A stretch of DNA of 64,000 nt, from NCBI GenBank assembly GCA_947172415.1, contig OX359189.1, forward strand, positions 952,501 through 1,016,500, written 5' to 3'. Origin of the DNA: Chondrosia reniformis (taxonomy: Eukaryota; Porifera; Demospongiae; Chondrillida; Chondrillidae). The translations under genes were made by a program, and so were the position numbers. Each line of letters begins with the position of its first letter. Within the stretch, counting starts at the first letter, position 1. This document shows, in pieces, positions 1 through 64,000 of the stretch. The notes below the pieces were generated by a model that saw only the letters and a program-made list of their open reading frames with translations, had not been told where the DNA came from and ran no database searches.

Positions 1-357
1 GAGGAAAGGCTCCAGTTCGTGATGCAACTGAAGAGGTGAAGGAGATTGCACTTGCTGTTAAAGCAGAAGTAGAGGCCAAACATTTGCTGTCAATGAAGCT
101 GTTAAATATCGTTTGCAGGTGGTAGCTGGAGTCAATTACTACATTAAGGTAACTATGTTACGAATATATCTCTTGTCTTGTCTTGCCTGCAATAATGCTT
201 AAGAACAGTATCTTAATGACAGTCTCCGCCTTCCTGATCTTCACAGGTGCATGTTGGGGATGGCAAGTACATCCACATCACTGTATGGAGCAAGCTGGAC
301 CAGACCTTGGAGCTCACTTCTGTTGAGGTGAACAAGACAGCAGATGATGATTTGTAG
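1..357 (+). pseudogene. Cystatin (stefin-type) copy 1, frameshifted and cut by the window edge
   Basis: Two exons are visible: 1-148 (start lies outside the window) and 247-357, joined by a 98-bp GT-AG intron. The second exon codes for the stefin C-terminal half and ends in TAG. Compared with the intact copies at 5,988 and 8,003, exon 1 here lacks 10 bp around position 76, between the sequences gagg and ccaaac. The frame is therefore lost before the QVVAG inhibitory loop. One further change turns the Asp after GlyAsp in exon 2 into Gly. A 10-bp loss is not a multiple of three, so I call it a pseudogene. A sequencing or assembly error could also produce it. Confidence 0.8.
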
Positions 358-632
358 AGGAATTAAGAATCGGATGAGACTAATTTCAGAATTTAAGAAT
401 TTGTAATACTTAGTTATATTTAGTTTTGTGATTCTTAGATCTGTTTTGTGCAGAATATATTGCTGTTATAAATGTTATCCAGTACACGATTGTGCAAACT
501 GTTGAATTACTCTTAATTGTTAAAGAAATCAATCCAAAATCAATTGACCATCTCCCCAATTGTAGAGGTAGCCTACATAACTTATGTAGACAAATTTCAA
601 ATTAAGTTCTTGATCACACAAAACTTATAATT

Positions 633-698
633 CTATAATAGATCCTCGTAAGGGAAGTATGGATGAGCTCTATCAGGATGAACCATCTTCCCTTCAAC
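633..698 (-). pseudogene. Orphan last exon of an aldo-keto reductase, copy 1
   Basis: 66 bp on the minus strand are essentially identical to exon 4 of the aldo-keto reductase gene at 13,684-13,749, encoding the C-terminal tail [20 protein letters not shown] plus one residue and a stop. The upstream acceptor AG is kept too. No other reductase exon lies nearby; similarity to the real gene stops inside its intron 3. It came along with the duplicated block and is not part of a working gene here. Confidence 0.8.
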
Positions 699-1634
699 CT
701 GTAAACATGATAGAGTGAAGCAAAAATGTAAGCAGGTACCATTAATAAGAATAAGGAATTTGGGTATGGGTATCTTATTTAAACTGGGGATGGCCACTAG
801 CCAAAATGGGCTACTTTTAAGGCACCCAAGCAAGGATAAGGAATTTTATCAAAGATACCTTAGACTATTCATCTACTGACCTTTTCAGCATCTAGAGACA
901 ATTGTAATTTGTTGTGAGTCATTTTGAACTTGAAAGTCTCTAAATGCTCAAAAGTTCAAAGATGAAACATCTAGAGAAAGCTTTCTATTAATATCTCACA
1001 TCAGCTAGTACTCTATAATATATTGTTCACTGCTTAACTTGCCTTGTTCAGGGTTGGTCAGGATGTTAAGAGATTGAACAAGCTGTTGAAAAGAATAGGA
1101 GACGAACAATCCAAAGGAATTGCTACAAACTGACTAAACTTTACCATTATTACACAATTATCACATTCCGCAACGAATCTGCAATCATTAATTCAAATGT
1201 TTGGCAGATGTATAAAGATATATTAATTACACAGATCTCTCAAGGCCTTGTCCTTCATTAGATGTTACAAATTAAAAGACACTCAAAGATTCACCATCCA
1301 AAAGATAATTACATTTATATACGTACTAGGAATATGTACACAGTAATTGCCTCGCATGATGTGACATGTACGTATAAGGCTATACTTCTAAAAGCAGTTG
1401 TCATTTCACCTGTCCAAAGAATCAGCGATCGCCAAGTTTAAAGGAACGCCTTAAGTCCACAATGTCCATGGCTACCATCCAAAAGATAATTTGCATTTAC
1501 ATTATAATAACTAATAATACAGATCAATGCTAACATAAACGAAGGTGTATGCATAAAGAAAATATGAAACTTTTTAAAATTGTATGCCTGCAGTTTAGAA
1601 AGGGGTACTTGTATACACAGAGACATTATTAAGG
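699..1634. other. Non-coding spacer between cystatin copy 1 and receptor gene A
   Basis: No gene seen. The stretch recurs almost unchanged at about 6,718-7,638 and 8,733-9,673. Copy 1 lacks a few bases at 'gcacccaagcaagg', where the others read 'gcacccagtgggagcaagg'. It serves as the 3-prime flank of both the cystatin (+) and the receptor gene (-). Confidence 0.6.
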
Positions 1635-4600
1635 TCATCTTGCTTGTGGCTGTTTCAAACAGTGATATTCTTGAGCACCCTCCAAATCATAGTTTTCATA
1701 GCAGACAGTCTCCAAGCGGTCATACAAGTTGCGAACTACATGTCTACTATTTTCTCCCTGCGATTTCTTAAACACTTTTACTGCTTCAGTGAAGCAATCA
1801 AAGGCTTGGGAAAGTTGACCTGATTCCAAATTAAGCTCACCCAGCTGCACTAGTGTGTCTGCAGATTGAGGGTGTTCTGGACCAAAGCTACTACAGGCTT
1901 CCGTTTTCTCCAAACATTCCTTCGTTGTCTCAAGAGCAAGCCAAAGTTTATTCTCTGTAGTATAGTGTGACTTGAAATACTGCATCATGTAGCATCTACC
2001 ACGGAAATAGAGCACCAAAGAAATTATGGCACTTTCAGGAGTGTCCTCTGAAAAGCTTTTAGTAATATCCTCTGCCTTCCTCAGGCTTTCTAATGCCTCT
2101 TCAATATCCCCTACATCTATGAGTACCCTGCCCCTAGTCATCCAACAGTAGGCCACCTGAGGGTGGTCCTTGGGATAGAGTTCCAATGCTATCTCTAAGG
2201 CTTGTTGGATGAAATATTGGGCTTTTTTCACATTCATCTGTGGCCCTTCTTCCATCAGCATATCCGTCAAGGTGCGAAGAACAGTGCAGATATTAGGAGC
2301 CTTAGGTGTATCCTTCTCACAAACAGTTAACAACTCTGTCAAAATGGCAGCAGATTTTTCCTGTTTTCGAAGGTCTTGGTAAACCTGAGCTAGCAAGAGT
2401 AAGGCCTCTAGACGAAGAGGTTCAAGGTCTTCTGCAAAATCCCCACCTTCCTTCTTCACCACCTCAAGGCATTTCATACAAGTATCCTCAGCCTTCAGTA
2501 GATTTAATGTCTCCTTGATGTCCTTGAGTGAGTATCCCAGCTCAATGAGATCCCCACAAAGCATTTCAATATTTTTCTTACATTTTTGGTATATTGGTCT
2601 TGATGTTCTTCGTGGGTCTGAACGCAAAGAATGCATTCCTAATTTCAGGTTTAGATTAAATTCTTCCCTTTCTCCTATAAGCTTAGCCAGGAAATCTTCT
2701 GCCCTTGGATTATCAGAACTTCTTAGGGCTTTTCCCAAAGAACTCTTCAACTGCAGTTTCAGAGATTTATCATCCACTTCTACATCTTCTATAACAGTCA
2801 ATCCATCCTGCAGCACCTCAGCTGTGGTGTGCTCATCACCTCTGGTCTGAAGCAGCTCGGTGTAGCTCAACAAAAACTTGACTCTACTTTCTTGAAAGTG
2901 CTTTGGATACTGCTGGAGAAACACATAGGCTTCATCAAACAGTGGCATCAGGGTGACCTTCTCCTTCAAGCTTGTAGCATAGCTTGTATCAGTCGATGTG
3001 CTAGGAGGTGTTCCTAGAGAGCCACGCACACTCTGTTCAAATGATCTCTGGAGAGCTTCAATAACAGCTTTTAACTGCCTAGGTGGATGTTGAGTTTGGC
3101 ACATTTTAACCGTTCTCTCTCGTAGAATATGGTGCAGAACCTGGTGAATTATAATGGCCCCTTCACCTTCCTCAGTGATGAGACAGCAGGACTTAAATTT
3201 CTTCCACTCCACAGTAAACACAGCATTCTCCCCATCTTCATCTTCATCTTCAATTCTCTTTAAAACAAGAAAAAAGTTCTTTATTAAGACCTTTGGAATT
3301 CTCTGTGTTCCACAAGCGCCAATGAGGAAGAACAAATCTTCAAAAGTGACACAGTCCTCACTTCTTCTCTCTAAAGGACTAGGTTGAATATGCTGTTGCA
3401 AGGAATCTTCTAGCACAGTGCAAAGGGTCTTGTTGTAAGCATTGGCTACATCAGGAGTCTGCACAAATTCACTTTCAATTTCATCTCTATTCTCTAAAGA
3501 ACTAATATGCTCTAAGTACTCCCTCCAGGGACAGTCATTATCATCACGTATGGAGACAAGCTTATCAGCTGCTGCCGCAATTGAGAGAGGAATGTGGGCC
3601 AACTTCTCTGCTGCTAGTGAGAGCTCCTCTGGGTCATCATTTGGGAAGTACTGCTGAAGCAGGGAAAGGCTGTCATCTGGATCTAGTCCTGAGTCTAGCT
3701 GGATCTCTGTCATGTATTCACTTTTGTGGTTATCGGGAAGACGATCCTGTAGCACCAACAGCATCCTACCACAGCCTAATTCTTCTGTACCAATCTTCTC
3801 CCAAATGGGTCTGAGAAATTCCAGTTCAGACCACGATGAAGCCCCATCTATTACTAGAAACCATTCTTGACCCTTGGCATGCTCTACAGCTGACTTCTCC
3901 TTGAGGGAACGCACAATTTCATCAATCCATATTTTGACCTCACCCCTTTCTCCCAAGTCTTTTATTCTTTTCAATTTCTTCTCTCGTTCAATGTAGGCAC
4001 TATTTCTTAGGGTTTTCAGTGCATTCTTCAATGACAGTAGTTGCTCTTGTACTTTGATCAGCATCACCGGAAGGTACAGACCTTGCTTGTGTACTTTCAG
4101 CTTCTCTTCGAACCATCTAACACTGTAGTCTCTACTCAAATGTGTTTTCCCTGAAGCCGGCGGACCAGTGAGACTAACTGCAACCACCTTTTTGGTGCCA
4201 TGCTTTCCTCTTAGGCGTTTGAAGCTTTCATCCAATCTAGATAGGTACCTTCTTCTCTCCACCGACTTGTGACTAGCGTACGGGAAGGCCTGGAAACAAA
4301 GGTTTTAAAGATATTACTAACCATCCTAATCTATAAAAATATTTTGTCTTACCGGTAGTGATTGTCGACCTTGAAATACGAATTCAGCATCAACAATCCG
4401 GTGACTCTCTACGTTAGTAACAGTAGAAATGTGTTAAATTAACCAACCAGTATATAGGCAGGCCCGGGCATGCCAAATGAAGGTCTTTTCGCGGCAAATT
4501 GAAGTACGTTGACTTACCAATATATTCGAGCAGCAGGTCTCTACATTGAACGAATCTTTTGCAGTTACCAAAAAATGTCAGTAAATCTTGTATATTAGCT

Positions 4601-4809
4601 CCAGTATTGTCTCCCCAATCCAGGAGGGCTTCTTTGGGCGAGTTGAATGTCTCATTTGGTTCATCGGTACATTTTGGACAAACCTCCGGATCTGCTAGTT
4701 GAATCTGCAGGTCTTCCACATCGTCCTTTGAAATGTGATGAATACAAAGCTCATCCCAGAATGTTTCTGAGATATCTCGCAAAGAAAGGTCGGCATATTC
4801 ACCAGCCAT
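1635..4809 (-). CDS. NLR-like receptor A: Death-fold domain, STAND NTPase, TPR repeats
   Basis: I resolve three exons on the minus strand: 4809-4518, 4408-4353 and 4289-1635. Their phases fit exactly and give 1,000 residues. Exon 1 (residues 1-97) looks like a Death-type fold: an acidic N-terminus, then a segment around ALLDWGDNTGANIQDLLTFF resembling the last helices of Death domains. The long exon holds an NB-ARC/STAND-type NTPase with Walker A GPPASGKT (about 158-165), Walker B WFLVIDG (about 259-265) and a GLPL-like LAHIPLSIA (about 346-354). A C-terminal array of TPR-like helical pairs follows (about 720-980). Such tripartite proteins act as intracellular sensors that oligomerise and recruit Death-fold adaptors; that role here is inferred. 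An apparent in-frame start inside exon 3 is GTG and is not the real start. It is paired with a near-identical gene at 9,674-12,848. Confidence 0.85.
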
Positions 4810-5392
4810 CGTAGAAAAACAGAGAAATCGAGATTTACGGTCAAACTAATATCGTCAGCCATTGTTACGTACGTATGATGTGCACGTGGTGGGTTTCCTA
4901 GCGGGTAGTCATCAGTCTAGAGACCGGTGTTCTTACTGTGAGGTTGACGAGGCCTACATACAAAGTCATAGACATTGTTAATTACAGACAATGGTAGACA
5001 TAGACTATATGAATGTCTCAGAGTCATATATATTAGCTTGGGCAGTGAGGTGAATTTATTTTATTTTTACAATTTTGCTAATAATGCTAGGTGTTCGTCA
5101 CCACAGAATTCATTCATGCGCATGGTAATTGTGAATTTATTTTATTTTGCAATCTTTCTAATAACGTGTTCGTCACTAACTATATTACAGAATTCATTCA
5201 TGCGCATGGTAATTGTTGTAAATGGTCTGTGCGCTTAGCAAGTTGTGTAACTGTTTACATGATGCTACGCTTCGTCACGAACTGTATTTCCTACTTCTTT
5301 GCGGCCCTAATAGACACCTAGTACCAGGTAGAAGTTATCCTGGATAGATCTGATATCCTAATTATTCGTCGTGGGTCGTTATACAGAGGAGA
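4810..5392. other. 5-prime flank of receptor gene A
   Basis: No gene seen. It holds the presumed promoter of receptor A (minus) and a two-copy tandem duplication of about 80 bp at 5,052-5,216; both copies end in the same 'aattcattcatgcgcatggt' string. The first 420 bp recur at 12,849-13,270 in front of receptor B, with a 6-bp difference at 'gtgcacgtggtggg' versus 'gtggtggg'. Confidence 0.55.
5052..5216. repeat. Two-copy tandem repeat of about 80 bp
   Basis: Each copy starts 'tgaatttattttatttt' and ends 'attcatgcgcatggtaattg'. The copies differ by small indels. The same pair is present at about 13,084-13,250 in the duplicated block. Confidence 0.7.
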
Positions 5393-5466
5393 ATGGCTAA
5401 ACTCGTTTACAGCTTATTGTTGTACGTAATTTTGCAATCTTTCATGAAAACACAAGGATTCTCTAC
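5393..5466 (+). other. Possible orphan signal-peptide exon
   Basis: ATG at 5393 opens a 25-codon frame, MAKLVYSLLLYVILQSFMKT and a few more residues. It has a basic start and a hydrophobic core like a secretory signal. It is followed at once by a consensus donor, AC|GTAAGT, at 5467. I could not find a matching downstream exon in phase; joining it to the cystatin exon at 5,988 fails on phase. It may be a remnant or chance. The sequence is absent from the sister block, whose similarity ends just before it. Confidence 0.25.
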
Positions 5467-5987
5467 GTAAGTTGATAATTCTGGTTCTAATATAACTCTA
5501 GCCATTAATCCATATTCATCTAACCACGTGACCTATAGGAAGATGAGGTAAGCGTTGTAGATATCTGATTATCTGATCTACCCGGTACTACAGATAGTAG
5601 ACGTAATAACGGTAGAACCCGGTCAATATATAGTCTAACAAAGTAACTTGTAGTCTTCTGAACCTTTAAATATTATATGCCCGTATTAGCTATATGGTCA
5701 ATATCTGTAGCTCCTTGTGTATAGCTATAGCTCGCTAGCAGTATTATGAATGTCTTGAAAAGGTCTTGAAGTAATAAATTTTAGGAAACCAATAAAATTT
5801 GACTGGATTATAAGTTTATGTACCCTTGTACCTTTTAAATACTATATAACTCCGTGGTGACATTACATAAGATAGTGAGATAGTATAATGTTTTCTACTT
5901 AGTTCTTGTAACTAGTCTCCATGGTTACTAACAATAGGACAACTCATGATCAGTGTTTAGGTTAACATAAGTAGGAATCTTGTTGCT

Positions 5988-6376
5988 ATGGTCACTTGTA
6001 GTATACCAGGAGGAAAGGCTCCAGTTCGTGATGCAACTGAAGAGGTGAAGGAGATTGCACTTGCTGTTAAAGCAGAAGTAGAGGCTAAAGTTAACCAAAC
6101 ATTTGCTGTCTATGAAGCTGTTAAATATCGTTCGCAGGTGGTAGCTGGAGTCAATTACTACATTAAGGTAACTATGTTACGAATATATCTCTTGTCTAGT
6201 CTTGCCTGCAATAATGCTTAAGAACAGTATCTTAATGACAGTCTCCGCCTTCCTGATCTTCACAGGTGCATGTTGGGGATGACAAGTACATCCACATCAC
6301 TGTGTGGAGCAAGCTGGACCAGACCTTGGAGCTCACTTCTGTTGAGATGAACAAGACTGCAGATGATGATTTGTAG
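5988..6376 (+). CDS. Stefin-type cystatin (cysteine protease inhibitor), copy 2
   Basis: Two exons, 5988-6167 and 6266-6376, give a 96-residue protein, the usual length for stefins (cystatin A/B, about 98). It shows the family marks in order: a Gly pair near the N-terminus (IPGGKAPV), the first inhibitory loop QVVAG at 50-54 followed by NYYIKVHVGD, and a C-terminal strand with HITVWSKL. There is no signal peptide, as in cytosolic stefins that inhibit papain-family cathepsins by blocking the active-site cleft. The intron lies just after the QVVAGVNYYIK segment, with GTAACT donor and CACAG acceptor. It sits between two receptor genes, convergent with the orphan reductase exon. It is identical or nearly so to copy 3. 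Confidence 0.88.
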
Positions 6377-6651
6377 AGGAATTAAGAATCGGATGAGACT
6401 AATTTCAGAATTTAAGAATTTGTAATACTTAGTTATATTTAGTTTTGTGATTCTTAGATCTGTTTTGTGCAGAATATATTGCTGTTATAAATGTTATCCA
6501 GTACACGATTGTGCAAACTGTTGAATTACTCTTAATTGTTAAAGAAATCAATCCAAAATCAATTGACCATCTCCCCAATTGTAGAGGTAGCCTACATAAC
6601 TAATGTAGACAAATTTCAAATTAAGTTCTTGATCACACAAAACTTATAATT

Positions 6652-6717
6652 CTATAATAGATCCTCGTAAGGGAAGTATGGATGAGCTCTATCAGGATGA
6701 ACCATCTTCCCTTCAAC
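6652..6717 (-). pseudogene. Orphan last exon of an aldo-keto reductase, copy 2
   Basis: Same 66-bp minus-strand exon as at 633-698 and 13,684-13,749, with its acceptor but without any other reductase exon. It can be read through in frame into upstream flank, which creates a spurious longer ORF. Confidence 0.8.
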
Positions 6718-8002
6718 CTGTAAACATGATAGAGTGAAGCAAAAATGTAAGCAGGTACCATTAATAAGAATAAGGAATTTGGGTATGGGTATCTTATTTA
6801 AACTGGGGATGGCCACTAGCCAAAATGGGCTACTTTTAAGGCACCCAGTGGGAGCAAGGATAAGGAATTTTATCAAAGATACCTTAGACTGTTCATCTAC
6901 TGACCTTTTCAGCATCTAGAGACACAATTGTAATTTGTTGTGAGTCATTTTGAACTTGAAAGTCTCTAAATGCTCAAAAGTTCAAAGATGAAACATCTAG
7001 AGAAAGCTTTCTATTAATATCTCACATCAGCTAGTACTCTATAATATATTGTTCACTGCTTAACTTGCCTTGTTCAGGGTTGGTCAGGATGTTAAGAGAT
7101 TGAACAAGCTGTTGAAAAGAATAGGAGACGAACAATCCAAAGGAATTGCTACAAACTGACTAAACTTTACCATTATTACACAATTATCACATTCCGCAAC
7201 GAATCTGCAATCATTAATTCAAATGTTTGGCAGATGTATAAAGATATATTAATTACACAGATCTCTCAAGGCCTTGTCCTTCATTAGATGTTACGAATTA
7301 AAAGACACTCAAAGATTCACCATCCAAAAGATAATTACATTTATATACGTACTAGGAATATGTACACAGTAATTGCCTCGCATGATGTGACATGTACGTA
7401 TAAGGCTATACTTCTAAAAGCAGTTGTCATTTCACCTGTCCAAAGAATCAGCGATCGCCAAGTTTAAAGGAACGCCTTAAGTCCACAATGTCCATGGCTA
7501 CCATCCAAAAGATAATTTGCATTTACATTATAATAACTAATAATACAGATCAATGCTAACATAAACGAAGGTGTATGCATAAAGAAAATATGAAACTTTT
7601 TAAAATTGTATGCCTGCAGTTTAGAAAGGGGTACTTGTCAATATATAGTCTAACAAAGTAACTTGTAGTCTTCTGAACCTTTAAATATTATATGCCCGTA
7701 TTAGCTATATGGTCAATATCTGTAGCTCCTTGTGTATAGCTATAGCTCGCTAGCAGTATTATGAATGTCTTGAAAAGGTCTTGAAGTAATAAATTTTAGG
7801 AAACCAATAAAATTTGACTGGATTATAAGTTTATGTACCCTTGTACCTTTTAAATACTATATAACTCCGTGGTGACATTACATAAGATAGTGAGATAGTA
7901 TAATGTTTTCTACTTAGTTCTTGTAACTAGTCTCCATGGTTACTAACAATAGGACAACTCATGATCAGTGTTTAGGTTAACATAAGTAGGAATCTTGTTG
8001 CT
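6718..8002. other. Non-coding spacer across the tandem-duplication junction
   Basis: No gene seen. It combines the receptor/cystatin 3-prime spacer (to 7,638) with the cystatin 5-prime flank (from 7,639). The receptor gene that follows the same spacer at 1,635 and 9,674 is missing here because the duplication breakpoint lies just short of it. Confidence 0.6.
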
Positions 8003-8391
8003 ATGGTCACTTGTAGTATACCAGGAGGAAAGGCTCCAGTTCGTGATGCAACTGAAGAGGTGAAGGAGATTGCACTTGCTGTTAAAGCAGAAGTAGAGGC
8101 TAAAGTTAACCAAACATTTGCTGTCTATGAAGCTGTTAAATATCGTTCGCAGGTGGTAGCTGGAGTCAATTACTACATTAAGGTAACTATGTTACGAATA
8201 TATCTCTTGTCTAGTCTTGCCTGCAATAATGCTTAAGAACAGTATCTTAATGACAGTCTCCGCCTTCCTGATCTTCACAGGTGCATGTTGGGGATGACAA
8301 GTACATCCACATCACTGTGTGGAGCAAGCTGGACCAGACCTTGGAGCTCACTTCTGTTGAGATGAACAAGACTGCAGATGATGATTTGTAG
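8003..8391 (+). CDS. Stefin-type cystatin (cysteine protease inhibitor), copy 3
   Basis: Two exons, 8003-8182 and 8281-8391, encode the same 96-residue stefin as the copy at 5,988, including the QVVAG loop at 50-54 and the intron position. I see no coding difference between the two. Its upstream 364 bp are also copied, so it probably carries the same promoter. It lies directly upstream of the 3-prime end of receptor gene B. Confidence 0.88.
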
Positions 8392-8666
8392 AGGAATTAA
8401 GAATCGGATGAGACTAATTTCAGAATTTAAGAATTTGTAATACTTAGTTATATTTAGTTTTGTGATTCTTAGATCTGTTTTGTGCAGAATATATTGCTGT
8501 TATAAATGTTATCCAGTACACGATTGTGCAAACTGTTGAATTACTCTTAATTGTTAAAGAAATCAATCCAAAATCAATTGACCATCTCCCCAATTGTAGA
8601 GGTAGCCTACATAACTAATGTAGACAAATTTCAAATTAAGTTCTTGATCACACAAAACTTATAATT

Positions 8667-8732
8667 CTATAATAGATCCTCGTAAGGGAAGTATGGATGA
8701 GCTCTATCAGGATGAACCATCTTCCCTTCAAC
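8667..8732 (-). pseudogene. Orphan last exon of an aldo-keto reductase, copy 3
   Basis: Third orphan copy of the 66-bp reductase C-terminal exon, identical to the copy at 6,652-6,717 as far as I can read. Confidence 0.8.
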
Positions 8733-9673
8733 CTGTAAACATGATAGAGTGAAGCAAAAATGTAAGCAGGTACCATTAATAAGAATAAGGAATTTGGGTA
8801 TGGGTATCTTATTTAAACTGGGGATGGCCACTAGCCAAAATGGGCTACTTTTAAGGCACCCAGTGGGAGCAAGGATAAGGAATTTTATCAAAGATACCTT
8901 AGACTGTTCATCTACTGACCTTTTCAGCATCTAGAGACACAATTGTAATTTGTTGTGAGTCATTTTGAACTTGAAAGTCTCTAAATGCTCAAAAGTTCAA
9001 AGATGAAACATCTAGAGAAAGCTTTCTATTAATATCTCACATCAGCTAGTACTCTATAATATATTGTTCACTGCTTAACTTGCCTTGTTCAGGGTTGGTC
9101 AGGATGTTAAGAGATTGAACAAGCTGTTGAAAAGAATAGGAGACGAACAATCCAAAGGAATTGCTACAAACTGACTAAACTTTACCATTATTACACAATT
9201 ATCACATTCCGCAACGAATCTGCAATCATTAATTCAAATGTTTGGCAGATGTATAAAGATATATTAATTACACAGATCTCTCAAGGCCTTGTCCTTCATT
9301 AGATGTTACGAATTAAAAGACACTCAAAGAGTCAAAAGATCCAAAAGATAATTACATTTATATACGTACTAGGAATATGTACACAGTAATTGCCTCGCGT
9401 GATGTGACATGTACGTATAAGGCTATACTTCTAAAAGCAGTTGTCATTTCACCTGTCCAAAGAATCGTCGCCAAGTTTAAAGGAACGCCTTAAATCCACA
9501 ATGTCCATGGCTACCATCCAAAAGATAATTTTCATTTACATTATAATAACTAATAATACAGATCAATGCTAACATAAACGAAGGTGTATGCATAAAGAAA
9601 ATATGAAACTTTTTAAAATTGTATGCCTGCAGTTTAGAAAGGGGTACTTGTATACACAGAGACATTATTAAGG
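8733..9673. other. Non-coding spacer before receptor gene B
   Basis: No gene seen. It is homologous to 699-1,634, with small differences near 9,330 ('gagtcaaaagatccaaaag') and a 5-bp loss near 9,465. Confidence 0.6.
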
Positions 9674-12600
9674 TCATCTTGCTTGTGGCTGTTTCAAACA
9701 GTGATATTCTTGAGCACCCTCCAAATCATTGTTTTCATAGCAGACAGTCTCCAAGCGGTCATACAAGTTGCGAACTACATGTCTACTATTTTCTCCCTGC
9801 GATTTCTTAAACACTTTTACTGCTTCAGTGAAGCAATCAAAGGCTTGGGAAAGTTGACCTGATTCCAAATTAAGCTCACCCAGCTGCACTAGTGTGTCTG
9901 CAGATTGAGGGTGTTCTGGACCAAAGCTGCTACAGGCTTCCGTTTTCTCCAAACATTCCTTCGTTGTCTCAAGAGCAAGCCAAAGTTTATTCTCTGAAGT
10001 ATAGTGTGACTTGAAATACTGCATCATGTAGCATCTACCACGGAAATAGAGCACCAAAGAAATTATGGCACTTTCAGGAATGTCCTCTGAAAAGCTTTTA
10101 GTAATATCCTCTGCCTTCCTCAGGCTTTCTAATGCCTCTTCAATATCCCCTACATCTATGAGTACCCTGCCCTTAGTCATCCAACAGTAGGCCACCTGAG
10201 GGTGGTCCTTGGGATAGAGTTCCAATGCTATCTCTAAGGCTTGTTGGATGAAATATTGGGCTTTTTTCACATTCATCTGTGGCCCTTCTTCCATCAGCAT
10301 ATCCGTCAAGGTGCGAAGAACAGTGCAGATATTAGGAACCTTAGGTGTATCCTTCTCACAAACAGTTAACAACTCTGTCAAAATGGCAGCAGATTTTTCC
10401 TGTTTTCGAAGGTCTTGGTAAACCTGAGCTAGCAAGAGTAAGGCCTCTAGACGAAGAGGTTCAAGGTCTTCTGCAAAATCCCCACCTTCCTTCTTCACCA
10501 CCTCAAGGCATTTCATACAAGTATCCTCAGCCTTCAGTAGATTTAATGTCTCCTTGATGTCCTTGAGTGAGTATCCCAGCTCAATGAGATCCCCACAAAG
10601 CATTTCAATATTTTTCTTACATTTTTGGTATATTGGTCTTGATGTTCTTCGTGGGTCTGAACGCAAAGAATGCATTCCTAATTTCAGGTTTAGATTAAAT
10701 TCTTCCCTTTCTCCTATAAGCTTAGCCAGGAAATCTTCTGCCCTTGGATTATCAGAACTTCTTAGGGCTTTTCCCAAAGAACTCTTCAACTGCAGTTTCA
10801 GAGATTTATCATCCACTTCTACATCTTCTATAACAGTCAATCCATCCTGCAGCACCTCAGCTGTGGTGTGCTCATCACCTCTGGTCTGAAGCAGCTCGGT
10901 GTAGCTCAACAAAAACTTGACTCTACTTTCTTGAAAGTGCTTTGGATACTGCTGGAGAAACACATAGGCTTCATCAAACAGTGGCATCAGGGTGACCTTC
11001 TCCTTCAAGCTTGTAGCATAGCTTGTATCAGTCGATGTGCTAGGAGGTGTTCCTAGAGAGCCACGCACACTCTGTTCAAATGATCTCTGGAGAGCTTCAA
11101 TAACAGCTTTTAACTGCCTAGGTGGATGTTGAGTTTGGCACATTTTAACCGTTCTCTCTCGTAGAATATGGTGCAGAACCTGGTGAATTATAATGGCCCC
11201 TTCACCTTCCTCAGTGATGAGACAGCAGGACTTAAATTTCTTCCACTCCACAGTAAACACAGCATTCTCCCCATCTTCATCTTCATCTTCAATTCTCTTT
11301 AAAACAAGAAAAAAGTTCTTTATTAAGACCTTTGGAATTCTCTGTGTTCCACAAGCGCCAATGAGGAAGAACAAATCTTCAAAAGTAACACAGTCCTCAC
11401 TTCTTCTCTCTAAAGGACTAGGTTGAATATGCTGTTGCAAGGAATCTTTTAGCACAGTGCAAAGGGTCTTGTTGTAAGCATTGGCTACATCAGGAGTCTG
11501 CACAAATTCACTTTCAATTTCATCTCTATTCTCTAAAGAACTAATATGCTCTAAGTACTCCCTCCAGGTATAGTCCTTACACTCACGTATGAAGACGAGG
11601 TTAGCAGCTGCTGCTGCAATTGAGAGAGGAATGTGGGCCAACTTCTCTGCTGCTCGTGAGAGCTCCTTTGGGTCATCATTTGGGAAGTACTGCTGAAGCA
11701 AGGAAAGGCTGTCATCTGGATCTAGTCCTGGGTCTAGCTGGATCTCTGTCATGTATTCACTTTTGTGGTTATCGGGAAGACGATCCTGTAGCACCAACAG
11801 CATCCTACCACAGCCTAATTCTTCTGTACCAATCTTCTCCCAAATGGGTCTGAGAAATTCCAGTTCAGACCACGATGAAGCCCCATCTATTACTAGAAAC
11901 CATTCTTGACCCTTGGCATGCTCTACAGCTGACTTCTCCTTGAGGGAACGCACAATTTCATCAATCCATATTTTGACCTCACCCCTTTCTCCCAAGTCTT
12001 TTATTCTTTTCAATTTCTTCTCTCGTTCAATGTAGGCACTATTTCTTAGGGTTTTCAGTGCATTCTTCAATGACAGTAGTTGCTCTTGTACTTTGATCAG
12101 CATCACCGGAAGGTACAGACCCTGCTTGTGTACTTTCAGCTTCTCTTCGAACCATCTAACACTGTAATCTCTACTCAAATGTGTTTTCCCTGAAGCCGGC
12201 GGACCAGTGAGACTAACTGCAACCACCTTTTTGGTGCCATGCTTTCCTCTTAGGCGTTTGAAGCTTTCATCTAATCTAGATAGGTACCTTCTTCTCTCCA
12301 CCGACTTGTGACTAGCGTACGGGAAGGCCTGGAAAAAAAGGTTTTAAAGATATTACTAACCATCCTAATCTATAAAAATACTTTGTCTTACCGGTAGTGA
12401 TTGTCTACCTTGAAATACGAATTCAGCATCAACAATCCGGTGACTCTCTACGTTAGTAACAGTAGAAATGTGTTAAATTAACCAACCAGTATATAGGCAG
12501 GCCCGGGCATGCCAAATGAAGGTCTTTTCGCGGCAAATTGAAGTACGTTGACTTACCAATATATTCGAGCAGCAGGTCTCTACATTGAACGAATCTTTTG

Positions 12601-12848
12601 CAGTTACCAAAAAATGTCAGTAAATCTTGTATATTAGCTCCAGTATTGTCTCCCCAATCCAGGAGGGCTTCTTTGGGCGAGTTGAATGTCTCATTTGGTT
12701 CATCCGTACACTTTGGGCAAACCTCCGGATCTGCTAGTTGAATCTGCAGGTCTTCCACATCGTCCTTTGAAATGTGATGAATACAAAGATCTTCCCAGAA
12801 TGTTTCTGAGATATCTCGCAAAGAAAGGTCGGCATATTCACCAGCCAT
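9674..12848 (-). CDS. NLR-like receptor B: Death-fold domain, STAND NTPase, TPR repeats
   Basis: Same three-exon structure as receptor A, shifted by 8,039 bp: 12848-12557, 12447-12392 and 12328-9674; 1,000 residues. Walker A GPPASGKT, Walker B WFLVIDG and the TPR array are unchanged. It differs from A by a DE/ED swap near residue 19, by a handful of scattered substitutions in the TPR half, and by a dense cluster. In that cluster 8 of 14 residues (about 358-371) differ, just after the GLPL-like motif, and three more changes lie shortly before it. The reading frame is fully open, so both copies look functional. The dense patch suggests gene conversion from another paralogue, or selection on one surface. 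Confidence 0.85.
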
Positions 12849-13313
12849 CGTAGAAAAACAGAGAAATCGAGATTTACGGTCAAACTAATATCGTCAGCCA
12901 TTGTTACGTACGTATGATGTGGTGGGTTTCCTAGCGGGTAATCATCAGTCTAGAGACCGGTGTTCTTACTGTGAGGTTGACGAGGCCTACATACAAAGTC
13001 ATAGACATTGTTAATTACAGACAATGGTAGACATAGACTATATGAATGTCTCAGAGTCATATATATTAGCTTGGGCAGTGAGGTGAATTTATTTTAATTT
13101 TACAATCTTGCTAATAATGCTAAGTGTTCGTCACCACAGAATTCATTCACGTGCATGGTAATTGTGAATTTATTTTATTTTGCAATCTTTCTAATAACGT
13201 GTTTGTCACTAACTATATTACAGAATACATTCATGCGCATGGTAATTGTACTAATAGTCTGTGCGCTTAGAACAGTATCTTAATGACAGTTTCCGCCTTC
13301 CTGATCTTCACAG
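12849..13313. other. 5-prime flank of receptor B joined to a cystatin intron
   Basis: No gene seen. It matches 4,810-5,236, then switches at about 13,269 ('gcttag|aacag') to the intron of a cystatin copy. The two source strings share 'gctta', so a microhomology-type deletion could have removed cystatin exon 1. Confidence 0.65.
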
Positions 13314-13424
13314 GTGCATGTTGGGGATGACAAGTACATCCACATCACTGTGTGGAGCAAGCTGGACCAGACCTTGGAGCTCACTTCTGTTGAGGTGAAC
13401 AAGACTGCAGATGATGATTTGTAG
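13314..13424 (+). pseudogene. Cystatin copy 4, only the second exon left
   Basis: The 111-bp second exon and its acceptor are intact and would encode the C-terminal 36 residues of the stefin. The first exon, with start codon and QVVAG loop, is deleted. Nothing upstream supplies an in-phase first exon. It lies tail-to-tail with the complete reductase gene, which is probably the ancestral arrangement of the block. Confidence 0.8.
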
Positions 13425-13683
13425 AGGAATTAAGAATCCGATGAGACTAATTTCAGAATTTAAGAATTTGTAATACTTACATAGTTATAATCTGTTTTGT
13501 GCAGAATATATTGCTGTTATAAATGTTATCCAGTACACGATTGTGCGAACTGTTGAATTACTCTTAATTGTTAAAGAAATCAATCCAAAATCAATTGACC
13601 ATCTCCCCAATTGTAGAGGTAGCCTACATAACTTATGTAGACAAATTTCAAATTAAGTTCTTGATCACACAAAACTTATAATT

Positions 13684-14981
13684 CTATAATAGATCCTCGT
13701 AAGGGAAGTATGGATGAGCTCTATCAGGATGAACCATCTTCCCTTCAACCTGTAAACATGATAGAGTGAAGCACTGCATAGTCATCAATATACAGACATG
13801 CATAGTTATATCCCATATAAGACATTTGTATGAAATGTAGGGATAATGCAAACCTCTATCAATGTGACACAAGCTCTCCAGTTTCTGTTAAAGGTCTCCA
13901 GGACAGCCATATCTTCAGAAGTTAGTTTGAAATCAAAAATCTACAAGAACATGTCATGTGAAATCAAAGTGATAATCTAACCACAAGTAATCACTGACAA
14001 ACATTATGAAAAGGCAAATGTATAAGGTGATTGGAAATACACTTGCAGTCACTAACATCAAAGTTCTGTTTAATCCTCTCTGGGTTAACACTCTTGGGAA
14101 TGACCACCACATCACGGTCTACTTGAAAACGGATAAGGATTTGGGCAGTAGATTTGCCGTACTTCTTGGCAATGTCCACTATCTTGGGATCCTGCAGGAT
14201 GGAGGGGTCACCCGGTTTGGCCCAGGGCCTGTCTGGGGACCCCAGGGGACTGTACGCAGTGAAGACTATTCCATGACTCTTGCAGTGCTCAATGAGAGGT
14301 TTCTGGTTGAGGTACGGATGGCACTCCACCTGTAGCACAGCGGGCTGGATACGACACATCTTCATCACCTGGGATACCAGATAAATGTAGTACATCAGTA
14401 AATAAGTACATATCAATTTAAATAAGCGCATTTCCTCATCACGTGCCAGTTACATTATAATTACCAACCTCATCGATCTGTTTGCTATTAAAGTTGGACA
14501 ATCCTATGTGTTTTACAAGGCCAGCATCAACTAGCTGTTCCATCGCCTTCCATGTTTCTGTGTAAGGAGTATAATCATATCTCTTCGATCCGTCTGGGTT
14601 CTTTGGGAATAGTTGCTCTCCTCTTTCGAAACCGACCGGAAAGTGAATGAGGTACAGATCGAGGTACTCCAACTGCAGGTCCTTCAGTGTCTTTTCGCAA
14701 GAGGGTCGCACGTCGTCTGGGTGGTGCTTCGTATTCCAGAGCTTTGATGTGATAAAGATATCCTCCCGTTTGCAGGTTGCTCCGAGCTTCTCCTTCAAGG
14801 CTTCGCCAATCTCCGCTTCATTTCCGTATATGGCGGCGCAATCGAGGTGCCGATAGCCAATATCGATTGCAACTTTAACAGCACTCGCCACCTCCCCGGG
14901 TTTACTCTTCCACGTCCCCAGGCCAACTTGGGGCATTCCAGCTCCAGTGAAGAGCTTCAGTGCCTTACATACAGCAGCCAT
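13684..14981 (-). CDS. Aldo-keto reductase 1 (AKR1-type), four exons
   Basis: Minus-strand exons 14981-14469, 14368-14057, 13940-13854 and 13749-13684 join in phase 0 throughout to give 325 residues, the normal AKR length. The fold is a cytosolic TIM barrel that uses NADPH to reduce aldehydes and ketones. The catalytic tetrad is visible: Asp in [12 protein letters not shown], the Tyr of the same motif, Lys in TSKLWN and His in YLIHF. The cofactor-end motif [15 protein letters not shown] closes exon 2, and the C-terminal tail [10 protein letters not shown] closes exon 4. The motif after the catalytic His is HFP instead of the more usual HWP seen in the sister gene. The exon 3 donor is GTTTGC, weaker than its neighbours. 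Exon 4 is the source-type copy of three orphan exons at 633, 6,652 and 8,667. Confidence 0.9.
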
Positions 14982-15110
14982 TTTGTAGGATTCCTTTAGC
15001 TCCGCCCACAGATTACAGAACCTATTACCCACACTAGTACTGTGCATTACAAAACCTATTACACCAATCAAGAGTTATAAAACCTAGATAGTTCTACAGT
15101 TCAATTTTCC

Positions 15111-16642
15111 CTAAAAGGGCTCACTAAATGGATAGTAGGGATGATCCTTATCACGAGGGACCAGTTTTCCATTAATCTACAGACACGATTGAGAGCAGTG
15201 TATATAACATAGTGTATCGTATATATAGTCTTAATTATAAAACTAATCATAAAAATGGCTCTTAGCTATACAGTATGTACCAACTAGGATGCAGGGCAAA
15301 GAAGGTAAATATAATTTTCCCTCAAAATAAAGGAGAACAATAAATTCGGTTGTATTCAAAATCAGATCTACAAAGACATAACTCTAAAGAGTTTGGTAGC
15401 AATTTATTAAAAGATTTCTCATCTGTGAGGCTAAGATTGTCAGAATATGGTTAACTCTGGCTTACCTCAATCTGTGGTAGACAGGCCCTCCAACCGTTAT
15501 TGAATGTTTCAACGATAGAAATGTCCTCTGCAGTCAACTTAAAGTCAAACACCTGTACATATAGTGACATACCATAGTCTTACAACCTCCTATTGTGGGG
15601 TGCTGTAAAAGGCTACATAATGCATGACATACACTAATCTAGCTCTCTACTTTTTTATATCAAATTAAAATTGCAACAAATAGTAAGAGCTATAAAAGAG
15701 AACTCACATCAAAGTTCTGTTTAATCCTCTCTGGGTTGACACTCTTGGGAATGACCACCACATCACGGTCTACTTGAAAACGGATAAGGATTTGGGCAGC
15801 AGATTTGCCGTACTTCTTGGCAATGTCCACTATCTTGGGATCCTGCAGGATGGAGGGGTCACCCGGTTTGGCCCAGGGCCTGTCTGGGGAACCCAGGGGA
15901 CTGTACGCAGTGAAGACTATTCCATGACTCTTGCAGTGCTCAATGAGAGGTTTCTGGTTGAGGTACGGATGACACTCCACCTGTAGCACAGTGGGCTGGA
16001 TACGACACATCTTCATCACCTGGGATACCAGATAAATGTAGTACATCAGTAATTAAGTACAGCTATTTAAATAAGCACATTTCGTCATCACGTCCCAGCA
16101 TAGGTGCCAGTTACATTATAATTACTAACCTCATCGATCTGTTTGCTATTAAAGTTGGACAATCCAATGTGTTTTACAAGGCCAGCATCAACTAGCTGTT
16201 CCATCGCCTTCCATGTTTCTGTGTAAGGAGTCAGGTCATACCTAATCTTCCCGTCTGGGTTCCTTGGAAAGAGAACGTCTCCTCTCTCGAATCCGTTAGG
16301 CCAGTGAATGAGGTACAGATCGAGGTACTCCAACTGCAGGTCCTTCAGTGTCTTTTCGCAAGAGGGTCGCACGTCGTCTGGGTGGTGCTTCGTATTCCAG
16401 AGCTTTGATGTGATAAAGATATCCTCCCGTTTGCAGGTTGTTCCGAGCTTCTCCTTCAAGGCCTCGCCAATCTCCGCTTCATTTCCGTATATGGCGGCGC
16501 AATCGAGGTGCCGATAGCCAATATCGATTGCAACTTTAACAGCACTCGCCACCTCCCCGGGTTTACTCTTCCACGTCCCCAGCCCAACTTGGGGCATTCC
16601 AGCTCCGGTGAAGAGCTTGCAACCACTATATATATCAGCCAT
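15111..16642 (-). CDS. Aldo-keto reductase 2 (AKR1-type), four exons
   Basis: Minus-strand exons 16642-16130, 16019-15708, 15552-15466 and 15176-15111, all in phase 0, give 325 residues. Catalytic residues by my count are Asp47, Tyr52, Lys80 and His113 (in YLIHWPNGF). The start chosen is the ATG at 16642, which begins the conserved N-terminus ([15 protein letters not shown]). A longer in-frame extension exists but runs into the promoter shared with prefoldin. Exons 1 and 2 and intron 1 are almost identical to the upstream-numbered sister gene, while exons 3 and 4 are clearly diverged, ending [10 protein letters not shown]. It is tandem to the sister, with 129 bp between its stop and the sister start. 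Confidence 0.92.
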
Positions 16643-16701
16643 TTCTTTGTAGGACCGTCCAAGTGACCTTCCAAGTGGAGTCCTCCTGATATCCAATTAA
16701 A
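16643..16701. promoter_or_regulatory. 59-bp divergent promoter region, aldo-keto reductase 2 / prefoldin 3
   Basis: Only 59 bp separate the two divergent start codons. A CCAAT string at 16,693-16,697 (plus strand) and a repeated 'caagtg' string are visible. No TATA box is seen. Both 5-prime UTRs must lie here or overlap, so the promoter elements may sit inside the opposite gene. Confidence 0.5.
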
Positions 16702-18230
16702 ATGGCGGAAGAGAGCAACCCCGGGAAACCCGCGGAGAAGAAGCATCTGGGAATTCCTAAAGCAGAATTTCTCGTAAGTGATATAATGCTCACAGTCCTA
16801 ATACATGATTGAAACGAAATTAGAAATATTTTATATCGACAGTGAGCATGCGAGCAAGTCTAGTAGTACATATATAACTAGTCATCCCACTTTAGACTAC
16901 ATATACACTTATCATAATATAGAGAGGGAGTGGGTACACTTTATGGCTTGTTTAAGACATGTGCATAACATAAATATATCTGGAATTTTCATAATAATTT
17001 GGTCATCACCTGAAAGGGATGATGTGGATGTTTATCACTTCTCTCTTGTGTAGTATTGTAAGTTAGTGTTCAATGTCACGTGATACATCTTCTCTTTGTG
17101 TGTAGGACGATGTGGATGCCTTTATGAAGCTCCCTGGAAACACTACTGTAAGGGACACACTTTTGAAGTTGGAAGAACAGTATCAAAAGTACCGCTTCAT
17201 GGAGAGCAACCTTAATGAGAAGAAGAAAAAGTGAGTAACAGAGTATTGGGACCATGTGTTGCCAAGGAAACCAGGAGGTGCTCAATCAGCCATGACCCTA
17301 AAGTATTCTTCTCTATCGAAATGACTGCATGTGTTGGCATAGTGTGTGCTCATATCGATCCTCTCAACATCACTTGTGTTCCCATCAGATTTAGAGTACC
17401 CAATGATATTCTTAATGGCTCCAGGTTAAAAGTTCAAATTCCTGACATCAAGGCAACACTGGAGACCATCAAGCATCTACAATCTCAAAAGGTTTATACA
17501 TACAAAATTCTTTTTCGTATCTTCAGCAGCTGTTTTGTATGCTTTTAGAAAGAGGAGAAGGCTTCAATGGTGAACTTCCTATTATCTGATGGTCTGTATG
17601 CATCTGCCCAAATACCTCCAACCGATAAAGTGTGTCTGTGGCTTGGAGTGAGTCCATCTACACTACAATCTCAACTGACTTAACATTTACAAAAGTTCAA
17701 ATTTGTAGTCTATAATATGAAGCTATATCTTTCCAGTTTCTGATCGTTATCTTCTATGTAGGCGAATGTTATGTTAGAATATACTATCGCTGAGGCTGAA
17801 GAGCTTTTGAGGAAGAATCAATCCTCTGCAACTGAGAATTTAGTTAAAGTGAATGAGGATCTAAACTTCCTTAGAAATCAGCTCACCACAATGGAAGTCA
17901 GTATCTGAATAGTACAGCCAATATAACATAATTACATTAATGGGTTTTAGTTAATGGATTGATCTAAAGGGAGGTCCTGGACTATCTCTTTGGGCAATTT
18001 GGAATGTATTATATCACCTAACCCAACAGATTCTAGAAAAGGCTGGAAGGTTAAAGGGAGATCTCAGAGAAAATGTCTTTGTGGAATAGTAATAATTTGA
18101 TATATTATGTATACCTAAGTTGCCATTGGTTCAGACACACTGGTTCCTTAGCTGCTAAATAGATATGGCACGAGTCCACAATTGGGACGTCAAGAGGAGA
18201 AGTCAGGAAGCAGTCAAATCTCACTCCTAG
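16702..18230 (+). CDS. VBP1: Prefoldin subunit 3 (VBP1)
   Basis: Six exons, 16702-16773, 17106-17230, 17425-17491, 17549-17647, 17762-17900 and 18163-18230, join in matching phases to 189 residues (vertebrate VBP1 is 197). Family signatures appear in order: HLGIPKAEFL, DDVDAFMKLPGN, EEQYQKYRFME, KVQIPDIKATLETIKHL, PPTDKVCLWLGANVMLEY, FLRNQLTTMEVNMARVHNWD and a basic tail. It is an alpha-type prefoldin subunit: two coiled-coil arms around a beta hairpin in the hexamer that hands nascent actin and tubulin to the CCT chaperonin. The exon 5/6 junction uses donor GTATCT after 'gtca'. It completes Asn-Met and avoids a stop that follows immediately if the exon is read through. Confidence 0.95.
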
Positions 18231-18786
18231 GATACCTTTGCAACTAGTCTAGAACCCTCTATATAGTGTTTTAGATAGTAATGCTGTATGTGCTTTATAT
18301 CACTCAGAACACCTTTCTCTATGTAGGCAATATTGTAACATTTCAAATTAAAAAAAGTATTGTTAGTCAGTAATTATAAGTATGTGTGCTTGCAATTGAA
18401 ATCATCAATGGTCAAATGTAACCATAAATCATGTTCTTGATTAATGCAGCGATAATTGAATAAGGCATGTTTAGTGAAAAACATATGGCACTTAGCCAGT
18501 GCAAAGGCTATGATGAAAATTAGATAATCACTAGTCACTGGTTGCCATTCAATAGGACTTTAATCCCCCAGCAAAGATACAACTTCAGTCACTTGGCTGG
18601 TCGGCATAATATATTCCAGTGATTATCTAATTTCCATGTCTATCTAGTCATCTATATACACTCACAGAACAATATGGCGGAATACAGTAGTCAAATATGC
18701 ATGAATTAATACTGTTTCTATGGACAAGCTTTCTGAAGGTGAAGCCATATATATACATAGTTTATGTAACTAATTGAGTGTCTCTA
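18231..18786. other. Spacer between convergent prefoldin 3 and CHMP2B
   Basis: No gene seen. It contains an inverted repeat at 18,515-18,635, listed separately. No clear AATAAA signal is seen for either gene. Confidence 0.5.
18515..18635. repeat. Inverted repeat, possible miniature element
   Basis: Arms of about 17 bp, 'aaattagataatcact' on the left and its reverse complement near 18,618-18,633, enclose about 85 bp. I could not identify target-site duplications. Confidence 0.4.
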
Positions 18787-20556
18787 TCAAGATGCTTGTA
18801 ACTGTCGAAGTTGCTGCTCAAGGTCTGCCGTCTCTGTCTCTCGACTCCCCACTTTGTTCGTTGGTACACTAGCAAGCTACACACGTCCAACAAGAGAAAC
18901 ATGCAATCAGTGGGTATATTAACACACATAGGACATGTGGTAACTATGGTAACTATGGTAACTATGGTAACTATGTAGCTTTTCCATCTGCATCTGCTGA
19001 GCACACAAAAAGTGTTACACTGCGTAACTGAGTAAGATTGAAATTACCAAAATTACAAAAAGGTCAGTTGTTCAATGCACATCTCTTCTTAAAATATGCA
19101 AATGTAACTTCACACGGTAAACACTGCACCATGTAAGCATGTATCGTCTAAATGAGGCGCTGTCTACATACCTTAGAGCTGATGTCAATACCAATCTCAT
19201 CCAGGACTTGTCCCACGACAGCCTCAGTCTCCTCTTCCTCGTCTGAACCAGCCAGAACAGAATCCAGAGTATCGTCCACTGTAAAAGGGAAAGAGATGGA
19301 CTTTAATGTTATGAAAGTTTGTATCTTGGCACAAAAATGAAACTTAGACAAGAAATCTGTGATTTTCTGCTGTCCCTTTGTCCCACACCCTTATCGTGTT
19401 TAACATGGGCAGTAGGTTGCTATGGAGATGCATTCGAATGATCAAGTACACATTTCCACTCACTCAGTTCTCCTGCCATATCCATTTTTGTGGTCTCCTT
19501 TTCAAAATTCATCATTGTCTTTTGAAGGGTCGGCAGGTCCATCTGCTTGTTTACTGATGACATAGTCTAATTAAAGCGTGGAATAAATATAATTACAAAT
19601 AAACAACATCTTTAAATTGTCTTTGACAAAACTACAGAATGGCAACAGGTGGTACGCTGTACCAGAGCACGCATCCAAATATGACACCAAAGGCCATCAT
19701 AAGCAGTTATGGTAGAAACTCAGGTCACATTTAAACAGTCTCTTCCCTTCACTCACTTTGGTTGTTTTGGCCATTGCTTGAGCCATCTGTGACTGGGCTT
19801 GCATGGACTTCATTTGGTGGCTGGTTGCTGAGATTTTGGCACTCGTTCCCATCATGCGAGCCTTTTGCTTCCTCACTTGTACCAGCTGCTTTGCATACAC
19901 CGTCAGCACCTGTTATGTGAAAAATTTAGTCAATTACTAGTCAATGTGTAAAAACTACATTCAGGATCTTTAAAGTCTTTAAAGTCATACGAACCTGTTT
20001 ATTGCCAGTCTTGGCTGCTTTCTTGATCTCTGCTTCCTAAGGAAAGGGAACACAATGATAGAGATAGCTTAAAGGCCATCCACCATTTTGGAGTTGGTTG
20101 ACATGAATACGCATACATATATACACAGACGTATTGATAGCTACTGCTATATTACTCCTTAAGACAACTTGCCAGCTTCTTTTCTTCCCTTTCCAGAGCA
20201 TGGAGATCTCTGTCCAAGCTACGATTCACTCTCTTCATATCTCGATCGTGTTTCCTTATTTCCTCTACAGGAATGATGCATCAACCAATTAATATCTTAT
20301 TTTAGGTGGGAGGGCCTATTAGCTACTTTATAAGGAGCCCACCATAATATATATTTGAGAAGTAAAAGAAAAGAAATTGTGTTTATTGATAGGAAAACTT
20401 AATTATACATAATGCTGAATGGATTTATTACATACACTAACAAAGATACAGTCACTACTCACAAAAATCTAGTGTTACCATCAGTATTAAACTATCCATC
20501 AATTAGAGATAACAATATGTTGGAAACAAACCTTTCGGATCCTTCTTCTTGTACAT
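18787..20556 (-). CDS. CHMP2B: ESCRT-III subunit CHMP2B
   Basis: Seven minus-strand exons, 20556-20532, 20264-20173, 20036-19995, 19909-19757, 19566-19464, 19278-19172 and 18876-18787, join in phase to 203 residues (human CHMP2B is 213). Basic N-terminal helices (KRVNRSLDRDLHALEREEKK, then EIKKAAKTGNKQ), the segment AKQLVQVRKQKARMMGTSAK, an acidic region (GSDEEEETEAV) and QVLDEIGIDISSK all point to CHMP2B over CHMP2A. The C-terminus DLEQQLRQLQAS is a MIM1-type helix that binds VPS4. The protein polymerises on endosomal and other membranes for scission. The intron after exon 2 has a GC donor (CTG|GCAAGT). Its start codon is 295 bp from that of the divergent dynein-type gene. Confidence 0.93.
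18930..18977. repeat. Short tandem repeat, 12-bp unit
   Basis: About four copies of 'ggtaactatggt'-type units lie just upstream of the acceptor of CHMP2B exon 7. Confidence 0.8.
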
Positions 20557-20851
20557 CTTGTCCTCTTCTGAACTCAGACACCAAGGCACTCTAATAAATG
20601 AAACCAGCAACACTCCTAAAATGTTTATATCTTATGACTTTGACCAGCGGAACACATGACTACCATGTGATGAAATTGTTCTCAAAATAGAAATGACATC
20701 ATAAAGAGGTGTTACCATTGAAAATCCTTGTGCGAACATTTTATCCCCGATCCTTGGAAACAGTGTGTGGGCGTGGCCATATTTGCTTACAACAGCAACT
20801 AGTGTGTTCTGCAATCGATCTCATGAGCGATCGAGCCGATTGAGCTCAGAG
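20557..20851. promoter_or_regulatory. Divergent intergenic region, CHMP2B / dynein-type gene
   Basis: 295 bp lie between the two start codons. It probably holds both promoters. No TATA box near either start is convincing. An in-frame ATG at 20,765 upstream of the chosen dynein start would add 29 residues. Confidence 0.45.
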
Positions 20852-23800
20852 ATGGAGGAGAGACACTGGTGGTTTGCCACCAAACTTCAGGAAACCTTCA
20901 AATTTGGCGGTTTTGACAGTCCAACTCTTTTGGAAGACTTTCTTTCCGATTCGGACGTGTGCGACCTGTTAAACAGATTCCTAGGGGCCGGGGAGCCAAG
21001 CAAACTATTCTTTTACTGTGATAAAAGTGGCGCTGGAAGCAGCACCAGCAGGCGATTGCACGTGACACCCAAGCTAAACAGAGATGTAGCTAGCCAGCAC
21101 GGGGCGTGTTTCTACGTGCTGCGTAAAGATCCAAACTGGGAGGTAGACCTCGGTGAGATGGAGAAGGAACTAATCTGTGGAGAGATTCGATCCTCTGCTC
21201 TAACTACGTTTACCCTTCTGCTTACCGAGGCGTACAAGCCTCTGATCGAGGCGAATAAGGATTGGGGGAACTGCAGCAGTGAAGATGTCTCGCAGTTCCT
21301 GCAAAATCTTGAAAAGTTTGTTGGTCTGTTATCAGAAATGTCAGCTGTGCAGGAGTCGCGGCGCCGTGTTTTGGAGCTTCCTCGCGTGCCTGCACTATCG
21401 CCTGCATCAATTGGTGGAAGTTCTATTCCTAGCATTATTGTAGACCTTGAGGGCGTGGTCTCGGATTGGATCACAACAATTGATCGCTTTCTCACGGATG
21501 CGCTGGAAGATAGGTAGGTCGGGTTTTCACTAAGAACTGAACGTGCTACAAAATACTCCAAAAATATACTTATTGTGTTATCTGTTTTATTTCTGTACTC
21601 TGTACTGGAGCAATCATGCACTTATCCTGATATACATATTGTAATCACATCAGATAGTATTAAAATTATTATATATCTACTACGTACGTATATACTTACT
21701 CCTTATTGACCTTGTTTAAGCTCTATATGAAAAACTAGTAATGATTTGTAGATATACTTATGAAGTTGTCATACATATATACGTATGTGGAAATTTCCAC
21801 CTCTTCTTATTTCTTGAAATTATTTAGCTCTTGACTTAGGTGATGGTATAATATACTTGAAAATAATGTTCTTTTATGTTCATTTCACAGATCGGTAGAC
21901 CCGACCAGTTTGCCTCTGAATGAGGTAAAGAAGTGGAAGAATCGTCTCATATTGCTGACCTCAATTGTGGAGCAAGTGAAGAGCAAGGATTGTAGCTCTG
22001 TTATTACTGTACTAGTGGCAGCAAAATCCAAAACGCTCAAGAAGTGGAAAATAGTCGATGCCCAGTGAGTAGTGGAGTGAAATGATTACACAAGCATTAA
22101 TGCGTACTACCTGTAGGAGATATAAAAAATATCAATCTTTTTATTTTTCCATTACCGCTGAAATTATTTTCATTCACTCATTTGATAGTGTTTTTTTTTC
22201 ATATTTAATCCCTTTTAATTTTTCAATATTCCACTCTATCTGTTATACGTAGCTTGACCCGGGCTTACATTGATGCAAAGGATAAAGGAAGATTTTTAGA
22301 AGGTCTTCAACTTCACTTTGAGGACCTTGCCATCTGTGGTGATCCCGATCATGTGATCAAAGTTGTACTGCCAGGCATAGCTGCCAACATCATACATCCG
22401 GCTGCCATCTCGTATATGAAGTCTGGATATCTGGGAGTGCTCCTAGCTAAAGTAAGAATGTGCTCTAGTGCTCCTAGCTAAAGTAAGAATGTGCTCTAGT
22501 GCTCCTAGCTAAAGTAAGAATGTGTCCTAGTACTCCTAGCTAAAGTAAGAACGTGCTCTAGTGCTCCTAGCTAAAGTAAGAATGTGCTCTAGTGCTCCTA
22601 GCTAAAGTAAGAACGTGCTCTAGTGCTCCTAGCTAAAGTAAGAATGTGCTCTAGTGCTCCTAGCTAAAGTAAGAACGTGCTCTAGTGCTCCTAGCTAAAG
22701 TAAGAATGTGCTCTAGTGCTCCTAGCTAAAGTAAGAACGTGCTCTAGTGCTCCTAGCTAAAGTAAGAATGTGCTCTAGTGCTCCTAGCTAAAGTAAGAAC
22801 GTGCTCTAGTGCTCCTAGCTAAAGTAAGAATGTGCTCTAGTGCTCCTAGCTAAAGTAAGAACGTGCTCTAGTGCTCCTAGCTAAAGTAAGAATCTGCTCT
22901 AGTACTCCTAGCTAAAGTAAAAACGTGCTCTAGTGCTCCTAGCTAACGTAAGAATGTGCTCTAGTGTGTAATTCTTATTCAATGTGTTCAGGTCACTAAT
23001 TCATTGGTGTTGGTGTGTTTGAGAGCAGTCAAGTCCGTTGTTTCAAAGTCAGATAAGCTGTACTCTAAAGAAGACATCTTTTGGATAATTATGGAGGAAG
23101 CTACAGATGCCGTAGCTAATTCCACCACTCCTTCTGCTGAACATAGACTTTTAAAAGTCTTTGACTCTTGTCAGCAACTGAAAGTCAGTTTTCATGACTT
23201 TCTGGTGAGAATTAAGGAGCAGTTGCTGAACACAGTTAGTCTCCCAGGCGTGGTGACAGCGTTAGGGAGCTCAAGGACCAAGCTTCAAGGCGGCTCCTCC
23301 TCCGTCCTGCTACCTCTTGCTGGTAAGGGGAAGAAGAAGAAGACTTCTGACTTGCTGACTGACAGTGGCACACCAGTACTGGCTCCCATTACTGCTGGAA
23401 TACATCTCTCAGACCTGACCCTAATCACTTCACAGCTGGACCTGTTTTGCACCAGAGTAGACAAAATTAAAGATATGATACTGTCAATGGGCCATTTTTA
23501 CAAATTTTCAAAATCAGCTATTGGACTGCCTTATGCACCTGAGAACTTTTGGTCCTTAAGCACAAGGAATAATACCCTCCCTCCTGCCATCATTCAACAG
23601 GGACCAGTTGTTGAACCACCAGAAACAAAGCAGGCACCAAAACAGGCCTGGTTGCAGCACATTGCCAAGGGAAGCTTAGAGGAGCAGCTGACAGAGGACG
23701 AGGGAATAGATGTAGACACTGTCTCCAGAACATCCACACCGGATGACCCTAAGCTCCCAGTAGCACATTCATCAACTGATAAGCATGGCAGTGAAGGAGT

Positions 23801-26800
23801 CGGACCTGGACCTGTCCCGGAAGTGATGTATGGAGCCTCCAATAATCTCACAGCATTAGCCAAGGAGGGTAGTCTCAGTGCCTTGATCCAATTAAAGTTA
23901 CAGATGATCTGGCAGAAATTACAGCAGGTTAACAAAGAAGTACTTGAGGACAATCAGCCAATCACTGACCTGTTATTTGCCACTTTTGGCCCAAATAAGG
24001 ATATCTTTGACGTCTTACATTCCAAATACACGTCTTTAGTAGACTCTATAGAGGGATGTCTTTCTTCTTACACCAGCTACCTCTTTAAGCAGAAGATGAC
24101 ATCCATGGTTGCCTTAAAGCATATCCAAGCCTTTGTCCCTATCTCCAGTAGACCATCACTGAAAGGTGTGGTGCAGGATTTCACAATGGCAGCTTTGAGG
24201 ATGTACGTGAATGAGTTGGAAGAGCTCACTAATCATTACGAGCAGCACAAGGTATATATACGTATATCTGAAACACCATTTTCTGTAGATATGGTTAACA
24301 TCCTTATAAGGTTAAGGTTAGAATAGTATCTTTTGAAAGCACCATCTTTTGACTTTTAGAGCGTCTAAAGACGCAGTTTTGTCACTGAAGAAGACCCTTG
24401 GGGTTGAAATGTCTGACAATCAAGAAGAGACAACAGAACTGCCTCTTTAGATGTTCTAAAATTCGAAAGATGATAAGTTTGACGCAAATCCTTATTCAAT
24501 TACCGTTTCCTAGAGTTCTTTGTATATCTACCTATTTCCTTTTACAAACTTGTAGTGTGTCTATAAAATTTGTGTACTTACGTACATATCTACACTAGTT
24601 CTAAATGTGCTTTGTTGTAGAATTCTCCTGAAGGTCAGCGAGGCGCTCCTTTTGTGAAGTCCTCTCTGGTCTGGTGCAGACAGCTGTATCAGAAAATGGA
24701 TGCTCCAATGAAAGTGTTCACTCAAAAGAAGGCAATTTCCCAAACAAATGTTAGCAAACATATATTACATGAAAGCCATCAACCTGCTACGTACGTAGGT
24801 TATATAGGAGAAAGGTGTGATGTAGTTTGGCCAAACATCTGAAACACGTATAGCTAATACGTACGTACATACGTAGTCACACTCAGAGGGGTACTTTAGC
24901 ACGCCCTAAATCTGCCACAGTAGTGAATTGTAAATAATGTCATTTTTATCTTGCAGGAAATGACATACAGTGTCAAGCTGTACAATAAACTAGCTCGGGC
25001 ACTGGTCAAGTATGAGACCATGGTTGTCCAACAGTGGAGTGGGGACATTCCCAAGAGACTGCAGGTCCACAGAAAGCCTCTGCTGGTCAGTGAGAGTGTG
25101 GGGGAAGGAAAGAGTGTTGTCAAGGTCAATTCTGCAGCAGAGCTGCTCCTGTTGATAGAAGAGGGAAAAGGAGTCGGTAAACTTGGCATTGAAATACCAG
25201 AAGCTCTAAGAGGACTGCTGCAGCAGGTAAAATGATAATTGACATACATTCATTATGTACGTATGTACATACGTACGTACGTACTTACATACATCCTTTG
25301 CATGCCACAGGAATCAAAGGTCAAGTATTACAAACAGCATTTGGAGTGCATTCTGAGTGGCTACTATAACGTGTACCGATCTACTGAATTGTGTCTACTG
25401 CCGCTCTTGCAACCACATGCAGCAAAAGTTATGAGGTACATATACACATGTACGTACATATACGTATATGTACGTATATAAGAACACACCATTACACGTA
25501 CGTATACATACACACATACAGTACGTACACAAGTACACAAGTATGTATGTACATTAGTGTGTTCTTAGAAATGTAAGGTTCCTTTGCTGGTTGCTAGGGC
25601 CCTTCAGCCTGGGTGGTCCACACTGACTTGGAGCAGCCTCAACATCGATGCCTTTCTGCATCAGGCTTACTGTGTCCTGGAGAACATGCAGCAGATTGCA
25701 AGATCCATCTCCACCATCAACAGGACTGTAGTCCAGCCATTGCTACAGGAAATAGGAAGTTTGGAGCTGCTTGACTTAAACAAGCTGGGAGAAGTCAAAT
25801 CCTGGGTGAGTTACATATGTACGTACGTACGTATGGGTGCAACTCTAAAGGATTGAACCTTAATACACAATACTCAGTTACCACATACGTACGTACATAC
25901 GTATGTATATTCACAATAGTATATACGTATGTACTTACGTAGCTATTATATACGTAACAATTGTGAATTACACTTTAATATATTCCTGTACACATACTGT
26001 ATATACGTACTAAATATGCTTGAGTATGTAAAACTTGAAAGTGGATTCGTATGTATGTTATTTAAGTATTGTGTTTGCTCAAGGCATAAACGTACATACG
26101 TATGTGTATGTCAATTGTACTTTTTGTTTCTCTGTATGCTCAGACTCCAGATAGTTTTCTGGTCCAGTTGTCACAAGAACTAGTCACCTCAGCCAAGAAA
26201 ATGGAGGACAGGGCTACCTTGTTTGAGGAGGGATTAGGTGATATTCTACAAGCTGCTTCCATTCCTGGTCCTACCACCACCATCCCACCATCAGAACCCT
26301 CTAGGGGAAGTCCCCCTTCTCACGCAACAAAAGAGAGGGGAAAACTTGTGGTAAAGTCAGTTCCTGGGAAGCAGGAGAAAGACACTATTACAAAACAGCA
26401 ATTTGGAAGTTGCAAAACAGTTCAAGGGAGTACAATGTCCTTCTTGAACTCTGGGGGGTCCCAGAGAGGGACTTTGAACATGGACCAATCAGATTCCAGC
26501 AAACAGTCCCTGGCAGTCAAATTGCAGCACCTGTCCCACTCAAGTACAGCATCTCTTGTTGTGGAATATTTTAGCGAGGAACTCCTGGGAGCTGTGAAGA
26601 GAGCAGTTTTGACCTGCATGAAGTGCCTCTATCATGCTCTATCCTCACCTCAGAAGGAGCTAAAGGATATTATTCCAACAAGCAAATCACATCACATTAC
26701 CTTCATGCTAGGGATACAGTTCTTTATACCCGATATCATCATACACCCTAGCCTCCGTGACCTCTGTGATGCTGTAGGGAGGTCCTGTCTGCTGATTGTG

Positions 26801-29800
26801 GATGCACTGAAAGGACTGCATGTGTGGAAGACTGGTTTGGGAAGAAGTCAGTCCATTCCAGTGGTTGAAATTTTGAGAAGGGACCCTGAAATAGTGGACC
26901 TGAAGAAGACCATAATAGATGAAGTAGCAGGTTTGTAAATACCTTGTAAGAACAGCCCTTGCACTTAATATTGTATACTGTACAAGTACAAAGGTAGCTA
27001 CTACTACATATATACAAGGAAGCGTTTGCTAGACAAAGGTTTCATGAATGACATCATATTGATAAACAAGTTCCATCTCTGCATATATTATACACATATC
27101 AGACCCATACACAGATATGAAACCACAAGTCTTTATTCAGCTGGAAATTGTTGAAATGTTTGCCTATGTATGTACGTATACGTGTACTATAATTTGAGCA
27201 GCAGCAGCACTTATTGTTAATCAAGTTATTAGGACGTTTCGACCCGTAGGTCTTCTTCAGCAATAAATTACCAATTCATTATGAACACAACAAATGCCCT
27301 TATTACCTCATACGTACATATATTGTTATGTTTATTTGTGTGTTATGTTTGATTTCCCAGGTCTCCGTGATCACATTGTGAGTCACATCAACTCTCTTTC
27401 CCCATTTGATCCACTTTGGCAAGATGACATGCATTCTTACTATCAATCCTTTGTTGATCAATCACCAACAATTGAGGAAGTTACTGAAAAAGTAGAAATG
27501 TATTTCGCCATTGAGAAGGATATAGCAAACATTCCAGAACAATCTATTATTGGATGCATTCAGCTCACAATGGAGCCAATGAAGAATTCACTTTTAGCTC
27601 TGGCGCGTTGTTGGAAATTCAAGTTTTCCACTTTCCTTCATGACAGAGCCAAGATGCTGCTGGATGAAATATTGGAGAGACACAAGGTTCTCAGAGAGAA
27701 GTTGCAAGGAGAGGTGAACACTTTGGAGGACTTGAGGGAGACCATCCACCTTCTTCATGAGGTCCTGGATCTTGAGAATCTTGTAGATGACCACTTTCTC
27801 TCTGTTGAAAAGCTTTATGATTTTCTGAAAAAACAAAAGATTCGTCTTCCTAGAACTGAGATTCAGCAGGTATGTATGTGTATACATACATATGTATGTA
27901 TATATACGTACATAAGTGTGTATGTGTATACGTACATTATGTACGTATATGCAGTGTTAATTTCTTTGCCATCCGAATTAATCATACTTTAGGTGGACCA
28001 GTTGCGCAATGAGTGGAGGTCCATTACTGAATTAGCCGAACAGGTTCAGCATTGCGTACTGTCTGAACAGAGATTGAACTTTGAGAGGGAAAGTGACAAT
28101 AAAGTTAACGAGTTTAATGTGGAAACCAAGCAGTTTAGAAACAGTTTTGACAGTGAAGGTCCTCTTGTCCCGGGACTTTCTCCAGCTGAAGCAGTTGCTA
28201 GACTTGGTAGGTATACTTACGTACGTACACATCTACCTTTCTAGCAGCAGGGGTAATTCATACTATTGAGTTTGGCTTTGCTCTAGGGTCGTTTCTTGCC
28301 ATGTATAAGAACTTTGAAGCAAAGGCTGCCCTCCTCAACACAGTTCAGAGACAGTTGGACAAGCAGATAACACCATTCTTTGAGTTGGAGCAGACTGGAA
28401 TAGATTTAGGATATCTCAGCTCCTTGTATGAGAACTATCAAAAGTTTATTGATTTTGACCTTCACTTTCGAGATCAACTCTGGGCTCAAGTAGACATCAC
28501 AAAAGCCATATCAAAAGTAAGATGTAGCCCTAATTGATATATCATCAGCAACTAGACTACAATTTTATTGAGTATTCTATGTACATACGTAGGTAGTACT
28601 CATATATGTACGTACGTACATGCTCAAGCATGCAACATGTACGTACATATGTACGTATGTAGATAGTTATATTTTAAAGTACATAGATATGATCCATTCT
28701 CTCAATGTCCTCAGGTAGAAGGATTTTGGAAGTCCTGTCAAGCTCTTCCTGCCAAGCAGAAGGAATGGGATGCTAGCAAAAAGTTGAGTGCTGAGATATC
28801 TGATTATCGTAACATTCTTCCTCTCCTGAAGAAGCTTCACAGCAAGGAGATCAAAAACAGGCACTGGCTGCGAATCATGACAGTCACCGGATGTACTCTC
28901 CAACTGGAGGCAAACGTCTTTAGATTGAAACACTTGATGGCTGCTAAACTGATGAAGTAAGATTTCTCACAACTTCAATCTAGTGTATCCCAGATCCTTC
29001 CACAGATATTTTACCTGATTACCTCAAATTGGTAGCTCCAATCTGATTTTACTGTATATTGTTTATGTATAGTTGAAAACTAGCCTGATTCTTGTTACCA
29101 TAGTTACCAAAATGACATTGAGGACATTATAGCCAATGCCCAACAGGAGCAGCTGCTAGAGATACAACTGAATGATATAGAAGAGGAGTGGACGGAGCAG
29201 GTCAGTCACTCTGTACAAAGACACAACTGTCACAGTCATCACCTATCCTTTAGTTCATTTAGGATTACTATATAGGATATTGGTTTAACATACGTATGTA
29301 CACCTACATACGTACATGCCCATAACTAAACTTTCTTCTCTTCTTCTTTAAACAGTCACTTCAGTTTGACACTTACAAGAACTATGGCAATGTAATTCTC
29401 TCTCAAAGTTACTGTCACTGCCTTCTAGAGCAGCTTGACCACGCCCACACTTCTCTCTCGGTGATGTTGAAATCTCCTTTTGTGACTCCACATCAAGACG
29501 AAGCCTCACAATGGTCCCTCAAGTTGACCTCCATTACTGATGCCCTCCAGAAGTGGCTGGCTGTGCAAGACCTCTGGCAGAACTTGGAAGCTGTCTTTAC
29601 TAATGAAGGAAACATGAAGGTGAGACTGTGCTGTCTGAGTGAGACCGTAGCTTCCTTGGTTTTGTATTGCCAATATACGTGTGTATGACTATGCATTGAA
29701 TCTGGCTGGCTCATTTGTTATTCATCTGGTAACTAGGAATTCAATGAAGAGTTGAGAAAGTTTACTTCATTAAATGAAACTTGGTTGAAGCTGATGCAGA

Positions 29801-32800
29801 CAGCCAGTCAGAGAAGGAATGTCATCAACTGCTGCCTAGGCGAGGACATCACAAGAGGAAACCTCCTCGGCAAATTGCAGCAAGAGTTGGAAGAGTGTAA
29901 GAAATCCCTCTCCGTCTACCTAAAGGCCAAAAAGCAGGTACAAACATACGTATGTACACATGTACACATTAGTATACCTACGTATGCATGTACGTACATA
30001 GGATAAGACAATTAAATGTACGTACGTATATATTTGTGTCAACTACATACGTAAGTACATACGTATACAATTAAACTACTGTTATTCTGTGGCTATACTT
30101 GATTGTCCTACCTGCAGGCTTTTCCCAGGTTTAACTTCATATCTGATTCTGTGCTTTTGGGCATTTTAAGTGCTCCAGATTCTGTGGAGAGCATTCTTCC
30201 ATTCCTTCCTGCACTCTTTGGCAGTATTGCCTCTATTGGCGTGACTTACGTACCCAATGTTGACTTTGGGCCACAACCCATCCTCTCTTCGGTGCAATCC
30301 CTCGAAGGAGAACAACTGGAGTTCAGTACAGCTGTTCAACTGAAAGGAAATGTTGAAAAATGGCTCAACCTTTTGTTGGAAGAGGTGAAATCAACATTAA
30401 AGAAGAAAGCAACTGTTGCCATTGCTAAATATCCAGACACTCCATTGGAGGACTTTATACAACAGGTTACGTGTACTACAAATTGACAACTATCTATTTA
30501 CGTACAGCTAAACGTTTGTGTAAATTTATTCCCTTCACCCCTTCTGACTTTAGAACACCTGCCAAGCTGCTTGTGTGGCTGTCCATCAGCATTGGACTGA
30601 GGAATGTGAGAAGGCTTTGTCTGTCTGTCGCTATGACAGGAGGGCTATCCCTGGCAACCGGAACAAGTTTAACAACAGTGTTGTGACCAAACTTGTCAAT
30701 TTGCTGGGGAGAGGGAAGTGGAAACAGAGCAACATTGGACTAACAGTCCCAGAGAAGAAGAAACTAGAATCATTAACATTAGTAGGTCCACATATCTTCT
30801 CCATTCCAAGTTCCCCTTCCAATCCCAATTCCAATTCCAAATTTATGTACAAATTGGATGTATCCATTTCTTTTCCATGTTCTTATCCCCATGAAGCTTG
30901 CCATAGGCTTGAGGGATATTTGTGATGACCTGGTTCAGAGAAAGCTGAGAGATGTAAATGACTTTGAATGGCAGAGATTTCCACGGATTTACAGTTATTA
31001 CAACTTAACAGTCACAGAGCACTCCTTTGCAGCAGATCCTAAAAGTCAAGCCAGTAAGATTGTAGATGACCTTTGTGTGCCATTCCCCCCTATACATACA
31101 TACGTAGCTCTGTCTGTATATAGACTGTGTGCAATACTATCCTACTTATATAGTACATACATGCATGTATATACGTATGGTCCATGTAGCACCTCATCAA
31201 CCTGGGGAGCTCCTTCTGTCCACACGCTGTTTGGAGGTGGATCTGCCCTATGCCTACGAATACACAGGATGTCAGAGCTATCCGGTATTCACCTCAAGAT
31301 CCTTCAGCTGCATTGTAGCCCTCACCCAGGCTCTGTCAAAGTTTAGTAGCTGCGAGCTGGTGGGACCGGTGGGCAGCGGTAAGGTGGGCATGGTGGAAGG
31401 GCTGGGCCTGCTGTGTGGGAGGAATGTGACAGTGTTGCAGTGCACACGGCTGACTGCGGCGTCCTCCCTGACTGCCCTCCTCTCTGGATGCGCACAGGTG
31501 AGGATATGCTACAATTTATTGGAGCATTTCAATCCAGCATTTCCCGTTTAAATATTCTCATGACAAGCTTGCTAATTGTTTTACGAGGAATTGGCCAAGA
31601 AATGCATGAGAACTATAGTGCATCCATCATAGACTGAATCCTTGCATACATCCTCCCTCCCTATCTATGCAGTCCTCAGTGTGGTGCTGTTTTGCTGGTG
31701 CTACCAACTTATCCTCCTCCGTGCTGGCGGTGCTTGGGCACCTCCTATACACCATCAATGGAGCACTCAAGATGAAGTTGGCTGGCTGCCTGCTTCCCAA
31801 TGGACAACAGGTACATTTTGGATGGGTATTCCTATTCCTAGTATTTGGATGCACATTTGAACATGCATACGTACATATAGTGGCATGTCATATAATGATC
31901 CAATACTTCCAGATTCCTGTTCGCTCTGGATTTGGTGTCTTTGTGACAAGAAGAGATGGTGACAAGAGCTCAGTTCTGCCAAGCTATATGCAGGAGCTGT
32001 TTCGTTCGTTCTCCCTCACCCTGCCCCCCTTAAGCATGGTGTTTCGTGTACATGCTGCCCTCTGTGGATACAAAAACCCAAAACAGTTGGCAGACAGGCT
32101 TGTAATGTTTTATACCTTGGTTAGAGAACAGCTGTGAGTTGAACTGTGAAAATGTATTTACATGACTTGCAGTATATATGATAAATAATTATTATGTGTA
32201 ATATTTTGCGTTTCAATTTTGATTTTTGTAACTATAGATCTGAAACGGCTCTCAGTCTTCAAAGTCTGTTGGATGCAATAAGAAACTCAGCCATTGCTGC
32301 AAACACCGTTTCCACTAAGCATCTCTCAACCTTTCCCAGTGACACAACACTGCTCTCCCCAATGCATGCGGCCAGCATAAACAAGCTGAATGGGGATGCC
32401 CCTGTCATTACCTCCTCCAAAGTAGACCACAAAGATATAGTAAAGGGATTGGTTGAGTTCATCCTACCAAGATACCCAGATGTTGTAAGATTTGCATTTC
32501 AGACAATCTATATAATATATCATGCACATTGTCTAAGTCTCTTAACAAGTCTGCTCCTTCCGTATTGGGTTAATGAGGCAAAGCTGCATGTTGGTATTTT
32601 ACAAGATATCCCTATGTACATGTGTGTGGTGCAGTTTCAGTGGCTAAAGTATATATATATATACTTTGTACATACGTACATATACTGTCCACATGTACGT
32701 ACGTATATCAGAATTGTGTGTGTTCCCTATATTCTTAGGAGAAACCAGTTTTCTTGTCCATTCTAAGAGATACTTTTGTTGGAGTAATATCTCCCCAACA

Positions 32801-35800
32801 ACTTGATAACCTGCTTCAAGAAGTGAAGTTTCCCCCTCTCTCTCTTTATGAGCGGTACAGAGATAATAATTTAGGATTTCAAAGCTTTTCTCACCTCTCA
32901 CAACCTGCTTCAGAGTCTTGTCCAACTGATATTACCATTGGGACAGAGCTCTCACTCTTCTTGGCCAAAGAATGTCAATCAATGAAGCTGATACTTCACC
33001 AACCTTGGCTGGACAAGGCAAAACAAATCAGCTCAATTCTGAAGGAAAAGGACTGTAAGAATATGTACTGTACTGTATGTACTGTACATATGTGCGTGTA
33101 CGTATGTTTGTGTAGGACTTTGGTCTCCCAACTAAGATCTTGGTTGGATAATTATCAACCAGGGATTATTTCATGCATACTTAGTTTTGCCTATTTTCAA
33201 CCTCCTGTTGATTTACTCTCTTACAATTCTGTAGCTGTTGTAGTTGCTGGAGTAGCTGGTTCAGGAAAGACTACATGCATTGATGCACTTATTGCCGCAG
33301 AGAATGCTATGCAGAGGAGCAGAGAGGGTGAGGAGGCAGTACCAGTAAAATTACACAGAATTTTCCCCCAGGTTTATGAGAATGTAACAGCACTGTATGG
33401 TGAATTGAAGAGTAATGGAGACTGGTCAGACGGAGTGTTCACAGCATTGCTAAGGAAAGCCCTAAGAGTGAGTAATGCATGTGATACGGATATACTCGTT
33501 AAATATTTAAATATTATTTAATTTATTTATTAAATTTAAATATTATTAAATATGAACATACGTACGTACGTATGTATGCATATATACGTATTTATCAACA
33601 TAGTTACAGCATTATTTAGCTATTGTGATATGGGCATTCTGTGCGCCAGTGTTCCTTCAGTGATAAAGTTTCCATCAATGACATCACACTCCCTTCTTCT
33701 AGGCGCAGCAGTCTGCCAACTGGTTCTGCTTTGACGGACCCTTGTCTCCCTTGTGGGTGGATCAGTTGTCAAGTTTGTTAGTGAAGAGCAAGACCTTTCA
33801 GCATCCAAATGGAGACCTCCTGTCTGCAAATGGGAAAAATATGAAGTTCTTCTTTGAAACAGGCGACCTGAAGGATGCAAGTCCTGTTGCTCTAACATAC
33901 TGTGTATGTCTAGTAATTTAACAAGTGGAATATTACACAATACATAAGTATATATGTACATATAAGGGTTAATGAGTATATGATTATGTAAGTATTATAG
34001 GCAAATGTAGTATATAGCCTTACAACCTATTACTATATACGTATTATTGTGTTACTTTTATGTATTCCTATTGGTGCCCACTTGTCCTTACATTTTCCAG
34101 GGGTTGGTGTATTTTGACATGACTGTACTGAACTGGAGGGTGCTATTTGAATCCTGGTTGAGTACCAGAAGACCTCAGGAAGTTCATGTGAGGATGGGAC
34201 AACTTAACAATTAACATGACCTCTTTCTCTCTAGCTACATATACGTACATACATACATACATACATACATACGTACGTACGTATGTGTAGTTGAATATTT
34301 AACAGATTAACAATTAATATTATATGTGGTTTGTGTGAGCGTGTCTCAAACTGTGTTACTATAGCAATATACTGTATACTGCTGTAGTGTCTGACTAAAT
34401 GGATGGACAGTGTCATTGAGCCAGTATGCAGGTTTACTGCACAGGCAATGGGATCTGACTATTGTGAGACTGGACAGATCTCTACAACCTTGAGCTACCT
34501 AAGGGCCCTTCTTGATGTAAGCTCCTTGACACTCAATTGCTTCCCATCTACCTGTATCTGCTCTTGACACACAATTGCTTCCCATCTACCTGTATCTGCT
34601 CTTGACACACAATTGCTTCCCATCTACCTGTATCTGCTCTTGATACCCAATTGCTGCCCCTCTACCTGTATCTGCTCTTGATACCCAATTGCTGCCCCTC
34701 TACCTGTATCTGCTCTTGATACCCAATTGCTGCCCCTCTACATATCTGTGTCTACTGTTTAGATATATGCCGAGACTGCAGAAGCTTTCTCTGAGAGCCA
34801 TGTGGAGAAACTGTTCCTGTTCTCCGTGATATGGGGATTTGGTGGTTCCCTGTCAGATACAGACCAGACTGAGTTTAGTACTCTGTTGAGTCACCTCACA
34901 AACTGTCTTCCAGATGACGACACAGCTGACTCTGTGTTCCACTACTACGTCGACGAGTCAGGAGAATGGGATGTATGGGGGGCATGGTACGTACTTGTGT
35001 ATGGGGGGCGTGGTACATACATGTGTATGGGGGTGTGGTACGTACTTGTGTATGGGGGGCATGGTACATACATGTGTATGGGGGGCATGGTACATACTTA
35101 TGTATGGGGGCATGGTACGTACTTGTGTATGGGGGGCATGGTACGTACATGTGTATGGAGGTGTGGTGTGTATGTATTTATTGTACGTATATGTGAATGG
35201 AAATTTAGAGAACTAACTTACGTATATACTACTTCTCTTTGTTTATATTATTGTTACCCAAGACTCCCAAGAAATTAGTATTGAATTCTAAATATTCTTC
35301 ATTTAAATGACTCTTATATTTCCTATATTTAGCATTCCAAAAAATGACTACTCTGCAAAACTTGATCCAATTAATGATCTCTTCATTGAAACAGCACAAT
35401 CAGTGAGAATAACTACTTGTTGTTTGTTTCTATGGCGTAGATTACTTAGAAAGTTGTCAGTATACGTACATACGTACATACGTACATACATACATACATA
35501 CATGTACATATACAATGACTGTATGCATGCTTACTCCATGTTTATTTGTATTTACGTACGTAGGTATGTGTAAAGACACTATTGGAGCTGGCTCACAACT
35601 CAAGGCAACATATTCTTCTTGTGGGCCCTAAGGGAATTGGTAAAACAGCAGTTGTTAACAACTTTCTCTCTCAAAGAGGTATTTCAGTTGCCATGGCCAC
35701 CTGTGGACCGACAGTTATATACTGTACCTACCTATATATTTTGTGTGATTGTGTATAACTTGTCTGCTGTAGTATGTCCAAGTGTTATGTAAGTGTGTAT

Positions 35801-38800
35801 TTGTTGTTTTAAGGGATTGCTTTTTCAAAGACTGAGTGTGTAAGGAAGCTAACATTTAATGGACACACTAATACTCATCTCATGCATAGTTTCATCCAAA
35901 TACACTTCCACCGAAGACAAGGTTAGTTACTACTATATACTTTTCTCCATGTAATGAAATAGCCAAATGAATTTTGTTATTTAATTGTAGGCATACGTAT
36001 GTATGTACATATATGTATTACTTTCAAAACAGTTAATTCATGAATGTATTTACATGTCCATGTACTGTATTTGGGTTTAAAGTTGTTGAATTTCATCATG
36101 AATCGTTTTTACAGAAAATGTTCTACCTGTCCCTCTGTTTTCTTCTTTCTTCTTCTAGTTCTTTTTCCAACTGCTTTATCTTCCACTTGGCAATACCATA
36201 CTTCTTTATGCTAGTTTCCACTCTCTCTCTCTGCCACACCTGTTGTTCAATCTGTCTTTGGGCCTTTCTAATCTCATCTGGTAGGCTGCACCATTCCATG
36301 TAACGGTCCAAGGCCACGTCTAGCTCCTTCTTCCAGATTTTGATTGACAATTTATCTGAAGATTTTAAGTATGGTTCAATCAGCTTTTCAAAATGTCTTT
36401 GACACAGTTGCATTTCCAAGCAACGAAAACTGTCTTCCCATTTGTCAGAAGGCTTTTCAACTAAATTATATAATAGGTCTGACAGCATTATCCCATCCAT
36501 TCTTCCGCCAGTTTTAGTCCTCTTTGGCTTTGTGACTTTCAGATGGTGCACAAGCTCAATTATTGCAAGACGATAGCTCTCCTCATTCTTAAGAACCTTG
36601 CTCTCTTGGAAACCTGTATTTTCTATGTCTGGGATTTGACTGGAATGAATTACAGGAAAGCACCTTTTTATTATCTTCTTTTTATGATCCACCATCGGAA
36701 GATTGTGCCCACCAGAGTCTTGGGTGAGAAAGGTGTAGCCATATTCGTTGCTGTCTGAGGTCGGTCTCAATTGTCCCCTGACAACCACATGGAGGTCGCC
36801 AAGGTTTCTGTAGTCTCCAAAGGTAAGGTTTGCCCGGTGACACACTCTGTAAAGGAAATCAATGTGCTGGCTCGTCAGTAGGTCCTTCACCAGGAGGAGC
36901 GTCTCACTGGACATCAAGCCAGTAATGATGCTCAAAGTTGTCGTCTTGATGTCATCTCCTAGGCCTGTTCCCTCAGCATCAATGAATATAGTTGAACCCG
37001 CAGTTATCCCATTGCTGAGAATGTGAATCCAGAGGCCTCTAGTGCTGGATTCCATTTTGTTACTAGTTAGGAAGGTGTCAGTGGTGTCTTCAAAAACCCC
37101 ATTCCACTCATCAATGATTTTGTTCAATGTCGTACTTTTACCAGATTTGACAAGTCCAATGGCTGAAATCACTCTTATAGGTGGCTGGACCTGCGTCAAG
37201 TGCTCCACAGCCTCAGGATTAATGACAATCTTATCACCATGGAACATTAGCAACTGGACAGTTAGAGTATCAGCCTCTTCATTAGTGTTGAACTTCAGGC
37301 CATCTACCAAATGAGCAAGTATTGGGAGTAAGCTAATCCAGATTACAAAACTCACTCTATGTCCCATATTTCATTCAACAAAATGTAATAGATCAGAATG
37401 GAAATACTTTTGATAGAACGCCATTTTACATACGTAGGTGATGTAATGTCTATTTAAACTGTTTATGGTAGTCATGGCTACCAGTAATATAAACCTACGA
37501 TGCAAAGATAAAAATGTATGCACTATAATATGGCTGATATTCCTTTTATATAATCACTCAATGAATCTGATGAATATATGAATAATTGCTCTGGCCCAAA
37601 GGACAAAATGGCTGTCTTAATTCTATTGATATTTGGTGTATTGTGGAGTGCTCCAGGTTTTTGTCAAGAGAATGAAGCCCTTCCTCTGATAGAATATTTA
37701 GAAGAAAAGAGACTCAGTGTTAATGAAGAAGCTCTAAGCATTCTAAAGGATTTGTCTTCCCCTCTTAGAATCATAGCTGCCATTGGAGATGCAAGAGTAG
37801 GGAAGAGTACAACCTTGAATAAATTGATACACACTTGGAAGGGAAGATTTACTGCCACAAAACAAATGTTTCGAACTTCAGATGGTTACAAGAGCTGTAC
37901 AAAAGGTATATGGATGTATATTATTGAAAATGAAGATAGTTCAAACTCAGCTAGTACCATTTTGTTGGATGTGGAAGGAATAGGAATTGGTGATGATGAA
38001 CAGATTGAAAAGCTTAGCATCATAACTGGGTTGCTGGCCTCTGAAATGATGCTCTTTTCTAGCAATATACTAAGCAACTATGGTTTAGATTTTATCTACC
38101 GAATGTGTCGTTCAAAAGAAATAAACCTTAGAGACAAAAGTTTTAATGCTTTTGGCACTCTTCATGGTGTTATTATTGGCCACCTGAGCCCAGGATCGGA
38201 GGAAGATTATGTTAAAAGTTTCCTTACTGAGGAAACTGGAGATCAAAAGATGGATACAAAAAGAGCACTCATCAGGCAGCATTTCCACCCTGAATACATA
38301 AAAGGAACACAGATTCCCTCAATTGAATCTGACCTCTTTAACGAACCAAATAAACTGGATAGGAATGCAGCCTACAAGAAGGCCATACAAGAACTGGCAG
38401 CACATTTAGAGAAATCACCTTTGAAACATACTCTGGCTGGGTCTCAGATAGATGGGCAAATGATTGCAGATCTTGTTAAAACCATTGTCAGTCAGTCTAC
38501 TGAGAAGTGGTATCCAAATTACAATGCCTATGAAGAGGAACTATGTGATAGAGAGTCCTCAAAACTGTTAGAAACAATTAAAAATAACAGTAGCCTTACT
38601 TCAACTGAATTGAAAAGCATCCAGTCTTCTACCTTGAGTCTTTTTAGAAAGAAATGCAATTTAGACAAGGAGCATAGACATTTTGAAGACAGATGGCGTG
38701 ATATACTTGAAACTAAGGAAAAAGAAGAAGAAAAATATTTGGCAGAGCAAAATAGAATAAAAGAAGAAAATAAGAACTTAACTGATGAATTAGAGGTTGA

Positions 38801-41800
38801 GAGGGAGTCCAAAAAGCATTTAAAGAATCAATTAAATAGAAGTAGTACATCAGAAGAGCATCACCATAGTAACAAAATAACCCTTTGGTTGTTTTTGATA
38901 TCTTTGCTCTTGATCCTTATTCTTTGTGTTTGCACGGCTGGAGTTCTTATAAGATTACCTCAGGCAGTTTTGATTGGAGTCTTTGAATTGCTTGTGAATG
39001 TTGTTGTGTCTCTTTATAGTATATGTGTAAATCCTTGTTGTGCCATTAGTGCTATCGCTGTGTCATTTTTTTGTTGGTGTTATTTTTCTGATCCATGGTA
39101 TGAACCATTTGTTTTCATGTATAACTTTTACAAGAATATATCAGATAACTAACTATAGTTTATGTTCAAGATTTTTTTTAAGAATAAAGAATCTTGTTGT
39201 GATTAATTTAAACATTTTAAGCATGTACAATGTATGAAGGATTGCATGGTCTTTACACAATGTACTGGTTTTGATAAGGTTAATGTACATGTACTGGATC
39301 ATGGACAGTTCACATACGTACCTATACTACTGTAGTAACTATTTCTAGCATAAAATAACTGTATATGTATACATATGTACATAGGTCAGACTTATGGCCC
39401 CTTTCAAGGTAAACTCATGAATTGCTTCCTTGATGATATTCATCTCCCAACACAAGACAAGAATAACAACATGTCTGAGGTATATACATACATGTACATG
39501 TACGTATGTGAACTGAAGTATTTGAAAAGAAAATGTTTGCCTCAACTTCAGTACTTACGTCAGCTTGTTGATGTGAAGGGTCTGTACAACCTGTCACGTG
39601 ACCAAGAATGGAGCAATATTGAAGACATTGTCATCTTCTCAAATGGAAGTGATTCTTCAAAGGAAATGACATTGAGAAATTCCAGACTGAGGGTAAAACC
39701 CTACACAATTACAATGAATGACAATTATATAGGTACATGTGGCTATTAGTGTAGTTTATATTTTCTGTTGATATTGTAGCGTCACTTTGCTGTCATCAGA
39801 TTTCCGACAGTTACTCAAGAAGACACTGCCTGCATCATCCAAAGCCTTGCTGAGGTAAGCTTTGCATAGCTTATCATGCAAAAACATAACTGTTTAAATA
39901 ATATCATCAATCAATCCTAGCAAGTGTGTAATACCTTTGATTGTACTTATAGAATAATATGAATGTATGTACGTATGTACAAGTCAGTTTATAGGATCAC
40001 AATACAATACAATACAACACAATACATACAATACAATACAATACAACACAATACAATATATTATATGGATACATAGACTACAGTACAATACATATGGATA
40101 CATAGACCACAGTACAATACATATGGATATATAGACCACAGTACAATACAATCATATCACGTACATACATAGGGATATCTGCACTGTAAGGAGGCAAACC
40201 AGTCAGTGTCAAAGGAGATGGTCTCCATATTAGCAAGAGTTACTACTGAACTATATTCTGAAGTAGCTGCCTTACTGAGAAGTTCCACTCTCCCAGGAAG
40301 ACATCACTACATGTTCTCCATCACCCAGGTGGCACAGCTCTTCAAAGTAAGTCCCTTCTTACGAGAAGAACCACAGCAATCACGACAAACTACAGTAGAC
40401 CTGACTTTACACTTAATATAGCAGTTGTGAACAACACAAAGTTAGGGCAATTTAGCTTCATTGGTTGACAGTGTACCCACTATTATCAACACTAATAGAT
40501 TGATTATTTGAAGTTTGATCCTATTTCTTCATCTGATAGGGTATCCTTCAGTGTCTGTCCTCAGCAACTGAAGTTCCTCCAGTGCTCCATTTCTTCTGGA
40601 GACACGAAGCTACTAGAGTATTCAGCGGTGGCATTAGTAGAGAAAGGGACTACCTCTGGTTGGCCAAGAGGATCTGCCATCACACTGTCACCATCAGAAC
40701 TGAAGGGTCTCTTTGGAGCGAGACAAATCCTGACATGCTGGCTGTTACTGGCATACCACTCAATGTCAAAACTGTCAAAGGAGCAGTGGAGACAGAACTT
40801 AAGCCAGTTCCAAAAGTAATCTACACACTATCACTGTTACCTAAAAACAGATTTGTTTCATGTGACCTTATTTCTTGAGTTACCAGACTTCTTGTTTGTT
40901 TCATAGAATGCTCAATTTGTTTGTGTTAATGAAAATCCCCCTGTCTCTCTCCTTTCTAGCTATTACCATGAAGTCTGTTATCTTAGCTATTTTAACCTTT
41001 TTGTAGTACACAGTTTCCATGGTAACTAACTGGAATGACCTCCGACCTTCACTGAGTCACTATGTCAGTCAGTATCAGAATGAGTTTGGTGGTCTCGATG
41101 TGCCTCTTTCTAATGTGTTCATCACTGATATCATCCGAATCCATAGAGCTATTCTGTCCTCAAGGTAAGTATGCAGAGGCCAGACCCTTCAAGGGAAGGG
41201 GGCTTCAAGATGGAGGAACATGTCATCTATTCTCTTCTGAATTTATTGTGTGTTGGACATTAGTGTGAATTGTACTTTTACTGTTTGATAATAGGTGTAA
41301 TGCTTCTAAATGTAGAGTACGTATGTATATATTTCTGTTTCTCTCCAATTTCAAGTAATTACTTCATCTTTCTGCTCTTCTCTATGATACCAGTACTTCT
41401 ATCATCATCAGTGAGTCAATTGATAGAACAACCTCTCTTGTGCACCTTGCCCTCTACATTGGAGAATACAAGCTAATGAACATTGACTTTTCTGAAGGAG
41501 GTGGTATACAAGATGTCATGCAGACACTCTTAAAGCAGGCTGGCCTCGACCGGAAGCAAATAGCTGCCATTTTCACAGAGGAGGATTTGAAGGATGATAG
41601 AGTTTTACAATTTCTCAGTACCTACATTTCAAGTGGAGAACTACCACTTGTCTTCAGTAATGATGAAGAACATGGAATATACCAGGTATATTTGCTGTTT
41701 AACATGCTTCCTGTAAATAATGGATCTTTCCTGAAATATTTACAGTATGAGTGAATGTACAGTTTATTACTTATTTTTTTAGGCTATGGCTCCAGCTATC

Positions 41801-44800
41801 AGGAGGGATTTCCCCGGTAAAATGGTTGACCCCTCCCAATATCTGAATAAATGTATCCAGAACAACCTCCGAATCATTTTGTGCCTTCCCTCCTCTCATC
41901 CTCTCGTTAACAAAGAAGCGCCCTCCTATCCTTCTCTAATTCATTCAAGCACCGTCATTGATCTTTGCGAATGGAGACCACTTGTATTAGAGTGTTCCGC
42001 TTTAGATATAATTGACCAACAGTTCCAAACTGTTCCAAATGCTGACACCTTAAAGTGAGTATACATCAGTACACAGTTTGTATGTACGTATACCGGTATG
42101 TACACTTTGGTTTCTTCTGTTAATGTAGAATGCCTCTTTCTAAGTGCATATGTGGAATTCATACCACAATGCTCCAAGAAACCTCCCACTTATCAAGGGC
42201 AGGGTTTTACCCACAAAGAGAACAGTTAGATTCCTCTACTAGAGCTCCTCCTTTTGAGGAGCCCAAAGATAAGGGAAGGGACTCTACCTTTGGACAAGAC
42301 ATTCTTGAGGAGGAGAATAAAGAGTGTTTGTTGAGTGTAGAAGAGTGTGAAGTGAATGAATTAGGGGAGCAGAATGCTTCAATGTTGTACGACCACATTC
42401 CTTCATTACGAGGAAAAGAGGGGTACCTAGCTAGTGGGATGAGTCTACAAGAGAAAATGTACCATCTTTTTGCTGCAGAGAATGGTCAGAGAAATCTCCA
42501 TCTTCCTTACGTTGGTCCTGTTCTTTTGGAGCAGTTCACAACTTGTGTGTGCAAATTGTATCTTGCCAAGATCAGGAAAGCTAACAAAAGAAAAAGCCAA
42601 TTATCTGGCTCTCTGGGATCCCTGAAGAAAATTGCTGACAAGGTAGAATCTCTGAGATCTTCCTTGTTGGAGTATGAAGGTAAATACAAAGAAACAGCTG
42701 CCAGAGCTGCTCTTTTGATGGAAGAATTGAGCTCCAGAAAGTGTCAGTGGGAAGTCCTTGGAGCCCGTCTCGGTCAGGAATCAAGTGTTCTGGGGGTAAT
42801 GAGAATAGTACAGGACCAGGAGAGACTGCTCAGTGGCTATGAGGATGATGCCTCCTTGTTGGATGTGTTGATTGACTCTTCTGGTAAACGGAGCTCTAGT
42901 GTTGATAAATTAATAGTTGAAGCTGAGAGGAGGCTAGAGGAAGCCAATGAGGAAGAAAAGGCCTTGACTGAACAAGCCAAAAGTAAAGAAGAAGAGGCAG
43001 TATCTCTCTTAAAGAAGATTGATAGAAATATTGTGGACCAGGTGAAGTCCCTGAATTCACCTCCCTACATGGTTGGCATAGCAATGGAACTTGTTATTAG
43101 GCTTTTAAAGCCTTCCACCACAGAAGCAAGAAGCATTATAGAATCAGACGGTTCAACATCTCTCCTTTTAGCTGGTGATGGAGCATCCTTGACATCAGCA
43201 AGAAGTGGCACAAAGAGCAGGAAAAGTGCTCCCTCTTTAGTTTCTCTTAAAAACACTTCTGCACTATCTGATAAAAGCAGTAGAAGGTTAGCCAAGGATC
43301 AGTGGAGCAGGATACAGCTTGCCATAGGTGACTCACAGCGTTTTCAAGATCTCTTGCACAATCTTTCCTGGGAAAATGGCCTCTCCCAGGATGCAGTGAC
43401 CCTACTGGATGCCAATCTGGCTACATCACGTAACAATGATCCAGCAGAATCTGAATCAGTAGAAGCTAAAAGGAAAATGGCTCCTGTCCATCTCGTTACT
43501 GGCAAGGAACTGATTGCTGTTCCAGTTGTGAAACATGCTTCTGAAGCTGCTGGTCTCATTTGCATGTTTGTATTATCTGTGATGGAGTATCACTACTTGC
43601 TGGAGCCCTGTAAAAGAGCTAGAGAAAGGGTTGCAAAGCTGCAAAAAGAGGTAGATAGCCTTAAAAGTCGTGAGCTTCCTTCACTTCATGATTTACTGGA
43701 GAAGAGCAAAATGCCACTTTTAGAAGAAGATGTATCAGCTTGTAATGCTTCAGATTTGGACACGCTTCAAAAGGAAGTAGATACACTGTTCCTGGAGTTT
43801 GATACAGTTGCTGTAGAGAAACACAAGTTGAATGAACTTCGCTTGCAGTTTGCAGAAAGGCTGAAGACAGCAAACCAACTTCTTAATAACCTTAAAGATA
43901 AAAAGGGAAAGTGGAAGACAGAGTTGGAAGCATTTGCTCCAGAGAGAAGAATTCTAGGAGAGTGTATTATGGCAGGAGCTTTTGTTGTGTATGGAGCTGG
44001 TCTGAAACCCACTCAAAGAGGGACGGTTCTTCAGTGGGTTCAGGAAGTACTAAAGAAGCACAACTTCAGCACAGATCCAGGCTTCAATGTTGTGAATAAA
44101 CTCTTTGGAAAGGCAAGTTGTATGTAGATGAGTATGTAAGTATTACAATACAATACATACGTAATGTACATATATACATATATACATACAGTATAAATAG
44201 CTGTTAGGGAGGGGAGGAAGAATGATATTGGATATTAACTGCTTGCTTAATCAGGCTCTATAGTTTACTTGTTACTTTACCATTGGGTATAATGGTATTG
44301 ATATGATTTCTAGAACACAAAAATTAACAGAGCAGTACACCACATGCCTAACTGATGTATAAATATTCATAATTGCATGTATCTATTTATTACTTTATGA
44401 AGTTTAAGAAGTTTATTTGTGGTGTGATTATCACTTCAGTATTCATATACTAATTCTTGGTGTCTTTCCTTCCCTTAGTGTGAGATGTGCAGGTATCGCT
44501 TGGAGGACCTGCCTACTGATGTCTCTTCAGCCGAGAGTGCCTCTGCCGTAGTGGCTGTCCAGCAGTACTGTACCCTGTGGCCTCTGATTTGTGACAAGTA
44601 TGGCATCATTCTTCAGTGGTTGAGGAAGAGACAGGGAAAGAGACTTGTCACAGTCAGCCCCGAGGTCAGTATAAGATGGCTGAATATGTTGTGTATTAGA
44701 TATTTAGGTCTATTAAGTGAGAATATATTGTGTATTGAGGCTATCTCTGTTCACCTACAAAATATTGCTAATATTGATGTAGAGTTTTGTACAGAAGTGG

Positions 44801-47800
44801 TACTCTAAAATTATTAGTGAACTTGTAAAGTTTTTGTAAAAGTAAAGAATCTATTTGAGTGGCAAAGGGTAGACTCAATTTGATTCCACTTTGGTTCCAC
44901 CCTTTGCTCTGGAGACATGAGTGAGTGAGGTAAAATCTAGAGTCAAATGATGATTCTATGATTGCCAAAATTTTAAGATTGGATTTAGATCTTAAAGTCT
45001 CCTTCTAATAGTATGTATATACGTACGTACATATAAGTTGAAGCATCTGTGTACTTGTCATATTAAGGTATTTTATTCACCTTTAGGATCCGTACTTCCA
45101 TAAGAAGCTGTTTGAGGCCATGTTGAATGGGTGGCCATTGGTGTTCAATGACATTAAGCCAATTGAACTTGTACAGAGTGAAGAAAGGAAATTCTTGTTT
45201 AGCCTTAAACAGCTGCTGCTTAGGAGCAGAAGTGACAAAGTGAAACTAAAGGTATGCACTGATACAAACTGACCTGCTTATGGTACTGAACCATTGTATG
45301 TAACTTCATGTTATATATGTATGTATGCAGATCAAAGATAAAGAAATTGAATGTTCGACTGATTTCCAGTAAGTCTTAGAGTAAAAGCTTTTAAGGGTTT
45401 ATACCAGATTGTGTTGAGTGTAATCTTGTCTTTATCATATGTTACTTCCTACATCTATTCAGATTTGCTTTTCATTGCTTATAGGATCTTCTTTGTGTAC
45501 AACAATGAGCTAAGCACAGTATCGAGGGAGCTTGCTCAACAGGTAATTATGATTGACTTTTCACCTCAGAGGACGGGACTGGAGGACTACTTCTTGGTTC
45601 AGCTGCTAGACGCTCACAATAAGAAAACCTGTAATGACTGGCAGGAGCTCCACAAGGTTAGTGTACAAGGAGTCCTGGAGCCAGCATCAAGTGAACAAGT
45701 CATTGCAAATCTGAAATACATATCAAATGTACTGTATATGTATAATATATCCTACATACTGTATATATAAGATGCACAATTTGTGCAATTATATGTACAT
45801 ATGTGGATGTATAGATATGAAGGTACCATCAAGTATGTAGAGACACATATTGTAGTTTTCTGACTTTCTGATTTTCTGACTTTCTTTGCTGTTGTCATGG
45901 TGATACATTCTTTCTGCCCACTTAGAATGTATACCAAGATAGTGTGGAGCTGCAACAGTTGGAGGAGAAGATGCTAGAGTTGCTTTCCACTGAGGAGCAC
46001 CTGGATGAAGGAGAAAGTGCTAAAAGGCTAGCATCACTTAACCAAGCACATTTAGAAGTCTCAGAACAGTGAGAGAACATGAACATATGTAGATATACAT
46101 AATAAAAGGATGCACCGAATTCTGTATATTAATGAATATTACTTCAATATTGTATCCTCCTTCAGTTTATCAAAGACACTTGATTGTCTGGCAGACAAGG
46201 AGGGTAAAGCGTTGGCAGACCCACGAGCAACTGCTCATCGACTTGTGCCATTCATCAAAGTAATATGCAATATGGATAAATTGAACCCAGCTTACAAGAC
46301 ATGTTACAGTCAAGTGGCTCCTTCTCTGATACAGCTGGCTGGGAGGTGAGCTTGGATGGAAATATTAATATATAGTGCTAGCTTAAGTCATTTATCTACA
46401 TATGTATAGTGTGTATGGAGATATATAGACATTTTAATACATGTACTTCTATAATACGTAATTAGATAGCAGCTAATATGAATACTGTTTTCTACATTTG
46501 TATTCCAGAACTCAAGGAGAAAGCTCTACCAATGTTCTTCCAAGGCTAACTGAAAGTTGTCACTCCTTATTTGTGCAGAGTTTCAGTGAAAATGACCAAA
46601 CATTGTTTACACTCATGGTTGCTCTAGAAGTGAGCCTGTGTGATTTGAAATACTGTCCAGCTATTTCTACCTGCCTAGCAACCTGCCTACCTACCTAGCA
46701 ACCTGCCTACCTGCTTAGCAACCTGCCTAGCTACCTGCCTGCCTGCCCTCCTACGTACCTGCCTAGCTATTCCTACCTGCCTGCCCTCCTACCTGCCTAG
46801 CTACCTGCCTGCCTGCCCTCCTACCTTCCTAGCTATTCCTACCTGCCTACCCTCCTACCTGCCTAGCTATTCCTACCTGCCTGCCCCCCTACCTGCCTAG
46901 CTATTCCTACCTGCCTGCCCTCCTACCTGCCTAGCTACCTGCCTGCCTGCCCTCCTACCTGCCTAACTATGCCTCCCCTGCCCTCTTACCTAATTAGCTA
47001 TAGTTTATCTGCTTAGTCACCGTCTCTCTGTTTATCAGTTCTAACGATTAACTGTCTCTTCTCTGACTCAACATTTGCTTTGATATGCCCCATAAATGTA
47101 GATTGAGGAAAGCAATGGGAACATTTTACCTCTTGAAAAGGAAATATATATAAAGCCATTTGCTGGTTCAACCTACCTATTAAAGGGAATAAACCTTAAT
47201 CAGGGAGGCAGTCTGACAGACTTGGGAAAATATGATGACAGAAAAGTTTACAATTTTACTAAATGTCCATTTGATTGGATGAAAGAAAATACTTGGAAAA
47301 CAATGCAGGTACAGTACATATGTTTGCAGTTGTGGCTACTACAACATAAACAAATATACATTATACGTACTTGAGCCTACATATAGCCACTTAATGGATC
47401 TTTCTCTTATATGACTCTTATAGTTGCTCTGTACTCACTACCAGTGGGCCATTGATATAATGCAGAATATTAAGTTGGATGGAAACGAGTCTTCATGGAG
47501 GATGATATATGAAATTCCCTGTCCCGAACTGTTCATTATGTATGATACCTCACCCTTCAGAGACCGGCCATTGCCCAAGCACATGAAACGTATGACTCCA
47601 TTCCAGCGTCTTCTTTGTTTGAGGACCTTGCGTCCAAAAAGAATCTCCCAATGCACCTTGTCCTTCTGTGCCAAGGTCTTTGACAAATCCAATGTCAGGT
47701 AAATCTACCCTTAAGAGATGTTACATTTAGCAATCATCATTATCATTACTTCTAAAAGCCCCCCTTTATAGTGACCCTTTTGGATCTCCATTTTTACAGT

Positions 47801-50800
47801 TCAAGCACTGCATACATATATAGTACTTACGTATATCATACTTAAAACGGTTTGAATACATGTAAGCATACTAGAGTAGACATTTTTTATTGTGCATTCA
47901 GTATATATGTATATTTTTGGTTGCTTGTAGTGGTATTGTAAAGATGACTGGCACTGTGTTTGATACTCTTGGGCTTCTCAATTTGAACACTTCCAAGTGG
48001 CCTGAATATTCAAAACAGGCTATCCTGCTGCTCTTTAAAAACGATGCTCTCTTCACAATCCCCTGGCTTTATTTCTGTGCTGATCGTGCCAAGAGGCAAC
48101 TACAAGTAGTGCCTATTTGTGGAAATGTGGTCAACTTTGTGTTAATAGAGAGAATGTTGAGAAAGGCCATAGCCAATGTAAGTATGGTCTATTCTACTGT
48201 ACTCTATACTGTAATACCCTTAATATTAATGCCCATTATATTTAGTATTTTACCATACATATATGACTTAAAGTAATAAGATGACTTATTAGCATCCATT
48301 GAATCCAGCGTTTTGTTGTAAACATTTTCTCCATACTGCTGCACATGAGTAATAATAAACATTTTAGCAACCATAAATGTTATCGCATCGCTAATTTCGC
48401 TAACATTAATGGCGTGCTAATATTAAGGGTTTTACAGTAGCACATAGGTGATCCATACCTACTAGATTTAGTTGCTGTTCAGTGCATGGGACTTCACTTA
48501 CATAATAATGCATGTGTTAAGCCATACCATCTAATGGAAAGACCAGCTATTGCTATTTTGCTAGGGGAAATGGATTCTTCTTCACTGTGTTCACACTTCT
48601 CCCAAGTTACTGCAACGACTCCCAGCACTGATGCAAAAATTGCAAGAAGAAGTCTCCGATAATGGATTCAGACTTTGGTTATCTTCAGACTCATCATCCA
48701 CACTTCCAATTCAACTTCTGCATTCCAGTTTTAAACTTTCTATTGAATCACCTAAGGTGAGTATATGTATATATTTCATATTCTCCCACTGTATTTTGGC
48801 TAAAGGCAATGTATTCCTATGTATTCCACTCCACTTGTATTCTGGCTAAAGGCAATGTATTCCTATGTATTCCACTTCACTTGTATTCTGGCTATGAACG
48901 AAATGTAAACTAATAAAGTGAGAGAAATACATATGAAGAGTTCTCCATAGTGATTTAGTCCTTTTTCTTGTAATGATTTAAGCTCAAAAATGTGTGTCAA
49001 TTCTTCAAGTTATCTGGTACGCATTATTAATTTTTTCCTTTGACAATCCTTTTTGTAGAATCTGAAGCAAAGTCTCATTCACAGTATAATGTATGGAGCT
49101 GGTCCTGTCTTATCTGCTAGTACCAAACCTGATTGGTTACCACTTCTGCACAACCTCTCCTTGCTACATGCTCTGGTTAGGCTGAGGAGAATAGTATACG
49201 AGCACAGTTGGACCAAAGACTATCAGTGGAATTTTCAGTGCTTTGTGGTTGGTTTATTGTAATCTTATATGCTATTGTTGTTCATGTGACATGCATGTGA
49301 CCTTCATGTATTATCAGGTGATATGAAGCATGATAGTATATCATATGCATAAATGTGTAATGATATACAGTATACATATATGTACATATACGTATGGACC
49401 CAAGTTTTTTGGGTTAGTTGTTGTATTGTTCAGTTTTAGGATTAAACTGTAAAGTTGAGGCTGTGGAAGTGCATGTAATAAGAATTTCTAACTATACAGA
49501 GAACTGTTATTGTTCAATGAATGTAATAAATGAGTAATACAGAATATTTACAGTTGGTTGGCTATTGGTACGTACATCTGGAAATGTCCTGGATCAGTAA
49601 TAACCAGTCTTGTAATCCCTTTCAGGACATTGTTAAGTTTGCAGCAAATGACTTCATTTCTGTTGAAAAAGAGGGGACTGGTTCACGCCTTGTATCATGG
49701 GCTGGAATCAGGCACATGGTCACCGAGGTAACCAGCAGCCATTTTCTTACGTACATCTAATTTCTAATTTTCTACTTAAAAAACTTAGTTATCCTAGTCG
49801 TTGCTAACTTTGTAGGTTGTTTATGGCAGTTGTGTGACTGACGCATCTGACCAAGCAGCCTTGGTTGCTCTAACAGAACACCTGATCCACCCCATTGGTG
49901 CAAGAAAGGACACACTTGATATTCCAAAATGTAAGCCTCAATGTTTCCCCATTGTTATGCATGCGCTCTGTAAATTTAAGAAATAATATAGACTTATGAA
50001 TCTAAGACTATTTGCATGTACATATATTTAATCTGTAATCTTTGTTCCTTTGTAGTTAATTATGTAATCTAGTATTTGTTCCTTTGCAGTTAATTATGTA
50101 ATGCCAGGTGCATTTAAAGTACCAGGGAACAAATTGCAAGCGCTTGTTTTTGCCATAGCAACGGCTAATCCTCATCCTGTCTTAACAGCAGAAATATGTG
50201 GATTTCATTTAACATCTGAAGTGAGTATATATGTATATAGTGTTGTCATTTCACAGCCATACATACAGCATACATGCATACATTCATCCAGCCATCCAGC
50301 CATCCATATTTTACTTTTTCTTCCATTCCTCAAAGGTTAACTTATCAATTGATCCGGACATGATTAAAAGATTTAAAAAGTTTCTCACAGAGATGAGTCA
50401 GCTGGATCCATCCCAACAGTTTGATCAAAGTCTTATTGAGTCAGTGCCGCCTCATATAACAGTAAAGACAAGCTTTGAAGCAAAAAGGCAAGGACACTTC
50501 TTGGGAACCTCTTTCAATATTCAGGAGAGAAGTCTATCTTTATACACTTCTGGTAGTTCTGTTTCTACTCGACAAAGAAGGGTAACTTTTGGGGGTCCAG
50601 GTCAAAGTAGTTCAACAATGAGAAGCAGACAGGGCTCAGCTTTGATACGTTTTAGAATGCCGTTTGAAGAAGTTATAGAAAAGTGCAGATCTAAAGTAAA
50701 CTGCAAATGGAAACAGGTTAATAATGCATGGTTACCTGAACTTAAAGTTTACGTATAGTATGTCTTACATTCTCTATATACTGCTGTATACAACACCTTA

Positions 50801-52354
50801 CCTAGGATCTAGGTATATGTTCCTTTATATATACAAGCTATTTTTTTATACGTGAATGTGTCTGCTACTGCGTAGCTAATAATTACTGTATGATTCTTCA
50901 CTTTAGGATATTTTGAATGAGAAATTAGCCAAATTCCAAAATGATGACAATTTTCAATTCTTTCTCTCCAATGAAGTGCATAAAATGATGCATTGTTTTG
51001 CTGAAATTCAATCTGATATTTTTGTAAGTTAATGTTTTGTATGTGTCCCCAATGTATGCATATGCCTAATCGCTTTATTCATGCATATATGATAGACGTA
51101 TATACGTTTTTAAAAACCTTCGCTGCATCAAATTGTAAATATTAGGTTTGAACTTGATGCGATTGATTGTATATTTATTGCATATATAAAGATTTTTAAT
51201 CGAGAATATATACACTATCCATAGTGGCATCCCCATGTTCATGTAGGATTTAGATGCAATGCTAAAGTTTCCGATGCAAGGTAATTGCTGTCCAGACAAG
51301 TTGGCCAAATGTGCTTATGATCTAATGAATCAGAGAACACCAGAGGAGTGGACTGTATTGGCGGGTGACACCTCTCCCCCTCAGACCTGGCCTGCAGTCC
51401 TGTGGATAAGCAGTCTAAACCAGAGATATCACTTTTTGGATAAGGTTCTAAATTTGAACCACTCAAATGAGAAAGTACCAATTTATAATATTGGAGCTTT
51501 TCTGAATCCAACAAGATTTTTCAGCCTATTTAAACAGGTATATGATAATGGTAAAATGGAGACCTTACCAGTATATTACTTCTGTTTAATCATACACTGT
51601 ATTATATAGCCTCTACAATATACGTACATATTATATCCTTTGCTGTACATTTGCTCAACTGTTACCAAGAAAGCCTGTAGAAAATGGGCTTGTTACACAC
51701 TTACGACACAGCTGAGCAACAGTTCTTAGACAGATCACCCTTTTGATAGGTCCATGTACTGTATGTAATGTGTTTGATTAATATGTATGTAGGATGCCCT
51801 CCGAAAATATTCTAGCAAGAAGGAGGGTGAAGACAGTGTTAATTCCCCCTTTGCATTGATCACAGTGAAAGCTGTGCCTACAAACAGAGAAACAGAGCAC
51901 GTAAGTAGCAGAGCAAAGTGGCTGAAAATTTAAATCATCTCATTTTCCTCTATGACTGTACATCAGGTTACTTTTTATCTTCTTTATGACTGTATGTTGT
52001 GCAATTTTCCTTTAGATACGTGACCCTCCTACTGATGGTATATTTGCTAATGATCTCTACATTTGGGGAGTGGAATGGGAAAAGAATGCTGCACTTGAAT
52101 TATTGGACAATCATCCAAAGTCTCATCTCCAGAATTCTCTACCTTTACTTCACATAACAGCCATTCCATCCAATCAACTTGACTCACAGCACAGAGATCA
52201 TTCCAAGGGTCCATATCTATATCCTTCACCCTGCTACAACACAGCAACAAATCCAGGGGAATTTCCCCTTTTATACATTCACTTTGAGAGTACAGATATT
52301 ATGCCAAGTAGATGGCCGATTCGAGGAGTCAAATGTTATCTAAAACCATTTTAA
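20852..52354 (+). CDS. DNHD1: Dynein heavy chain-like protein, probably DNHD1-type, about 60 exons
   Basis: I traced about 60 exons in consistent phase from ATG 20852 to TAA 52352-52354, about 5,340 codons. Order: DHC_N1-type tail, linker (DHC_N2), AAA1-AAA4, coiled-coil stalk with microtubule-binding tip, AAA5, AAA6 and dynein C-terminal domain; each part is listed separately. Dyneins are minus-end-directed microtubule motors, and most long family members work in cilia. Here AAA1, the main hydrolysis site, lacks the Walker A Thr and the Walker B Asp-Glu, and AAA4 lacks its P-loop; AAA2 and AAA3 keep theirs. That degeneracy and the overall divergence favour DNHD1, a sperm-flagellum-linked relative, over a DNAH motor; I could not align it to prove this. 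One intron contains two other genes. Splicing is uncertain at 33,055-33,115, 49,244-49,247 and 50,695-50,716. Confidence 0.8.
22436..22966. repeat. 31-bp minisatellite, 17 copies, copying exon end and 5-prime splice site
   Basis: Unit 'gctcctagctaaagtaagaa' plus 'tgtgctctagt', 31 bp. The array begins inside the coding exon (its last 16 bases are unit 1) and fills the intron to 22,966. From copy 4 onward, units alternate between 'aac' and 'aat' endings, a 62-bp higher-order pattern. Nearly every copy keeps AAA|GTAAGA. Reading past the first donor hits a stop in copy 2. Confidence 0.92.
24252..24620. other. Intron with dispersed-repeat motif
   Basis: The intron contains 'actgaagaagaccc' plus 'ttggggttgaaatgtc' at 24,384-24,413, one of three related strings in the window (also about 27,233-27,260 minus and 52,529-52,557 plus). 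No coding content is seen. Confidence 0.5.
25255..26110. repeat. ACGT-type simple repeats in dynein introns
   Basis: Runs of self-complementary tacg/gtac units occur at about 25,255-25,290, 25,436-25,560, 25,813-25,835 and 25,885-25,950. Similar runs recur in later introns: 27,880-27,950, 28,580-28,665, 29,940-30,065, 32,650-32,710, 33,545-33,590, 34,238-34,290 and 35,458-35,515. Confidence 0.8.
26144..31053 (+). other. Dynein-type gene: linker (DHC_N2-like) exons
   Basis: Exons 26144-26930, 27361-27869, 27993-28206, 28287-28516, 28715-28956, 29104-29200, 29356-29619, 29737-29937, 30118-30465, 30554-30781 and 30897-31053. Linker marks are LQKWLAVQDLWQNLEAVF, then AFPRFNFISDSVLLGIL, then HQHWTEECEKAL. 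The first exon has a Ser/Pro-rich low-complexity segment (about 26,270-26,500) that is probably a disordered insert. The linker is the mechanical lever that swings over the AAA ring. Confidence 0.8.
26931..27360. other. Intron with a second copy of the dispersed motif, minus orientation
   Basis: At 27,233-27,260 the minus strand reads 'ctgaagaagacctacgggtc' followed by 'gaaacgtc', containing the perfect hairpin GACC-tacg-GGTC. No coding content is seen in this intron. Confidence 0.55.
31190..32484 (+). other. Dynein-type gene: AAA1, catalytic residues lost
   Basis: Exons 31190-31497, 31673-31810, 31913-32133 and 32238-32484. Walker A reads GPVGSGKVGM where motile dyneins have GPAGTGKTET: the Thr after Lys, which binds Mg, is Val. 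The Walker B region reads VWCCFAGATN where CFDEFNR is expected, so the Asp and the catalytic Glu are Ala-Gly. The surrounding fold (LPYAYEYTG before, RFRV-type region and LPRYPDV after) is intact, so this is residue loss in a kept module. It should not hydrolyse ATP at this site. Confidence 0.8.
32739..34986 (+). other. Dynein-type gene: AAA2
   Basis: Exons 32739-33467 (a short intron may lie inside), 33703-33903, 34101-34187, 34388-34516 and 34763-34986. Walker A is intact, VAGVAGSGKTTC, followed by LYGELKSNGDWSDGVFTALL and FDGPLSPLWVDQL, the normal AAA2 layout. The last exon ends VFHYYVDESGEWDVWG and its donor (GCATG|GTACGT at 34,987) lies inside a G-rich 26-bp repeat array. AAA2 binds ATP structurally in dyneins. 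Confidence 0.75.
34520..34755. repeat. 38-bp minisatellite, six copies
   Basis: Unit 'ctcttgacacacaattgc' plus 'ttcccatctacctgtatctg'. The first three copies carry 'ttcccat' and the last three 'tgcccct', two subfamilies. It starts immediately after a dynein exon donor and fills the intron. Confidence 0.88.
34972..35165. repeat. 26-bp G-rich minisatellite, about seven copies, including the exon donor
   Basis: Unit 'ggggggcatggtacgtactt' plus 'gtgtat'. The first copy includes the last coding bases and the donor GCATG|GTACGT of the AAA2-end exon, so potential donors are repeated downstream. The array stays open in several frames. Confidence 0.8.
35922..36122. other. Intron segment downstream of the minus-strand GTPase
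   Basis: No gene and no repeat of note, apart from a short 'catacgtatgtatgtac' run. No AATAAA is seen for the minus-strand gene. Confidence 0.4.
36123..37367 (-). CDS. GB1/atlastin-type GTPase with signal peptide, short form, nested in dynein intron
   Basis: A single uninterrupted exon of 414 codons. The N-terminus is a likely signal peptide (hydrophobic stretch FVIWISLLPILAHLV, residues 7-21). The GTPase motifs are P-loop GLVKSGKST (71-79) and G3 DAEGTG (130-135). The position where guanylate-binding proteins and atlastins have an Arg-Asp G4 pair reads VVVRGQL, so base specificity is doubtful. Helical and coiled-coil residues follow and the protein stops after EKELEEERRKQRDR. It lacks the membrane segment of its sister at 37,578. 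A donor-like GACAG|GTAGAA overlaps the stop, but no plausible next exon follows. Large GTPases of this class remodel membranes or attack microbes from the cytosol; a secretory signal would be unusual. Confidence 0.75.
   Translation of the reverse strand: MGHRVSFVIWISLLPILAHLVDGLKFNTNEEADTLTVQLLMFHGDKIVINPEAVEHLTQVQPPIRVISAIGLVKSGKSTTLNKIIDEWNGVFEDTTDTFLTSNKMESSTRGLWIHILSNGITAGSTIFIDAEGTGLGDDIKTTTLSIITGLMSSETLLLVKDLLTSQHIDFLYRVCHRANLTFGDYRNLGDLHVVVRGQLRPTSDSNEYGYTFLTQDSGGHNLPMVDHKKKIIKRCFPVIHSSQIPDIENTGFQESKVLKNEESYRLAIIELVHHLKVTKPKRTKTGGRMDGIMLSDLLYNLVEKPSDKWEDSFRCLEMQLCQRHFEKLIEPYLKSSDKLSIKIWKKELDVALDRYMEWCSLPDEIRKAQRQIEQQVWQRERVETSIKKYGIAKWKIKQLEKELEEERRKQRDR
37368..37577. promoter_or_regulatory. 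Divergent promoter region of the nested GTPase pair
   Basis: 210 bp between the two start codons. It includes 'tatataatcac' type AT-rich strings but no motif I can assign. Confidence 0.4.
37578..39152 (+). CDS. GB1/atlastin-type GTPase with signal peptide and C-terminal membrane segments, nested in dynein intron
   Basis: A single-exon frame of 524 codons. A second ATG at codon 11 is the better start because it places the hydrophobic AVLILLIFGVLWSAPGFC directly at the N-terminus as a signal peptide. P-loop GDARVGKST (70-78) and G3 DVEGIG (131-136) are clear. The G4 position reads GVIIGHLSPG without the Arg-Asp pair. A helical middle domain and a Lys/Glu-rich coiled coil (about 370-425) follow, then two or three hydrophobic segments (about 435-505), resembling an atlastin-like membrane hairpin. 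If the signal peptide is used, the GTPase domain would face the ER lumen or exterior, opposite to known atlastins. It is a paralogue of the adjacent minus-strand gene and intronless, which suggests origin by retroposition followed by inverted duplication. Confidence 0.78.
   Translation: MNNCSGPKDKMAVLILLIFGVLWSAPGFCQENEALPLIEYLEEKRLSVNEEALSILKDLSSPLRIIAAIGDARVGKSTTLNKLIHTWKGRFTATKQMFRTSDGYKSCTKGIWMYIIENEDSSNSASTILLDVEGIGIGDDEQIEKLSIITGLLASEMMLFSSNILSNYGLDFIYRMCRSKEINLRDKSFNAFGTLHGVIIGHLSPGSEEDYVKSFLTEETGDQKMDTKRALIRQHFHPEYIKGTQIPSIESDLFNEPNKLDRNAAYKKAIQELAAHLEKSPLKHTLAGSQIDGQMIADLVKTIVSQSTEKWYPNYNAYEEELCDRESSKLLETIKNNSSLTSTELKSIQSSTLSLFRKKCNLDKEHRHFEDRWRDILETKEKEEEKYLAEQNRIKEENKNLTDELEVERESKKHLKNQLNRSSTSEEHHHSNKITLWLFLISLLLILILCVCTAGVLIRLPQAVLIGVFELLVNVVVSLYSICVNPCCAISAIAVSFFCWCYFSDPWYEPFVFMYNFYKNISDN
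39183..39188 (+). terminator. Poly(A) signal AATAAA of the plus-strand nested GTPase
   Basis: AATAAA 31 bp after the stop codon, inside the dynein intron and in the same orientation as the host gene. The host transcript must ignore it. Confidence 0.6.
39985..40160. repeat. Pentanucleotide repeat and 37-bp-type minisatellite
   Basis: 'aatac' units at about 39,999-40,057 run into two to three copies of a 'catatggatacatagaccac' plus 'agtacaata' unit, within a dynein intron. Confidence 0.8.
41007..42560 (+). other. Dynein-type gene: AAA4, P-loop missing
   Basis: Exons 41007-41164, 41394-41685 and 41783-42054, plus the start of 42129-44112. Where dyneins have a GxGGSGRQS-type P-loop, this gene reads SIIISESIDRTTSL. 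The later features IYGLD-type helix, IFTEEDLKDDRVLQFLSTYI and SGELPLVFSNDE keep the AAA4 pattern. The site is therefore probably nucleotide-free. Confidence 0.7.
42129..44112 (+). other. Dynein-type gene: stalk and microtubule-binding region in one long exon
   Basis: A 1,984-bp exon. The first coiled-coil arm starts near 42,560 (rich in Lys, Glu and Ala) and reaches the conserved NSPPYMVGIAMELVIRLL. A Ser-rich insertion follows (about 43,120-43,290), then WSRIQLAIGD, and the tip-exit motif ASEAAGLICMFVLSVMEYHY leading into the second arm. AAA5 begins near the exon end. The next intron has a GC donor (AAG|GCAAGT at 44,113). Confidence 0.75.
44479..46629 (+). other. Dynein-type gene: AAA5 and following helical region
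   Basis: Exons 44479-44664, 45087-45251, 45331-45368, 45485-45656, 45926-46068, 46166-46345 and 46509-46629. Marks are RLEDLPTDVSSAESASAVV, then LWPLICDKYGIILQW, then FFVYNNELSTVSRELAQQV followed by RTGLEDYFLVQLLD, where motile dyneins have GLEDQLL. Introns 44,113-44,478 and 44,665-45,086 hold nothing I recognise. Confidence 0.7.
46660..46990. repeat. CCTG-rich minisatellite
   Basis: Imperfect 'acctgcctagctattcct' and 'acctgcctgcctgccctcct' units fill the intron before the dynein exon at 47,102. Confidence 0.85.
48209..48437. mobile_element. MITE-like element with 20-bp terminal inverted repeats and TA target duplication
   Basis: Left end CTGTAATACCCTTAATATTA and the reverse complement of the right end, CTGTAAAACCCTTAATATTA, differ at one base. 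TA lies directly outside each end (48,207-48,208 and 48,438-48,439), as with Tc1/mariner-type insertions. 229 bp, no coding capacity, within a dynein intron. Confidence 0.7.
48785..48895. repeat. 50-bp tandem repeat, about two copies
   Basis: The unit contains 'ggctaaaggcaatgtattcc' and 'tatgtattccact', in a dynein intron. Confidence 0.8.
50039..50101. repeat. Tandem duplication of a 3-prime splice site
   Basis: 'tttgttcctttgtag' plus 'ttaattatgtaat' at about 50,041-50,068 is repeated as 'tttgttcctttgcag' plus 'ttaattatgtaat' 36 bp later. Using the first acceptor leads to a stop (TAG at 50,071), so the second (exon start 50,090) is the productive one. Confidence 0.75.
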
Positions 52355-53060
52355 TCATGCTATTTTTATGAGACTTTAGTTGTAAACTGTAATGAATATT
52401 CAAAATGTGTATGCATACATGTACTATATTAAATTGTATCAGGTGTATTAGATTATTCTTGTAATCTTACTTTACCATGGATGATGCATTATATTTTGTA
52501 TACTAATCTGATTGTAACATATATATTGCTGATGAAGACCTCTGGGTTGAAACATCCAGAATTAGTAATTCACATTGCTGACACTCGATAAGACTTTATT
52601 GTCATATGATCATGACCTGCAATTTTGCTTATATGTACTTAGAGATCTATTCCTATATTATATATATATACCTATATAAATTTCTACTACCATTACAATT
52701 ATCTATATAAAGTATATGTGTATCTCAATCTCTGATCATGATCTATTAACTTCTAAAGCAAACATGATCAATATTGGTCTCCCTATTTTGGAGTCATTAA
52801 AGTACAATTGGCTAAGGACCATGCAGTTCACATGGGCCAGATAGCGCTTAAACCACTTTTTGGCTTAAGCACTGACTAATCATTCATCTGAAGGTTAAGT
52901 GTCTGCGATGCCAAACTGCTCCCGTATGCTTTCCAGGATATACATACTTAAAGTACACTTCAATGACTAATGTAAATGTGATCATGAATGGGAGCAGCAA
53001 GCTATTTTACTCCTAATTCCATATGTGAATATGATAGAAAGTTAAAAACTTTAATTTGTA
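52355..53060. other. 3-prime flank of the dynein-type gene
   Basis: No gene seen. ATTAAA at 52,428-52,433 is a candidate poly(A) signal. A motif copy lies at 52,529-52,557 ('ctgatgaagacctctgggtt' then 'gaaacatcc'). Confidence 0.5.
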
Positions 53061-53256
53061 TCAGCATTCACAGACATCTATAGAACATGTCCAATGGGTT
53101 TTTGAAATTTTGATGAAACTTAAAATTTGCCCTATCTCTCACAATACATTAATTGTGTATACCAGAATATAATGTACATTGAGGGCTGTTACTCCATCAA
53201 ATGTCAAATGGAGAGATATGAAGCTACATCTTTGTGTCAGCATTCACAGACATCTA
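53061..53256. repeat. Satellite array, first short stretch
   Basis: One complete and one partial 169-bp monomer, recognisable by 'agcattcacagacatcta' and 'atgaaacttaaaatttgccc'. Confidence 0.85.
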
Positions 53257-54310
53257 ATATAACCGGCCTAGTTGAAATATCGATCATAGACATTAATATC
53301 GTACAAGCGATAAATATCGGACCTCTCACTATTTCTAGTTTTCTGTATCATGAAAAGTCGCTCTCCTCCCTCCACCAAGACACATACAGGCTTTTATCCA
53401 TTTGCCACAGTTTTGAGATGTATTGGAAATACTGCGTATGTGTGTAAAATTGCTTGGAACGATTCACTGGTCTGGAATTAAAGTGGAATAAATTGACGAT
53501 TTCTCGAAAATAATTGGGATCAGAAATGTCGTTCTCCTCGGCCCATCAAGACACTTAAAGGATTTTATTCGATTTTCCCAGTTTTCAGGTGAACCACTAA
53601 TACTGCCTATGTCTTTAAACTTGCTTGAAACAATTCACTGATCTGGAAATAACGAGAAATATATTAAAAAAGGTCCCAACCACAACCGTTTTCTTTGGAC
53701 AAAACTTCGTATAAATAGAAGCGAAAAACCTTATATAGTAGGCCTACCTGGACACATCTCTATGGTGGTTGCGGTTCCCATAGAGGTTGGTAGCGCTTAG
53801 ACTCTGAAGCTGTCTCCTAATCGGTTGGTGCCATAGAGACGTGCTCACCAATAATCCGGATTTCGGGGGGGTTCCACGTAATGTGGGATTGGCATCTGAT
53901 ATCTTAGGATTCATATGAGTCGGCCATATCGAGAAGAACTGGTTCTTCTCACGCAAGTGACACCCAAAGCTCAACTCGGCAGAGCGTTACCACCGATCCC
54001 GGCCTATGAGCGTCGTGGATGGTAGCGTTCGGTATGGTCCAACATTTTTTCTTTGGAGTTTCGTTGGCTGTCGATTGACGAAATTTCACTTTAACGAGAT
54101 CCATATAAAATATATGGATAGATAGTACTTCAATAACAATCAAGTACTACACAGTGCATATCCCTATGTATAAAAAATTGGAAAGTATTCTAGATTTTCA
54201 GATATAGTATGGATTTTTATCTTTATTATAATATTATACCTTCTAACGGTCGGCCATATATAGCATTACGCAATTTTCTCTAACAACAACAGTACATTAG
54301 CTGTACTTCT
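53257..54310. repeat. 1.05-kb non-satellite segment, copy 1
   Basis: Interrupts the satellite and is unrelated to the monomer. It recurs at 56,081-57,133 with an offset of 2,824 bp (2,823 after about 54,166). It includes a hairpin 'ctctatgg' ... 'ccatagag' near 53,758-53,785. Short open frames exist on both strands but match nothing I know. Confidence 0.85.
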
Positions 54311-56080
54311 GTAACTCTATCAAATGGCGAGATATGAAGCTAAATCTTTGTGTCAGCATTCACAGACATCCTATAGAGAATGTCCAATGGGTTTTTGAAA
54401 TTTTGATGAAACTTAAAATTTGCCCTATCTCTCACAATACATTAACTTCGTATATCAGAATTTAATGCACATTGAGGGCTGTCACTCTATCAAATGGAGA
54501 GATATATATGAAGCTAAATCTTTGTAGGCATTCACAGACACCTATAAAACATGTCCAATGGGTTTTTAGAAATTTTGATGAAACTTAAAATTTGCCCTAT
54601 CTCTCACAATACATTAACTGTGTATACCAGAATTTAATATACATTGAAGGCTGTCACTCAATCAAATGGAGAGATATGAAGCTAAATCTTTGTGTCAGCA
54701 TTCACAGACATCTATAGAACATCTCCAATGGGTTTTTGAAATTTTGATGAAACTTAAAATTTGCCCTATCTCTCACAATACTTTAACTTTGTATACCACA
54801 ATTTAATGTTCGTTGAGGGCTGTCACGCCATCAAATGAAGAGATATGAAGCTAAACCTTTGTGTAAGCATTCACAGACATCTATAGAGCATGTCCAATGG
54901 GTTTTCAGAAATTTTGATGAAACTTAAAATTTGCCCTATCTCTCACAATATATTAACTGTGTATACCAGAATTTAATGTACACTGAAGGCTGTCACTCAA
55001 TCAAATGGAGAGATATGAAGCTAAATCTTTGTGTCAGCATTCACAGACATCTATAGAACATCTCCAATGGGTTTTTGAAATTTTGATGAAACTTAAAATT
55101 TGTCCTATCTCTCACAATACATTAACTGTGTATACCAGAATTTAATGTACACTGAAGGCTGTCACTCAATCAAATGGAGAGATATGAAGCTAAATCTTTG
55201 TGTCAGCATTCACAGACATCTATAGAACTTCTCCAATGGGTTTTTGAAATTTTGATGAAACTTAAAATTTGCCCTATCTCTCACAATACATTAACTGTGT
55301 ATACCAGAATTTAATGTACATTGAGGGCTGTCACTCTATCAAATTGAGAGATATGAAGCTACATTTTTGTGTCAGCATTCACAGACATCTATAGAACATC
55401 TCCAATGGGTTTTTGAAATTTTGATGAAACTTAAAATTTGCCCTATCTCTCACAATACATTAACTTTGTATACCAGAATTTAATGTATATTGAAGGCTGT
55501 CACTCAATCAAATGGAGAGATATGAAGCTAAATATTTGTGTAGGCATTCACAGACATCTATACAACATGTCCAATGGGTTTTTGAAATTTTGATGAAACT
55601 TAAAATTTGCCCTATCTCTCACAATACTTTAACTTTGTATATCAGAATTTAATGTACATTGAAGGCTGTCACTCAATCAATTGCAAATGGAGAGATATGA
55701 AGCTAAATCTTTGTGTCAGCATTCACAGACATCTATAGAACATCTCCAATGGGTTTTTGAAATTTTGATGAAACTTAAAATTTGCCCTATCTCTCACAAT
55801 ACATTAACTGTGTATACCAGAATTTAATGTACATTGAGGGCTGTCACTCTATCAAATTGAGAGATATGAAGCTACATTTTTGTGTCAGCATTCACAGACA
55901 TCTATAGAACATGTCCAATGGGTTTTTGAAATCTTGATGAAACTTAAAATTTGCCCTATCTCTCACAATACATTAATTGTGTATACCAGAATATAATGTA
56001 CATTGAGGGCTGTTACTCCATCAAATGTCAAATGGAGAGATATGAAGCTACATCTTTGTGTCAGCATTCACAGACATCTA
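54311..56080. repeat. Satellite array, middle stretch
   Basis: About ten head-to-tail monomers of about 169 bp with point differences, between the two copies of the 1.05-kb segment. Confidence 0.92.
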
Positions 56081-57133
56081 ATATAACCGGCCTAGTTGAA
56101 ATATCGATCATAGACATTAATATCGTACAAGCGATAAATATCGGACCTCTCACTATTTCTAGTTTTCTGTATCATGAAAAGTCGCTCTCCTCCCTCCACC
56201 AAGACACATACAGGCTTTTATCCATTTGCCACAGTTTTGAGATGTATTGGAAATACTGCGTATGTGTGTAAAATTGCTTGGAACGATTCACTGGTCTGGA
56301 ATTAAAGTGGAATAAATTGACGATTTCTCGAAAATAATTGGGATCAGAAATGTCGTTCTCCTCGGCCCATCAAGACACTTAAAGGATTTTATTCGATTTT
56401 CCCAGTTTTCAGGTGAACCACTAATACTGCCTATGTCTTTAAACTTGCTTGAAACAATTCACTGATCTGGAAATAACGAGAAATATATTAAAAAAGGTCC
56501 CAACCACAACCGTTTTCTTTGGACAAAACTTCGTATAAATAGAAGCGAAAAACCTTATATAGTAGGCCTACCTGGACACATCTCTATGGTGGTTGCGGTT
56601 CCCATAGAGGTTGGTAGCGCTTAGACTCTGAAGCTGTCTCCTAATCGGTTGGTGCCATAGAGACGTGCTCACCAATAATCCGGATTTCGGGGGGGTTCCA
56701 CGTAATGTGGGATTGGCATCTGATATCTTAGGATTCATATGAGTCGGCCATATCGAGAAGAACTGGTTCTTCTCACGCAAGTGACACCCAAAGCTCAACT
56801 CGGCAGAGCGTTACCACCGATCCCGGCCTATGAGCGTCGTGGATGGTAGCGTTCGGTATGGTCCAACATTTTTTCTTTGGAGTTTCGTTGGCTGTCGATT
56901 GACGAAATTTCACTTTAACGAGATCCATATAAAATATATGGATAGATAGTACTTCAATAACAATCAAGTACTACACAGTGCATATCCTATGTATAAAAAA
57001 TTGGAAAGTATTCTAGATTTTCAGATATAGTATGGATTTTTATCTTTATTATAATATTATACCTTCTAACGGTCGGCCATATATAGCATTACGCAATTTT
57101 CTCTAACAACAACAGTACATTAGCTGTACTTCT
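56081..57133. repeat. 1.05-kb non-satellite segment, copy 2
   Basis: Near-identical to 53,257-54,310; the only indel I see is one C near 56,987. Confidence 0.85.
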
Positions 57134-60100
57134 GTAACTCTATCAAATGGCGAGATATGAAGCTAAATCTTTGTGTCAGCATTCACAGACATCCTATAGA
57201 GAATGTCCAATGGGTTTTTGAAATTTTGATGAAACTTAAAATTTGCCCTATCTCTCACAATACATTACCTTCGTATATCAGAATTTAATGCACATTGAGG
57301 GCTGTCACTCTATCAAATGGAGAGATATATATGAAGCTAAATCTTTGTAGGCATTCACAGACATCTATAGAACATGTCCAATGGGTTTTTAGAAATTTTG
57401 ATGAAACTTAAAATTTGCCCTATCTCTCACCATACATTAACTGTGTATACCAGAATTTAATATACATTGAAGGCTGTCACTCAATCAAATGGAGAGATAT
57501 GAAGCTAAATCTTTGTGTCAGCATTCACAGACATCTATAGAATATCTCCAATGGGTTTTTGAAATTTTGATGAAACTTAAAATTTGCCCTATCTCTCACA
57601 ATACATTAACTTTGTATACCAGAATTTAATGTTCGTTGAGGGCTGTCACGCCATCAAATGAAGAGATATGAAGCTAAACCTTTGTGTAAGCATTCACAGA
57701 CATCTATAGAGCATGTCCAATGGGTTTTTAGAAATTTTGATGAAACTTAAAATTTGCCCTATCTCTCACAATATATTAACTGTGTATACCAGAATTTAAT
57801 GTACATTGAAGGCTGTCACTCAATCAAATGGAGAGATATGAAGCTAAATCTTTGTGTCAGCATTCACAGACATCTATAGAACATCTCCAATGGGTTTTTG
57901 AAATTTTGATGAAACTTAAAATTTGTCCTATCTCTCACAATACATTAACTGTGTATACCAGAATTTAATGTACATTGAAGGCTGTCACTCAATCAAATGG
58001 AGAGATATGAAGCTAAATCTTTGTGTCAGCATTCACAGACATCTATAGAACATCTCCAATGGGTTTTTGAAATTTTGATGAAACTTAAAATTTGCCCTAT
58101 CTCTCACAATACTTTAACTGTGTATACCAGAATTTAATGTACATTGGGGGCTGTCACTCTATCAAATTGAGAGATATGAAGCTACATTTTTGTGTCAGCA
58201 TTCACAGACATCTATAGAACATCTCCAATGGGTTTTTGAAATTTTGAGGAAACTTAAAATTTGCCCTATCTCTCACAATACATTAACTTTGTATACCAGA
58301 ATTTAATGTATATTGAAGGCTGTCACTCAATCAAATGGAGAGATATGAAGCTAAATCTTTGTGTAGGCATTCACAGACATCTATAGAACATCTCCAATGG
58401 GTTTTTGAAATTTTGATGAAACTTAAAATTTGCCCTATCTCTCACAATACTTTAACTTTGTATATCAGAATTTAATGTACATTGAAGGCTGTCACTCAAT
58501 CAAATGGAGAGATATGAAGCTAAATATTTGTGTAGGCATTCACAGACATCTATACAACATGTCCAATGGGTTTTTGAAATTTTGATGAAACTTAAAATTT
58601 GCCCTATCTCTCACAATACTTTAACTGTGTATACCAGAATTTAATGTACATTGAGGGCTGTCACTCTATCAAATTGAGATATATGAAGCTACATTTTTGT
58701 GTCAGCATTCACAGACATCTATAGAACATCTCCAATGGGTTTTTGAAATTTTGATGAAACTTAAAATTTGCCCTATCTCTCACAATACATTAACTTTGTA
58801 TACCAGAATTTAATGTATATTGAAGGCTGTCACTCAATCAAATGGAGAGATATGAAGCTAAATATTTGTGTAGGCATTCACAGACATCTATACAACATGT
58901 CCAATGGGTTTTTGAAATTTTGATGAAACTTAAAATTTGCACTATCTCTCAAAATACTTTAACTTTGTATATCAGAATTTAATGTACATTGAAGGCTGTC
59001 ACTCAATCAAATGGAGAGATTTGAAGCTAAATCTTTGTGTCAGCATTCACAGACATCTATAGAACATCTCCAATGGGTTTTTGAAATTTTGATGAAACTT
59101 AAAATTTGTCCTATCTCTCACAATACATTAACTGTGTATACCAGAATTTAATGTACATTGAGGGCTGTCACTCAATCAAATGGAGAGATTTGAAGCTAAA
59201 TCTTTGTGTCAGCATTCACAGACATCTATAGAACATCTCCAATGGGTTTTTGAAATTTTGATGAAACTTAAAATTTGTCCTATCTCTCACAATACATTAA
59301 CTGTGTATACCAGAATTTAATGTACATTGAAGGCTGTCACTCAATCAAATGGAGAGATATGAAGCTAAATCTTTGTGTCAGCATTCACAGACATCTATAG
59401 AACATCTCCAATGGGTTTTTGAAATTTTGATGAAACTTAAAATTTGCCCTATCTCTCACAATACATTAACTTTGTATACCAGAATTTAATGTATATTGAA
59501 GGCTGTCACTCAATCAAATGGAGAGATATGAAGCTAAATCTTTGTGTCAGCATTCACAGACATCTATAGAACATGTCCAATGGGTTTTTAGAAATTTTGA
59601 TGAAACTTAAAATTTGCCCTATCTCTCACAATACATTAACTGTGTATACCAGAATTTAATGTACATCAAATGAAGAGATATGAAGCTAAATCTTTGTGTA
59701 GGCATTCACAGACATCTATAGAACATCTCCAATGGGTTTTTGAAATTTTGATGAAACTTAAAATTTGCCCTATCTCTCACAATACATTAACTTCGTATAT
59801 CAGAATTTAATGCACATTGAGGGGTGTCACTCTATCAAATGGAGAGATATGAAGCTAAATATTTGTGTAGGCATTCACAGACATCTATACAACATGTCCA
59901 ATGGGTTTTTGAAATTTGGATGAAACTTAAAATTTGCCCTATCTCTCACAATACTTTAACTTTGTATACCAGAATTTAATGTACATTGAAGGCTGTCACT
60001 CAATCAAATGGAGAGATATGAAGCTAAATATTTGTGTAGGCATTCACAGACATCTATACAACATGTCCAATGGGTTTTTGAAATTTTGATGAAACTTAAA

Positions 60101-63100
60101 ATTTGCCCTATCTCTCACAATACATTAACTTTGTATACCAGAATTTAATGTACATTGAAGGCTGTCACTCAATCAAATGGAGAGATTTGAAGCTAAATCT
60201 TTGTGTCAGCATTCACAGACATCTATAGAACATCTCCAATGGGTTTTTGAAATTTTGATGAAACTTAAAATTTGTCCTATCTCTCACAATACATTAACTG
60301 TGTATACCAGAATTTAATGTACATTGAGGGCTGTCACTCAATCAAATGGAGAGATTTGAAGCTAAATCTTTGTGTCAGCATTCACAGACATCTATAGAAC
60401 ATCTCCAATGGGTTTTTGAAATTTTGATGAAACTTAAAATTTGTCCTATCTCTCACAATACATTAACTGTGTATACCAGAATTTAATGTACATTGAAGGC
60501 TGTCACTCAATCAAATGGAGAGATATGAAGCTAAATCTTTGTGTCAGCATTCACAGACATCTATAGAACATCTCCAATGGGTTTTTGAAATTTTGATGAA
60601 ACTTAAAATTTGCCCTATCTCTCACAATACATTAACTTTGTATACCAGAATTTAATGTATATTGAAGGCTGTCACTCAATCAAATGGAGAGATATGAAGC
60701 TAAATCTTTGTGTCAGCATTCACAGACATCTATAGAACATGTCCAATGGGTTTTTAGAAATTTTGATGAAACTTAAAATTTGCCCTATCTCTCACAATAC
60801 ATTAACTGTGTATACCAGAATTTAATGTACATCAAATGAAGAGATATGAAGCTAAATCTTTGTGTAGGCATTCACAGACATCTATAGAACATCTCCAATG
60901 GGTTTTTGAAATTTTGATGAAACTTAAAATTTGCCCTATCTCTCACAATACATTAACTTCGTATATCAGAATTTAATGCACATTGAGGGGTGTCACTCTA
61001 TCAAATGGAGAGATATGAAGCTAAATATTTGTGTAGGCATTCACAGACATCTATACAACATGTCCAATGGGTTTTTGAAATTTGGATGAAACTTAAAATT
61101 TGCCCTATCTCTCACAATACTTTAACTTTGTATACCAGAATTTAATGTACATTGAAGGCTGTCACTCAATCAAATGGAGAGATATGAAGCTAAATATTTG
61201 TGTAGGCATTCACAGACATCTATACAACATGTCCAATGGGTTTTTGAAATTTTGATGAAACTTAAAATTTGTCCTATCTCTCACAATACATTAACTGTGT
61301 ATACCAGAATTTAATGTACATTGAGGGCTGTCACTCAATCAAATGGAGAGATTTGAAGCTAAATCTTTGTGTCAGCATTCACAGACATCTATAGAACATC
61401 TCCAATGGGTTTTTGAAATTTTGATGAAACTTAAAATTTGTCCTATCTCTCACAATACATTAACTGTGTATACCAGAATTTAATGTACATTGAAGGCTGT
61501 CACTCAATCAAATGGAGAGATATGAAGCTAAATCTTTGTGTCAGCATTCACAGACATCTATAGAACATCTCCAATGGGTTTTTGAAATTTTGATGAAACT
61601 TAAAATTTGCCCTATCTCTCACAATACATTAACTTTGTATACCAGAATTTAATGTATATTGAAGGCTGTCACTCAATCAAATGGAGAGATATGAAGCTAA
61701 ATCTTTGTGTCAGCATTCACAGACATCTATAGAACATGTCCAATGGGTTTTTAGAAATTTTGATGAAACTTAAAATTTGCCCTATCTCTCACAATACATT
61801 AACTGTGTATACCAGAATTTAATGTACATCAAATGAAGAGATATGAAGCTAAATCTTTGTGTAGGCATTCACAGACATCTATAGAACATCTCCAATGGGT
61901 TTTTGAAATTTTGATGAAACTTAAAATTTGCCCTATCTCTCACAATACATTAACTTCGTATATCAGAATTTAATGCACATTGAGGGGTGTCACTCTATCA
62001 AATGGAGAGATATGAAGCTAAATATTTGTGTAGGCATTCACAGACATCTATACAACATGTCCAATGGGTTTTTGAAATTTGGATGAAACTTAAAATTTGC
62101 CCTATCTCTCACAATACTTTAACTTTGTATACCAGAATTTAATGTACATTGAAGGCTGTCACTCAATCAAATGGAGAGATATGAAGCTAAATATTTGTGT
62201 AGGCATTCACAGACATCTATACAACATGTCCAATGGGTTTTTGAAATTTTGATGAAACTTAAAATTTGCCCTATCTCTCACAATACATTAACTTTGTATA
62301 CCAGAATTTAATGTACATTGAAGGCTGTCACTCAATCAAATGGAGAGATATGAAGCTAAATCTTTGTGTCAGCATTCACAGACATCTATAGACCATCTCC
62401 AATGGGTTTTTGAAATTTTGATGAAACTTAAAATTTGCCCTATCTCTCACAATACATTAACTTTGTATACCAGAATTTAATGTATATTGAAGGCTGTCAC
62501 TCAATCAAATGGAGAGATATGAAGCTAAATCTTTGTGTCAGCATTCACAGACATCTATAGAACATGTCCAATGGGTTTTTAGAAATTTTGATGAAACTTA
62601 AAATTTGCCCTATCTCTCACAATACATTAACTGTGTATACCAGAATTTAATGTACATCAAATGAAGAGATATGAAGCTAAATCTTTGTGTAGGCATTCAC
62701 AGACATCTATAGAACATCTCCAATGGGTTTTTGAAATTTTGATGAAACTTAAAATTTGCCCTATCTCTCACAATACATTAACTTCGTATATCAGAATTTA
62801 ATGCACATTGAGGGGTGTCACTCTATCAAATGGAGAGATATGAAGCTAAATATTTGTGTAGGCATTCACAGACATCTATACAACATGTCCAATGGGTTTT
62901 TGAAATTTGGATGAAACTTAAAATTTGCCCTATCTCTCACAATACTTTAACTTTGTATACCAGAATTTAATGTACATTGAAGGCTGTCACTCAATCAAAT
63001 GGAGAGATATGAAGCTAAATATTTGTGTAGGCATTCACAGACATCTATACAACATGTCCAATGGGTTTTTGAAATTTTGATGAAACTTAAAATTTGCCCT

Positions 63101-64000
63101 ATCTCTCACAATACATTAACTTTGTATACCAGAATTTAATGTACATTGAAGGCTGTCACTCAATCAAATGGAGAGATATGAAGCTAAATATTTGTGTAGG
63201 CATTTACAGACATCTATACTAAATGTCCAATGGGTTTTTGAAATTTTGATGAAACTTAAAATTTGCCCAATCTCTCACAATACATTAACTTCGTATATCA
63301 GAATTTAATGCACATTGAGGGGTGTCACTCTATCAAATGGAGAGATATGAAGCTAAATCTTTGTGTAGGCATTCACAGACATCTATAGAACATGTCCAAT
63401 GGGTTTTTAGAAATTTTGATGAAACTTAAAATTTGCCCTATCTCTCACAATACATTAACTGTGTATACCAGAATTTAATGTACATCAAATGGAGAGATAT
63501 GAAGCTAAATCTTTGCGTAGGCATTCACAGACATCTATAGAACATGTCAAATGGGTTTTTGAAATTTTGATGAAACTTAAAATTTGCCCTATCTCTCACC
63601 ATACATTAACTTTGTATACCAGAATTTAATGTTCATTGAGGGCTGTCGCGCCATCAAATGAAGAGATATGAAGCTAAACCTTTGTATAAACATTCACAGA
63701 CATCTATAGAACATGTCCAATGGGTTTTTGAAATTTTGATGAAACTTAAAATTTGCCCTATCTCTCACAATACTTTAACTTTGTATACCAGAATTTAATG
63801 TTCGTTGAGGGCTGTCGCGCCATCAAATGAAGAGATATGAAGCTAAACCTTTGTGTAAGCATTCACAGACATCTATAGAGCATGTCCAATGGGTTTTTAG
63901 AAATTTTGATGAAACTTAAAATTTGCCCTATTTCTCACAATATATTAACTGTGTATACCAGAATTTAATGTACATTGAAGGCTGTCACTCAATCAAATGG
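57134..64000. repeat. Satellite array with higher-order structure, running off the window
   Basis: About 40 monomers of 169 bp. One variant monomer has an extra base ('gtttttagaaa') and an 18-bp loss after 'aatttaatgtaca'. It recurs at 59,661, 60,827, 61,824, 62,652 and 63,480, spacings of 1,166, 997, 828 and 828 bp, that is 7, 6, 5 and 5 monomers minus 17. No gene is present. Confidence 0.92.

Follow-up and report, generated by a model that had tools for sequence, protein, structure and literature searches.

Two divergently oriented, intronless genes for GBP-like GTPases are found within one intron of a dynein-like host gene in the sponge Chondrosia reniformis, and very probably they are an ordinary intron-nested pair of paralogues housed where the intron splits the host's AAA3 domain. 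The window analysed is a stretch of 64,000 nucleotides (C1:952,501-1,016,500), and the genome searched along with it comprises 117,379,552 bases in 15 contigs. The intron, 3,463 nt long, runs from 35,922 to 39,384 on the plus strand and holds the whole coding sequence of each GTPase, so that by sequence both are intron-nested genes.

The borders of this intron were placed by a splice model together with the AAA_7 profile. Its donor, GACAAG|gttagt after 35,921, ranks 38th of 2,018 plus-strand GT sites between 20 and 52 kb on a generic consensus matrix, and its acceptor, atag|GTCAGAC before 39,385, ranks 299th of the 2,184 AG sites in the same region; the donor is therefore strong and the acceptor moderate. 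Upstream, the exon with the AAA3 Walker A motif (GPKGIGKT) occupies 35,564-35,678 (plus strand, the start less certain than the end) and is followed by the exon at 35,814-35,921 (plus strand), which ends at the donor given by the splice model and whose start was set by hand (35,890 in the model). Downstream, the exon with the AAA3 Walker B motif (NCFLDDIHLP) covers 39,385-39,479 on the plus strand, with an acceptor from the splice model and an end set by hand (39,408 in the model). More of AAA3 is encoded by the next plus-strand exon, 39,552-39,692 (YLRQLVDVKGLYN...), also set by hand (model start 39,564).

Joined across 35,921/39,385, the exons form a single reading frame. Pfam AAA_7 (PF12775) scores 101.2 bits on the spliced domain, against 34.5 and 52.9 bits on its halves (87.4 when summed), and the halves fall on adjacent stretches of the profile, positions 21-90 before the intron and 93-176 after it. 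A spliced host piece of 160 residues, the final seven of which (RHFAVIR) were read by eye, matches PDB dynein chains across the junction with a best E of 2e-15. As read from the DNA, the host AAA3 domain becomes whole once the intron 35,922-39,384 is removed. An earlier note on this DNA had put exon ends in matching phase at 35,921 and 39,385, and both proved to be exact splice sites.

When both GTPase open reading frames were masked, the splice model joined exactly 35,921 to 39,385 unaided; masking took these frames out as competitors, and the splice test was therefore not blind to them. The home-made model, run unmasked, strings the plus-strand GTPase into the host, which could suggest that this GTPase is a host exon, or that the flanking dynein exons belong to separate genes, though the model cannot represent nesting. 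We regard either arrangement as very improbable: separate genes would part the Walker A of AAA3 from its Walker B, and the plus-strand GTPase comes with a start, a hydrophobic N-terminus, a stop and an AATAAA of its own. The unmasked run also illustrates how simple gene models fuse nested genes with their host.

The nesting intron is by far the longest of the 68 introns modelled, the next measuring 540 nt and the median being 194 nt. Apart from the two coding sequences and the stretch that separates them, the intron has 201 nt (35,922-36,122) and 232 nt (39,153-39,384). A search of the genome found no second match to the intron DNA elsewhere.

The host is a many-exon gene on the plus strand that ends at 52,879 according to the home-made coding-plus-splice model, whose splice matrix was generic and typed from recall. 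The masked version spans 18,720-52,879, with an uncertain 5' end. Its exons on either side of the intron (35,890-35,921 and 39,385-39,408) differ from those set by hand (35,814-35,921 and 39,385-39,479) in their outer limits and use the identical splice pair. The concatenated host model carries one internal stop, and the hand-set exons run out of frame when they are extended with the downstream exons of the first model. The profile scan of the host product covered DHC_N2, AAA1, AAA3 and the C-terminal domain and gave matches to PF08393 (DHC_N2, 136.3 bits), PF12774 (AAA_6, AAA1; 97.5 bits), PF12775 (AAA_7, the score given above) and PF18199 (Dynein_C, 30.9 bits). A 408-aa host piece with a stalk-like coiled coil returned no dynein family match, only seven weak rows with a best E of 0.15. 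Among the matches listed, there are 35 other dynein AAA3 matches in the genome.

The Walker A and Walker B residues of AAA1 have a catalytic role in dynein. Aligned with two dynein chains, the host does not have the residues of an active motor at these positions: its Walker B reads CFAGATN against CFDEFNR in both chains, with AG in place of DE, and its Walker A reads GSGKV, with V after the lysine. From these motifs the host is dynein-like and probably lacks the main AAA1 hydrolysis site. The earlier note had spoken of the motor core of a dynein-type gene; the dynein domains are indeed matched, but 'motor core' is generous for an AAA1 without its Walker B acidic residues. We take the host to resemble the orphan 'ghost' dynein heavy chain DNHD1, a likeness drawn from the dynein domains and the altered AAA1 Walker motifs, with orthology putative here. 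In the literature DNHD1 figures as a dynein-related orphan gene (PMC8754002). A dynein-like sponge gene lacking the Walker B residues of AAA1 would, if the orthology is true, bear on the age of DNHD1-type dyneins.

Inside the intron, the minus-strand gene (36,123-37,367) encodes 414 residues, with a hydrophobic N-terminal stretch and no C-terminal hydrophobic region. The plus-strand gene (37,608-39,152) encodes 514 residues, comprising a hydrophobic N-terminal stretch, the G domain, a predicted long helix and a hydrophobic C-terminal region (420-494); an in-frame ATG at 37,578 is an alternative possible start. Both frames are open and uninterrupted, and the longest open reading frame in 36,001-39,300 reaches 532 codons, whereas none of 500 mononucleotide shuffles exceeded 164. 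The two divergent, intronless GB1-type GTPase genes of the earlier note are thus borne out, each as a single open reading frame that scores above the PF02263 cut-off.

The two start codons are separated by 240 bp (37,368-37,607), presumably a common divergent promoter. A sigma-70 promoter scan of this gap returned two sites against 2.4 in shuffles and was set aside, the model being inapplicable to animals. By pattern match, an ATTAAA at 35,980-35,985 on the minus strand could serve the minus-strand gene as poly(A) signal, and an AATAAA at 39,183-39,188 on the plus strand is likely to do so for the plus-strand gene. The latter had been noted before as a signal in the host orientation; it is present as described and is best taken as the plus-strand gene's own, because it lies 31 nt past that gene's stop. 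In the nested arrangement that we favour, both GTPases would be transcribed independently from the common 240-bp promoter, each transcript ending at the poly(A) signal of its gene, and the host pre-mRNA would run through the pair, removing both with the intron.

Both proteins score above the cut-off of 21.1 bits for PF02263 (GBP), the minus-strand protein at 29.2 and the plus-strand protein at 44.0 bits. The top 13 PDB matches are all GBPs, for the plus-strand protein and for a profile of the pair alike. Significant homology is limited to the early portion of the G domain, from G1 to past G3 (about 140 residues), where both proteins keep an intact GxxxxGKS, G2 threonine and DxEG; the invariant columns are G60, G65, K66, S67, T98, D121 and G124. 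In NCBIfam the minus-strand protein gave no rows and the plus-strand protein four weak ones, far under their cut-offs. The structure prediction for the plus-strand protein, made from a two-row alignment, was poor: its mean pLDDT is 48.7, almost every residue in 1-299 stays under 50, and it gives the fold no support.

Beyond G3, the G4 positions were read by eye. Where the guanine-specifying RD is expected, the nested proteins have VVRG and VIIG, and the aspartate is apparently replaced by glycine in both; in the GBP-like protein encoded on contig C13 of the same genome, WVVQDF aligns with WTLRDF of GBP1. Significant alignments of the nested proteins stop short of G4, and a three-way MAFFT alignment leaves the G4 of the C13 protein unaligned with their VVRG/VIIG, so the apparent loss stands as a reading by eye. 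It would have a precedent in AtGBPL1, a plant pseudo-GTPase described as having divergent G2-G4 boxes (PMC12489281). The apparent glycine at G4 is what speaks for one or both genes being in decay or encoding pseudo-GTPases that have lost the nucleotide-specificity motif. We think this unlikely: decay is opposed by the long open frames and the conservation of codon positions 1 and 2, and GxxxxGKS, G2 threonine and DxEG have stayed intact in the two proteins.

The best PDB matches of the pair are the interferon-induced GBPs (GBP1, 2 and 5), with which they have GxxxxGKS and DxEG in common. Unlike those proteins, the nested pair has an added hydrophobic N-terminal stretch, and the likeness is significant over only about 140 residues. 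The C13 protein begins in the same way as the pair; these hydrophobic starts, signal-peptide-like in the plus-strand protein, and the C-terminal region 420-494 were judged from Kyte-Doolittle hydropathy windows. By description, the layout of the plus-strand protein is that of Dictyostelium Gnbp (PMC8565484) and of the plant GBPL2 clade (PMC12489281), for both of which a signal peptide, a G domain and a C-terminal membrane segment are reported, and it is therefore a layout already known. The nested pair differs from these in its high divergence, in the apparent absence of the G4 aspartate and in a minus-strand protein without the C-terminal membrane part.

By analogy with Gnbp and GBPL2, the two proteins may act as large GTPases on membranes of the endomembrane system, the plus-strand protein inserted in the membrane and the minus-strand one its partner, lacking an anchor at the C-terminus. 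An immune role would be a guess from the family name. It would be a long shot to see in the pair a two-part large-GTPase device without guanine specificity, in which a membrane-inserted and an unanchored member with the same G4 loss would be co-expressed from the 240-bp promoter and gated by transcription of a non-motor dynein host.

The two GTPases are 34-36% identical to each other, and among the matches listed neither has a strong one in the genome other than its partner, the minus-strand protein having one more at E 0.79. It is therefore plausible, from these sequence comparisons, that one gene duplicated into the head-to-head pair. PF02263 has at least seven matches in the genome, which by their place fall in four genes: the nested pair, the C13 GBP-like gene and a gene on C14 that looks by eye like an atlastin, the last two both multi-exon. 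Over 351 aligned codons the pair shows identities of 0.516, 0.607 and 0.311 at the three codon positions, against 0.280, 0.277 and 0.253 by chance, which indicates that the proteins are conserved (purifying selection) and that third positions are near saturation. We infer an old duplication, after which both proteins would have been kept by selection; an intronless GBP-like gene may have entered a short intron of the host and, long ago, been copied in inverted orientation. GC3 differs between the two coding sequences (0.315 in plus, 0.476 in minus).

The earlier note went further and proposed a retroposed insertion that later duplicated. As a special case of the nested arrangement, a GBP gene with introns would have yielded a spliced mRNA whose reverse-transcribed copy entered the host intron and afterwards underwent inverted duplication. 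This agrees with the intronless state of the nested pair next to the multi-exon C13 and C14 genes, and with the hydrophobic start of the C13 protein, but the features by which a retrogene is recognised, a poly(A) remnant, a target-site duplication and an intron-bearing parent, were not found in the flanks and genome searched. The genome search found no close parent gene, since identity to the C13 protein is just 23.6% for the plus-strand protein (over 144 residues) and 21.2% for the minus-strand protein (over 151). The flanks contain no poly(A) tract, only runs of up to 4 A or 8 T, and the longest exact direct repeat that the two share is 10 nt, a length reached in 91 of 500 dinucleotide-block shuffles. 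With third codon positions near saturation, traces of retroposition are not expected to survive, so their absence weighs little either way. We consider such an origin quite possible, though somewhat less than an even prospect; the insertion that had been suggested left no trace in the poly(A), flank-repeat or parent searches.

A misjoin or contamination, with foreign or distant genes placed between two dynein exons, has a single pointer, the lower GC of the plus-strand gene (0.360 vs 0.432-0.472 in three host exons). A misjoin is opposed by the flanks, each of which carries half of the same domain, with a single frame running through both. The published Chondrosia reniformis assembly is reported to combine HiFi and Hi-C data with a primary QV of 69.8 (PMC12181767), which makes a misjoin unlikely if the assembly used here is the published one. 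That project also lists an Illumina RNA run for this sponge. As to contamination, two peptide patterns run over viral contigs picked out 50 candidate stretches with no relative among them, and in a like scan of prokaryote genomes one of 66 stretches was matched by tblastn. That one (L012) was rejected as a relative: by eye its 245-aa ORF encodes a bacterial P-loop GTPase and lies beside another one, and the match extends only over query positions 56-126. On this evidence, a foreign or misplaced pair is scarcely credible.

The earlier note had called the nesting of such a pair within another gene's motor core uncommon; published counts do not support the view that nesting is uncommon. Among sponges, Aphrocallistes is credited with 2,432 nested genes, 12.4% of its total, Amphimedon with 3,358 and Sycon with 5,032, and 5-10% is given as usual elsewhere; Oopsacas has 83 and Ephydatia 0, and the same authors regard annotation settings as the probable cause of low counts in some genomes (PMC10282587). 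The shares reported for Drosophila, C. elegans and human are about 6%, 2.1% and 0.5% (PMC3786989). As intron-nested genes are frequent in many animals, including sponges, the present pair is an ordinary example, and a clear, readily checked instance of a single intron housing two genes in an animal outside the Bilateria. Like other intron-nested genes of sponges, such as those counted in Aphrocallistes vastus and Amphimedon queenslandica or the single-exon glassin, its members are wholly intronic, and they share the single-exon structure that is frequent there. In contrast to animal intron-nested genes generally, the two are paralogues placed head to head in one intron. Literature searches (dynein heavy chain with nested gene and sponge; GBP with sponge), which covered titles and the starts of abstracts, found nothing on this locus among the papers listed, and we found no published count of head-to-head paralogous pairs in one intron. 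A human set, selected for signs of interference and described as 90% putative non-coding, holds 104 nested genes, with two or three of them in 23 of the 74 hosts, so it is not rare for a host to have more than one.

The AAA1 domain of the dynein-heavy-chain-like host gene lies at 31330-31810 on the plus strand. Its Walker A motif has V directly after the lysine, and its Walker B motif carries AG where DE is expected; judged from sequence, these residues would fit a non-motor dynein. A modelled intron of the same host, at 22,452-22,991, is mostly taken up by a 31-bp tandem repeat (17.1 copies, 22436-22966).

Base composition at third codon positions differs strongly between the two neighbouring GBP-like paralogues nested in the host, with a GC3 of 0.476 for the gene at 36123-37367 and 0.315 for that at 37608-39152. 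Elsewhere in the genome, on a contig that we call C13, a multi-exon GBP-like gene lies within positions 641500-649500 on the minus strand (locus L010). This gene has the aspartate of the guanine-specifying G4 box and a hydrophobic stretch at the N-terminus, and its protein matched GBP1 across the entire G domain.

Upstream of the host, putative prefoldin subunit 3-like exons were recognised by eye at 16702-17896 on the plus strand. They are preceded on the minus strand by two adjoining copies of an apparent aldo/keto reductase gene (13994-16696); the one ORF searched matched Pfam family PF00248. Further 5', two closely similar minus-strand copies of a large P-loop plus TPR protein ORF (889 aa), each with an adjoining 143-aa ORF, are spaced by approximately 8 kb (1638-4845 and 9677-12884). 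The first copy gave TPR family matches; a family search with the 143-aa ORF returned none. The P-loop plus TPR layout is reminiscent of NLR/STAND proteins. At the opposite end, a 169-bp satellite array forms two blocks, of 10.4 copies (54309-56080) and 41.1 copies (57132-64000), the second of which reaches the end of the window.
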